Positions 1 through 64,000 of a stretch of 64,000 bases of DNA are shown here, piece after piece. The translations under genes were made by a program, and so were the position numbers. The notes under the pieces were generated by a model. The model did no database searches and had not been told where the DNA came from. It worked only from the letters and a program-made list of their open reading frames with translations. The first letter of the stretch is position 1, and the number at the start of each line of letters is the position of its first letter. The DNA comes from Posidonia oceanica (taxonomy: Eukaryota > Streptophyta > Magnoliopsida > Alismatales > Posidoniaceae): positions 80,086,501 through 80,150,500 of the forward strand of contig JAZBRS010000014.1 of NCBI GenBank assembly GCA_037176725.1. Direction: 5' to 3'.

Positions 1-2
1 GG

Positions 3-458
3 GCGTACAGGACATCAATCCGGACCTCTACAGGAGCCACCCCGTACTCTCTGGTGTACGGCATGGAAGCGGTGTTACCTGTTGAAGTGGAAATCCCCTC
101 TCTGCGGATCCTGCGGGAAGCTGAGTTGGAAGGAGCAGAATGGGTCGAAGACCGCTGCGTCCAACTAAACTTGATTGATGAGCACAGATTGCAAGCCATG
201 CACAACGCTCGCTACTATCAGAAGCGGATGGCCAGAGCATTCTTGAAGAAGGTCCAGCCCAGAAGCTTCCAGCCAGGGGACCTTGTCTTGCGCGCCATTC
301 ATTTGCCTGATGGTCGAGGGAAATTCCGACCCAATTGGCGTGGCCCCTTTGTGGTCAAGCAGATCTTTTCGGAAGGCGCTGTAATCCTTGAGGATATGGA
401 CCAGGTCGAGCAGTCTGAGCCCGTCAACCTCTGCTATCTGAAGAAATACTATCAGTAG
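3..458 (+). CDS. pol: Ogre-like pol, integrase C-terminal end (element A, partial)
   Basis: This is the 3' end of a Ty3/gypsy pol frame, open from the window edge to TAG at 456-458. It starts inside the integrase core just after the catalytic Glu region (AYRTSIRTSTGATPYSLVYG) and runs through the GPF/Y-like module (WRGPFVVKQIF) to the terminal LKKYYQ. No chromodomain follows, as expected for Tat/Ogre rather than chromoviruses. It is almost identical to the same part of element C (28236-28691), with a few substitutions such as L/W in the IPSL(R/W)ILREA stretch. No stop or frameshift is visible in this piece. The rest of this element's pol lies to the left of the window. An ATG at 54 is internal and is not the start. 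Confidence 0.93.
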   Translation, partial: AYRTSIRTSTGATPYSLVYGMEAVLPVEVEIPSLRILREAELEGAEWVEDRCVQLNLIDEHRLQAMHNARYYQKRMARAFLKKVQPRSFQPGDLVLRAIHLPDGRGKFRPNWRGPFVVKQIFSEGAVILEDMDQVEQSEPVNLCYLKKYYQ

Positions 459-1929
459 CCGAAAGCGGCCCCGTTGCAGATGCCCTTCTCCCACCTGCAC
501 TTTCATTCTCGTCTTCTTGCTTCAACTCTACTTCAAATCATCATCGTCACCCTTTCAACTCTTGCATTCTTTCTTTTCAAATTATCATCGTCATCCTCTC
601 AAACATCACATCTTCTGTCCGGTGATGACAATCGGAAGTGCTTGCCTGCTCTGGAAAGAGTCACCCTGCCTCACCTGGCACTACTTAGATGTCTTAGCAA
701 GTGAGGGAGCCACCACCAATAAGGACAGGCGAACTGCCCAATCTCACAAGGACATACACCTCTGAGGGAGAAAAAATGTTAGGTTGTGAGCTTGAAAAAA
801 GTGAGAATAGACATCTAGGTTTGGGCACCTCCAAGGAACAGAAGACGAAGACAGAAGCCGGCCCTAGAGATAGGGGTGTACAGTCTAACCCTGCTCCTTC
901 TACCCATCACACAGCAAACCCAAAGCCTAAATCCATTACAATTCAAGCACCCTTCTTTTGCCACCAGAATGGGGATAGCAAAAGCCTGAAAAAAAAAGAG
1001 GAAAAGATCAAAAAAAAAAAAAGGGAAAAAAGAGACAGAACAAAAACAAAAACAAAAAAGGAGGAAAGCAAACAAAAAAAAAAAAAAGAAGAAGAAGCAA
1101 AAGGCAAAGGTAGCCCAAAAAACACAGGCACCGTTATCTCCCATACTTTACTAGAGATCCCCAGCATGTCAAGCCTGAAAAAGGGGTCTACCACATCCTC
1201 CCAAGAGCAAACACATACCTTCTCCTAGCTAGGGGCAGAGAAAGACTGCATACCTATGAGGGAGAAACCTTTCAAAAAAAGAGAGCTGAAAGAATAGGTG
1301 TAGGTCCTGAGAGTGCAGCCAGTAGCCTGTCCTCACCACACCACCACTTGTATAATGCCAACAACCTGTTCCGGAGCGCCACCAATATGCCGAGAGTCTG
1401 AGTAGGGCCCAGTGAGTCAAGGACCACTCCCTTCCTCTGCAGCAGTCACCAAAGCACTCCGTACGCTGAGGGCACTCAAGCATACCCATCCACCCAAGCA
1501 TACCCATCCATTCAAACATACTTACTCATCCAATAATATTCATCCCCATAAGCATATCACTAGCATCTTGCATTCATGCATCTTCTTCCTTTCCCCTTCC
1601 GCCAATCTCTCCGCTCTGCAACACGCTCAGGCCCTGAGGCAGTACTTCTCCCCAGCAGAGGCACATCGACGACACTCAAGCTGCGCTGGTCCAGATTTCC
1701 TACCAACCCTCGCCCCCGTGTCCGCAAGGCTGCTGCAGAATCCCCCTGCTTATCAGTGCTCAATTGCTATGTTCTGTTATCACTTTGCCTAGATGCATAT
1801 GGAACTACTTTATCAGCCTCAGTTTCTGCTTGTTGTCAAAGATTACATACCTGCGAGATCTGACTGTTTATTGATAGCAGGTACCTTCAAGCCTTGCAAT
1901 AATCAGCCTGTCTTCTGCAATCAAGTATA
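459..1929 (+). other. Element A non-coding spacer between pol and the downstream ORF
   Basis: No credible ORF is present. The stretch begins with C/T-rich ATCATC motifs. A segment around 610-860 is strongly conserved in elements C and D (GGAAGTGCTTGCCTGCTCTG and following, then GGGAGCCACCACC). A purine-rich A/G tract lies at about 975-1100. A block at 1686-1930 is shared with B and C (CTGGTCCAGATTTCC onward). Just before the aORF a conserved CAG/GTAC lies at about 1878-1884, preceded by a T-rich stretch, and could be a 3' splice site. Its role is not established from sequence. Confidence 0.7.
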
Positions 1930-3115
1930 ATGGGTTTTCCTACTCTGCTGACTCCCGCACATTGCTCGGAAACCCTGCGAGAATGGATCGGCAGGCACAC
2001 TCAAGTAAACTGTGAAAAGCTGCGCCTGTGGGGCATACCAACCAAGCTGCTAAAGGCTGCTGATGTGGAGGTCAGCCGCCTCCTTCTGTGCGCCGCTGCG
2101 AGATTCTGGAAGCCGGCGCACCATGTCTTCCGTTTCAACAAAACTAAGCTGACACCTACACTGGAAGAGGTGCGTCGGATCTGCGGCTTTTCAAAGATCA
2201 TGGGGCCGCCTGTTTTCATGAGGCGCGACGGATATCTCCGGGTCCTGAGCCAACTGACTGGGCTCTCCACTCAAGCCTGCCAACAGAACCTGATCTGCAC
2301 CAGTGGACCAGAGCCTATGCTTCGCCTTGCACACTTTGATGATATCTTGAACAAGCGTGCTGAGGCTCCGAGGGTTTGTCATTCGCTTCCTGGGCGAACT
2401 AATCTTTACTCATGGCCGACTGACAGTGGCCATCGAGGTCGCAGAGCTTGCATTAGCTGTGGTGACCCAGCACATAGACCTGGCACCAGTCGTCTTGGCA
2501 GAGACTTATCGCAGGCTGGAGCGCATTTCTCATCGCTGCCGCCACTTCCACGGTTGCGGAGCACTCATACAAGTCTGGCTGACCGCACACTTAGAAATGG
2601 ACCTTCTACGCCCTCAAGCGCATGCTTTCGAAACCTACTGCAGTAGCGCCCGAACCAGAGCAAACAAGAGCGTCAAAGAAGAGTACGAGAGACTTTCAGC
2701 ACTGACTGACGACGCTGTGATCTGGCGCATCGTTCCCTCTGCAGCAGAGCCATTCACAATCTTCTTCAGCGCGCGTGACACACGGCTGATCATTCTTCCA
2801 GGCTTCACAGCAGGCGTAGAGTACCATCCAATCAGGGTCATGCGCCAGTTCGGCTTCCAGCAGGGCGCCTTCATTGACAGTACAGCGCCCGAGCTTCTAC
2901 AGACTTATCCTCTCAGCACCACTGCCCCGACCAAGAAGCTTGCTAGTCTGATGCAGCACGGGGTCCAATCTACAGACGTTGCAGCTGTGAGAGGTACAGG
3001 ATGCACTCCTGATTATGAAGCCGAAGTCCGACAGTTCTGGCCAATCACTGAAATTCCGCCAGGCGGCCCCCTATTCCCCGACTCCAGGCAGCCAAAGAAG
3101 GCCCGGGTTGACTAG
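1930..3115 (+). pseudogene. aORF copy A, plant-mobile-domain-like, frameshifted
   Basis: Copy of the extra ORF found downstream of pol in this family. It begins at ATG 1930 with MGFPTLLTPAHCSE and ends at TAG 3113-3115 with KKARVD, like the intact copies B and C. About 17 bp are missing at 2363/2364 compared with B (the bases between the codons for KRA and QGFVIRF). This shifts the frame, so the N-terminal part reads in one frame to 2646 and the C-terminal part in another from about 2357. The remaining sequence is close to B. The FW-P-HH-FRF and LTPTLEEV signature around residues 58-80 recalls the plant mobile domain/DUF7745 group. The family assignment is inference; the deletion is seen directly. 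Confidence 0.85.
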
Positions 3116-3410
3116 GCCCTTGTGCGACCATCATGTGGTCTTCTTTCAAATTGTGCTATACATTTCTGGCCTGCCGCAAGCATTGTACTTATCAAGATCA
3201 TATCAATGGAAACTATTTCTGCTTTCTGCTTGCACATCAAGACTCTTTGCTGCATTGCATATCATCATCATCATTATCTTGGGCCCTCTAATCAGACTCG
3301 CAGACATCCCAACGCGGCGAAGTCCTCAACACCCAATCCGGAGCCCAGAGCATCTGCAGGCCCGCGACACCAAGCTCCGCCGTCCGGCATCCCTAGCTGG
3401 TCATCCCCGG
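3116..3410 (+). other. Element A sequence after the aORF
   Basis: Non-coding segment between the aORF stop and the first tandem repeat. It has a (CAT)n-like stretch at about 3262-3275 and is shared with B and C in the same place. Small ORFs here are also present in B and C, but shift frame between copies and look incidental. Confidence 0.6.
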
Positions 3411-3720
3411 CTGGACCGCTGTCCTCAGCGGGCTAGCACCCCAAACTGCTCGGCGAAAGGTCCGTCAACCTGTCATCCACCTCAGCTGTTCATCCTCAGC
3501 TGAGTCCCTTGCGGACTGGCACCCCAAACTGCCCGGCGAAAGGTCCGTCAACCTGTCATCCTCCTCAGCTGTTCATCCTCAGCTGAGTCCCTTGCGGGCT
3601 GGCACCCCAAACTGCCCGGCGAAAGGTCCGTCAACCTGTCATCCTCTTCAGCTGTTCATCCTCAGCTGAGTCCCTTGCGGGCTGGCACCCCAAACTGCTC
3701 GACGATGGGTTCGTCAACCT
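3411..3720 (+). repeat. 83-bp tandem repeat, about 3.6 copies
   Basis: The motif CGGCGAAAGGTCCGTCAACC recurs at 3451, 3534 and 3617, with a degenerate copy at about 3700, giving an 83-bp period. Each unit holds GGCACCCCAAACTGC, which belongs to the stem-loop family described for the 3' domain (GCA/TGC arms). Confidence 0.9.
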
Positions 3721-3779
3721 ATCATCCATCCACTCACTTATCTATCTTTGCATCCTGATGCCAGGGGCGCATCGGCCAT

Positions 3780-3806
3780 CCCCTGGTATCATCCTAATAC
3801 CAGGGG
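3780..3806 (+). repeat. Perfect 10-bp inverted repeat
   Basis: CCCCTGGTAT at 3780-3789 pairs perfectly with ATACCAGGGG at 3797-3806 across a 7-nt loop. Element C carries the equivalent with the stem changed on both sides (CCCCTGGTGT at 31990-31999 and ACACCAGGGG at 32007-32016). Confidence 0.92.
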
Positions 3807-3839
3807 CATCTTTTGGCCGTCCTATGGTATCATCCCCAG

Positions 3840-4420
3840 CTGATCATCCCCAGCTGAGTCCTTTGCGGGCTGGCACCCCAAACTGCTCAACGAAAGGTCC
3901 GTCAACCTGACACTCTTCTCGGCTGGTCATCCCCAGTCGAGTCCCCAGTTGGTCGCCCCCAGCTGGATCATTATCTCTGCGGGCTGGCACCCCAAACTGC
4001 TCGGCGAAAGGTCCGTCAACCTGACACTCTTCTCGGCTGGTCATCCCCAGTCGAGTCCCCAGTTGGTCGCCCCCAGCTGGATCATTATCTCTGCGGGCTG
4101 GCACCCCAAACTGCTCGGCGAAAGGTCCGTCAACCTGACACTCTTCTCGGCTGGTCATCCCCTGTCGAGTCCCCAGTTGGTCGCCCCCAGCTGGATCATT
4201 ATCTCTGCGGGCTGGCACCCCAAACTGCTCGGCGAAAGGTCCGTCAACCTGACACTCTTCTCGGCTGGTCATCCCCAGTCGAGTCCCCAGTTGGTCGCCC
4301 CCAGCTGGATCATTATCTCTGCGGGCTGGCACCCCAAACTGCTCGACGAAAGGTCCGTCAACCTGACACTCTTCTCGACTGGTCACCCTCAGCTGAGTCC
4401 CTTGCGGGCTAGTACCCCAA
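3840..4420 (+). repeat. 114-bp tandem repeat, about 4.5 copies
   Basis: GTCCCCAGTTGGTCGCCCCC starts at 3941, 4055, 4169 and 4283, an exact 114-bp period. Because 114 is divisible by 3, the array stays open on both strands and yields spurious ORFs of over 200 codons each way. Element B has about three copies at 14530-14870; C has this repeat reduced to isolated units around 31675-31890. Confidence 0.93.
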
Positions 4421-4699
4421 ACTACTCGTCTGACAAGCATGACACTCTTGTCATCACTCCCTGCTTTCGATGCCAAGGACGCGCTGGCCAACCCCTGGTG
4501 TCATCCCGACACCTGGGGCATCTTTTGATCGCCCCTTGGTATCATTCTTTCCCTCTTTCCCCCATGACGTTCCTGGCGTCATGGGATGATTTCTTCTCAT
4601 CATTCCCTTATCCCTTCTTTGCCGGCCGATAAGTCCGATATCTTATCATTCTCATCATTCCCTCATCCCCTCTTTGTCGGCCGATAAGTCCGATATCTT

Positions 4700-4985
4700 A
4701 TCAATCAACGCTTCTCATCATGACCTCATCCCCCTCTTTAGCTTAGCTTCTCATCATGATCTCATCCCCCTCTTTAGATTAGTTTCTCATCATGATCTCA
4801 TCCCCCTCTTTAGCTTAGCTTCTCATCATGATCTCATCCCCCTCTTTAGCTCAACTTCTCATCATGATCTCATCCCCCTCTTTAGTTTAATTTCTCATCA
4901 TGATCTCATCCCCCTCTTTAGCTTAATTTCTCATCATGATCTCATCCCCCTCTTTAAATCAACTTCTCATCATTATCTCATCCCC
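4700..4985 (+). repeat. 36-bp minisatellite, 8 copies (element A)
   Basis: Units of 36 bp centred on TTCTCATCATGATCTCATCC. Each unit contains the palindrome ATCATGAT. The period is a multiple of 3, so one frame reads as a repeated 12-residue HHDLIPLFSLIS-type peptide. It is probably not a protein: it has no homology outside the array and is bounded by non-coding repeats. Copy number is 8 here, 22 in B and 25 in C. Confidence 0.93.
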
Positions 4986-5069
4986 TCTTTGCCGGCCGAT
5001 AAGTCCGATATCTTATCATTCTCATCATGATCATGCCCCCTCTTATCAATCTATCAATCACTCGTGCTA

Positions 5070-6100
5070 GGCTGATATCCGAAACTATCTCAGGCTGATA
5101 TTCCTAAACTATCATCTATCAATCACTCGTGCTAGGCTGATATCCGAAACTATCTCAGGCTGATATTCCTAAACTATCTTCTGGTCGATCCATGGTCGGC
5201 CCGCAGTTGTGTTATACGGCTGACATCCAGTAACTGTCCCTCGTAATTGCACTTTTCCAGTTGATAGGTCTGTAAGCTATCCACCGGTTGACAGGACCGT
5301 AAACTGTCGCTCCAGTTGATAGGTCTGTAAACTATCGCGTGCAGTTACGTTATACGGCTGATATCTTGTAACTATCACTCATGGTTTGTGGCTTCCAGTT
5401 GATAGGTCTGTAAACTATCCTCCAGTTGATAGGTCTGTAAACTATCCACCGGTTGACAGGACCGTAAACTGTCGTTAGGCTGATACTCCTAAACTATCAC
5501 CAGCAATTGCACTATACGGCTGATATCCAGTAACTATCCCTCATCATTGCAAGTTTCCAGTTGATAGGTCTGTAAACTATCCACCGGTTGACAGGACCGT
5601 AAACTGTCGCTCCAGTTGATAGGTCTGTAAACTATCCGCCAGTTGGTAGGACAGTAAACTACCACGCGCAATCATGTTATACGGCTGACATCCAGTAACG
5701 GTCCCTCGCAATGCCGTTTCCAGTTGATAGGACTGTAAACTATCCTCCAGTTGATAGGTCTGTAAACTATCTGCCGGTTGACAGGACCGTAAACTGTCGC
5801 TCCAGTTGATAGGTCTGTAAACTATCACGTGCAATTACGTTATACGGCTGATATCCAGTAACTATCACTCATGGTTTGTGGCTTCCAGTTGATAGGTCTG
5901 TAAACTATCCTCCAGTTGATAGGTCTGTAAACTATCCACCCGTTGATAGGTCTGTAAACTATCCGCCAGTTGATAGGACTGTAAACTATCCCACAACCAT
6001 GTTATACGGCTGATATCCAGTAACTATCACTCACAACTGCCTCCGGTTGACAGGACCGTAAACTGTCACTCCCGGTTGATAGGACCGTAAACTATCCGGA
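5070..6100 (+). repeat. Covarying stem-loop array (element A)
   Basis: Dozens of about 20-27 bp units form stem-loops with an 8-9 nt loop that usually ends in GTAAA, CTAAA or GAAA. Examples: GATA 5074-5077 with TATC 5086-5089; GACA 5222-5225 with TGTC 5235-5238; GATAG 5263-5267 with CTATC 5277-5281; GACAG 5290-5294 with CTGTC 5304-5308; GGTAG 5645-5649 with CTACC 5659-5663. Both arms change together while the loop is kept. Function is unknown; structure in the transcript is inferred. Confidence 0.9.
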
Positions 6101-6609
6101 CGATATGCCCGTCACCTTATCATTTTTTTTTTTCCTTTTCGGTGTGACCTTGTCCCAGGAAGACAAAGTCACGCACCCCCTTCCTGCGATAGGAGAGTTG
6201 GCCTCTCTCCCCTCGCGCCCCTTTCTCTTCTCTCTGCGAGCTTGCTCCCCGGGCGGGGACCAGCTGCACCCTGTTTTCCTTCGCTTTGTCGTGCAAGTCT
6301 GGCCTCCCTGCCCGATATTCGCACCACATCGCGCCTTTTTATCATTTTTTCTGCATCATCTCTGCACTTTCTTAGCTAGCACTGCATATTACTTTAGCAT
6401 CATCAGTATCACTTGCACAGCATCAGCATTTTCTTATAACTGCACTAACTTCTATACTAACTCTTGCATGGCATTCGCATCAGCATGCATACACACAGCA
6501 CAGCATCCATCTGCACTGGCATCTTGCATTGCGGCAACGGGCTACGATCTTCGGTGCATCCGCCGAATAAGTAGCTCATGCCCATAGCAACCCGCTGCTC
6601 CCGCCGGTC
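6101..6609 (+). other. Element A region before the purine tract
   Basis: Non-coding. It starts with a T-run at about 6123-6133, continues through a stretch shared with B and C, then a segment rich in GCAT and CAGCAT words (6350-6540). The ORF here is preserved among copies only because the copies are nearly identical. No RNA gene is recognised. Confidence 0.55.
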
Positions 6610-6693
6610 AGATGGGGTGTCTTGTCAACCCTGAGCAGCGGCCGCGCTCCGCTTGCCCTCGCTCAGGGAGGGGCATCTGTTGACACCCCATCT
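6610..6693 (+). promoter_or_regulatory. Polypurine tract inside a hairpin that crosses into LTR1
   Basis: The purine tract AGGGAGGGG (6665-6673) lies 4 nt before the LTR start and would prime plus-strand DNA synthesis. AGATGGGGTGTC (6610-6621) is the reverse complement of GACACCCCATCT (6682-6693, inside the LTR). Within it CCCTGAGC (6629-6636) pairs with GCTCAGGG (6661-6668), overlapping the purine tract. The arrangement recurs in B, C, D and E. The purine-tract role follows from position and LTR-retrotransposon biology; a role for the hairpin is inference. Confidence 0.85.
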
Positions 6694-8570
6694 TGGCAGG
6701 CCCGGACCCTTGGAGCCCCTCTTGGTGATTGCTGGATCAAACCCCAACCAAACTCTAACCCTAATCCTCCTCTCTACCCTTCAAAATCAGCCTATTTTGG
6801 CCCAAACCTTTACCCCCCTTCCCAACCTCAAAACCTATCCAAAATCCATAGGAAAACCCACCACTATCCACTCAACAAACCTACCCAAAAACCTAGGAGT
6901 TTCCAAACCCAACCCATCCTTGAAAACCCTAGAAAACCTAGGTGAAACTACCCTTTTTCTACACCTTGAAACCTCTCCAAAACCTCCTTAAAATCAAACC
7001 AAAACTTCAGAACTGACACTCCAAATCCTAGACTACCCACTCACCAATTTTCACCCCATTCCGAGACCCTCAAGACCCTCTCTCACCCAAATTATCATTT
7101 TCTCTCTCTGGGATTATCATTTTCTCTCTCCTCTCTCTCTCCTGATTATCATCTCTCTCTCTTCACCCCTTTCTTATCCTTTTTCTGGTCTGGCTGTGGG
7201 CCCCCTCTGTGCTTCTATCCTTCCACTATCTTATCCCTATTTTTACTTTATTTTTAACACTTTTTCTGAATTTTAAAAAATCGTTTTCCTCCAACCTATC
7301 TCTTTTCCTCTTATCTCCCTCTTTTTTCCATTTCTTTCTTCCTTCTCTTTTTCTTTTCTCTCTTATACAAAAATCCACAAAAACCCCTAAAAATCTGTAA
7401 AACCCCAAAACATAAAAGAAACAAATCAGAACCCTAAGAAAAACGATTAAAAAACATTAAACAAGCAATTAAAAACCTAAAGTTAAGTAAGGCAAGCTAA
7501 AAAGAGAACCAAACATGTAAGCTAAAAAATGCAAAACAAATCAAAAGAAAACACTGAAAAATCAAGAAAAAAGCTAAGATAAAATCAAAACCCACCAAAA
7601 ATAAAAACCCCATCAGAAGAATTAAAAGACAAACCCTAAAAAAAGAGAATTAAAAATCAAACACTAAAACAAATAATTAAAGAAGGCAAGAGACTTAACC
7701 TAATAAACATAAGAAAAACAAGTTAAAAACTTAATTAAAAAAGAAAAGAAAAACACATCTGAAAGACTTAAAAAACACCTTATCAAACCAGAAAAATCCA
7801 ACTAAAAACTTCAAGAAAAATCAATAAATAAAAATCAAAACATAACTTAAAAGACTTAAGAAGAAAAAAAAAAACCTAAGAAGACTAAAACTTAAGAACC
7901 TAAAACCAACCCTGATTAATACAAAATTAAATCCTAAAAAATCCTAATTAATATCCTAAGTGTCCAACAAGGGAAATACAATTTTTAGAACAATTTAAAA
8001 GAGGTTTAACAAACATTTAATCAAGTGAAAACCAATTAAAAACAAGACCAAAGCCCTAAAACCCTAATCAAGCCCAAAACACGTTAATCAACTCAAAATG
8101 ACCATTAAAAATTTTAATTAAAATCCTAATCTATAGCACAACCCTTCTAATATTTTTATTTATTTTTAGTTCCTTTTTACTAATTTTATTTCCCCATTCT
8201 ACCCTCTCTTTCTTTCTTACTTCTCTTTTTCTTTCTTCCTTTTCTTCACTGGGCCCTCCGGCCCGTTTCTTCTTTTTATCCTTTTATTTTTCTTCTTCGG
8301 CCGGCAGCACAGTCCGGCCCACGCTCCTTCTCCCTCCTTCTTCTTCCTCGCGCGTCAGCTGGATTCCTCCCGCGAGCTCGCTGCTACAGATCTCCCTCCA
8401 TCCATTCAAATTCAAGCCTCCATCATTTCGGTCTACAGCAGCTCGCCGACTCCTCCATCTCAGCACCAAATCCGGAGGCATTGAGTGCCGGTCGCCTCGC
8501 CGTCTCCTCTGCTGCAGTGCAACGCCGTTGGATTCAAATTTTTTCAGCGCGCGTGCCGGCAGCTCCTCCT

Positions 8571-8578
8571 CATATAAG
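8571..8578 (+). promoter_or_regulatory. Candidate TATA box of LTR1
   Basis: CATATAAG sits in a GC-rich context where the U3-R transition would be expected, and is preserved in LTR2. LTR3 has a degraded version (ATTTTTAAG). Transcription should start roughly 30 bp downstream. This is motif-based only. Confidence 0.45.
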
Positions 8579-11136
8579 CCTGCATCCTTCAGCTCCGTGG
8601 AGAGGGGGGCAGTGAGCGATCTTCAACTTCAGAGCGGACAGAGAATTCCGGAGCGAACCCAGAGTCGCGTCCAATTCCAGAGAGCATTTCCACCCTTTTC
8701 TTCCACTTGAAACGACTCCTTCCTCTTCTTCTCTGCCTCCTCCATTTCCAGAAGAGAGAGTGGTCAGAGGGAGTGGTTTGAGCGTCCACCTTTGCGTCCC
8801 GGAGAGAGCCTCCAATTCTCCAGCAGCTTCCACCCAATTCCTTTCCCCCTCTCTGCCGAAATCTTCAGCAAATCCTCCTCTTTCTTTCCCAGTAATCCGA
8901 CACCTTTCCCAGCCTCCATTCTTCCCCCCTTTGCTTCCCCAATCTCACCCAACACCAGACCTTCATCCTCCACCGCCCCATTGCCTTTCCACTGCCTGGA
9001 ACCACCCCAAATCACCTGAACACCACCTGAAGCTCCAACTGTAAACCCAACCTAACTCCATCCACAATTCCCTCTACTCCAGCTCACCGCCTTCTCCCAA
9101 ACTTCATCCAGAGACTCACTGGACCTCCACCTTCTCAAAACACCAACCATCAAACCCAGCCACCCACCACAAACCGAGAACTCCACTACAAACACCTGCA
9201 TCAACCACTGACCAAAAATCGACTCAACTCTCAAACTTCCTCCACAGCCTCCAGAATAGCAATCCAATCACCCAGAATCACTCCCCGAACCTCCAGTAAT
9301 CTTCCAGAACACTCCATCCAGCCTGAGGAGCAGCAAACACCCTCCCCGACCTCCGGCAGCATTCCGAGAACCCAAAAGTGCCGAATCCTCACCCGAGCTG
9401 TAGAGCTTCAGTCCGGTCGATCAAGAAGCACCGGAGGGATGTTCTGAGGCAGCTCCAACCTTCGCGAGCGACCGGCGACGCCTGCAGCGACCGGACGGCC
9501 TCCTCCGGCGACTGCTGAAGCCACCGACGTCGGGAGGGCGACTCAGACGCGGAATCAGGTCAGTCCAACCTCCCCTAGCTTCCTCTTCTCCCCCTGATGC
9601 TTTCCCGCCGCCCAGAAGTAGCTTTCCCAATCTCCTGCTCCGTCCTCGACTCGCCGGTCAGTTCTCCTTCTCCGGCGCCGGCTGCTGTTCCTCCGGACGC
9701 TCCGACCAACAGAATGCCGCTCCAGCAGTCTCCGAAGCTCCGCACGAATGCCAGCATCAAGCTCCGCCCTCCCGCGCCTCCTCAGCCTCCCCTGTCGGCG
9801 GCCACGAGTACTGCCGGCGTTCTGCTACAGTACTCGTCGCCGTCGACCAGTTACTGTGCATTTATTTTCTTGTTTATATAGTTTTAGGTGTAAATATTGC
9901 ATGTCTAGCTTAAGTTCTGTTATTTTTGCGTTTCAGTCCTCCTGCCATTTATTCTGCTTAGTTTTTAATTAAGTACCATGCTAAATTGCAGCTTATGTTT
10001 CTGTTTTTCCATATTTGCCTTTTAGTCCTGTTACTGTGCTGTGCTGTTATAATATTTTGTAGTTTAGCCCCTCTGCTTTTGGTTTTTGCATGTAAGTCCT
10101 GTCTTAAATCAGTTCATTCATTTGCATGTATTTTGCCATACTGCATTGCATTCTAGGACCTTCTTAGTTTCTGTTTTTGCATTTTAGTCCATTACACTGT
10201 AGGACTTAGGTTTTATTTTTATTTTTCGCTTGCTGCATTGCATATTTTTCCCCCTGGTTTTGCATTTTTGCATATAGGTCCATTTTAAATGGACAGTAGC
10301 TGTTATGCATGTATTTTAGCCTATTAAATTGCATTTTCAACCCTGTTTTTTTCAAAAATTACACTGCAGTCCTGTTATCTGATTTTCAGAACATTTTTTC
10401 CATATGAAATTGCATATTTGACCCCTGCATGATTTAAAAATCACACATAGGTCCTTGCATCTTTCAAAAAACTATGTAAAAAGACCATTTTGCCCCTAAC
10501 TTGCATCCTAGCTCCTATGCTTACCAAATTGCATATAGACCCTCCCCTAGTATCCTCAGACTCCCCAGAACCTTGTTTTCTGGAAAATTTGCATTTTAGA
10601 CCCCAGTTTTTTCCAAAATTACATTCTGATTTCTTTTTGGCTTCAAAACCTCTTCTAAAGCATACCTTCTTTTCAAAACAGCTTTCTGAGCTTAGTTTTT
10701 TTGCAAAATGAAGCCCTGTCCTCCCCTGTTTTCAAAATCCTTTCCTGTGGGCCCCTGTTTTCTGGAAAATTTGCATTTTTAGTCCCTTTCTCCCTCAAAA
10801 TGCTTTCTGAACTCCTGGCTTTTCCAGTTGCTTCTCTTCGCTTTTTCTTGCTTTTGCATGCATCCTGCATTCATTTAGTCTTGCATTTTAGCATCCTTCT
10901 GCACACACTAAGCACTTTTAGCTCCCTTTCACCTGGGAGGACCTTTTTGCACATCCCTAGGGCCTCCTGAACACCTAGATCTGTTCTTCTCCCCTATTCT
11001 GGCCCTCCTGCCTTGGAGCTGCGATATCTTCCGATCCGGCCGTTGGATCTTCTCAAGTAAGCTGCCCAGGCGACCGCAGTGAAGCGCTCTTCAGCATGGA
11101 CCAGACAGATTTCAAATCAGGCTCCCGGATTTCCAG

Positions 11137-11939
11137 GTATGTCCTCCTGAACCTCTGCATTGTATCCATTTGCATGCCATTTGCACAGTTTTCCTTGTTT
11201 TCGCTTTCTGTCTCTTTGAGCATGTAGAATAGGGCTTCCCCTTTCTACTTGTATCTTCCAATCTCCGTTTCGCGTATCCCTGTGTGTTTTGTGTTGAGTT
11301 TTCCTTATATTTGCCACTTAATGTGACTTTCTTCCCCCTTTTCCACGATCCGATCGCATCGCGAGCTTTGGGCAGCGTGCGAGACACACCGTGGAACGGT
11401 TTAGTGGGAAACAGTCGCAAAGAGGTGGTAATCCCTCCGTTGGCCCCCTCTCCCCTCTGTAGGTCTTCACACCTATTCTGAGTGGTCCTAAATGACGTCT
11501 GTTCTTACACACACGTTGTTTTGTCTCCCCTTTGGCCTCTTCTAATCTTTTTCTGCATTCTTGCATTCGCATGGCTTTTCCGAGGTTTTTGCTTCGCTGT
11601 TTTGGCACCGTTTCGCGTGCCCGCCCTCGTTTTGGCACCGTTTTGCATGCCCTTCTGTTCTCTTGCCTTGTTTCGCACGCAGCCTTGCTTTCTCGCTTGT
11701 TTTACGTGCCGCTCTCGTTTTTGCAACGTTTTGCGTGTCTCTTTGCTGCCTTGTCTCGTTTTGCGTGCTACCTTGCTTTCTCGCTTGTTTTGCGTGCCGA
11801 TTTTGTTCTTTTGCTTCGTTTCGCGTGCGTTGCTCATCTCTCGCCTCGTTTTGCGTATTTTATGCTGTTTTCCCTTGCATGCCGACTACATTGCATGGTT
11901 TCCTCGTTGTTTTGCTTTCTCGCCTGCATTTGCATATAG
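11137..11939 (+). other. Possible intron inside LTR1
   Basis: CCAG/GTATGT at 11133-11142 matches a plant 5' splice site. The downstream end TTTGCATATAG/GG at about 11930-11940 follows a T-rich stretch and resembles an acceptor. The donor is kept as GTATGT in LTR2 (21643) and LTR3 (39231) and as GTAAGT in diverged LTR6 (57313). The acceptor region is kept too. Splicing is inferred, not shown. Confidence 0.35.
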
Positions 11940-12123
11940 GGCTGTGATGCTTACTGTCTGGAGTTCTCACGAGCTAGGTTTCGCCTGGTTCGGAACACAG
12001 ACAGCGCAGCTGAGCACTTAGAGAGCACGTTTACTTCCTTGCTTTGTTTCTTCCCACTTAGAGCACACCTTGGGCATTCATTTAGGCATTTATAGGCACG
12101 TAGGCATTCATTCCTGCATTTCC

Positions 12124-12233
12124 CTGCGTATGCGAGCGTAAGCCTAGAAAGACCGATTCTCGGGCGTGTCGGGGTGCCTAACACCTTCCCCGCGCGTAAC
12201 AGGAGTCCTTACCCTGTCTTCTGGCCCGCAATG
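12124..12233 (+). promoter_or_regulatory. Highly conserved LTR block (LTR1)
   Basis: Block running from GCGTATGCGAGCGTAAGCC through GGGGTGCCTAACACCTTCCC to the GGAGTCCTTACCC region. It is present in LTR1, 2, 3, 4, 5 (reverse strand) and 6, even where the surrounding LTR sequence cannot be aligned. It can form a small hairpin (GGTG/CACC around CCTAA). The function is unknown; RNA processing or packaging are possibilities. Confidence 0.7.
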
Positions 12234-12514
12234 ACCGTACTGCCCTCATCCTAGGCTAGAGTCATCTCATTTGCATGTATTTGCATTTGTTTCCTTTGCA
12301 TTGCTTTGCTTTGCATTTCTTGCTTGGTTTTGCGTGTTAATTCACGCATTTCCCCCAGTTTTCCATGTCTCCCGTTAATGGACATGGTGGCGACTCTGAT
12401 TTGTCTTATCTTTCTTTTTTCTCCTCGATTTCAAGCGTTTTCGAGTTGAGCCTCTTCCTCGGATCCAATCGCCGCTAAATCTAGCGAGCCTGATTCCGAT
12501 CGGGATCGCTACAG

Positions 12515-12530
12515 TGGCGACTCTGCTGGG
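12515..12530 (+). promoter_or_regulatory. Primer-binding site, tRNA-Arg type
   Basis: TGGCGACTCTGCTGGG begins one base after the LTR1 3' end. This sequence is the minus-strand primer-binding site of Ogre-type elements, complementary to the 3' end of tRNA-Arg. It is the only complete PBS in the window. Confidence 0.88.
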
Positions 12531-12772
12531 CTGGTCCAGATTTCCTACCAACCCTCGCCCCCGTGTCCGCAAGGCTGCTGTAGAATCCCCCTGCTCATCA
12601 GTGCTCAATTGCTATGTTCTGTTATCACTTTGCCTAGATGCATATGGAACTACTTTATCAGCCTCAGTTTCTGCTTGTTGTCAAAGATTACATACCTGCG
12701 AGATCTGACTGTTTATTCATAGCAGGTACCTCAAGCCTTGCAGTAATCAGCTTGTCTTCTGCAACCAGTATA

Positions 12773-13975
12773 ATGGGTTTTCCTACTCTGCTGACTCCCG
12801 CACATTGCTCGGAAACCCTGCGAGAAAGGATCGGCAAGCTCACTCAAGTAGACTGTGAAAAGCTGCGCCTGTGGGGCATACCAACCAAGCTGCTAAAGGC
12901 TGCTGATGTGGAGGTCAGCCGCCACCTTCTGTGCGCTGCCGTGAGATTCTGGAAGCTGGCGCACCATGTCTTCCGTTTCAACAAAACTGAGCTGACACCT
13001 ACACTGGAAGAGGTGCGTCGGATCTGCGGCTTTTCAAAGATCATGGGGCCGCCTGTTTTCATGAGGCGCGACGGATATCTCCGGGTCCTGAGCCAACTGA
13101 CTGGGCTCTCCACTCAAGCCTGCCAACAGAACCTAATCTGCACCAGTGGACCAGAGCCTATGCTTCGCCTTGCACACTTTGATGATATCTTGAACAAGCG
13201 TGCTGACCTCGGAGATGAGCTGTGGCTCCAAGGGTTTGTCATTCGCTTCCTGGGCGAACTAATCTTCACTCATGGCCGACTGACAGTGGCCATCGAGGTC
13301 GTAGAGACTGCATTAGCTGTGGTGACCCAGCACATAGACCTGGCACCAGTCGTCTTGGCAGAGACTTATCGCGGGCTGGACCGCATTTCTCATCGCTGCC
13401 GCCACTTCCACGGTTGCGGAGCACTCATACAAGTCTGGCTGACCGCGCACTTAGAAATGGACCTTCTACGCCCTCAAGGGCATGCTTTCGAAGCCTACTG
13501 CAGTAGCGCCCGAACCAGAGCAGACAAGAGCGTCAAAGAAGAGTACGAGAGACTGTCAGCACTGACTGACGACGCTGTGATCTGGCACATCATTCCCTCT
13601 GCAGCAGAGCCATTCACAATCTTCTTCAGCGCGCGTGACACGCGGCTGATCATTCTTCCAGGCTTCACAGCAGGCGTAGAGTACCATCCAATCAGGGTCA
13701 TGCGCCAGTTCGGCTTCCAGCAGGGCGCCTTCATTGACAGTACAGCGCCCGAGCTTCTACAGACTTATCCTCTCAGCACCACTGCCCCGACCAAGAAGCT
13801 TGCTAGTCTGATGCAGCACGGGGTCCAATCTACAGACGTTGCAGCTGTGAGAGATACTGGATGCACTCCTGATTATGATGCCGAAGTCCGACAGTTTTGG
13901 CCAATCACTGAAATTCCGCCAGGCGGCCCCCTATTCCCCGACTCCAGGCAGCCAAAGAAGGCCCGGGTTGACTAG
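12773..13975 (+). CDS. aORF copy B, intact 400-aa plant-mobile-domain-like protein
   Basis: Complete ORF from ATG 12773 (MGFPTLLTPAHCSE) to TAG 13973-13975 (KKARVD). The frame is open further upstream, but the ATG is shared by copies A, C and D, so I use it. Landmarks: LRLWGIPTKLLKAADVEVSR near residue 30; FWKLAHHVFRF near 58; LTPTLEEVRRICGFSK near 73; HRCRHFHGCGALIQVWL near 210; a PGF-AGVEYHPIRVMRQFGFQ stretch near 295. The FW-P-H-FRF, TPTLEE and GC-LIQVWL pattern resembles the plant mobile domain/DUF7745 group, known both in host proteins and inside plant LTR elements. No catalytic motif, signal peptide or membrane segment is seen. In B it is the first ORF after the leader. Function is unknown; the coding nature is well supported, the family less so. 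Confidence 0.85.
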   Translation: MGFPTLLTPAHCSETLRERIGKLTQVDCEKLRLWGIPTKLLKAADVEVSRHLLCAAVRFWKLAHHVFRFNKTELTPTLEEVRRICGFSKIMGPPVFMRRDGYLRVLSQLTGLSTQACQQNLICTSGPEPMLRLAHFDDILNKRADLGDELWLQGFVIRFLGELIFTHGRLTVAIEVVETALAVVTQHIDLAPVVLAETYRGLDRISHRCRHFHGCGALIQVWLTAHLEMDLLRPQGHAFEAYCSSARTRADKSVKEEYERLSALTDDAVIWHIIPSAAEPFTIFFSARDTRLIILPGFTAGVEYHPIRVMRQFGFQQGAFIDSTAPELLQTYPLSTTAPTKKLASLMQHGVQSTDVAAVRDTGCTPDYDAEVRQFWPITEIPPGGPLFPDSRQPKKARVD

Positions 13976-14529
13976 GCCCTTGTGCGACCATCATGTGGTC
14001 TTCTTTCAAATTGTGCTGTACATTTCTGGCCTGCCGTAGGCATTGTACTTATCAAGATCATATCAATGGAAACTGTTTCTGCTTTCTGCTTGCACATCAA
14101 GACTCTCTGCTGCATTGCATATCATCATCATCATTATCTTGGGCCCTCTAATCAGACTCACAGACATCCCAACGCGGCGAATTCCTCAGCACCCAATTCG
14201 GAGCCCAGAGCATCTGCAGGCCCGCGACACCAAGCTCCGCCGTCCGGCGTCCCCAGCTGGTCATCCCCGGCTGGACCGTTGTTCTCTGCTGGCTGGCACC
14301 CCAAACTGCCCGGCGAAAGGTCCGTCAACCTGTCATCCACCTCAGCTGTTCATCCTCAGCTGAGTCCCTTGCGGGCTGGCACCCCAAACTGCTCGACGAT
14401 GGGTTCGTCAACCTATCATCCATCCACTCACTTATCTATCTTTGCATCCTGATGCCAGGGGCGCATCGGCCATCTCCAGGTATCATCCTGATACCAAGGG
14501 CATCTTTCAGCGGCCCTTTGGCAACATCC
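13976..14529 (+). other. Element B sequence after the aORF
   Basis: Counterpart of 3116-3840 in A, with the 83-bp repeat reduced to about two units (14290-14400). It contains an imperfect version of the CCCCTGGTAT hairpin around 14475. Non-coding. Confidence 0.65.
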
Positions 14530-14890
14530 CCAGCTGATCATCCCCAGTAGAGTCCTTTGCGGGCTGGCACCCCAAACGGCTTGGCGAAAGGTCCGTCAAC
14601 CTGACACTCTTCTCGGCTGGTCATCCCCAGTCGAGTCCCCAGTTGGTCGCCCCCAGCTGGATCATTATCTTTGCGGGCTGGCACCCCAAACTGCTCGGCG
14701 AAAGGTCCGTCAACCTGACACTCTTCTCGACTGGTCATCCCCAGTCGAGTCCCCAGTTGGTCGCCCCCAGCTGGATCAATATCTTTGCGGGCTGGCACCC
14801 CAAACTGCTCGGCGAAAGGTCCGTCAACCTGACACTCTTCTCGACAGGTCATCCCCAGCTGAGTCCCCAGCTGATCACCCTCAGCTGAGT
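14530..14890 (+). repeat. 114-bp tandem repeat, about 3 copies (element B)
   Basis: CGGCGAAAGGTCCGTCAACC-type motifs at about 14583, 14697 and 14811 give the same 114-bp period as in A. Open on both strands by period, not by coding. Confidence 0.9.
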
Positions 14891-15194
14891 CCCTTGCGGG
14901 CTGGTACCCCAAACTACTCGTCTGACAAGCACGACACTCTTGTCATCACTCCCTGCTTTCGATGCCAAGGACGCGCTGGCCAACCCCTGGTGTCATCCCG
15001 ACACTCGGGGCATCTTTTGATCGCCCCTTGGTATCATTCTTTCCCTCTTTCCCCCACGACGTTCCTGGCGTCATGGGATGATTTCTTCTCATCATTCCCT
15101 TATCCCTTCTTTACCGGCCGATAAGTCCGATATCTTATCATTCTCATCATTCCCTCATCCCCTCTTTGTCGGCCGATAAGTCCGATATCTTATC

Positions 15195-15985
15195 AATCAA
15201 CACTTCTCATCAAGATCTCATCCCCCTGTTTAGCTTAGCTTCTCATCATGATCTCATCCCCCTCTTTAGCTTAGCTACTCATCATGATCTCATCCCCCTC
15301 TTTAGCTTAGCTTCTCATCATGACCTCACCCCCCTCTTTAGCTTAATTTCTCATCATGATCTCATCCCCCTCTTTAGCTTAGCTTCTCATCATGATCTCA
15401 TCCCCCTCTTTAGCTTAGCTTCTCATCATGACCTCACCCCCCTCTTTAGATTAATTTCTCATCATGATCTCATCCCCCTCTTTAGCTTAGCTTCTCATCA
15501 TGACCTCACCCCCCTCTTTAGCTTAATTTCTCATCATGATCTCATCCCCCTCTTTAGCTTAGCTTCTCATCATGATCTCATCCCCCTCTTTAGCTTAGCT
15601 TCTCTTCATGATCTCATCCCCCTCTTTAGCTTAATTTCTCATCATGACCTCATCCCCCTCTTTAGCTTAATTTCTCATCATGATCTCATCCCCCTCTTTA
15701 GCTTAGCTTCTCATCATGACCTCATCCCCCTCTTTAGCTTAGCTTCTCATCATGATCTCATCCCCCTCTTTAGATTAGTTTCTCATCATGATCTCATCCC
15801 CCTCTTTAGCTTAGCTTCTCATCATGATCTCATCCCCCTCTTTAGCTCAACTTCTCATCATGATCTCATCCCCCTCTTTAGTTTAATTTCTCATCATGAT
15901 CTCATCCCCCTCTTTAGCTTAATTTCTCATCATGATCTCATCCCCCTCTTTAAATCAACTTCTCATCATTATCTCATCCCCTCTT
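15195..15985 (+). repeat. 36-bp minisatellite, 22 copies (element B)
   Basis: Same 36-bp unit as in A and C (TCTCATCATGATCTCATCCC core), expanded to 22 copies with higher-order pairing of SLA and SLI type units. The frame stays open because the period is 36. Confidence 0.93.
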
Positions 15986-16065
15986 TGCCGGCCGATAAGT
16001 CCGATATCTTATCATTCTCATCATGATCATGCCCCCTCTTATCAATCTATCAATCACTCGTGCTA

Positions 16066-16620
16066 GGCTGATATCCGAAACTATCTCAGGCTGATATTCC
16101 TAAACTATCATCTATCAATCACTCGTGCTAGGCTGATATCCGAAACTATCTCAGGCTGATATTCCTAAACTATCTTCTAGTCGATCCATGGTCGGCCCGC
16201 AGTTGTGTTATACGGCTGACATCCAGTAACTGTCCCTCGTAATTGCACTTTTCCAATTGATAGGTCTGTAAGCTATCCACCGGTTGACAGGACCGTAAAC
16301 TGTCGCTCCAGTTGATAGGTCTGTAAACTATCGCGTGCAATTACGTTATACGGCTGATATCTTGTAACTATCACTCATGGTTTGTAGCTTCCAGTTGATA
16401 GGTCTGTAAACTATCCTCCAGTTGATAGGTCTGTAAACTATCCACCAGTTGATAGGTCTGTAAACTATCCGCCAGTTGATAGGACTGTAAACTATCCCAC
16501 AACCATGTTATACGGCTGATATCCAGTAACTATCACTCACAACTGCCTCCGGTTGACAAGACCGTAAACTGTCACTCCCGGTTGATAGGACCGTAAACTA
16601 TCCGGACGATAAGCCCGTCA
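16066..16620 (+). repeat. Covarying stem-loop array (element B)
   Basis: Shorter version of the array in A, about 550 bp instead of about 1030. It includes GATA/TATC, GACA/TGTC, GATAG/CTATC and GACAG/CTGTC stem-loops with the same loop motifs. The middle part of the A array is missing, consistent with deletion between repeats. Confidence 0.88.
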
Positions 16621-17115
16621 CCTTATCATTTTTTTTTTTCCTTTTCGGCGTGACCGTGTCCCAGGAAGACAAAGTCACGCACCCCCTTCCTGCGATAGGT
16701 GAGTTGGCCTCTCTCCCCTCGCGCCCCTTTCTCTTCTCTCTGCGAGCTTGCTCCCCGGGCGGGGACCAGCTGCACCCTGTTTTCCTTCGCTTTGTCATGC
16801 AAGTCTGGCCTCCCTGCCAGATATTCGCACCACATCGCGCCTTTTTATCATTTTTTCTGCATCATCTCAGCACTTTCTTAGCTAGCACTGCATATTACTT
16901 TAGCATCATCAGTATCACTTGCACAGCATCAGCATTTTCTTATAACTGCACTAACTTCTATACTAACTCTTGCATGGCATTCGCATCAGCATGCATACAC
17001 ACAGCACAGCATCCATCTGCACTGGCATCTTGCATTGCGGCAACGGGCTACGATCTTCGGTGCATCCGCCGAATAAGTAGCTCATGCCCATAGCAACCCG
17101 CTGCTCCCGCCGGTC

Positions 17116-17199
17116 AGATGGGGTGTCTTGTCAACCCTGAGCAGCGGCCGCGCTCCGCTTGCCCTCGCTCAGGGAGGGGCATCTGTTGACACCCCATCT
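17116..17199 (+). promoter_or_regulatory. Polypurine tract and enclosing hairpin (element B/LTR2)
   Basis: Same arrangement as at 6610-6693: AGATGGGGTGTC arm, inner CCCTGAGC/GCTCAGGG pair, purine tract AGGGAGGGG at 17171-17179, and the closing GACACCCCATCT arm inside LTR2. Confidence 0.85.
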
Positions 17200-20100
17200 T
17201 GGCAGGCCCGGACCCTTGGAGCCCCTCTTGGAGATTGCTAGATCAAACCCCAACCAAACCCTAACCCTAATCCTCCTCTCTACCCTTCAAAATCAGCCTA
17301 TTTTGGCCCAAACCTTTACCCCCCTTCCCAACCTCAAAACCTACCCAAAATCCATAGGAAAACCCACCACTATCCACTCAACAAACCTACCCAAAAACCT
17401 AGGAGTTTCCAAACCCAACCCATCCTTGAAAACCCTAGAAAACCTAGGTGAAACTACCCTTTTTCTACACCTTGAAACCTCTCCAAAACCTCCTTAGAAT
17501 CAAACCAAAACTTCAGAACTGACACTCCAAATCCTAGACTACCCACTCACCAATTTTCACCCCATTCCGAGACCCTCAAGACCCTCTCTCACCCAAATTA
17601 TCATTTTCTCTCTCTAGGATTATCATTTTCTCTCTCCTCTCTCTCTCCTGATTATCATCTCTCTCTCTTCACCCCTTTCTTATCCTTTTTCTGGTCTGGC
17701 TGTGGGCCCCCTCTGTGCTTCTATCCTTCCACTATCTTATCCCTATTTTTACTTTATTTTTAACACTTTTTCTGAATTTTAAAAAATCGTTTTCCTCCAA
17801 CCTATCTCTTTTCCTCTTATCTCCCTCTTTTTTCCATTTCTTTCTTCCTTCTCTTTTTCTTTTCTCTCTTCTACAAAAATCCACAAAAACCCCTAAAAAT
17901 CTGTAAAACCCCAAAACATAAAAGAAACAAATCAGAACCCTAAGAAAAACGATTAAAAAACATTAAACAAGCAATTAAAAACCTAAAGTTAACTAAGGCA
18001 AGCTAAAAAGAGAACCAAACATGTAAGCTAAAAAATGCAAAACAAATCAAAAGAAAACACTGAAAAATCAAGAAAAAAGCTAAGATAAAATCAAAACCCA
18101 CCAAAAATAAAAACCCCATGAGAAGAATTAAATGACAAACCCTAAAAAAAGAGAATTAAAAATCAAACACTAAAACAAATAATTAAAGAAGGCAAGAGAC
18201 TTAACCTAATAAACATAAGAAAAACAAGTTAAAAACTTAATTAAAAAAGAAAAGAAAAACTCATCTGAAAGACTTAAAAAACACCCTATCAAACCAGAAA
18301 AATCCAACTAAAAACTTCAAGAAAAATCAATAAATAAAAATCAAAACATAACTTAAAAGACTTAAGAAGAAAAAAAAAAACCTAAGAAGACTAAAACTTA
18401 AGAACCTAAAACCAACCCTGATTAATACAAAATTAAATCCTAAAAAATCCTAATTAATATCCTAAGTGTCCAACAAGGGAAATACAATTTTTAGAACAAT
18501 TTAAAAGAGGTTTAACAAACATTTAATCAAGTGAAAACCAATTAAAAACAAGACCAAAGCCCTAAAACCCTAATCAAGCCCAAAACACGTTAATCAACTC
18601 AAAATGACCATTAAAAATTTTAATTAAAATCCTAATCTATAGCACAACCCTTCTAATATTTTTATTTATTTTTAGTTCCTTTTTACTAATTTTATTTCCC
18701 CATTCTACCCTCTCTTTCTTTCTTACTTCTCTTTTTCTTTCTTCCTTTTCTTCACTGGGCCCTCCGGCCCGTTTCTTCTTTTTATCCTTTTATTTTTCTT
18801 CTTCGGCCGGCAGCACAGTCCGGCCCACGCTCCTTCTCCCTCCTTCTTCTTCCTCGCGCGTCAGCTGGATTCCTCCCGCGAGCTCGCTGCTACAGATCTC
18901 CCTCCATCCATTCAAATTCAAGCCTCCATCATTTCGGTCTACAGCAGCTCGCCGACTCCTCCATCTCAGCACCAAATCCGGAGGCATTGAGTGCCGGTCG
19001 CCTCGCCGTCTCCTCTGCTGCAGTGCAACGCCGTTGGATTCAAATTTTTTCAGCGCGCGTGCCGGCAGCTCCTCCTCATATAAGCCTGCATCCTTCAGCT
19101 CCGTGGAGAGGGGGGCAGTGAGCGATCTTCAACTTCAGAGCGGACAGAGAATTCCGGAGCGAACCCAGAGTCGCGTCCAATTCCAGAGAGCATTTCCACC
19201 CTTTTCTTCCACTTGAAACGACTCCTTCCTCTTCTTCTCTGCCTCCTCCATTTCCAGAAGAGAGAGTGGTCAGAGGGAGTGGTTTGAGCGTCCACCTTTG
19301 CGTCCCGGAGAGAGCCTCCAATTCTCCAGCAGCTTCCACCCAATTCCTTTCCCCCTCTCTGCCGAAATCTTCAGCAAATCCTCCTCTTTCTTTCCCAGTA
19401 ATCCGACACCTTTCCCAGCCTCCATTCTTCCCCCCTTTGCTTCCCCAATCTCACCCAACACCAGACCTTCATCCTCCACCGCCCCATTGCCTTTCCACTG
19501 CCTGGAACCACCCCAAATCACCTGAACACCACCTGAAGCTCCAACTGTAAACCCAACCTAACTCCATCCACAATTCCCTCTACTCCAGCTCACCGCCTTC
19601 TCCCAAACTTCATCCAGAGACTCACTGGACCTCCACCTTCTCAAAACACCAACCATCAAACCCAGCCACCCACCACAAACCGAGAACTCCACTACAAACA
19701 CCTGCATCAACCACTGACCAAAAATGGACTCAACTCTCAAACTTCCTCCACAGCCTCCAGAATAGCAATCCAATCACCCAGAATCACTCCCCGAACCTCC
19801 AGTAATCTTCCAGAACACTCCATCCAGCCTGAGGAGCAGCAAACACCCTCCCCGACCTCCGGCAGCATTCCGAGAACCCAAAAGTGCCGAATCCTCACCC
19901 GAGCTGTAGAGCTTCAGTCCGGTCGATCAAGAAGCACCGGAGGGATGTTCTGAGGCAGCTCCAACCTTCGCGAGCGACCGGCGACGCCCGCAGCGACCGG
20001 ACGGCCTCCTCCGGCGACTGCTGAAGCCACCGACGTCGGGAGGGCGACTCAGACGCGGAATCAGGTCAGTCCAACCTCCCCTAGCTTCCTCTTCTCCCCC

Positions 20101-23021
20101 TGATGCTTTCCCGCCGCCCAGAAGTAGCTTTCCCAATCTCCTGCTCCGTCCTCGACTCGCCGGTCAGTTCTCCTTCTCCGGCGCCGGCTGCTGTTCCTCC
20201 GGACGCTCCGACCAACAGAATGCCGCTCCAGCAGTCTCCGAAGCTCCGCACGAATGCCAGCATCAAGCTCCGCCCTCCCGCGCCTCCTCAGCCTCCCCTG
20301 TCGGCGGCCACGAGTACTGCCGGCGTTCTGCTACAGTACTCGTCGCCGTCGACCAGTTACTGTGCATTTATTTTCTTGTTTATATAGTTTTAGGTGTAAA
20401 TATTGCATGTCTAGCTTAAGTTCTGTTATTTTTGCGTTTCAGTCCTCCTGCCATTTATTCTGCTTAGTTTTTAATTAAGTACCATGCTAAATTGCAGCTT
20501 ATGTTTCTGTTTTTCCATATTTGCCTTTTAGTCCTGTTACTGTGCTGTGCTGTTATAATATTTTGTAGTTTAGCCCCTCTGCTTTTGGTTTTTGCATGTA
20601 AGTCCTGTCTTAAATCAGTTCATTCATTTGCATGTATTTTGCCATACTGCATTGCATTCTAGGACCTTCTTAGTTTCTGTTTTTGCATTTTAGTCCATTA
20701 CACTGTAGGACTTAGGTTTTATTTTTATTTTTCGCTTGCTGCATTGCATATTTTTCCCCCTGGTTTTGCATTTTTGCATATAGGTCCATTTTAAATGGAC
20801 AGTAGCTGTTATGCATGTATTTTAGCCTATTAAATTGCATTTTCAACCCTGTTTTTTTCAAAAATTACACTGCAGTCCTGTTATCTGATTTTCAGAACAT
20901 TTTTTCCATATGAAATTGCATATTTGACCCCTGCATGATTTAAAAATCACACATAGGTCCTTGCATCTTTCAAAAAACTATGTAAAAAGACCATTTTGCC
21001 CCTAACTTGCATCCTAGCTCCTATGCTTACCAAATTGCATATAGACCCTCCCCTAGTATCCTCAGACTCCCCAGAACCTTGTTTTCTGGAAAATTTGCAT
21101 TTTAGACCCCAGTTTTTTCCAAAATTACATTCTGATTTCTTTTTGGCTTCAAAACCTCTTCTAAAGCATACCTTCTTTTCAAAACAGCTTTCTGAGCTTA
21201 GTTTTTTTGCAAAATGAAGCCCTGTCCTCCCCTGTTTTCAAAATCCTTTCCTGTGGGCCCCTGTTTTCTGGAAAATTTGCATTTTTAGTCCCTTTCTCCC
21301 TCAAAATGCTTTCTGAACTCCTGGCTTTTCCAGTTGCTTCTCTTCGCTTTTTCTTGCTTTTGCATACATCCTGCATTCATTTAGTCTTGCATTTTAGCAT
21401 CCTTCTGCACACACTAAGCACTTTTAGCTCCCTTTCACCTGGGAGGACCTTTTTGCACATCCCTAGGGCCTCCTGAACACCTAGATCTGTTCTTCTCCCC
21501 TATTCTGGCCCTCCTGCCTTGGAGCTGCGATATCTTCTGATCCGGCTGTTGGATCTTCTCAAGTAAGCTGCCCAGGCGACCGCAGCGAAGCGCTCTTCAG
21601 CATGGACCAGACGGATCTCAGATCAGGCTCCTGGATTTCCAGGTATGTCCTCCTGAACCCCTGCATTGCATTCATTTGCATGCCATTTGCACAGTTTTCC
21701 TTGTTTTCGCTTTCTGTTTCTTTGAGCATGTAGAATAGGGTCTCCCCTTTCTGCTTGTATCTTCCAATCCCCGTTTCGCGTATTCCTGAGTGTTTTGTGT
21801 TGTGTTTTCCCTGGATTTACCACTTAATGTGACTTTCTTCCCCCTTTTCCATGATCCGATCGCATCGCGAGCTTTGGGCAGCATGCGAGACACACCGTGG
21901 AACGGTTCAGCGGGAAACAGTCGTAAAGAGGTGGTAATCCCTCCGTTTGCCCCCTCTCCCCTCTGTAGGTCTTCACAACTACCCTGAGTGGTCCTAAACG
22001 ACGTCTGTTCTTACACACACGTTGTTTCGCCTCCCCTTTGGCCTCTTCTAATCTTTTCCTGCATTCTTGCATTCGCATGGCTTTTTCCGAGGTTTTTGCT
22101 TCGTTGTTTTGGCACCGGTTCGCGTGCCTATTCTCGTTTTGGCACCGTTTTGCGTGCCCCTCAGTTTTCTTGCCTTGTTTTGCGCGCTGCCTTGCTTTCT
22201 CGCTTGTTTTGCGTGCCGCTCTCGTTTTTGCACCGTTTTGCGTGCCTCTTTGCTCCCTTGTCTCGTTTTACGTGCTGTCTTGCTTTCTCGCTTGTTTTGC
22301 GTGCCGGTTTTATTCTTTCGCTCCGTTCTGCGTGCCATGCTCTTTTCTCGTCTAGTTTTGCGTGTTTTACGCCGTTTTCCCTTGCATGCCGACTACATTG
22401 CATGGTTTCCTCGTTGTTTTGCTTTCTCGCCTGCATTTGCATATAGGGCTGTGATGCTTACTGTCTGGAGTTCTCACGAGCTAGGTTTCGCCTGGTTCGG
22501 AACACAGACAGCGCAGCTGAGCACTTAGAGAGCACGTTTACTTCCTTGCTTTGTTTCTTCCCACTTAGAGCACACCTTGGGCATTCATTTAGGCATTTAT
22601 AGGCACATAGGCATTCAATCTTTCATTTCCCTGCGTATGCGAGCGTAAGCCTAGAAAGACCGATTCTCGGGCATGTCGGGGGTGCCTAACACCTTCCCCG
22701 CGCGTAACAGGAGTCCTTACCCTGTCTTCTGGCCCGCAATGACCGTACTGCCCTCATCCTAGGCTAGAGTCATCTCATTTGCATGTATTTGCATTTGTTT
22801 CCTTTGCATTGCTTTGCTTTGCATTTTTTGCTTGGTTTTGCGTGTTAATTCACGCATTTCCCCCGATTTTCCTTGTCTCCCGTTAATGGACATGGTGGCG
22901 ACTCTGATTTGTCTTATCTTTCATTTTTCTCCTCGATTTCAAGCGTTTTCGAGTTGAGCCTCTTCCTCGGATCCAATCACCGCTAAATCTAGCGAGCCTG
23001 ATTCCGATCGGGATCGCTACA
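17184..23021 (+). mobile_element. LTR2, 5.84-kb Ogre-type LTR
   Basis: TGTTGACACCCC to GGGATCGCTACA, aligned with LTR1 at a constant offset of about 10,506 bp. It ends exactly at its 3' terminus and is followed not by a PBS but by the protease-proximal pol frame of element C. This is what insertion of the A-B composite into C would give (predicted target duplication ATTAC, 23022-23026). It contains the candidate TATA (19077-19084), donor (21643), conserved block (22631-22738) and internal PBS-like copy (22895-22906). No protein is encoded. Confidence 0.95.
19077..19084 (+). promoter_or_regulatory. Candidate TATA box of LTR2
   Basis: CATATAAG, identical in place and context to the site at 8571-8578 in LTR1. 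Motif-based only. Confidence 0.45.
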
Positions 23022-26000
23022 ATTACGGAGCCCCAGGTCATCTCTTTCACGAGTGATGAGCTACCTCCGGCGGGGATTAATCACAACCAGCCCCTATTCG
23101 TCACGGTGCAGTTCAAAAACTTTCGCATTCCCCTAACACTGGTTGATAATGGGTCAGGCATTAAGGTCTGCCCCTTGCGTACAGCAACCAAGCTCGGATT
23201 CAAAGCCGAGGACATCACGCCAGCCGTGAAGGGAATGACAGCCTTTGACAACACTCACCATGACGCTCTAGGGATTCTGATTATCCTCCTGGCTATCGGT
23301 CCGGTCGTCTTCGACGTAGAATTCTATGTCGTCGACTTGAAGCCTAACTTCAATCTTCTGCTTGGGCGCCCTTGGCTCCACAAGCATCAGGTCCTTCCTT
23401 CGACCCTCCATCGAATGATAAAGTACCGTCGTGGCGATGATGTCATTGTCGTCATGGCGGAGAACTTTGAGAAGGAGCGGATTGAAGCGGTCTCTCCCGT
23501 GTCCTCGCAATCTATCCCGTTTGACCCCGAGACATCTGAAGCCCTCTATCGCGTTAATCGGTGTGAGCCGATTAACTTCATTCCTGATCTTGAACGTGTC
23601 AACTCCTTGACCGTTCACAGCAACCCCTTTCGAATGGTCGAGAATGTATGTCACAGGTGGGGTTACATAAAGGGTACGCCACTCGGGCGTCACGGCCAAG
23701 GGATCGCGGAGCCGATCGTAGCAGTGGAGCGAAGGAAATCTGAAGGCCTCGGCTACGAACCCAAGACCAACGAAGATCACTACTTCCAACTCAAGGACCA
23801 TGCACCAGCCATTCCCAGAGACCTCACTAACTTTACCAGTGCAGGAATTCTGGAATCAACCGATTACCAAGCCACAGCGCCGGCAGAGGATTGGGTGTGT
23901 ATTGAGGACTACTACTCGGATGAGGAGCAGTCTGATGCAACAGAGGCAGTCCCAATCAACCCAGCAGAAACAGTAGTCAGAGCAGAGGCCCCACAATCAT
24001 TCTATTCAGCTTTTCCTTTGGCAGAAACAGCAGGCAGCTCAGCAGGCCCTGTGGCAGAACTGGTAAGTTCCCACTCTCTTGCAGCCACATCAGCTTCTCA
24101 AGATCAGACAGCAACAGTGCAGGAGTCAGGGACACTCCTTCTGGCAGAACCAAGCATGCTACCAGCGGTCACAGAAACATCAGTGCCACTGTCCCTATCT
24201 CTGGAGGGGCAGTTAATCAACTCAGTCAGTAGCGTGGCCCAGCCCGCACCCTCAGCATCATCTTCAGGAATGCAGCTGGCGCAGTCCGCTCCGCATTCTC
24301 CTGACAACCTGCAGCAGCTCTCATGGCAAGACCCTATGGCGTCAGAGGCTGCGCTCTCTCAGTTACGGCCCGATACAAAAGGCCAACTGAGCACTACATT
24401 CTCCGGGCCCTTGAGCCCTCCAAAGAGCACCCCTGCTTATTCTTCAGCAGTGACCCTGGCAGCATATCCATCTATGGCACCGCTGACTTGTCTATTTGGG
24501 CCTTCTACATCAGAGTCGCCACCATCGGACGCGCCCGTGAACCAGATCATGCAGATTCCCAGGGCAGCAATCCGCCTTGCAGCCGGGCCAGTGCCGCAGG
24601 CCCCCGGCGCCTACTACGTCGACTCCCCCTCAGACGAGGAAGAAGGAGTGGCGATAGAGGCCCAGGTCGATTCTTGGATGTCCGACTTAGAGCTACTCTA
24701 TCAAGAACAAATCAAGTCGATAGCAGAAGACCTGGCAGAGCATCAAGCTGCAGAAAGGAAAGGAAAAGCCGTAGTTACGGATCCTCCTCTGCAAGAGGAC
24801 CATGCTTCTATCATGGTCCTAGAAGACTCAGCAGCACCGGACTCCCCTAGACCAGATGAGCTCATCACTCTTCAACCAGAAGGTAGGTCTAGGTGGTTTG
24901 TGCAACCCATGCCTCACCTGAGCTATGCATCGAGCGGCAGTGACCAGATCAGCCGCCAGTCCGGCATATCCTCCACGAGCACACTAGAAGACCTAGAGGG
25001 AGGAGCATCAGCAGTAGAAGCAGCAGCAGCAGAACAGAATGCCTCAGCAGTAAAGCAGTCAGCAGCCTCAGCAGCACAGTCGGCAGAACAGTCAGCAGAG
25101 CACTCAGCAGAGTCAGTCAGGCCAGAGAGAGCAGCAGAAGGAGTTGTTGGGACGGAGGTCGCGCACCGAGGCTACAAGAATACTCGAGTAAGCGTGACCA
25201 TCCTAAAGCGTCACCAGGGCCAAGCAGCGGAACACATACACTCTTTCAACATCACAAGCCCTTCCTTCGAGAAAGAGATCCTCTCAGAACTTGTTGCTTA
25301 TGGAGAAGAGGATGATACGGGCACAGACGAGACTGACAAACCTTTGCCCAAGTTCCGGCCCTATGACGACGACCCAGAAGGCCCCAACCTCCATGTCGAA
25401 GAAGAAACGGAGGTTGTCAACATTGGCACAGCTGAGGAAGTCAGAGAAGCTTGCATCAGTGCCCAGCTGTCCGCCCAGGCTCGAGCTGAATTCATCGCAT
25501 TCCTGAAAGAATATGCGGATGTCTTCGCCTGGAGTTATGAAGATATGGTCGGCCTTGACATAGAGATAGTGGTGCACAAGCTGCCATTAAATCCAGATGC
25601 CAAGCCAGTAAAGCAGAAGCTAAGAAGATGGCGACCGCAGTGGCTGCTCATGATCAAAGAAGAGATAATGAAGCAGCTTGGAGTCAACTTTCTGAAGGTC
25701 GTTCTTTATCCTGAATGGCTGGCAAACATTGTACCTGTGCCAAAGAAAGATGGCCGAATCCGGATCTGCATCGACTACATGGACCTGAACAAGGCGAGTC
25801 CCAAGGACGACTTTCCATTGCCCCACATTGACGTCCTAGTCGATAATACAGCGGGCCACAAAATGCTCTCCTTCGTGGACGGCTTCTCTGGATACAATCA
25901 GATCAAATTGGCAGAAGAAGACATGGAAAAAACTTCATTCATCACCCCTTGGGGAGTCTTCTGCTACCAAGTCATGCCGTTCGGCCTGAAGAATGCTGGT

Positions 26001-26972
26001 GCAACCTATCAGAGGGCCATGACTGCGCTATTCCACGACCTCATGCACCAAGAAGTGGAGGTCTATGTAGACGATATGATTGCCAAAACCAAAGAGCCCC
26101 AGGATCATCTTGCCTGTCTCAGAAAGCTCTTTGACCGTCTACGGAAGTACAAGCTGCGCTTGAATCCCAAGAAGTGCGTATTCGGGGTATCTTCTGGCAA
26201 ATTGCTCGGCTACATTGTTAGCCAAAGGGGGATTGAGGTAGACCCGTTGAAAGCACAAGCCATCGTGGACATGCCACCCCCTAGAACTGAAAGAGAAGTC
26301 AGAAGTCTGCTTGGGTGTTTACAATATATCAGTCGCTTCATTGCACAGCTTACACCCATCTATGAACCCATTTTCAAGCTCTTGAGGAAGAATGCGCAGA
26401 TTCACTGGAGCGAGGAGTGTCAAGCTGCATTTGCCAAGATCAAGCAGCTGCTGATCAAGCCTCCTGTCCTGATCCCGCCTACGCCAGGGAGACCCTTACT
26501 TCTCTACCTTTCTACCATGCAGCATTCCATGGGCGCCGTCTTGGGCCAGCATGACGAATCTGGTAGAAAGGAGCGCGCCATCTACTACCTGAGCAAGAAA
26601 TTTAATGAATGCGAAGCCAGGTACAGTACACTAGAGAAGACTTGCTTGTCACTTGTCTGGGCTGCACAGAAGCTGAGGCACTACCTGGTGGCATACCCAG
26701 TGCAGCTCTTATGCCGGCATGATCCTATCAAGTTCCTCTTTCAGAAGCCGGCCATGGTGGGCAGATGTGCCAAGTGGCAGGTGTTATTGTCCCAGTACGA
26801 CATCACCTTTGTCACACAGAAGTCCATGAAGGGTCAAGCAATGGCAGACCATCTTGCTGACCTCCCTCTGCCTGAATACCAACCCCTCCAGACGCAGTTC
26901 CCTGATGAAGACATTCTTTTTGCAATGGAGGACTCTGAGCAGAAAGATCCTGAAGAAGCAGAGGAATGGTAG
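23022..26972 (+). CDS. pol: Ogre-like protease, RT and degenerate RNase H (element C pol, first part)
   Basis: Frame open from the LTR2 junction to an in-frame TAG at 26970-26972. The true start lies upstream in interrupted sequence; a GTG at 23106 is internal. The aspartic protease has its catalytic Asp in VDNGS (codon 42 from 23022). Codons about 205-250 hold a glycine-rich stretch, WGYIKGTPLGRHGQGIAEP then EGLGYEP, resembling a G-patch. A Ser/Ala/Gln/Glu-rich linker of about 480 codons (23800-25290) follows. The reverse transcriptase (about 25500-26340) has CIDYMDLNKASPKDDFPLP, FVDGFSGYNQIKL, MPFGLKNAGATYQRAM and YVDD at codon 1015. The RNase H after it (LLLYLSTMQHSMGAVLGQ) lacks the usual first catalytic Asp, as is typical of Tat elements. 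The stop is followed by the rest of pol in the same frame. Confidence 0.92.
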   Translation: MTEPQVISFTSDELPPAGINHNQPLFVTVQFKNFRIPLTLVDNGSGIKVCPLRTATKLGFKAEDITPAVKGMTAFDNTHHDALGILIILLAIGPVVFDVEFYVVDLKPNFNLLLGRPWLHKHQVLPSTLHRMIKYRRGDDVIVVMAENFEKERIEAVSPVSSQSIPFDPETSEALYRVNRCEPINFIPDLERVNSLTVHSNPFRMVENVCHRWGYIKGTPLGRHGQGIAEPIVAVERRKSEGLGYEPKTNEDHYFQLKDHAPAIPRDLTNFTSAGILESTDYQATAPAEDWVCIEDYYSDEEQSDATEAVPINPAETVVRAEAPQSFYSAFPLAETAGSSAGPVAELVSSHSLAATSASQDQTATVQESGTLLLAEPSMLPAVTETSVPLSLSLEGQLINSVSSVAQPAPSASSSGMQLAQSAPHSPDNLQQLSWQDPMASEAALSQLRPDTKGQLSTTFSGPLSPPKSTPAYSSAVTLAAYPSMAPLTCLFGPSTSESPPSDAPVNQIMQIPRAAIRLAAGPVPQAPGAYYVDSPSDEEEGVAIEAQVDSWMSDLELLYQEQIKSIAEDLAEHQAAERKGKAVVTDPPLQEDHASIMVLEDSAAPDSPRPDELITLQPEGRSRWFVQPMPHLSYASSGSDQISRQSGISSTSTLEDLEGGASAVEAAAAEQNASAVKQSAASAAQSAEQSAEHSAESVRPERAAEGVVGTEVAHRGYKNTRVSVTILKRHQGQAAEHIHSFNITSPSFEKEILSELVAYGEEDDTGTDETDKPLPKFRPYDDDPEGPNLHVEEETEVVNIGTAEEVREACISAQLSAQARAEFIAFLKEYADVFAWSYEDMVGLDIEIVVHKLPLNPDAKPVKQKLRRWRPQWLLMIKEEIMKQLGVNFLKVVLYPEWLANIVPVPKKDGRIRICIDYMDLNKASPKDDFPLPHIDVLVDNTAGHKMLSFVDGFSGYNQIKLAEEDMEKTSFITPWGVFCYQVMPFGLKNAGATYQRAMTALFHDLMHQEVEVYVDDMIAKTKEPQDHLACLRKLFDRLRKYKLRLNPKKCVFGVSSGKLLGYIVSQRGIEVDPLKAQAIVDMPPPRTEREVRSLLGCLQYISRFIAQLTPIYEPIFKLLRKNAQIHWSEECQAAFAKIKQLLIKPPVLIPPTPGRPLLLYLSTMQHSMGAVLGQHDESGRKERAIYYLSKKFNECEARYSTLEKTCLSLVWAAQKLRHYLVAYPVQLLCRHDPIKFLFQKPAMVGRCAKWQVLLSQYDITFVTQKSMKGQAMADHLADLPLPEYQPLQTQFPDEDILFAMEDSEQKDPEEAEEW

Positions 26973-28691
26973 CTCTACTTTGATGGTGCAATCAACAAGA
27001 AGGGCCGAGGCGTAGGCGCAGTGCTGACCACGCCCCAAGGACAGATGACTCCTTTCGCAAGGAAGCTGACTTTCACCTGCACAAACAACGAAGCAGAGTA
27101 CGAAGCGTGCATCCTGGGGTTGAAAGTCGCCCTCGAGCATGAGGCGCAGAAGCTGCATGTGCACGGCGATGCCATGCTGGTGATTTCTCAAGTGAACGGC
27201 GATTGGAAGACAAAAGATCCCAAGCTTGTGCCGTATCACGAACACCTACTGAGGCTGATGGAAAAATTCAAGAGCATCCGCTTCACGTACCTGAACAGAG
27301 CAAAGAACGCGTATGCAGATGCGCTAGCAACTCTGGCATCCTGGCTCACCATTTCAGAAGACAGCACTGTGGATGTATTAGTCACTCGCATTGAACAGCC
27401 TGCATACTGCATGAGCATAGAGGAAGCGGATCCCGTAGAGAGGCAGCCCTGGTATCAAGACATAAAATCCTTCCTGGAGTCTGGTAGCTTTCCTCCTGAT
27501 ACCACGGCAACAGACAAGAGGACTTTGGCGCGTCTGGCGTCAAAGTATGTGTTAGGGGCCGGGCAGCTGTACAGAAGGTCATACAATCAGATGCTGCTGT
27601 GCTGCCTGAACAAATCGGAGGCTGACACGCTGATGCTTCAAGTGCACGCGGGGACCTGTGGCCCGCACATGAACGGCGTCCTCCTGGCCAAGAAGATCAT
27701 GCTGCAAGATTATTTCTGGCAGACCATGGAAGTCGACTGCTGCTGGCTCGTGCGTAGATGCCACAACTGTCAAATCCATGGTAACTTCATCAAGGCCCCT
27801 CCACATCAGCTACACAACATGTCTTCGCCATGGCCTTTCTCCACCTGGGGGATCGATGTCATCGGCGCCATCCACCCTGCTGCTTCGAATAGTCATCGTT
27901 ACATTCTAGTAGCGATCGATAACTTTACCAAGTGGGTGGAAGCAGCCTCTTACAGGACAGTCACCGCTGCGGCAACAGAAAAATTTATCAGAAACAATAT
28001 TGTTGCCCGATATGGGGTCCCGCACTCTGTCAACTCTGATAACGGCTCAAACTTCATTGCCAAAAGGATCGAAGAATACCTGCAAAGTCTCAAGATCAAG
28101 CACCATCGATCCTCGTCCTATCGGCCACAGATGAACGGAGCAGTGGAATCTGCAAACAAGAACATTGTCAAGATCCTGAAGAAAATGGCAGAAATCCACA
28201 AGGATTGGCACGACAAGCTCCCGTACGCGCTCTGGGCGTACAGGACATCAATCCGGACCTCTACAGGAGCCACCCCGTACTCTCTGGTGTACGGCATGGA
28301 AGCGGTGTTACCTGTTGAAGTGGAGATCCCCTCCCTGTGGATCCTGCGGGAAGCTGAGTTGGAAGAAGCAGAATGGGTCGAAGACCGCTGCGTCCAACTG
28401 AACCTGATTGATGAGCGCAGATTGCAAGCCATGCACAACGCTCACTGCTATCAGAAGCGGATGGCCAGAGCATTCTTGAAGAAGGTCCAGCCCAGAAGCT
28501 TCCAGCCAGGGGACCTTGTCTTGCGTGCCATTCATTTGCCTGACGGTCGAGGGAAATTCCGACCCAATTGGCGTGGCCCCTTTGTGGTCAAGCAGATCTT
28601 TTCGGGAGGCACTGTAACTCTTGAGGATATGGACCGAGTCGAGCAGTCTGAGCCCGTCAACCTCTGCTATCTGAAGAAATACTATCAGTAG
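26973..28691 (+). CDS. pol: Ogre-like second RNase H and integrase (element C pol, second part)
   Basis: Continues the pol frame after the TAG at 26970 without a frameshift, to TAG 28689-28691. It begins LYFDGAINKKGRGVGAVL, an archaeal-type RNase H with FDGA (Asp codon 1321 counted from 23022), NNEAEYEA, HGDAMLVISQ and YADALATLAS, so all four acidic positions are kept. The integrase has the zinc-finger HAGTCGPH and CHNC, and D,D35E residues at codons 1612 (WGIDVIG), 1673 (SDNGSNF) and 1709 (GAVESANK), exactly 35 residues apart between the last two. The C-terminal module is WRGPFVVKQIF and there is no chromodomain. Apart from the single stop the frame looks intact, so the copy is young or recently active. 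Confidence 0.92.
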   Translation, partial: LYFDGAINKKGRGVGAVLTTPQGQMTPFARKLTFTCTNNEAEYEACILGLKVALEHEAQKLHVHGDAMLVISQVNGDWKTKDPKLVPYHEHLLRLMEKFKSIRFTYLNRAKNAYADALATLASWLTISEDSTVDVLVTRIEQPAYCMSIEEADPVERQPWYQDIKSFLESGSFPPDTTATDKRTLARLASKYVLGAGQLYRRSYNQMLLCCLNKSEADTLMLQVHAGTCGPHMNGVLLAKKIMLQDYFWQTMEVDCCWLVRRCHNCQIHGNFIKAPPHQLHNMSSPWPFSTWGIDVIGAIHPAASNSHRYILVAIDNFTKWVEAASYRTVTAAATEKFIRNNIVARYGVPHSVNSDNGSNFIAKRIEEYLQSLKIKHHRSSSYRPQMNGAVESANKNIVKILKKMAEIHKDWHDKLPYALWAYRTSIRTSTGATPYSLVYGMEAVLPVEVEIPSLWILREAELEEAEWVEDRCVQLNLIDERRLQAMHNAHCYQKRMARAFLKKVQPRSFQPGDLVLRAIHLPDGRGKFRPNWRGPFVVKQIFSGGTVTLEDMDRVEQSEPVNLCYLKKYYQ

Positions 28692-30187
28692 CCGAAAGCG
28701 GCCCCGTTGCAGATGCCCTTCTCCCACCTGCACTTGCATTCTCGCCTCCTTGCTTCACCTCTATTTCAAATCATCATCATCATCCTTTCCACTCTTGCAT
28801 CCCCTCCTTTCGAATCATCATCGTCATCCTCTCAAGCATTGTATCTTGTGCCCGATGATGACAACCGGAAGTGCTTGCCTACTCTGGAAAGAGTCACCCT
28901 GCCTCACCTGGCACTACTTAGATGTCTTAGCGAGTGAGGGAGCCACCACCAATAAGGACAGGCGAACTGCCCAATCTCACAAGGACATACACCTCTGAGG
29001 GAGAAAAAAATGTTAGGTTGTGAGTTTGAAAAAAGTGAGAATAGACATCTAGGTTTGGGCACCTCCAAGGAACAGAAGACGAAGACAGAAGCCGGCCCTA
29101 GAGATAGGGGTGTGCAGTCTAACCCTGCTCCTTCTACCCATCACACAGCAGACCCAAAGCCTAAATCCATTACATTTCAAACACCCTCCTTTTGCCACCA
29201 AAATGGGGATAGCAAAAACCTGAAAAAAAAAAAAAAAAAAAGAGAAAAACAAAACAACAAGCAAAAAAAAAAAGGAGAAAAGAGATAGAACAAAAAACCA
29301 AAAAAAAAAAGAGAAAAAGCAAGCAAAGCAAAAAACAAAAAAACAAGAAAAAAGGCAAAATGTAGCCCGAAAAACACAGGCACCGCTATCCCCCATGCCT
29401 CACTAGAGATCCCCAGCATGTCAAGCCTAAAAGGGTCTACCACATCCTCCTAAGAGCGAACACTCACCCTTCTCCTAGCTAGGGGCAGAGAAAGACTGCA
29501 TACCTATGAGGGAGAAACCTTTCAAAAAAAGAGAGCTGAAAGAATAGGTGTAGGTCCAGAGAGTGCAGCCAGTAGCCTGTCCTCACCACATCACCACCTG
29601 TATAATGCCAACAACCTGTTCCGGAGCGCCACCAATAAGCCGAGAGTCTGAGTAGGGCCCAGTGAGTCAAGGACCACTCCCTTCCTCTGCAGCAGGCACC
29701 AAAGCACTCCGTACGCTGAGGGCACTCAAGCATACCCATCCACCCAAGCATATCCATCCATCTAAGCATACTCATCCATCCAAGCATACTACTCATCTTC
29801 CTAAGCATATCACCTGCATCATGCATACGAGCATCCTCTTTCATTCCTTTCCTCTTCCATCAATCTCTCCGCTCTGCAACACGCTCAGGCCCTGAGGCAG
29901 TACTTCTCCCCAGCAGAGGCACATCGACGACACTCAAGCTGCGCTGGTCCAGATTTCCTACCAACCCTCGCCCCTCGTGTCCGCAAGGCTGCTGCAGAAT
30001 CCCCCTACTTATCAGTGCTCAATTGCTATGTTCTGTTATCACTTTGCCTAAATGCATATTGGAATTACATTTTCAATCTCAGCTTCTGCTTGTTGTCAAA
30101 GAATATACGCCTGCGAGATCTGACTGTTTATTGATAGCAGGTACCTTAAGCCTTGCAGTAATCAGCCTGTCTTCTGCAACCAGTATA
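28692..30187 (+). other. Element C spacer between pol and aORF
   Basis: Counterpart of 459-1929 in A. It contains ATCATC-rich and C/T-rich sequence, the conserved GGAAGTGCTTGCC segment, a purine A/G tract at about 29221-29360, (CATCCA)n-like words at 29730-29800, and the CTGGTCCAGATTTCC block at 29944. A CAG/GTAC junction at about 30138-30144 precedes the aORF and could be a splice acceptor. No ORF is credible. Confidence 0.7.
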
Positions 30188-31390
30188 ATGGATTTTCCTA
30201 CTCTGCTAACTCCTGCACACTGCTCGGAAGCCCTGCGAGAATGGATCAACAGGCTCACTCTACAAGACTGTGAACAGCTGGGCCTATGGGGCATAGCAAC
30301 TAAGCTACTGAAGGCTGCTGATGTGGAGGTCAGCCGCCACCTTCTGTGTGCCGCCGCAAGATTCTGGAAGCCGGCGCATCATGTCTTCCGTTTCAACAAG
30401 ACTAAGCTGACACCTACACTGGAAGAGGTGCGTCGGATCTGCAGCTTTTCCAAGATCCTGGGACCGCCTATTTTCATGAGACGCGACGGATATCTCCGGG
30501 TCCTGAACCAACTAACTGGGCTCTCCACTCAAGACTGCCAACAGAAGCTAATCTGCACCAGTGGACCAGAGCCCATGCTTCGCCTTGCACACTTTGATGA
30601 TATCTTGAACAAGCGCGCTGACCTCGGAGATGAGCTGTGGCTCCGAGGATTCGTCATCCGCTTTCTGGGCGAACTAATCTTTACTCCTGGCCGACTGACA
30701 GTGGCCATCGAGGTCGTAGAAATTGCACTAGCTGTGGTGACCCAGCACATAGACCTGGCACCAGTCGTCTTGGCAGAGACTTATCGCGGGCTGGACCGCA
30801 TTTCTCATCGCTGCCGCCACTTCTACGGTTGCGGAGCACTTATACAAGTCTGGCTGACCGTGCACTTAGAAATGGACTTCCTGTGCCCTCAAGTGCACGC
30901 CTTCGAAGCCTACTGCAGCAGTGCCCGAACTAGAGCAGACAAGAGCGTCAAAGATGAGTACGAGAGGCTGTCAGCATTGACTGACGACGCTGTGATCTGG
31001 CGCATCGTTCCCTCTGCAGTAGAGCCATTCACAATCTTCTTCAGCGCGCGTGACACGCAGCTGATCATTCTTCCAGGTTTCACAGCAGGCGTAGAGTACC
31101 ATCCAATCAGGGTCATGCGCCAGTTTGGCTTCCAGCAGGGCGCCTTCATTGACTGTACAGCGCCTGAGCTTCTACAGATATACCCTCTCAGCACCACTGC
31201 CCCGACCAAGAAGCTTGCTAGTCTGATGCAGCACGGGGTCCAATCTACAGACGTTGCAGCTGTGAGAGGTACTGGATGCACTCCTGATTATGAAGCCGAA
31301 GTCCGACAGCTCTGGCCAATCACTGAAGTCCCGCCAGGCGGCCCCCTATTCCCCGACTCCAGGCAGCCAAAGAGGGCCCGAGTTGACTAG
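30188..31390 (+). CDS. aORF copy C, intact 400-aa plant-mobile-domain-like protein
   Basis: Complete ORF, ATG 30188 (MDFPTLLTPAHCSEALREW) to TAG 31388-31390. It has the same length as copy B and scattered substitutions, many silent. It keeps FWKPAHHVFRF, LTPTLEEVRRIC (here followed by SFSK rather than GFSK), RGFVIRFLGELIF, HRCRHFYGCGALIQVWL and GVEYHPIRVMRQFGFQ. It lies about 1.5 kb downstream of pol in the same direction, so translation would need splicing, readthrough or internal initiation. Relation to the plant mobile domain/DUF7745 group is my inference from the motif pattern. The role is unknown. Confidence 0.85.
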   Translation: MDFPTLLTPAHCSEALREWINRLTLQDCEQLGLWGIATKLLKAADVEVSRHLLCAAARFWKPAHHVFRFNKTKLTPTLEEVRRICSFSKILGPPIFMRRDGYLRVLNQLTGLSTQDCQQKLICTSGPEPMLRLAHFDDILNKRADLGDELWLRGFVIRFLGELIFTPGRLTVAIEVVEIALAVVTQHIDLAPVVLAETYRGLDRISHRCRHFYGCGALIQVWLTVHLEMDFLCPQVHAFEAYCSSARTRADKSVKDEYERLSALTDDAVIWRIVPSAVEPFTIFFSARDTQLIILPGFTAGVEYHPIRVMRQFGFQQGAFIDCTAPELLQIYPLSTTAPTKKLASLMQHGVQSTDVAAVRGTGCTPDYEAEVRQLWPITEVPPGGPLFPDSRQPKRARVD

Positions 31391-32208
31391 GCCCTTGTGC
31401 GACCATCATGTGGTCTTCTTTCAAATTGTGCTGTACATTTCTGGCCTGCCGCAGGCATTGTACTTATCAAGATCATATCAGTGGAAACTGTTTCTGCTTT
31501 CTGCTTGCACATCAAGACTCTTTTCTGCATTGCATATCATCATCATCATTATCTTGGGCCCTCTAATCAGACTTGCAGACATCCCAACGCAGCAAAGTGC
31601 TCAGCACCCAATCCAGAGCCCAGAGCATCTGCAGGCCCGCGACGCCAAGCTCCGCCGTCCGGCGTCCCCAGCTGAGTCCCTTGCGGGCTGGCACCCCAAA
31701 CTGCTCGGCGAAAGGTCCGTCAACCTGACACTCTTCTCGGCTGGTCATCCCCAGCTGAGTCCCCAGCTGATCGCCCTCAGCTGAGTCCCTTGCGGGCTGG
31801 CACCCCAAACTGCTCGGCGAAAGGTCCGTCAACCTGTCATCCTCCCCAGCTGTTCATCCTCAGCTGAGTCCCCAGCTGATCGCTTTCAGCTGAGTCCCTT
31901 GCGGGCTGGTACCCCCAAACAACTCGTCTGACAAGCACGACACTCTTGTCATCACTCTCTGCTTTCGATGCCAAGGACGCGCTGGCCAACCCCTGGTGTC
32001 ATCCCGACACCAGGGGCATCTTTTGATCGCCCCTTGATATCATTCTTTCCCGCTTTCCCCTATGATGTTCCTGGCGTCATGGGATGATTTCTTCTCATCG
32101 TTCCCTTATCCCTTCTTTGCCGGCCGATAAGTCCGATATCTTATCATTCTCATCATTCCCTCATCCCCTCTTTGCCGGTCGATAAGTCCGATATCTTATC
32201 AATCAACA
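31391..32208 (+). other. Element C region after the aORF, with short hairpin repeats
   Basis: Holds units of GGCACCCCAAACTGC and GGTACCCCC types, and a perfect inverted repeat CCCCTGGTGT (31990-31999) and ACACCAGGGG (32007-32016). The 114-bp array of A and B is nearly absent here. Non-coding. Confidence 0.7.
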
Positions 32209-33090
32209 CTTCTCATCATGATCTCATCCCCCTCTTTAGATTAATTTCTCATCATGATCTCATCTCCCTCTTTAGCTTAATTTCTCATCATGATCTCATC
32301 CCCCTCTTTAGCTTCACTTCTCATCAGGATCTCATCCCCCTCTTTAGCTTAATTTCTCATCATGATCTCATCTCCCTCTTTAGCTTAATTTCTCATCATG
32401 ATCTCATCCCCCTCTTTAGCTTCACTTCTCATCATGATCTCATCCCCCTCTTTAGCTTAATTTCTCATCATGATCTCGTCCCCCTCTTTACCTTCACTTC
32501 TCATCATGATCTCATCTCCCTCTTTAGCCTAACTTCTCATCATGATCTCATCCCCCTCTTTAGATTAATTTCTCATCATGATCTCATCCCCCTCTTTAGA
32601 TTAATTTCTCATAATGATCTCATCCCCCTCTTTAGCTTAATTTCTCATCATGATCTCATCCCCCTCTTTAGCTTAATTTCTCATCATGACCTCATCTCCC
32701 TCTTTAGCTTAACTTCTCATCATGATCTCATCTCCCTCTTTAGCCTAACTTCTCATCATGATCTCATCTCCCTCTTTAGCTTAATTTCTCATCATGATCT
32801 CATCCCCCTCTTTAGATTAATTTCTCATCATGATCTCATCCCCCTCTTTAGCGTAATTTCTCATCATGATCTCATCCCCCTCTTTAGATTAATTTCTCAT
32901 CATGATCTCATCCCCCTCTTTAGCTTAATTTCTCATCATGATCTCATCCCCCTCTTTAGCTTCGCTTCTCATCATGATCTCATCCCCCTCTTTAGCTTAA
33001 CTTCTCATCATGATCTCGTCCTCCTCTTTAGCTTAATTTCTCATCATGATCTCATCCCCCTCTTTAGATCAACTTCTCATCATTATCTCA
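32209..33090 (+). repeat. 36-bp minisatellite, 25 copies (element C)
   Basis: Twenty-five units of the TCTCATCATGATCTCATC repeat, with more unit variants (SLI, SFT, RLI types when read in frame) than in A or B. The 337-codon ORF over it follows from the 36-bp period. Confidence 0.93.
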
Positions 33091-33174
33091 TCCCCTCTTT
33101 GCCGGCCGATAAGTTCGATATCTTATCATTCTCATCATGGTCTTGCCCCCTCTTATCAATCAATCAATCACTCG

Positions 33175-34210
33175 TGCTAGGCTGATATCCGAAACTATCT
33201 CAGGCTGATATTCCTAAACTATCATCTATCAATCACTCGTGCTAGGCTGATATCCGAAACTATCTCAGGCTGATATTCCTAAACTATCTTCTGGTCGATC
33301 CATGGTCGGCCCGCAGTTGTGTTATACGGCTGACATCCAGTAACTGTCCCTCGTATTTGCACTTTTCCAGTTGATAGGTCTGTAAACTATCCACCGGTTG
33401 ACAGGACCTTAAACTGTCGCTCCAGTTGATTGGTCTGTAAACTATCGCGTGCAATTACGTTATACGGCTGACATCCAGTAACTGTCCCTTGCAATTGCGG
33501 TTTCCAGTTGATAGGACTGTAAACTATCCTCCAGTTGATAGGTTTGTAAACTATCCACCGGTTGACAGGACCGTAAACTGTCGTTAGGCTGATACTCCTA
33601 AACTATCACCAGCAATTGCATTATACGGCTGATATCCAGTAACTATCCCTCATCATTGCGCGTTTCCAGTTGATAGGTCTGTAAACTATCCGCCGGTTGA
33701 CAGGACCGTAAACTGTCGCTCCAGTTGATAGGTCTGTAAACTATCCGCCAGTTGATAGGACTGTAAACTAACACGCGCAATCATGTTATACGGCTGACAT
33801 CCAGTAACTGTCCCTCGCAATGCCGTTTCCAGTTGATAGGACTGTAAACTATCTGCCAGTTGATAGGTCTGTAAACTATCCGCCGGTTGACAGGACCATA
33901 AACTGTCGCTCCAGATGATAGACAGTAAACTATCCGGCATTGCGTTATACGGCTGATATCCAGTAACTATCCCTCATGGTTTGTGGCTTCCAGTTGATAG
34001 GTCTGTAAACTATCCGCCAGTTGATAGGTCTGTAAACTATCCGCCAGTTGATAGGTCTGTAAACTATCCGCCAGTTGATAGGACTGTAAACTATCCCACA
34101 ACCATGTTATACGGCTGATATCCAGTAACTATCACTCACAACTGCCTCCGGTTGACAGGACCGTAAACTGTCACTCCCAGTTGATAGGACCGTAAACTAT
34201 CCGGACGATA
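33175..34210 (+). repeat. Covarying stem-loop array (element C)
   Basis: About 1 kb of the same stem-loop family as in A: GATA/TATC, GACA/TGTC, GATAG/CTATC and GACAG/CTGTC arms with GTAAA- or CTAAA-ending loops. Order and number of units differ from A and B. Confidence 0.88.
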
Positions 34211-34706
34211 AGCCCGTCACCTTATCATTTTTTTTCCTTTTCGGCGCGACCTTGTCCCAGGAAGACAAAGTCACGCACCCCCTTTCTGCGATAGGAGAGT
34301 TGGCCTCTCTCCCCTCGCACCCCTTTCTCTCTGCTAGCATGCTCCCCAGGCGGGGACCAGCTGCACCCTGTTTTCCTTCGCTTTGTCGTGCAAGTCTGGC
34401 CTCCCTGCCAGATATTCGCACCACATCGCGCCTTTTTATCATTTTTTCTGCATCATCTCAGCACTTTCTTAGCTAGCACTGCATATCACTTTAGCATCAT
34501 CAGTATCACTTGCACAGCATCAGCATTTTCTTATAGCTGCACTAACTTTTATACTAACTCTTGCATGGCATTTGCATCAGCATGCATACACACAGCACAG
34601 CATCCATCTGCACTGGCATCTTGCATTGCGGCAACGGGCTACGATCTTCGATGCATCCGCCGAATAAGTAGCTCACGCCCATAGCAACCCGCTGCTCCCG
34701 CCGGTC

Positions 34707-34790
34707 AGATGGGGTGTCTTGTCAACCCTGAGCAGCGGCCGCGCTCTGCTTGCCCTCGCTCAGGGAGGGGCATCTGTTGACACCCCATCT
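34707..34790 (+). promoter_or_regulatory. Polypurine tract and enclosing hairpin (element C/LTR3)
   Basis: AGATGGGGTGTC from 34707 pairs with GACACCCCATCT at 34779-34790 inside LTR3. The inner CCCTGAGC/GCTCAGGG pair is kept. The purine tract AGGGAGGGG is at 34762-34770. Confidence 0.85.
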
Positions 34791-37700
34791 TGGCAGGCCC
34801 GGACCCTTGGAGCCCTCTTGGTGATTGCTGGATCAAACCCCAACCAAACCCTAACCCTAACCCTCCTCTCTACCCTTCAAAATCAGCCTGTTTTGACCTA
34901 AACCTTTACCCCCCTTCCCAACCTCAAAACCTAACCAAAATCCATAGGAAAATCCACCACTATCCACCCAACAAACCTACCCAAGAACTTAGAAATTTCC
35001 AAACCTAACCCATTCCCAAAAACCCTAGAAAACCTCGGTGAAAATACCCTTTTTCTACACCTTGAAACCCCTCCAAGACCTCCTTAGAATCAAACCAAAA
35101 CTTCAGAACCAAGACTTCAAACCCTAGACTACCCACTCACCAATTCTCACCCCATTCCAAGACCATTAAGACCCTCTTTCACCCAAATTATCCTTTTCTC
35201 TCCCCGGGATTATCATTTTCTCTCTCCTCTCTCTCTCTCTCCTGATTATCATCTCTCTCTTCATCCCTTTCTTATCCTTTTTCTGGTCTGGCTGTGGGCC
35301 CCCTCTGTGCTTCTATCCTTCCTCTATCTTATCCCTATTTTTACTTTATTTTTAACACTTTTTCTGAATTTTAAAAAAATCGTTTTCCTCCAACCTATCT
35401 CTTTTCCTCTTATCTCCCTCTTTTTTCCATTTCTTTCTTCCTTCTCTTTTTCTTTTCTCCCTTCTGCAAAAATCCACAAAAACCCATAAAAATCTGTAAA
35501 ATCTCAAAACACAAAAGAAACAAATCAGAACCCTAAGAAAAACAATATTAAACAAGCTATTAACAACTTAAACATAACTAAATCAAGTTAAAAGAAAAAC
35601 CAAACATGCAAGCTAAAAAATGCAAAACAAATCAAAAGAAAACACTGAAAAATCAAGGAAAAGGCTAAAATAAAATCAAAACCCGCCAAAAATAAAAACC
35701 CCATCAGAAGAATTAAAAGACAAACCCTAAAAAAGAAGAATTAAAAATCAAACACTAAAACAAGTAATTAAAGAAGGCAAAAGACTTAACCTAATAAACA
35801 TAAGAAAAACAAGTTAAAAACATAATTAAAAAAGAAGAGAAAAACACATCTGAAAGACTTGAAAACACTCTATCAAACCAGAAAAATCCAACTAAAAACT
35901 TCAAGAAAAATCAATAAATAAAAATCAAAACATAACTTAAAAGACTTAAAAAGGAAGAAACCCTAAGAAGACTAAAACTTAAAAACCTAAAACCAACCTT
36001 GATTAATACGAAATTAAATCCTAAAAAATCCTAATTAATATCCTAAGTGTCCAACAAGGGAAATACAATTTTTAAAACAATTTAAAAAAGGTTTAACAAA
36101 TATTTAATCAAGTGAAAACCAATTAAAAACAAAACCAAAGCCCTAAAACCCTAATCAAGCCCAAAACACAATAATCAACTCAAAATGACCATTAAAAATT
36201 TTAATTAAAATCCTAATCTACAGCACAACCCTTCTGGCATTTTTATTTATTTTTAGTTCCTTTTTATTAATTTTATTTCCCCATTCTACCCTCTCTTTCC
36301 TTCTTACTTCTCTTTTTCTTTCTTTCTTTTCTTTACTGGGCCCTTTGGCCCGTTTCTTCTTTTTATTTTTTGTTTTTGTTTTCTTCCTTCGGCCCACAGT
36401 CCGGCCCGCCTTCTCCACCCTTCTTCTTCCTTCTGCATTTTTTTTTCTCTTCAGCCAGCTTTCCTCTCCCGCGAGCCAGCTGCCTTTCCCTCCTCCCATT
36501 TAAATTTCGAAGCTCCATCCTTTCATTTACAGCAGCTCGCCGCTCTCTCCTGTCTCAGCGTCGATTCCGGGAGGCATTCAATGCCCATCGCCTCGCCGGC
36601 ATCCGTCCCCTTTCAGCTGCAGTGCGACGCCATTGATTTCAAATTTCCAGCGCGCGTACCGGCAGCTTCTCCTCATTTTTAAGCCTACGTCCTTCAACTT
36701 CGTCAAGGGTTGGCAGTGAGCGATCCAGAGAGAGCAATCCAGAGCAAACAAGAGCGACCCAGAGAGAGCAAGCCACCTGAGAGTTATCAGACCAGAATTT
36801 CACTTCTTCCCCACCTGTGCGACTCGTTCTCCCTTCTTCCTCTTCATCCTTCCAATTCCAGAGAGAGGAGAGAGCAGAAGAGAGCGTTCGGGAGTCCTTG
36901 GCATCCCAGAGAAAAACCCAAATCCCACACCATTTCCGACTCCTCAAAACCTCTCCCATTCCTTCCCAAATTCAGAAAACCTCCTTCTTCCTTTCCCAGA
37001 AAACCAACACCCGTTCAGGCCTCAATTTCCCTCCCAATCACTCCCCCAATTTCACCCAGAAACCCAGTCATTTCCCAGCATCGCTCCCCGGCCATTCCAC
37101 CACCTAACCTGCCCTGAAACACCACCTGAAGCCACCTGCAACCCAACGCAATCCATCACACAATTCCCCTCACCACAGCCCGCAGATTCTTCCCAAACTC
37201 CACCCGGAAATCCACCAGACATCTACCTTTCCAGGCCACCTAGCAGAAAACCAAACCATCCACCGCAGACCTTAAATTCCGCAACAAACACCTTGCTTCG
37301 TTTCAGCCCAGAAATCGACCCAATCCTCAATTCCACTCCCCGCTCTCCAGAAGACCTCTCCGAGCATCCAACTTCACTCGCCAGACTTCCAGCAACCTCC
37401 CGGAGGGTTTCGCTCCACCGGACGAGCAGCAACAACCTCCACCCACCTCCGGCAGTGTCCTCTGAACCCAAAAAGCCGACCCTCCGTCCGAGCTGCAGGA
37501 GCTTCTGTCCGATCGTCTGGGAAGCACCGGAAGCACGCCCTGAAGTCGCTCCGGCCCTCGCAAGCAGCTGACGATCGCCGCAGCAACTGAACGACCTCCG
37601 CCGGCCACCTCTGGAACCACCGACGTCGGGGGAACGACTCAGACGCGGAGAGAGGTAAATCCTTCTTCCCCTAGCTTCCTCTTCTCCCCCTGATGCTTTC

Positions 37701-40580
37701 CCGCCGCCCAGAAGCAGCTTTCCCGGTCTCCTGCTCCGTCCCCGACTTGCCGGTCAGTTCTCCTTCTCCGGCGCCGGCTGCCCTTCCTCCGGACACTCCG
37801 ACCAACAGAACGCCGCTCCAACTCGCTCCGGAGCTCTGGACGATCGCCGCCAGCATCCTCCGTCAGGCAGCGCCTCACCAGCTCCCCCTGTCGGCGGTCA
37901 CGAGTACTGCCGGCGTTCTGCTACAGTGTTCGTCGACCGCCGACTAGCACTATTCCTTTATTTTCTTGTTTATAAGGTTTTAGATGTAAATATTGCATGT
38001 TTAGCTTAAGTTTTTCAATTATTGCATTCCAGTCCTTCTGTCATTTAGTTTGCTTAGTTTTAAATTAAATACTATGCCAAATTGCTGTTTTTATTTCCAT
38101 TTTCCAGTATTTGCTTTTCAGTCCTTCTGCTGTGCGTTTCAGTTATAATATTTTGTAGTTTAGCCCCTCTGCTTTTGATTATTGCATATAGGTCCTGCCG
38201 TAGATCAGTTCATTTAATTGCATTCATTTTACCATACTGCATTGCATTCTAGGTCCCTGCATGTTTCTGATTTTGCATATAGGTCCATGCACTGTAGGAA
38301 CTTAGCTTTTATTTTCTTATTTTGCATACTGCATTGCATTTCCTTCCCTCTGATTTTTCATATTTGCACTTAGGTCCATTTTAAATGGACAGTGGCTATT
38401 ATGCATGTATTTTGGCTTATTGTATTGCATTTCTGACCCTGTTTTTTCCAAAAATCACACACCACTCCTCAGTCTGCGTTTTTAGAGTATGTTTTCCATA
38501 TAAAATTGCATATTTGACCCCTGCATGATTTAAAAATCACACATAGGTCCTTGCATCTTTTAAAAAATCATGTGAAAAGACCATTTTGCCCCTAGGTTGC
38601 ATCCTAGCTCCTATGCTTACCAAATTGCATATAGACCCTCCACTAGTATTCCCAGACTCCCCAGAACCTTGTTTTCTGGAAAATTTGCATCTTAGACCCC
38701 AGTTTTCTTAAAATTGCTTTCTGATCCCTTTCTGCTTTCAAAACCTCTTTCAAAGCATACCCTCTTTTCAAAACAGCTTTCTGAGCCTAGTTTTTTGCAA
38801 AATGGACCCCTGTCCTCTCCTGTTTTCGAAATCCTTTCCTGTGGACCCCTGTTTTCAGGAAAATTTGCATTTTTAGCCCCTTTATTTTTCAAAATGCTTT
38901 CTGAAATCCTGGCTTTTCCCAGTTTCTTCTCTTTGCTTTTTCTTGCTTTTGCATGCATCCTGCATTCATTTAGTCTTGCATTCTAGCATCCTTTTACACA
39001 CACTAAGCACTTTTAGCTCCCTTTCACTTGGGAGGACCTTTTGCACATCCCTAGGGCCTCCTGAACACCTAGATCTGTTCTTCTCCCCTGTTCTGGCCTT
39101 TCTGCCTTGAAGTTGCGATATCTTCCAATCCGGCCGTTGGATCTTCTCAAGTAAGCTGCCCAGGCGACCGCAGCAAAGCGCTCTTCAGCATGGACCAGAT
39201 AGATTTCAGATCAGGCTCCCGGACCTCCAGGTATGTCCTCCTGAACCCCTGCATTGCATTCATTTGCATGCCATTTGCACAGTTTTCCCTTGTTTTCGCT
39301 TTCTATCTCTTTGAGCATGTAGAATAGGGCCTCCCCTTTCTGCTTGTATCTTCCAATCCCCGTTTCGCGTATTCCTGAGTGTTTTGTGTTGTGTTTTCCC
39401 TGGATTTATCACTTAATGTGACTTTCTTCCCCTTTTCCACAATCCGATCGCATCGCAAGCTTTGGGCAACGTGCGAGACACACCGTGGAACGGTTTAGCG
39501 GGAAACAGTCGCAAAGAGGTGGTAATCCCTCCGTTTGCTCACTCTCCTCTATGTAGGTCTTCACACCTGCTCTGAGTGGTCCTAAACAACGTCTGTTCCC
39601 GCACATGCGTTGTTTTGCCTCCCCTTTTGCCTCTTCTGATCTTTTCTCTGCATTCTTGCATTCGCATGGCTTTTCCGAGGTTTTATCTCGCTGTTTTGGC
39701 ACCGTTTTGCGTGCCCGTTCTCGTCTTGGCACCGTTTTGCGTGCCTGCTTTGTCTTTTGCGTCGTTTTGCGCGCTCGCCCTATTTTTGGCACAGTTTTGC
39801 CTGCCCGTCACCGTCTTTTGCACCGATTTGCGTGTCGCCCTGCTTTCTCGCCCGTTTTACGTGCCGACCTTGTCTTTTTGCACCGTTTTGCGCGCTTTCT
39901 TGTTTTTCGCCTCGTTTTGCGTGCTTTACGCCGTTTTCTCTTGCATGTCGATTGCATTGCATGGTTTTACCGTTGTTTTGCTTTTTCGCCTGCACTTGCA
40001 TATAGGGCTGTGATGCTTACTGCCTGGAGTTCTCACGAGCTAGGTTTCGCCTGGTTCGGAACACAGACAGCGTAGCTGAGCATTTAGACAGCACGTTTGC
40101 TTTCCTTGCTTTGCTTCTTCCCACTTAGAGCACGCCTTGATCATTCATTTAGGCATTTATAGGCACATAGGCATTCAATCCTGCATTTCCCTGCGTATGC
40201 GAGCGTAAGCCTAGAAAGACCGATTTTCGAGCGTGTCGGGGGTGCCTAACACCTTCCCCGCACGTAACAGGAGTCCTTGCCCTGTCTTCTGGCCCGCAAT
40301 GACCGTGCTGCCCTTATCCTAGGCTAGAGTCATCTCATTTGCATGTATTTGCATTTGTTTCCTTTGCATTGCTTTGCTTTGCATTTCTTGCTTGGTTTTG
40401 CGTGTTAATTCACGCATTTCCCCCGGTTTTCCTTGTCTCCCGTTAATAGACATGGTGGCGACTCTGATTTGTCTTATCTTTCTCTTTTCTCCTCGATTTT
40501 AAGTGTTTTCGAGTCGAGCCCCTTCCTCGGATCCAATCGCCGCTAAATCAGCGAGCCTGATTCCGATCGGGATCGCTACA
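34775..40580 (+). mobile_element. LTR3, 5.81-kb Ogre-type LTR (3' LTR of element C)
   Basis: Same family and internal order as LTR1 and LTR2, but with many substitutions and indels. It ends GGGATCGCTACA at 40580, where element D integrase sequence resumes at once. The predicted target duplication is ACAGC (40581-40585), to be found before C's 5' LTR left of the window. It contains the donor at 39231, a second donor-like GTAAAT at 37655, the conserved block 40191-40300 and the internal PBS-like copy 40455-40466. The TATA-like site is degraded. Confidence 0.93.
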
Positions 40581-41458
40581 ACAGCATGTCTTCGACATGG
40601 CCTTTCTCCACCTGCGGGATCGATGTCATCAGCGCTATACATCCAGCAGCCTCCAACGGTCATCGCTATATTCTGGTAGCGATCGACTATTTTACCAAAT
40701 GGGTGGAGGCAGCCTCCTACAAGACAGTCACTGCCGCAGCTATAGAAAAGTTTATCAGAAACAACATTATAGCCCGATATGGGGTCCCACACGCGCTCAT
40801 CTCTGATAATGGCTCAAACTACATAGCCAGGAGGATCGAAGACTACCTGTAGAGCTTCAACATCAAACATCACCGATCCTTACCTTATCAGCCACAGATG
40901 AACGGCGCAATAGAGTCAGCCAACAAGAATCTTGTCAAGATCTTGAAAAAGATGGCAAAGACTCACAAGGACTGGCATGACAAGCTTCCGTACGCACTCT
41001 GGGCATACAGGACATTAGTCCGGACCTCAACAGGAGCAACCCCGTACTCGCTGGTGTACGACATGGAAGCAGTACTGCCTGTTGAAGTAGAGATCCCCTC
41101 ACTGTGGATCCTACAAGAAGCTAAACTGGAAGAAGCAGAATAGGTCAAAGACCGCTACATCCAGTTGAACCTGATTGATGAGCATAGGCTGCAGGCCATA
41201 CATCATGCCCAGTGTTATCAGAAGCGTTCGGCCAGAGCATACCAGAAGAAGGTTAGGCCCAGAAGCTTCCATCCAGGGGATATGGTCCTTCGAGCCATCC
41301 ATCTCCCAGACGGTCGAGGCAAATTCCGGCCCAACTAGCATGGCCCCTTTCTGATCAAGCGGGTCTTTTCCGACAGCGCAGCAATCCTTGAGGACATGGA
41401 CCAGGTTGAGCAGTCAGAACCGATCAACTCCTGCTACCTCAAGAAGTACTACCAGTAG
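40581..41458 (+). pseudogene. pol: Integrase remnant of element D with three in-frame stops
   Basis: Integrase core and C-terminus of a diverged Ogre-like element, starting just before MSSTWPFSTCGIDVIS and ending at TAG 41456-41458. It keeps the first Asp (GIDVIS), second Asp (LISDNGSNY) and the Glu (GAIESANK). Premature TAG codons lie at 40850, 41141 and 41336 in one continuous frame; the sequence between them is still integrase-like. The upstream part of D's pol is not in the window, because element C with LTR3 appears to be inserted here. The three stops are explained by C-to-T or G-to-A transitions, with one further A-to-G change at 40850. No frameshift is seen. Confidence 0.9.
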
Positions 41459-42997
41459 CCTACCGTCGCTACCTTGCAGAGTCCCCTCTCTCCCACTTCT
41501 CGCATTTACATTCACATGCATTTTAGTCATGTTTATTTTTATCAGCAAAAAAAAAATGAGAGAAAGAGAGATGTATACATCATATGCATTTACAATCATG
41601 GCCCGGTGATGAAATCGGAGATGCTTGCATGCTCTGGAAAGAGTACACTCTACCTCACCTGACACTACTTAGATGTCCTAACCAATGAGGGAGCCACCAT
41701 CCAGTGAGGACAGACGAAATGTCCAAACCCCCTAGGACTTACGCCTCCAGAGGGAGATAAAATGCTAGGGTGTGAGAGAGTGTGAGCAAAACATACATGT
41801 CTAAGCCTGGGTACAAAAGAAAAAGAAGATAGAAGGCGAAGACAGAAGCAAAACATACATGTCTAAGCCTGGGTACAAAAAAAAAAGAAGATAGAAGGTG
41901 AAGACAGAAGTTAGCCCTAGAGATTGAGGTGAGAAGCGTGACCCTGTCCCTCCAAATTACCTTGGAGATGAGTCGAAGTTTGCGCCTAAGGAACTCTCAA
42001 ATCTCACAGGACCTAGCCACCCTTGTCCAGCAGCAACTCCCCTGCCTCAAGCCAGGCACCTTTTACCTCCAAGCCAAGGATGGGGAAACCTGCATGCCTA
42101 TGTGGGAGTAAAAGAAAAAAATGGAAAATGAAAAGAGTAGGTGTAGGTCCTTGAGAATTTGGCATGAAGCCTGTCCTCACCTCCCCACCACCTTAACATT
42201 AAAACCATCACCCATTCCAGAGTGCCACCAACAGTTAAGAATCCAAGTAGAGTCTGGTGAATCAGAGACCGCTCCTTTCCTTTGCAGCAGGCATCAAGCA
42301 CTCCATTTGCTGAGGGCAATAGAAATTTAGCATAGATCATGCATGCATCTATCTACTATCAAATCATCCCTCTTGCCCTTTTCCTCCCACTCTGCAAGGC
42401 TTAGCTCGGTGCTGGGACAATACTCCTGTTACGGTAGGTTGACCGCCTTCGAGCCTCAGAGCAGTTTATCACTGTTAGCACAGCAGCTCGAGATGTATGT
42501 CAGTACTCAGAAACAGGGCAGTCACTTCAAAGGCAGCAGGACAATCTTGGCACCTTGAGGTCCCTCACGGGCCGTCGGACCTATGCAGTCAGGCACCGTC
42601 CCTAATCTCTGTGTGACTTCACTCCAGGCGAACGAAGTCTCTCTCTCACTTGCTCCCTCGCTCCATGCGAACGAGGGCAAGCGCACTCCCTTTGGGACTT
42701 CACTTCGAACAGACGAAGCCCCTTTCCCTTGTTCCCTTGCTCCGTGCAGACGAGGACAAGAGTGCCTTTTGTGCGACCTCGCCTTGCATAGGTGAAGCCC
42801 CTTTACATAGCTGAATGTGCTTGGATTCTATGATCTGATTGTTAGCTGTAACTTCTGAACTGCTTTATCAGCTTTGCTATGCACATCTGTTTCTCTGACA
42901 GTAAGTATTGTATGCCTGTACATGATCTGGATTGATGAACAGCTCTGACTACAGGTACTCGAAGACTCTACACTAGTTGCCTGCGTTCTCTTCTGCA
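41459..42997 (+). other. Element D spacer between integrase and aORF
   Basis: Diverged counterpart of the A and C spacers. It carries a short A-run at about 41549, an approximately 60-bp direct duplication with purine-rich tails at about 41789-41910, and C/T-rich stem-loops at 42610-42800. The conserved TACAG/GTAC near 42950-42960 matches the possible splice acceptor of A to C. Small ORFs are not conserved in the other copies. Confidence 0.65.
42610..42800 (+). repeat. Stem-loops with a shared loop and different stems (element D)
   Basis: GACTTC (42615-42620) pairs with GAAGTC (42634-42639) around ACTCCAGGCGAAC. CTTG plus CCCTCG (42649-42652, 42655-42660) pairs with CGAGGG plus CAAG (42672-42681) around CTCCATGCGAA. 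Two further imperfect units follow to 42800. The loop is similar while the stem is different. Confidence 0.75.
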
Positions 42998-44199
42998 ATG
43001 GGTTTCTCCACTTTGGTAACCCCAACACATTGCTCCGAGGTACTTCGGGGTTGGATTGGAGAGCTCACAGAGGCTGACCGCGAGAAGCTGAGCCTGTGGG
43101 GCATCCCGCCCAGACTTTTGAAGGCTGCTGATGTAGATGTGAGCCGACATCTCTTGTGCACTGCTGCAAGGTTCTGGAAGCCAGTGCACCATGTCATTTG
43201 CTTCGGCAGGATGGAAATAACGCCTACACTAGAGGAGGTGCGCCGGATCTGCGGCTTCTCCAAGCTCATGGGACCAGCTGTATTCACATGGCGTACTGGC
43301 TATGTCGTTGTCTTGAAACAGCTAACTGGACTCTCCATGGAGAGCTGCGAGAAGAGACTGGTCTGCATTGATGGGCATGTACCCATGCTCTGCATGAACT
43401 ACTTCGAGGAAGTTGCCAAGAAGCCTGCCATACTGGGAGATGAGCTACGGCTCCAAGGCTTCATCACCTGCTTCCTAGGCGTGCTGGTCTTTACTCACGG
43501 TCGGACGACTATTGCAATCGAGGTTGCTGAGATTGCACTTGCTATGGTGACCCGACAGATCGACCTGGCACCTGTTGTCCTAGCAGAGACCTATCGCAGG
43601 CTGGACAGCATTTCACACCGCTGCCGCCACTTTCACGAATGCAGGGCTCTGGTACAGGTTTGGCTAGTCGGACATCTGGAGATAGACATCCTGCACCCCC
43701 AGAGGCAAGCATTTAAGGCATACTGCAGCAACGGCCATGCCAAGACCATCAAGAGTGTCCACGAAGAATACGAGAGGCTATCAAAGCTAACAGATGATAC
43801 AGTAACCTAGCGTATCATCCTAGCTACAGCTGAGCCATTCATTGTCTTCTTCATCATCGGTGACATATGGCTAGTTGTGCTGCCAGGATTCACCGAGGGT
43901 GTGGAATATCACCCTATCCAGGTCATGCGACAGTTCGACTTCTAGCAGGTGGCCTTCGTCGACAGCACAGCGTCAAGGCTCCTCCAGCGCTATCCTCTCA
44001 GTACAACTGCTGCCACGACAGAGCTAGCCGACCTCATGCGCCATGGAGTGCAGTCAACAGACATTGCAGCTGTACGAGGCTTAAGATGCTCCTCTGAGTA
44101 TGTAACTACAGTATAAGGGCTCTGGCCCATCAATGAGATCCCACCGGTGCACCTCTTTTCCTTGATACCAGGAGGTCGAAGAAAGCCTGGACCAGTTAG
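42998..44199 (+). pseudogene. aORF copy D, diverged and broken
   Basis: Homolog of copies A to C, from ATG 42998 (MGFSTLVTPTHCSE) to about 44199. It reads in frame for 270 codons to TAG 43808-43810, then continues as homologous sequence with further in-frame stops at about 43943 and 44114, and a late frame change before the terminal TAG. Kept motifs include FWKPVHHVICF, ITPTLEEVRRICGFSK, HRCRHFHECRALVQVWL and GVEYHPIQVMRQF. Compared with B, many differences are silent third-base changes, which points to past selection on the protein before decay. Stops are of the C-to-T or G-to-A kind. Confidence 0.88.
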
Positions 44200-44984
44200 G
44201 GCGTTTGTACGACTACATGTTCCCTTTTGAGTCTTGTTGTACATTGTTCGGCCTGCTACAAGCATGTAACGAAGACTTATTAATGCAAGGATGTTTTGTG
44301 TTGTCTTCTTGTGTATTGGGTTTGCTTTCCATAACTTGATGCATGCACGATCTCGCACAATCATATCTTCAGCATAATGCTTCAGTTTCACGCATCGAAC
44401 CCCTTAGAGTCATGAGGAGTGCACTATTAGATCCTAACAGCTCACAAGCTCAGAAGCAACTACCAACATTCTCAGCGCCAAGGGAAACTACAAGATGACC
44501 CCGCATTCCATTTGGATGCCAGAATCTCTGTAGACCAACACCATCAAATCAAGCAAGGCCACCAGGCACTCTCAGCCGGAGCTTCCTCCGGGCAGGTAAC
44601 CCTAACTACTCGTTTGGCAAGCACGTCAGCCTTGTCTATATCCGTTGCTTTTCGATGCCAAGGGTGCTTCGACTGTCCCCTCGTATCATCCCTGATACCA
44701 GGGGCATCTTTTTTGCTGTCCCATGGTATCGCACCACCAACTGCATTGGGGATGACATGCCTAACTGTCGAGGGCCCATCCGCGATTTTCGCTCCGCCTT
44801 TGGGTTTTGGTGCCCCTATCTCCTTTGCGGTCGATAAGTCCGATCGATAAGTCCGAAACTTATCAGCACCTCCTTTGCGGTCGATAAGTCCGAAACTTAT
44901 CACATTTCAACCCTTTGCGGTCGATAAGTCCGAAACTTATCAGTTCTTCATTTTCGATCGGTAGGTCCGAAACCTATCACCTCT
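44200..44984 (+). other. Element D region after the aORF
   Basis: Non-coding. It holds GGTAACCCTAACTACTCG-type and GATAAG/CTTATC stem-loops (44825-44980), and CCCCTCGTATCA with TGATACCAGGGG at about 44676-44707, the D version of the long hairpin in A and C. Confidence 0.65.
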
Positions 44985-47900
44985 CAGCTTTCTCTAGTTG
45001 ATAAGGCTTGTACTTATCATTCCTGGCTTTCTTTGGTTTGATAAGGCTTGTACTTATCACTCCTGCCTTTCTCCGGTTTGATAAGGCTTGTACTTATCAT
45101 TCCTGGCTTTCTCCAGTTCGATAAGGCTTGTACTTATCACTCCTGGCTTTCTCCGATTTGATAAGGCTTGTACGTAACACTCCCTGCTTTCTCCAGTTTG
45201 ATAAGGCTTGTACTTATCATTCCTGGCTTTCTCTGGTTTGATAAGGCTTGTACTTATCATTCTTGGCTTTCTCCGGTTTGATAAGGCTTGTAGTTATCAG
45301 TCCTGGCTTTCTCCTGTTTGATAAGGCTTGTACTTGCCATTCCTGGCTTTCTCCGGTTGATAAGGCTTGTACTTATCATTCCGGGCATTCTCCGATTTAA
45401 TAAGGCTTGTACTTATCATTTCTGGCTTTCCTCGATTTGTTAAGGCTTGTACATGTCATTCTCGGCTTTCTCAGGTTGATAAGGCTTGTACTTATACTTC
45501 CTGGCTTTCTCCTGTTTGATAAGGCTTGTACTTATCACTCCTGGCTTTCTCCGATTTAATAAGGCTTGTACTTATCACTCTTGGCTTTCTCTAGTTTGAT
45601 AAGGCTTGTACTTATCATTCCTAGCATTCTCCTGTTGATAAGGCTTGTACTTATCATTCCAGGCTTTCTCCGGTTTGATAAGCCATGTACTTATCACTCC
45701 TGGCTTTCTCTAGTTGATTAGGCTTGTACTAATCATTCCTGGCTTTCTCTGATTTGATAAGGCTTGAACTTATCACTCCTGCGTTCCTCCGGTTGATAAG
45801 ACTTGTATTTATCACTCCTAGCTTTCTCCGATTTGATAAGGCTTGCACTTTTCACTCCTGGCTTTCTCCGATTTGATAAGGCTTGTACTTATCATTCCTG
45901 GCCTTCTCCAGTTTGATAATGCTTGTACTTATCACTCCTGGCTTTCTCCGATTTGATAAGGCTGGTACTTATCATTCTTGCCTTTCTCCTGTTTGATAAG
46001 GCTTGTACTTATCACTCATGGCTTTCTTCGATTTGATAAGGCTTGTACTTATCACTCCCTGCTTTCTCTGGTTTGATAAGACTTGTACTTATCATTCCTG
46101 GCTTTCTCCAGTTTGATAAGGCTTGTAGTTTTCATTCCTGGCTTTCTCCGGTTTGATAAGGCTTGTAGTTATCATTCCTGACTTTCTCCGATTTGATAAG
46201 GCTTGTACTTGCCATTCCTGGCTTTCTCCGGTTAATAAGGATTGTACTTATCATTCCTGGCTTTCTCCGATTTGATAAGGCTTGTATTTATCATTTCTGG
46301 CTTTCTCTGGTTTGATAAGGCTTGTACTTTTCATTCCTGGCTTTCTCCAGTTGACAAGGCTTGTACTTATCATTCCTGGCTTTCTCCTGTTTGATAAGGC
46401 TTGTACTTATCACTCTTGGCTTTCTCCGGTTTGATAAGGCATGTACTTATCATTCCTGGCTTTCTCCGGTTTGATAAGGCTTGTACTTATCTTTCCTGGC
46501 TTTCTCCTGTTGATAAGGCTTGTACTTATCATTCCTGGCTTTCTCCGGTTTGGTAAGCCTTGTACTTATCACTCCTGGCTTTCTCCGATTGATTAGGCTT
46601 GTACTTATCATTCCTAGCTTTCTCCGATTTGATAAGGCTTGTACTTATCACTCCTGCCTTCCACCGGTTGATAAGGCTTGTACTTATCACTCCTAGCTTT
46701 CTCCAGTTTGATAAGGCTTGTACTTTTCACTCCTGGCTTTCTTCGATTTGATAAGGCTTGTACTTATCATTCCTGGCTTTGTCCAGTTTGATAAGGCTTG
46801 TACTTATCACTCCTGGCTTTGTCTGGTTTGATAAGGCTTGTACTTATCATTCTTGGCTTTCTCTGGTTTGATAAGGCTTGTACTTATCACTCCTGGCTTT
46901 CTCCGGTTTGATAAGGCTTGTACTTATCATTCCTGGATTTCTCTGTTTGATAAGGCTTGTACTTATCATTCCTGGCTTTCTCTAGTTTGATAAGGCTTTA
47001 ACTTACCACTCCTGGCTTTCTCCGGTTGATAAGGCTTGTACTTATCATTCCTAGCTTTCTCCGATTGATAAGGCTTATACTTATCATTCCTGGCTTTCTC
47101 CAGTTTGATAAGGCTGGTACTTATCATTCTTGTCTTTCTCCGGTTTGATAAGGCTTGTATTTATCACTCCTGGCTTTCTCTGGTTTGATCAGGCTTGTAC
47201 TTATCACTCCTAGCTTTCTCCGGTTTGATAAGGCTTGTACTTATCACTCCTGGCTTTCTTCGGTTGATAAGGCTTGTACTTATCACTCCTGGCTTTCTTC
47301 GATTTGATAAGGCTTGTACTTATCACTCCTGGCTTTCTCTGGTTTGATAAGGCTTGTACTTATCACTCCTGGCTTTCTACGGTTTGATAAGGCTTGTACT
47401 TATCATTCCTGGCTTTCTCCGGTTTGATATGGCTTGTACTTATCATTCCTGGCTTTCTCCGGTTGATAAGGCTTGTACTTATCATTCCTAACTTTCTTCG
47501 ATTGATAAGGCTTGTACTTTTCATTCCTGGCTTTCTCCGATTTGATAAGGCTTTTACTTATCACTCCTGCCTTTCTCCGGTTGATAAGGCTTGTACTTAT
47601 CATTCCTTGCTTTCTTCGATTGATAAGGCTTGTACTTATCATTCGTAGCTTTCTCTGGTTTGATAAGGCTTGTACTTATCACTCCTGGCTTTCTCCGGTT
47701 TGATAAGGCTTGTACTTGTCACTCCTGCTTTCTCCGGTTGATAAGGCTTGTACTTATCACTCCTAGCTTTCTCCGATTTGATAAGACTTGTACTTATCAC
47801 TCCTGGCTTTCTCTGGTTTGATAAGGCTTGTACTTATCACTCCTGCCTTTCTTCGGTTTGATAAGGCTTGTACTTATTATTCCTGGCTTTCTGCGGTTTG

Positions 47901-48400
47901 ATAAGGCTTGTACTTATCACTCCTGGCTTTCTGCGGTTTGATAAGGCTTGTACTTATCATTCCTGGCTTTCTCTGATTTGATAAGGCTTGTACTTATCAT
48001 TCCTGGCTTTCTCCAGTTAATAAGGCTTGTACTTATCATTCCTGGCTTTCTTCGGTTGATAAGGCTTGTACTTTTCATTCCTGGCTTTCTCTGATTTGAT
48101 AAGGCTTTTACTTATCACTCCTGGCTTTCTCCGGTTGATTAGGCTTGTACATAGCATTCCTAGCTTTCTCCGATTGATAAGGCTTGTACTTATCATTCCT
48201 AGCTTTCTTCGGTTTGATAAGGCTTGTACTTATCACTCTTGGCTTTCTCCGGTTTGATAAGGCTTGTACTTATCACTACTGGCTTTCTCTGGTTGATAAG
48301 GCTTGTACTTATCATTCCTGGCTTCTCCGATTGATATGGATTGTTCTTGTCATTTCTGGCTTTCTCCGGTTGATAAGTCTGGAACTTATCATACCTGGCC
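44985..48400 (+). repeat. 40-bp hairpin satellite, about 84 copies (element D)
   Basis: Tandem unit CTTTCTCCGGTTTGATAAGG plus CTTGTACTTATCACTCCTGG, 39-40 bp. Each unit can form GATAAG/CTTATC around GCTTGTA. One copy carries changes on both arms (GATTAG 45716-45721, CTAATC 45729-45734); others break pairing. It occupies the place where A to C have the 36-bp repeat and the stem-loop array. ORFs over it are incidental. Confidence 0.93.
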
Positions 48401-49102
48401 TCTTTCGCGGTCGATGGGTCCGAAACTTATCATTTATCGTGTGCCCCTTTTCTTTCTTGCTTTCTCAGTAGAAAAGATGCCCCCCTTTCTTTCGCGTAGG
48501 AATTTTGCCCCTTTTATTCCGCACCGCTCTAGCCGTCTGCTTGTTTCCTCAAGCAAGGACAAGTTATCTTTCTCCCCTCCGGGCTGGCACCCCTAACAAC
48601 TCGGTTGACACCCATCATAACTGTCCAACTCTTCTTTGGATGCCAAGGGCGCTTTGGCTGTCCCCTAGTATCATCCCCCTGATACCAGGGGCATCTTATT
48701 TTGCTGCCCTCGGTATCTTCTTTGGTTTGGTAGTCCTAGCTACTCGGATGACATCCGTCACCCAGTCAAGCATCCTTTTTTTGGGCCGATAACCCTAACT
48801 ATCCGGTGACGAGTCCGTCAACTCCTTAGGCCGATAACCCTAACTATTCGGTGATGAGTCCGTCAACTCAAAATCATTCGCATTGCATGCATCGCTCGCA
48901 TCTCCCCCGTGGAGTTCAGCACGACAAACATTAGCACAGATTTTACTTTAGCATCAACATTGCTTCATACATCGGCATTGCACTGCATCTACATCTTGCA
49001 TCTGCATTTGCATTCGCATTGCGGCAATGAGTCATGAGTTTCAATGTATCCACAAAATATGTGACTCATGCCAACAACGTCTGTGCTTTTGCCAATTCGG
49101 CA
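48401..49102 (+). other. Element D region between satellite and purine tract
   Basis: Non-coding. It includes stem-loops GATAACCCTAACTATC and TGACGAGTCCGTCA at about 48785-48870, CCCCTAGTATCA with TGATACCAGGGG at about 48661-48690, and GCAT-rich sequence at 48880-49020 like that before the purine tract in A to C. Confidence 0.65.
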
Positions 49103-49176
49103 GGGTGTCTTGTCATCCCTGAGCAGCGGCCTTGGTCCCCTTGACCTCGCTCAGGGAGGGGCATCTGTAAACACCC
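49103..49176 (+). promoter_or_regulatory. Polypurine tract and enclosing hairpin (element D/LTR4)
   Basis: GGGTGT (49103-49108) pairs with ACACCC (49171-49176, inside LTR4), and CCCTGAGC (49117-49124) with GCTCAGGG (49149-49156). The purine tract AGGGAGGGG is at 49153-49161. The fold is kept although the flanking sequence and LTR start (TGTAAACACCCC) differ from A to C. Confidence 0.8.
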
Positions 49177-51531
49177 CATTTTTGCAGCTAACCGTCGGTG
49201 GACCTTCCTAGAAGCTTGCTCGAAAGCAGCGAACTCACCTTAAACCTCGACCAAAACCTCACCTTAGACTTGAACCAAACCCTCCAACCCACCTTAAACC
49301 TAACTCATTTACACCTTAAACCCAAGTCCATTTCATACCCAAGCCCATTTCAAAAATCAAAGCCCACAAACTCTTTTTCTCACAAACCCTACCCCATTAC
49401 CCAACTCACCTAAAACCTAAAACCCAAGCCCAGCCGGCCCAGCCCACTGGATCTCACGCACAGTCGTCGTTCACTGTGGCGACTATGTTGTCGCCAATTT
49501 TAGCGGCGACTGCGTTAGTCGCCATCGTGAGGGGCGACTAACTATGAGATGCAAAGCTTTGAACTCTCCTATCACGCGCTCGTTTGGACTTTTTCAGCTA
49601 TCCTTTGCCGACCAGCACCACTGCGCACATGCCACCTCCTCACCTACCATGCCTATCTCCCTGCACCCACTCCCGTGCACGCCACCTCTGGCTACCCACT
49701 CCCGAGCATGCCACTGCCACCGTCCTTCTTGCTAGAGCTTCCGCTGAACAAAACCGGCGAACCCAACTCCTTCTCACTTCACCACACACACTTGCGAGAG
49801 CCCTCACCGATTCCAAAGCATCCCAGTGAGATCCTTGTGTGAGAGAGAAGCTTTCCAAGCATTCAGAGCCCCGTTTTCCTCCTCTCCCATTTTGTCATCA
49901 TCTGAGCTTGCCGCCATTTGGACCCGCCAGCGTCAAAGGAGACAATCGCCCACATGCAGGTAACCTCTCCTTCCTTGCATGTTTCTTGTTCCTCGTTGGA
50001 GGGGAATCGTTTTGGTTTTGTTTCCCGCACTTTTGGGTATCTAACTCCCACATTTTGGAGTCGTCTTCTTCGACTCCGGCGAGTCGCAGAAGCATCGGGG
50101 AGGCTCGGCCGCCCCGATTTGACTTGCTCTTTAGCTCCACTGGACTGTCGCCAACCTTCCCAGCCGCTCGACGACGTCCCAAGTGCCTCCACACGAGCTC
50201 CCCACCTCCTCCATGGTCGGACGCCGACGTGGATGGCCGACACCGGCGAGTGGAGTGGTTGAGGGCCTCCGGCTTGTCGTTTTTTCTCCCGTTTCTTTCG
50301 TTGCCTTCCTTTCATCTTCCCCAAACCTGCAGTGAGTCGTGCATTGGCCTAAGGCTTCCCCGATCGTCTCTGTGATCGCTGGAGGGCTCGGCCACCGGCG
50401 ATGAAACCCATGAGGTGTGGAGGGAGATTCACAAGGCCGTTTTTGCCTTTGAATGTATGTGTGCACTCCTGGGAATGCCATCGTGCTTCCCAGGTGTTCA
50501 ATTCTATTTTTAGCCTCGCCGACGGCGTGGGATTTCGTCGCAAAATCCAGTAGTTGGTTTGCCAATTCAGACACCGCTTCATGGGACGTCTGGACTGCAA
50601 ATCGAGCTGCCTTCGAGCCAGACTTTGCTCCAATGTATCTCCTTGCCTGAGCACCCGTATTGCTTCTTGTTTGCATGTTTATGATCCTTGATATATTCTC
50701 TGTCGATCTGAATGCTTAGTTTCAAATTTTATGAATGTTTACATGGTGGATTTGGCCGGCGAAGGTCGCTGTCTAGCATGTCTATAGGAGCTTTGGCCGC
50801 CTGTAGGAACAGCGACCAATGTTGTCGCTAACCTGCAGGGCGACTGTGTCGACGTCGCTGATGCAGGCGACTTGCACGGCCGCCTTGGTGACCGGCGACT
50901 CAGTTCAGAGTCCAGGCAGTGGCCTGAACCCATGGCCTGTCGCCTTGCCCTTCATTCACTTAGTTTGCTTTGTCTTGAGCATGTTTCCCTAATTCGCTTA
51001 TCGTGGTTTTATGTTGATTTGACTTTAATTAAGCAAGTTGGTTTGATTTAGCTAAGCTTTACATGGTTTATAATTGCATCTTGCATACCGCCTTAGGGCA
51101 AACATAAATCGGCAGTTATTTGCCTACATTAGCCACATTAGAGTAGAAAAGCCAAGAAAGACTGATTCCTCGGGCGTGTCGGGGGTGCCTAACACCTTCC
51201 CCGCGCGTAATAGGAGTCCTTACCCTTTCTCTGGACCACATTGACCTTGTGTCATATACATTGGAATCAGATTGGCACGTTTTCATATTGCTTGAGTTTT
51301 CTCGCATGTTTTCATACTGTTTTCCTAGTCATCCCGTTTTAATTGATTAGGTGGCGACTCCTTGTCTTTTGTTTATTTTCCTTTGCGTTCTTCGTCAGTT
51401 TCCCGATGTTTTCGAGTCGAGTTTTCTCCCCGAATTCACTGCTGACCGCGGCTTTCCCCTCTCTCACGACCTAATCGCACGTGAGCTATGGCAGCGTGCG
51501 AGAGCCATCTTGACCGAGCGGGACAGTCACA
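49166..51531 (+). mobile_element. LTR4, 2.4-kb LTR of a different Ogre subfamily (3' LTR of element D)
   Basis: Starts TGTAAACACCCC after the purine tract. It contains the conserved block (51151-51240, GGGGGTGCCTAACACCTTCC) and a PBS-like GTGGCGACTC at 51351-51360. I place the end at CACA 51531; CTATC (51532-51536) would be the target duplication, because the next bases continue the TATCCGGTGATGAG repeat of element E. The terminus is less sure than for the other LTRs. GGCGAC/GTCGCC hairpins lie at 49475-49545 and 50805-50900. A donor-like CAG/GTAACC is at 49960. Confidence 0.78.
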
Positions 51532-51709
51532 CTATCCGGTGATGAGTCTGTTAACTCCTCGGGCTGATAACCTCAACTATCCGGTGATGAGTCCGTCAAC
51601 TTATCATGCCCCTCATCATTGCATTTTGTCATATAGCGTCTCATTGCATTGCATAGCATTATGTCGCATGTCTTTGCATCTGATTACATGCCATCACGAA
51701 CTTTGCATG
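51532..51709 (+). other. Element E internal 3' region, left piece
   Basis: Repeats of the type GATAACC…CTATCCGGTGATGAG, as at 48790-48870 in D, then GCAT-rich sequence. It ends with GCATG at 51705-51709, the left target duplication of minus-strand LTR5. Confidence 0.7.
51705..51709. repeat. Target-site duplication of LTR5, left copy
   Basis: GCATG, repeated at 60851-60855 directly outside the other end of LTR5. Confidence 0.85.
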
Positions 51710-52929
51710 TCTAGCGATCCCGGTGTTCGCGATCGTCCATGCACGCTACCAAAGCTCGCGCACACTGATCGGAATCAGGTTCACTATTAGCGGGTGGTCC
51801 GAGGAGGAAGCTCGACTCAAAACACCGAAAATAGGGATGCAAAGCCAAAGGGAAAAAGAAAGAAAGGACAAAAGGGAGTCGCCACCTAGTCTATTATTGG
51901 AAAGACGAGAAAAACCAAGGAAAAGCATAGAAAACAAGCAAATAGATGCAATGTTATGCAGAAAGGATGACTCATGCCAAAGACGAGGGCAAAATGGTCA
52001 CTATGGGCCAGAGAAATGGTAAGGACTCCTATTACGTGTGGAGAAGGTGTTAGGCAACCCCGACACGCCCGAGAAGTCAATCTTTCTAGGCTAACTCGCT
52101 CGCATATGCCGGATATCGGCAATCGCTTGCCTTTTCTATACGCCCGTAGGCAATAGATGCCATGCTATGATATGTATGCTTTAACTGCTTAAAGTGCCTA
52201 AATGCAATGTGTGGAAATTAAACGTGCTATCTATGCACTCAGCAGCACTGTTAGTGTTCCGAACCAGGCTGACCCTAGTTCGTTAGAACTCCAGGTAGTA
52301 AGCGTCACTGCCTTAATGCAAATGCAGGCGATAAAGCAAAACTGCGAGGAAAACCATGCAATGCATGAGGCATGCGAGGGATAAAGCAAAAGCAAGCGCG
52401 GAAAACGATGCAAGTGAACGACATGCAAAAGGGAAAGCGAAAGCGGGTACAAGGCGAAAACCATGGGAAAGCGTGCAATGCAAGGCACAAAACCAAAACA
52501 GGGTCCCGACAGCATGCATGGGTGTCATAGGCATGTACTGGGACCAACGAAATGCAAGGGGCGGTGATCAAAACGGACTTGGCGCTTAAAACAGAGGTGC
52601 AGCTTACTGCAAGTGTTGGACACAGCTACCAGCAGCGTCCAATGCTGGACGCTGGGATAGCTGGCATCCTACACGGGTAGAAGCCAAAATGCAAAAAAAC
52701 ATGCAATGCATGCTTGGAATTCATGGATTTGATGCAATGTAAAAACCCATGGGCAGATAGAGCATGCTGGGAAACCAAAACACAAGGCCCAGAAACCAGA
52801 AGCAAGATCAAAACGATTTTAAAACGAGCAAAGGGTGTTGGACGCTTAGAATGACAGCGTCCAATGTTGGACGTTAAGATCTGTGGCGTCCAACAACCAA
52901 GCCATGCTTTTGAAAGAAATGCATGCATG

Positions 52930-52934
52930 CAAAC
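52930..52934. repeat. Target-site duplication of LTR6, left copy
   Basis: CAAAC, repeated at 58699-58703 directly after LTR6. Confidence 0.92.
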
Positions 52935-55900
52935 TGTTGACACCCCATTTTGACAGGCTTGAATCAGTTGGAATCTTCTGGTGGCTTCTGGATCCAAACC
53001 TAGGTCAAACCTACACCTTCCTTTTCATCCTACCCTTCAAAACAAGCCCAAACTTGACTTAAGATTACACCCCTTTCCCTAACCCAAAACTTACCCAAAA
53101 ATCATAGGAAAACCCACCATTCCCAACTTAGCAAACCTACCCAAACACCTAGAAATTCTCAACCTAAAACCACTCCCAAAAATCCTAGGAAACCTAGGTA
53201 AAACTACCCTTTTTCTACACCTCAAAACCCTTCCAAAACTTTCTCAAAACTAAACCAAAATGCTAGGAGCAACACTAGAGACCCTAGGCTACACACTCCA
53301 CAATTTTCACCCCTTTTCAAAACTTCTAACCCCTCCATTTACCCAAATTATCCTTTTCTCTCTCCTAGATTATTCTTTTCTCTCTCCTCTCTCTCTCCTG
53401 ATTATCCTCCTTCTTTTCACCCCCTTCTCTCCTTTTTTCTTGCCTGGCTGTGGGCCCCCCTTGTGCTCCTATCTCTTCTCAATCTTATTCCTATTTTTAT
53501 CTTATTTTTAGCATTTTCTTTGACCTTCAAAAAATTATCTTCTTTCAACTCCTCTCTTTCCTCTTTATTCCTCCATTTCTCCCTTTTCCGTTTCCTTCTA
53601 ATTTCCTTTTCCTTTCTCTTACTAAATCCCTAAAAAATCCTTAAAAACCTCTAAAACTCTAAAACAAGAGGAAAGCAAACCAAAACCCTAAAATAAATAA
53701 TTAAAAACCTTAAGCAAACAATTAAAAACCTAAACCTAACTAAATCTAGCCAAAATGGAAAATCAAGAATGCAACTTAAAAAATGCAAAAAAAACCAAAA
53801 GAAAATGCTGTAAAATCAAAGAAAAAACCAAAATGTAATCAAAACAGGTAAAAGTAAAATCCTATTAAAAAACAACCAAGAAAACAAATCCTAAAAGAGA
53901 GAAAACACCTAAGAAATGCAAGGGCTAATTATTAAGAAGGAAAAACCTAACTTAACAACTCTAAAAGAGAAAAAATTGAAAACTTAATTAAAAAGTAAAA
54001 ACAAACAATCAAAAATCTAAAAACACTTAATTAAAAACTTAACAAGAAGACCTAACAAAAAAATGCTAAAAGAATTTAACAAACAAAATTAAAAAAAAAG
54101 AAACAAACCAAAGAAGACTTGAGGAAAAAAGACTAAAATCCAAAACTCTAAAGCTCACCCTAATTAATTTAAAAACAAACTCTAAAAAATCCTAATTAGC
54201 ATCCCAAGTACTTAACAAGAAAAACATAATTAAAAAACAACTTAAAATACTTAACAAACATTTAATCAAAATCAAACACAAAACAAACAAAAAAAACCCT
54301 AAAAACCCTAATCAAAACTAAAATCTCTCTAAACCTAATTAATTAATAAAAAACAATCATTAAAAAAATTAATCAAAGTCCTAACTTAAAACACAATCAT
54401 TCTAATAACTTTTTCTATTCTTATTTTATTTTTATCAATTTTATTTCTTTCTTCTTTCTCTTCCTCTTCCCTTTCCTTCCTTTCTTCCTTTCTTTCTATT
54501 TTTTCTTTCTTTTCCTGCTGGGCCCAGTCCAACCCATTCTCCCCGCCATCTCTCCCTCTTCCCTTCCTTCTTTTCTTTCTTTCTTTTTTTTCCTTTTCTC
54601 CACACAGCCCGGCCCGCACAGCCTTCCTCCCTCCTTCTTCTTCTTCTTCTTCTTCTTCCTCCACAGTTCCTCCTTCCTCCCGCCAGCAGTCTCCCTCCAT
54701 CCTCTTTGAATTCAATTTTTCTTCTCCCTCCCGATCGCCATCAGCTCCAGTTCACTCCTCCTCTCTCGCATCTCAGTGGATCTTCCGGTGGCATTAATTG
54801 CCAGTCCTCTCGTCGGCCGCTCCTCTCCCATCAGCAGCAGCTCGTGCCAGTGGGAATTCAAATCCACCACACTTCACTCCATCCCAGCTGCTTAAAAGAC
54901 TCCAGCCCACTCCTCCTTCTTCCGTTTTTTCGTCGTCCAGAGAGAGCGAGAAAAACCAGAGCCTCCAGCACCTAGATTCTCCCTCTCTTCCTCTGAAAAA
55001 CTCAGCTCTTCCTCCTCTTCCTTTCCACTGAAACCAGACCTCCAGCGACCCAGCAAAGCTCTCCCAATTCATCCCCCAAACTCCACCAGAATCCCAGCAT
55101 CACAGCCCTCCACTCCACTCTCCAATTCCACCCAGCATTCCCCCCCGAACACCCTGAAACCACAACAGCAACCCAACATCACTTCTTCAAAAATTCCCGA
55201 CACTGCAACCCACTAAACCTTCCCAAATTCCCTCACCAAACTCGCCTGAACACCACCTTCTAAACCCACCTGAGCATCAGCTCCAAGCCTCACCACAGAC
55301 CAAATCCCTCACAACAAACACCTACCCCCTTCTCTGCCAGAAAATCACCATACCTACAAACTCCCTCTCCAGCAATCCACAGACCAACTTAAACCCTCCT
55401 ACACACTCACCTAACCTCCAGGAGTTCGCCGGTGCCCTCCAACTGATCCAGAGAGCAGGGAACAACCCTACCCACCTCCTGCTGTCTTCTATGAACCCAC
55501 AGAAGTGATCTTCTTCTCCGACCGTCGAAGCTCTGCTCCGAGCGTCCAGGAAGCTCCGGAGCACTCCGCTGACCCAGTCCCAGCACTCTAGAGTCGTCGA
55601 CCGCGCCTGCAACCACTGGACGACCTCCGCCGGCAAGCACAGAAGCCACCTACGTTGGGGGGACGTTCCAGCCAACAAAACAAGTTTTTTTTCTTCTCCC
55701 TGTAGCTAATCTCCTCCCTCTTCTGCTTCCTAACCCCTCAGATCGGGGTTTCGTCTCCTCCTTCACCGGGTCAGCACCGCCGCTGACCCGTCTTCTCCGG
55801 CGAGCTCCGAGCTCGCCTCGCCGCTCCGGTCTGCAGAACCAGCTCCCAGCCATCCCCCGAGAACCGCACGGTCAACAAAAACTCTCCGGTAGCTTCAGAA

Positions 55901-58698
55901 TGCCACGACGACGCTCCAATCGCCCGGAGATGACCGGAGCACCCGGAGGAGATCTGCAGACCAGAGGAGCAGCGAGCCGGCGACTTCCTCGCCAGACGTC
56001 GCTCGAGCTCCGCCTACCTCCGGTGAAGCCTGCCGTTGCCTCTACGCCGCCCCAGCTTCCCTCCTCCGCCTTTCTTGGCCACTGGTAGCAGTTGTTACAG
56101 TGGCCACCCGTCTGAGCAATTACTGTTCATTTATTTTTCTTTACCATGCTATTTTGCCATTAAATTGCATTTTCGGTTTCAATTTTTGCTTTATTACATT
56201 CTGGTCCTGCCTCTGTTAAAATTCATTTAATTTCGCATTAAAATCTTATAATATTGCCTGAAAAACTTAAAAAATTGATTAATTGCATGTTAGTCCTTCT
56301 GCAGTGTTTCCCTCTGTATTTATTTTAAGTTCTGGCCCTCTAGCTTTCTATTATTGCATGTTAGTCCTGCCATTGATAATCTTATTTAATGCTTGTATTT
56401 TACTTTGATAAATTGCATTTCTAGTCCCTGTTGTTTTTCTTATTTACAGTTTAGTCCTCTGATCTGTTAACTTAGGCATTTATTTTCCATTTTTCCATAC
56501 TGCATTGCATCATTTCCCTCATATTTTCTGATTTTTGCATATAGGTCCTTCATCAATGCACAGCATGCATTTAAATGCATATTTTGCTTATAAAATTACA
56601 TTTTTGACCCTACATGATTTAAAATTTGCATATAAGTCCTCAGCATACATTTAAATGCATATTTTGCTTGTAAAATTGCATTTTAGACCCGGCATCCTTG
56701 AAAATTTGCGTATAGGTCCCCAGTTTGCATTCCCAGACCACTAAGACCACTGTTTTGCTTGCAAAATTGCATTTTAGACCCTATTGATTTCAAAATTGCA
56801 TGCCAATCCCCCATATGATTTCAAAACTTGTCCTAATACATGTTTACCTTGTAAAATTGCATTTTGAACCCTACATTTTGCAAAATTGCACTCAGACCCC
56901 TCAACTTTCAAAAACTTTGCACCAAAGCCCCTAACTTTTCAAAATCCTTGCATTTAGACCCCCACTTTTTCAAAAATTGCATATAAGTTCCCAATTTTCT
57001 GAAAAATCATCCCTAGGTCTTTTCTTGCATTCTGCATGTATTGCACTCATGCATTCTTGCATTTGGCATTCCTTGCACACACTTAAGCATCATTAGCTCC
57101 TATTTACATGGGAGGACCGATTGTGCACACCCCTAGGATCTCCTGTACACCTAGATCCATTCTTCTCCCCTGTTCTGGCCCTTCTGCCTCGAAGCTGGTA
57201 TATCTTCAGATCCGGCCGTTGGATCTTCTCAACCAAGCTACCTGGACGATTCCGGCGGAGCACTCTTCAGCATGGATCAGGCGATTTTCAGATCAGGCTT
57301 CAGATTTCCGAGGTAAGTCCTCCTGAACCCTTGCACAGCATTCATTTGCATACCATTTGCATTCCATGCATTGTTTTTGCTTTCTGGTTTCTCGAGCATG
57401 TAGAATAGGACTTCCTCTTCTTATCTATCAACTCTGCTCCCTCTTTTCGCGTACTCCCAGTGCTTTGTGTTGCATTTCCCCTGGATTCACCACTGATTGT
57501 GACTTTCTTCCCCCTTATCCACGATTCGATCGCATCGCGAGCTCTTGGCAGTGTGCGAGACACATCATGGGACATTTTGGTGGGAAACAGTCACAAAACA
57601 GTGGTAATCCTTCCACTTGCTTCCCTTCCCCTTTGTAGGTCTTCACACCTACTTTGCGTGGTCTTTAAACGGCGCTTGTTCTCACACTTGCGCTGTTTAC
57701 CTCTCCTTTGCTTCTCCTGCTCTTTTTCTTAGCATTTGCATCTGCGTGGTTTCATCGATGCTTTATTTCGCCTGCTTTGGCACCATTTCGCATGCCCGCT
57801 CTGTTTCTGGCACTGTTTTTGCGTGCCCGCTCTGCTTTTGGCACTGTTTTGCGTGCCTGCTCTGTTTTTGGCACCGTTTTACATGCCATTCTTGTTTTCT
57901 GCAACGTTCCGCATGCCGCTTTGTTTTCTTGCACTGTTTTGCATGTCGCTCTGTCTTTTGCGCCGTTTTGCGTGCCGACCTCGTTTTCTTGCACCGTTTC
58001 ACGTGCCACTCTCGTTTCTCGCGTTGTTTTACGTGTTTTACGCCGTTTTCTCTTGCATGTCGCCCGCATTGCTTGGTTTTACCATCGTTTTGCTTTTCCG
58101 TCTGCATTTGCATATAGGGTAATGATGCTTACTGCCTGGAGTTCTTACGAGCCAGGTTTCGACCGGTTCGGAACACAAACAGCGCTGCTGAGCACTTAGA
58201 CTACACGTTTACTTCCCCGTATTGCATCCCACTACTTAGAGCACACCTATGAGCATTCATTCAAGCATTCATTGGCATTTAGGCATTCAAACCTGCATTT
58301 CCCTGCGTATGCGAGCGTAAGCCTAGAAAGACCGATTCTCGGATGTGTCGGGGGTGCCTAACACCTTCCCCGCACGTAACAGGAGTCCTTGTCCAGTCTT
58401 TTGGCCTGCAATGACCATATTGCCCTTATCCTAGGCATGAGTCATATCATTTGCATTCATTTGCATTTGTTTTCTTTTGCATTGCTTTGCATTGCATCTT
58501 TTGCTTGGTTTTGCGTGTTAACTCACGCATTCCCCTGATTTTCCTTGTCTCCTGATAATAGACACTATGGCGACTCTAAATTGTCTTATCTTCTTCTTTT
58601 CTTATCTTTTCTCCCCTGTTTTAAGTGTTTTCGAATTGAGCCCTCCTCCTCGGACTTAGCCGCTAATAGTAACCCTGATTCTGATTGGGATTACTACA
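52935..58698 (+). mobile_element. Solo LTR6, 5.76 kb, nested in LTR5
   Basis: TGTTGACACCCC at 52935 to GGGATTACTACA at 58698, with CAAAC duplicated on both sides. It has the same internal order as LTR1 to LTR3 but is well diverged: A-rich (53640-54400), CT-rich with a (CTT)n run at about 54637-54660, GC-rich leader, TTGCATnTAGnCC repeats (56160-57000), donor GTAAGT at 57313, TTTTGCGTGC-type repeats (57770-58030), conserved block (58301-58411) and PBS-like TGGCGACTCT at 58568-58577. No internal region remains. Confidence 0.95.
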
Positions 58699-58703
58699 CA
58701 AAC
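58699..58703. repeat. Target-site duplication of LTR6, right copy
   Basis: CAAAC, matching 52930-52934. Confidence 0.92.
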
Positions 58704-58827
58704 TATGTACATGCGATGTAAATGCTGCATGAGAGTGCATGACATGTATAACATGCAAGGTAGTCAATATAAACATCCAAAAGGAGATTCAATGGCAAGA
58801 TGCAAGCATGAATGAGGTTTAAGCTAA

Positions 58828-60600
58828 TGCAGGGTGTTGGACGCTAGAACATACAACGTCCAACATAGGATGCTGTAGTATCCAGTGTCCAACACTCTGG
58901 AATAGACAGATGGCAAGATAGCATGCAAACTGGCAGAGCAAATATCATGGCATGCATTCAAGTTGCTATAAACAAGCATAGGCTAGGCATGCAAGCATGG
59001 ATCAAACAAACATAAGAGATCAGGGCATCATGCAAAGCATTTAAATGGAAGTTACTAAGTAGAATTGTAGGACGCTGGTAACATCAATGTCCAACGTAGG
59101 ACGTTGAATGTTCCAGCGTCCAACACATGAAGGATGCAAACCCACCTGCAAGGGGGAGCTGAGCTCAAAACCCCACTTAATCATGCATGCAAACAATTGA
59201 GAATATGCCAGATCATGACAAACCACACAAGCCAAGCATGTAATCCATAAGAAGCAAGTAAGAAAGAGGTGTAGAGAAATAAAGGGATAAAAATCCCACA
59301 TATATAAACATGCGGTTAAAGAGGAGACTAGCAAGCTTAAACATAGGTGCCATAGAGGCCGAACATCACTAGGCATGCATAAATCATAGATATAACTCAA
59401 AAATAAGCAATATGCAAGCATGGAAGTAGATGTAAGCAAGCAGGGAAGTAGGATGCTGGATGCACCAACGTCCAACGTTGGACGCGACGCACTCCAACGT
59501 CCAACACAAGCAAGCAACACAATGATCTAAAGCATGAAGTACTGATCCAAGCAAGGATCAAAACAAGATATTAAGAATGCTAAGGCATCAATAAACATGT
59601 AAGGAAGCATATACCATAAGCTCATAAAGATGTAAATAAAGCATGGCAAGCATGAAAGCAAAAATAGAGCAAAGGAAAACAGTGAACAGCTGGGTGTTGG
59701 ACGCTGCACTATGGTGCGTCCAATGTTGGACGCACCAGGCTATGCATCCAATAAGTCGGGAACTTTCTCGGCCAAAGACAATGGCCAAATCGGCCAAAAA
59801 GCTTAAACTAACTTGCTAGGAAGCAAGAGTGGCCGATGACGAGCATGTCCATATACTCGGCGTCGGAAATAGGTGGGTGGATTGCTCCACCCACCTCCTC
59901 CTCCTCGCGGCCGGAAAGCCAAGGCGGGGAGGGGTGTGTGCTGTGCTAAATTGCGGGGAAACAAGCTAGGAACTTTACCACATGCATGAACGAGATATGG
60001 GGATCGAAAGCCTACCTTGGTGCGGCCTAAAGTAGCGTGTCCACTCTCGACCGGTCGGCACGAAAGGTGGTGGTAGGCCAACTCCAGCGAGCTTTCTTGG
60101 CATGTAGGAGGCACAGGAGAGGGATCTGGAGGTCTGGGGGTGATCGTGGGTAATCGCTCTTGGCTCTGGTGTCACTCAATTCTCTCTCGAATGGGTGTGG
60201 TGATCTGAATTGGGAGGTGAAGTTGCTGTTTTGTTCATTGGTGCATGGGTGAAATTGCTGTTTTGTTCATTGGTGTAGGGATGTCAGGTGGAGGCATGGG
60301 GCTTGTCAGAAGGGTGAGAAAGTCCTGGTGGTGGCAGGAGGAGGCAGCCGAAGTCAGTGACCTGCGGTGAGAGTGGAAGAGGTGCTAGGGAGGAGAGGAT
60401 GACTTGGCAGGGCAGTTACTCACGCTTGGAGGCTAGTGGGTGGCTGTAGTGGGCTGAGGGGATGGCGAGAAAGTGTGTACAGGCGGTGGAGGGACGAGAG
60501 GTGAGCCAGAGGTGGTGGAGCAGCCGCTGCAACTCCCAGGACGTTAGACGCTAGCACAGAGCGCGTCCAACGTTGGACGCTGCCCGTGCCAGCGTCCAAC
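58828..60600 (-). repeat. GTTGGACGC double-hairpin units of LTR5
   Basis: About 62-bp units with the pattern GTGTTGGACGC…GCGTCCAACGTTGGACGC…GCGTCCAACAC at about 58830, 59068, 59453, 59692 and 60535. Two more lie left of LTR6 at 52612 and 52836. Most are 225-240 bp apart once LTR6 is removed. Confidence 0.88.
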
Positions 60601-60850
60601 ACGCCCAGGAGGCCAAAAGCTGAAATAGGCTTGGGCCTTGGTTTATAATGGTTTAAAAAAGGTGTAAAGGCTTAGGTTGAGTTGGGTGATGGTTTTGGGG
60701 TTTAGGTGGGGTTTTAGGGTTGGTTTATGAATGGGATTTGGTTTTTAGGTCAAAATGGGTTAATTTGAAAAAAGAGAGCCATCCCAGAGTCCAAGCAAGC
60801 TTTCCAGAGTAGTTCGCCATCTTCCAGGCAGTCAAAATGGGGTGTCAACA

Positions 60851-60855
60851 GCATG
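60851..60855. repeat. Target-site duplication of LTR5, right copy
   Basis: GCATG, matching 51705-51709. Confidence 0.85.
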
Positions 60856-61560
60856 TGTCCCCCAGTAGAGTCAGTACTAGCATCGCATCTTAGCATCACT
60901 CGGGCATTGCGCGCTTAGAATTCGAACCCCTAGCTCGCGTATTACTTAAGGTAGCATCCTCAGCACCCGCAACTCTACGCAGTTTGCCTGCTTAGGATGA
61001 CACCTATGGTAGTGCGCAGCCAGGATCGTCTTCTCGGTATCGCGTGCCTGACATCACATCACGCTACATTATACTGCATAACATCGCATCACATTATATC
61101 TCACATTCGCATCGCATTTTCGCCTCACCCTGGCATTGCGTGCTTAGAAATCGAGCCCCTGGTCCCGTGTGTTGCTCAAGGTAGCATCCCTAGTACTTGC
61201 AGCTCCCTGCAGTCTGCCGACTTAGGATGACACCTGCGATAGTGCACGACCAGGATCGCTTTCTTGGCATCGCATGCTCCGCATTACATCGCATTGCATT
61301 ACACTGCATTCTCATTGCATTGTTATACTCTGTGTAGACATCACACCAACTCCCGCATTCTGCATTCCGCATTCCCCAGCACTACGTGCCTAGGAATCGA
61401 ACCCCTGGTTCTGCGTATTGCTCAAGGTGGTATATTCAGCACCCACAGCTCTCTACAGCCTGTTGGCTTAAGATGACACCTGCGGTAGTGCACGGCCAGG
61501 ATCGCTTCCTTGGCATTACGTGTCCGACATCGCATGCACCACCCCAACATCTCATACACA
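60856..61560 (+). repeat. About 235-bp tandem repeat, 3 copies (element E)
   Basis: Three diverged units starting at about 60905, 61136 and 61378, each with a CTTAGAATTCGAACCCCT-like start and a later GGATGACACCT, AGTGC and CCAGGATCG series. Non-coding. Confidence 0.8.
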
Positions 61561-61932
61561 GCATTTTCATCGCCTTCGCTTAGAGCAGAGCTTAGTGAAT
61601 GGCACCCCCACGCTAGAGCCATACACCGCTCATCACACAGCACCGTCACCTGAAGCCGGGCGGCTCAGTGACCTGCATCATCGTCTGGCTTTCCCCGCAC
61701 TGCCCAGCGACCCTCAGCATTGCATCATCCGCAACATCATCACACACATGCATATCCCGTGTTCCCTCCGCGGAGTGCAGTGCAATGAGCATTAGCATAA
61801 GCATCGCATCGGCATCACACACTAGCGTCTACATCATCATTCGCATTGTGGTAACAGGACACGATTTTTGATGTATCCACCGAATAAGCGACTCATGCCA
61901 ATTGCAACACTGGCCTCCCACCGGCATCAGGA
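61561..61932 (+). other. Element E region before the purine tract
   Basis: GCAT- and CATC-rich non-coding sequence similar in character to 6350-6600 and 48880-49080. No gene is recognised. Confidence 0.55.
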
Positions 61933-62008
61933 GGGGTGTCTTGTCAATCCTGAGCCACGGTCTCGCTACACTTGACCTCGCTCAAGGAGGGGCATCTGTT
62001 GACACCCC
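61933..62008 (+). promoter_or_regulatory. Polypurine tract and enclosing hairpin (element E/LTR7)
   Basis: GGGGTGTC (61933-61940) pairs with GACACCCC (62001-62008, inside LTR7), and the TGAGC end of CCTGAGC (61949-61955) with GCTCA at 61980-61984. The purine tract AAGGAGGGG is at 61984-61992. Confidence 0.8.
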
Positions 62009-64000
62009 AATCTGATGCCCAGTCGGCATATTTCTTCTAGAGGAGCTTGCTCAGATCGCGGCACGACGGACCCCACCTTCTCACCCAATCCAAACCCTAA
62101 CCCTAACCTAGACCCCAGCCTAAGCCTTAACCTAAGCCAACCCCAAAATCCCATAAAAACACCCTAAAACCCACTCCAAGTCGTTGGATGCTAGATATGC
62201 CTGCGTCTTATGTAAGACGCAGCAAACCCAGCGTCTAACATCACCTACATCTTTGGGGCATTAGACGCTACCTGGGGCTGCGTCTTATGTAAGACGCAAC
62301 TCAGGTACGCGTCCTACATACCTGGGACTGCAGAGCTTTGTCTTGAGCTCCCATGCTGGCCCACGACCTTGCCCATACCTCTGACACCCCCACTACCTCA
62401 CTCCCATACCTCCACACCCTACCACGACCTCCTCACCTTGCCCTGCAGCCTGACTTCTTGTGCAGGCTTGACCAAGCAAAACCAAGGAACCCAACACCCA
62501 TTCCACAGTCGGCCAACCATTCCAGCGAGAGAGCAGAGCCTTCCCAGCACTCCAGAGTGATCCTCAGCCTCCCCTCGTGTGAGAGAGAGCCCCCTGAGCG
62601 TTCCCCAGCAACCAGGCCATCGCCGCGCCCGCACCAGTGCCGTCCGAGCTCGCCGTCCACCAACTCCAGCCAACTTTGAGGCACACCTTCGGCCCGCACC
62701 ACAGGTAATTCTCCCTTCCTCGAGCATCCCTCACTCCTCCCTCATCCTCGTGAAGCTTCACAACCAAGCTTCATGGGTCTCCAGCCTCTTTGATGGCCAA
62801 AGATGCCATGAACTTCGGCGGCAAGAGGGGGGAGGTGGGTGGAACAATCCACACACCCATTTAGCATGATTTTTGCATATTTATGATCGTTGATGCATAC
62901 TCTTGCTTACTACATAGCTAGTTCTCAAATTTGAACCGATTTGAAGGCCCATTCATGATCTGAGGTGTCCCGTGGTGTTGAACGCTGGAGCTGGTGTGTC
63001 CAATGTAGGATGCTGCCATTCCCAGCGTCCAACGCCTCTGTCCCCTTTTAACATATTTTCTCTTACAGAGCATTTAATTATTTTCTGATCAGATTACATG
63101 GAGCATGCATTAGCAGACACACATTCATATCATGCTTTGGATCTAATGCTTTATTTCCTTTGAATCCATTTTAATCAAGTGTTTTCTGTTCAAATCTGAT
63201 TTATTTTGTTGGACGATGTGTATCCCTGCGTCCAACGTTAGACGCAGGGTTCATAGTGTCTAACACTTCTGCTTGGCTGAACCTACTTTTGATGCTTGTT
63301 TCCTTGATTCCTGTGTATATTGGTTTCTGCTTTGATCATCTAGCATGATTTGCATACCTACAGTTGCCACATTGCATTAAGATCATTGTTTATCAAAATA
63401 TGCATGCATTCTTTAAAAAATCCGGTTTAATTTGTTAGACACTGAGGATCCCAGCGTCCAACGTTAGACGCTGGTGATCCTAGCGTCCAACACCTTAGGC
63501 CTGTAAAATTCAGAATTAATGCTTGCACTTGACTTATGAGTTTTGTTTGCCTTTTGCATCGATCTTCTGGCTTGATTTACCTGTCTACAGTTTTCATATA
63601 TCAATAAAATCATCAGTTTTCAAAATGTGCATCCATGTTCTTTAGAATCTGGTTTAATTTGTTAGATGCTAAGAATCCCAGCATCCAACGTTAGACGCTG
63701 GTGATCTTAGCATTCAACACTTTAACTTGCTGCACCCAGATTTTAAGCACAGATTTTGATTCGAACATCGTTTTTTACATTTGGTCGCTTCCAATGCATG
63801 CTCTAGCACCCATGCACGTTGCTGGATCACTGTTTCACACCTTGCATAGCCTATTTTCCCGTGGTTTTCCGCCTCGGACTTGGTTTCCATCGCATGTCAC
63901 TATTCGCATTGTATGGTTTTCTCCGGTGTTTTGGTTTCTCGCCTACATCCATTAGGGTGATGATGCTTACTGTCTAGAGTTTTTTGGAACCGAGGCATGC
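61997..64000 (+). mobile_element. LTR7, 5' part of the 3' LTR of element E (cut by window end)
   Basis: Starts TGTTGACACCCC after the purine tract. It resembles LTR5 (GAGCTTGCTC near the start, GTTGGACGC palindromes) rather than LTR1 to LTR3. It contains CACAG/GTAATT at 62705, ~228-bp tandem repeats at 62950-63740, and at the window end the ATTAG/GGTGATGATGCTTACTGT segment that also occurs at 11938 in LTR1. The conserved block and the 3' end lie beyond the window. Confidence 0.88.
62950..63740 (+). repeat. About 228-bp tandem repeat with double hairpins (LTR7)
   Basis: Double-hairpin units begin at about 62974, 63205, 63434 and 63661 (steps 231, 229, 227). Related units with GCGTCTTATGTAAGACGC cores lie at 62176-62340. 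Stem words vary together (GTTGGACG/CGTCCAAC, GTTAGACGC/GCGTCTAAC-like). Confidence 0.85.

Follow-up and report, generated by a model that had tools for sequence, protein, structure and literature searches.

Short inverted-repeat units lie at 5070–6100 of the window (the whole stretch of DNA that was analysed, 64 kb from a genome of 2.96 Gb), and the question they raise is what keeps their two arms matched when the arm sequence itself varies. The first-pass annotation saw in this interval a domain of covarying stem-loops with dozens of compensatory changes, and put forward selection for pairing in RNA or as DNA cruciforms, with hairpin-templated repair as the alternative. The matched-arm units that it quoted are present in the interval, and they sit in a hypervariable 3′ UTR, between the last gene of a retrotransposon and its end repeat.

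The window consists of nested Ty3/gypsy LTR retrotransposons of the Tat clade. A domain search places RT, RNase H, RVT_3 (a second RNase H) and integrase in this order in element C, and in elements A, B, C and D an ORF on the sense strand has a plant mobile domain (PF10536) that scores above the cut-off. The relevant coding features and the LTR used below are:

23106–28691, + strand, gag-pol part of element C (G-patch, RT and RNase H at 23106–26972; second RNase H and integrase at 27021–28691)
1930–3115, + strand, aORF of element A, plant mobile domain in two overlapping frames (PF10536 above cut-off at 2357–3115, below it at 1930–2646)
6677–12513, + strand, LTR1, approximately 5.8 kb, 98.35 % identical to LTR2 at 17186–23021

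In one survey, this order of RT, both RNase H domains and integrase marks Ogre and Retand elements, and an extra ORF with the plant mobile domain is reported for 57 % of Ogre elements (PMC6317226). A further Ogre feature, variable tandem repeats between the coding region and the 3′ LTR, is also present. Judged by the aRH order, the plant-mobile-domain ORF and the 3′ tandem repeats, the elements are Ogre-type (Ty3/gypsy, Tat), and such elements mark the genome as a plant's.

Element B (12514–17185) lies in tandem with A, LTR1 being common to both; it has kept its LTRs, the stretch adjoining the 5′ LTR, the aORF and the 3′ domain, and gag-pol is absent. LTR2 is followed by the gag-pol sequence of C and not by the post-LTR stretch of B, so that A and B look to have been inserted into C. 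Between A and C, the hairpin domain and tail (4985–6676 vs 33094–34773) are 96–97 % identical, as against 92.8 % for the aORF and 74–93 % for the LTR, a difference that could be due to selection or to recombination. LTR1 also contains an inverted repeat at 9794–9847 with 20-base arms that include one mismatch and one G.T. No relatives were found in the viral contigs scanned, and a 19-base match in one bacterial bin (L001) is near the chance level, approximately two being expected in 257 billion bases. A protein search gave ten proteins, among them one tobacco protein at 23 % identity.

The repeat units of the 3′ domains are laid out as follows, z+ and z− being fold-energy z on the sense and the other strand:

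3425–4405, + strand, 83/114-bp tandem units after the aORF of A, with GGCA/TGCY, GRCG/CGTC and CAGCTG-type hairpins (TRF and arm-blind search; z+ −1.36, z− −0.67)
4624–4703, + strand, two GATAAG-TCCGATAT-CTTATC units, a third being at 4994 (arm-blind search)
4711–4990, + strand, 36-bp tandem array (TRF)
5044–6100, + strand, 27-bp and 24-bp inverted-repeat units of A (TRF and arm-blind search; z+ −0.29, z− −0.26)
16040–16605, + strand, 27/24-bp units in B, shortened (unit search)
33154–34205, + strand, 27/24-bp units in C (unit search)
44987–48399, + strand, 40-bp satellite of GATAAG-GCTTGTA-CTTATC units in D (TRF; 86 of 88 copies used as a decay control)

The idea that one domain is kept across all elements thus applies in part: the 27/24-bp arrays are found in A, B and C, and the units of D are related but different. 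The GATAAG-TCCGATAT-CTTATC units have perfect arms in 171 of 188 cases from 39 loci. Locus L011 has another arm type at its position 2802 in reverse-complement orientation, GATGA/TCATC around the loop TCCAAAAC, the arms being read by eye. Arrays of the 36-bp repeat at 15203–15986 (21.8 copies) and 32210–33100 (24.8 copies) leave one frame open, giving ORFs of 286 and 337 aa that are perhaps an effect of the repeat period only.

The coupling of the arms was examined by searching the 3′ domains of A, B and C with loop and flank only, and then dropping candidates with >40 % mismatched pairs. Among 48 27-bp units found in this way, 33 carry GATAG/CTATC, 11 GACAG/CTGTC and one GGTAG/CTACC, and three are broken; among 15 24-bp units with the loop TCCAGTAAC or one near it, nine carry GATA/TATC and five GACA/TGTC, and one is broken, and a further 14 24-bp units all carry GATA/TATC. 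Arms are therefore perfect in 45/48 and 28/29 units, and no GATAG arm is joined to a CTGTC arm, or the reverse, among these units. The same is seen genome-wide, where one mask with two free loop letters counted 295,901 GATAG/CTATC and 46,539 GACAG/CTGTC units and 2,224 hybrids in a total of 344,664 (1,226 GATAG/CTGTC, giving GU, and 998 GACAG/CTATC, giving AC, a ratio of 1.23), all of these repeat counts being lower bounds; approximately 82,000 hybrids would be expected from the same counts if the arms were independent. The arms of the 27/24-bp units are tightly coupled throughout the genome. A list made by hand from the GRYA-type families has 17 distinct arm combinations with 68 pairs, of which 53 are Watson–Crick; 20,000 permutations gave at most 50. 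Inverted repeats cover 533 bases of 5001–6000 as against 126 in shuffles (z 8.7), with z of 5 to 14 in the matching parts of B, C and D and −2.5 to 2.1 in 1-kb windows of the gag-pol of C and of LTR1–LTR3, and coverage is raised outside the domain too, at 50001–51000 (z 4.4) and 62001–63000 (z 3.9).

These units do not form stable RNA stem-loops. In the 27/24-bp stretches, fold-energy z averages −0.29 (A), −0.12 (B) and −0.31 (C) for the sense strand, the values for its complement being −0.26, −0.05 and −0.06; the stems named in 5070–6100 have mean local pairing probabilities of 0.05–0.30, and stems of 4–5 bp fold no better than shuffled sequence. Fold excess on the sense strand was found at 3425–4710 and in the corresponding stretches of the other two elements, B and C (z+ −1.4 to −2.6), and the flanking stretches in D have no sense-strand fold bias. 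The strongest structure lies outside 5070–6100, just upstream at 4408–4597, where RNAalifold predicted five helices, without being given them, from 38 core copies. The core and its relatives in the window, with their scores for the model R1, are:

4408–4597, + strand, RNA core of element A (alignment A1, RNAalifold, tree-aware null; 240 bits, the model's own row)
4411–4414/4423–4426, + strand, helix 1 of the A core, and 4431–4437/4447–4453, helix 2 (RNAalifold)
4469–4478/4534–4543, + strand, helix 3, which encloses helix 4 at 4492–4502/4508–4518 (RNAalifold)
4561–4569/4577–4585, + strand, helix 5 (RNAalifold)
14900–15089, + strand, core in B (233 bits, a row of the model)
31905–32095, + strand, core in C (228 bits, a row of the model)
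44592–44768, + strand, diverged core in D, no helix 5 seen (91 bits)
48583–48759, + strand, second diverged core-like stretch, farther down the 3′ domain of D (61 bits)
3681–3881, + strand, second, degenerate core copy in A (86 bits)
14375–14575, + strand, second, degenerate core copy in B (70 bits)

Preceded by the last CCCCAAAC unit and followed by the first GATAAG unit, the core occurs once per element in that register. All 20 R1 matches listed in the window are on the sense strand, the weaker ones lying for the most part in the 83/114-bp units. Coding was rejected as an explanation of the core, as single-base indels occur in A1 and ORFs follow the repeats.

Alignment A1 holds the 38 core copies (37 distinct) from one genome, i.e. 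those of A, B and C and of 35 loci, 20 of them from elements picked for the 27-bp unit and 15 for the AC hybrid; L036, L041, L047 and L048, in which no core was recognised, and L040, where the segment is LTR, are left out, and the structure was first noticed in some of the loci included. For the hand-named structure, pairing holds in 98.2 % of the 1,517 cells of the 37 distinct rows, compared to 35–54 % for slid partners. Changes on both sides affect seven pairs and 45 cells, examples being CCCCTGGTGTC/GACACCAGGGG and CCCCTGGTATC/GATACCAGGGG; of 500 shuffles, none reached 45 double cells and 16 reached seven double pairs, and further pair types show no excess over the shuffles (464/500 reach the count). 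In helix 3, A-U has become U-A in four rows; in helix 5, two pairs occur as C-G, U.G or U-A, and 14 rows show a change of G-C to A-U. Covariation that survives correction for phylogeny had been the proposed check, and here it was found for the core. In a home-made null (not R-scape) that takes the tree from 113 unpaired columns and places the 3′ changes at random, 2,000 runs gave a mean of 94.7 % and a maximum of 97.2 % paired cells (observed 98.2 %), a mean of 5.8 and a maximum of 25 double cells (observed 45) and a mean of 2.4 double pairs (observed 7, P 0.001), though recombination can blur the A1 tree.

The state of the pairs points in the same direction. The outer pair of helix 1 is G.U in 33 of 37 rows (AU in three, unpaired in one), as is pair 4 of helix 3 (AU in three, GC in one). 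On the internal branches of the A1 tree, there are six double Watson–Crick changes, five from Watson–Crick (WC) to GU, two from GU to WC, none from WC to AC and two others, and on terminal branches two double changes, 18 WC to GU, 14 WC to AC, six GU to WC and three others; broken events on internal branches number two in A1 and one in the D-type set described below. When the two sets are pooled, the ratio of WC to GU and WC to AC is 8 : 0 on internal and 23 : 19 on terminal branches (Fisher 0.018), and in A1 alone the internal and terminal branches differ with p 0.11 for paired vs broken and p 0.13 for GU vs AC. Counts of mutations nearby are 39 for C>T, 36 for G>A, 17 for T>C and 6 for A>G, a spectrum that by itself should not favour GU.

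The D-type copies form a second set. Their search motif occurs 6,708 times in the genome, and R1 matches all 40 loci fetched (two in part), but these loci were found by an exact motif and the matches are therefore no independent proof. Alignment A2 has 37 rows, 35 of the 40 loci and two window stretches; L056, L068, L071, L072 and L073, where parts of the region are missing by eye, are omitted, and a further 16 rows without an F12-like helix 2 were dropped, leaving 21 rows for the test. This set does not differ significantly from the tree-aware null (P 0.19, 0.51 and 0.25). The D-type copies do not preserve the inner half of helix 3; at its eighth pair, which lies beyond the seven that entered the count, approximately 11 of the 21 rows have the same A.A (by eye, A2). 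Five rows have in common a C.A in helix 4, an inherited mismatch that was not counted because the 3′ arm of helix 4 was the search motif.

Taken together, the tree-aware covariation and the internal changes to G.U without any to A.C, at the pairs counted, support selection for pairing in the core, probably in sense RNA. Mismatches in the core fall mainly on terminal branches, and we read 8 : 0 against 23 : 19 as selection for pairing in the sense RNA of active elements, followed by neutral decay of the DNA copy after its insertion. The suggestion of selection for pairing is thus supported for 4408–4597, but for the interval in which it was made, 5070–6100, there is no fold excess and little preference for GU. 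On balance, the 3′ UTR of these Ogre-type elements would appear to hold a sense-strand RNA structure whose pairing is kept by selection while the element is active.

A curated excess of GU over AC in the window (28 vs 12 among distinct arm variants, p 0.017, the set including a few chance rows in one family) was not upheld and is not used. It was dropped in view of an unbiased scan of 7- and 8-bp stems, in which GU is not in excess over AC (22 vs 24; 8 vs 15), and of the 43 loci examined for the 27/24-bp units.

Repair of hairpins in the chromosome was offered as a way of matching arms without selection, and the satellite of D, as decaying DNA, speaks against it. In its 86 copies, 41 of 516 pair cells deviate (22 other, 10 GU, eight AC and one double), with changes per site of 0.027 and 0.054 in the stem arms, 0.037 in the loop and 0.097 in the rest. 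Only one of the 41 deviating cells is compensated, and hence matching is not restored in the chromosome. The 27-bp units led to the same rejection of repair as the keeper of the arms: among 713 units in 43 loci, 41 deviate (17 GU, 13 AC and 11 other) and none is newly compensated. Arm sites are changed at 41/7,130 and fixed loop and flank sites at 122/9,269, in a set that omits 20 AC-hybrid units (the reason for fetching L031–L050) and units that differ from the known arm types by more than two letters.

Template switching between the arms, during reverse transcription or DNA replication, is the alternative that fares best, and we consider it unlikely. It is a described process that can create and fix hairpins and accounts for matched arms and compensatory changes (PMC8794818). 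It could act at the reverse-transcription stage, one satellite copy has the double change GATTAG/CTAATC, and GU and AC are alike in the unbiased scan. However, it should remove G.U and alone does not explain why G.U predominates at two pairs of the core, nor why the internal branches have GU but no AC changes at the counted pairs; within the chromosome, the single compensated cell among 41 in the satellite also stands against it. Further, 17 of 20 loop words are never inverted in the four 3′ domains, and the three that are, 3 to 5 times, are short.

A founder effect, in which chance produced a small number of arm types that then spread by whole-unit copying or gene conversion, so that the covariation simply reflects copy number, is improbable. 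Some features do look like copying, as in A–C the GACAG units share a CCGG flank and a GACC loop and one arm switch between A and C coincides with a replaced downstream flank. Yet GATAG arms are also found with the CCGG flank and GACC loop, the core beats the tree-aware null, and at three 24-bp and one 27-bp orthologous positions both arms switch while the loop and one flank stay constant. The 27-bp position has GGTAG/CTACC in 10 loci (and one more with another loop) vs GATAG/CTATC in four, one 24-bp position has GACA/TGTC in eight vs GATA/TATC in seven, and at two others the arm types are split 21 vs 5, where the pattern may fit two places per element, and 25 vs 1. Odd states at these positions are isolated: GACA/TATC is seen twice, AACA/TGTC and GACA/GGTC once each, and the 27-bp units have a few more. 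Copying as the sole cause of arm change does not account for such joint switches. Double changes are thus real but few, and the "dozens" of compensatory changes largely count copies of few events. In a comparison of A with C across eight unit families, 8/354 stem, 10/315 loop and 47/928 remaining sites differ. Nine pairs differ between A and C or between A and B: five of them have lost pairing in one of the copies, GU accounts for two, another is a double change accompanied by a changed flank, and the last is G-C vs A.A. Like the satellite of D, this comparison shows no restoration of matching in the chromosome.

Still less probable is it that the units are DNA-level dyads bound by a dimeric protein, perhaps the aORF product, in the way that VANC anti-silencing proteins reportedly bind short motifs in VANDAL transposons, for although tandem arrays of short dyads do lie beside an element-encoded protein, the distance between the arms differs from family to family (loops of 4 to 9 bases) in a way not expected of a rigid dimer site, the loop ends stay alike while the arms vary, a tolerant protein would allow the hybrid arms that are so rare genome-wide and a preference for G.U is not expected. 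DNA cruciforms, also proposed, we judge implausible with arms of 4–5 bp, and they too would not favour G.U.

If selection acts on pairing in the sense RNA while the elements are active, the domain may act in cis on the full-length RNA. Element B has kept its 3′ domain without gag-pol and similar arrays are reported from elements without pol (PMC7004042), which fits a cis role as a candidate. Our guess is that many hairpins would be presented to Gag or to the aORF protein and so serve packaging or dimerisation by Gag, or aORF protein binding; this would be the most likely route. The weak 27/24-bp units would then appear to be lower-stability relatives of the same hairpin grammar, spread by tandem duplication. 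A bolder version, which is tentative and rather doubtful, is a multivalent 3′ packaging or assembly domain in which the covarying core is joined by dozens of weak hairpins that give avidity to Gag or the aORF protein. Were it true, the weak hairpins would have the loop end AAC in common and stems that drift within the limits of a pairing rule, the hypervariability of Ogre 3′ UTRs would be stem drift inside a functional RNA array, and the satellites grown from the 3′ UTR would be its escaped parts.

Stem-loops for packaging or dimerisation of retroviruses such as MMTV are reportedly located near the 5′ end, and the core here, predicted from sequence, differs in lying near the 3′ end; they would work alike if the core binds Gag. 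Retrozymes, which are said to be plant retrotransposons with hammerhead ribozymes, resemble these elements in being plant retrotransposons with structured RNA, but no hammerhead was found here. Searches of Rfam gave no family in the whole window at the gathering score and no hammerhead among the weak matches in 3100–6676 and 44400–51700 at E up to 10, and a hammerhead or other Rfam RNA was rejected on these grounds.

The known repeats of Tat/Ogre elements are closer. As described in two reports, they are tandem repeats in the 3′ UTR with satellites derived from them, placed like those here between the coding region and the 3′ LTR, and form short interleaved arrays of which one unit may grow to a satellite, as in D (PMC7004042, PMC3305785). 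Unlike the repeats described there, the units here are inverted repeats and are accompanied by a covarying core; the accessible text of PMC3305785 has no mention of hairpin, palindrome, secondary structure or stem, and that of PMC7004042 none of palindrome or secondary structure, with "inverted" appearing once. The region between POL and the 3′ LTR of Retand elements is likewise long, with an extra ORF and, in about half of the elements, tandem arrays, whose origin and function are stated to be unknown; the extra ORFs there are antisense and mostly TRP28, whereas here the ORF is sense and has the plant mobile domain (PMC11963269). In the literature on Ogre and Retand 3′ repeats, mainly that outside subscription papers, no title reporting a covarying RNA structure was found. 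The analysis suggests a working RNA structure at a place for which these papers describe variable tandem repeats.

Ogre elements, which are very abundant, are among the chief contributors to genome size and satellites in plants, and the covarying core offers a defined target for probing and deletion. The contrast between G.U on internal branches and neutral changes on terminal ones may also be a general way to find selected RNA structure in dead transposon copies. Elsewhere in the window, a separate hairpin family, GTTGGACGC...GCGTCCAAC, is found at 52633–52900, 58835–60590 and 62190–63710, often as tandem pairs, inside LTR-like stretches and in both orientations.
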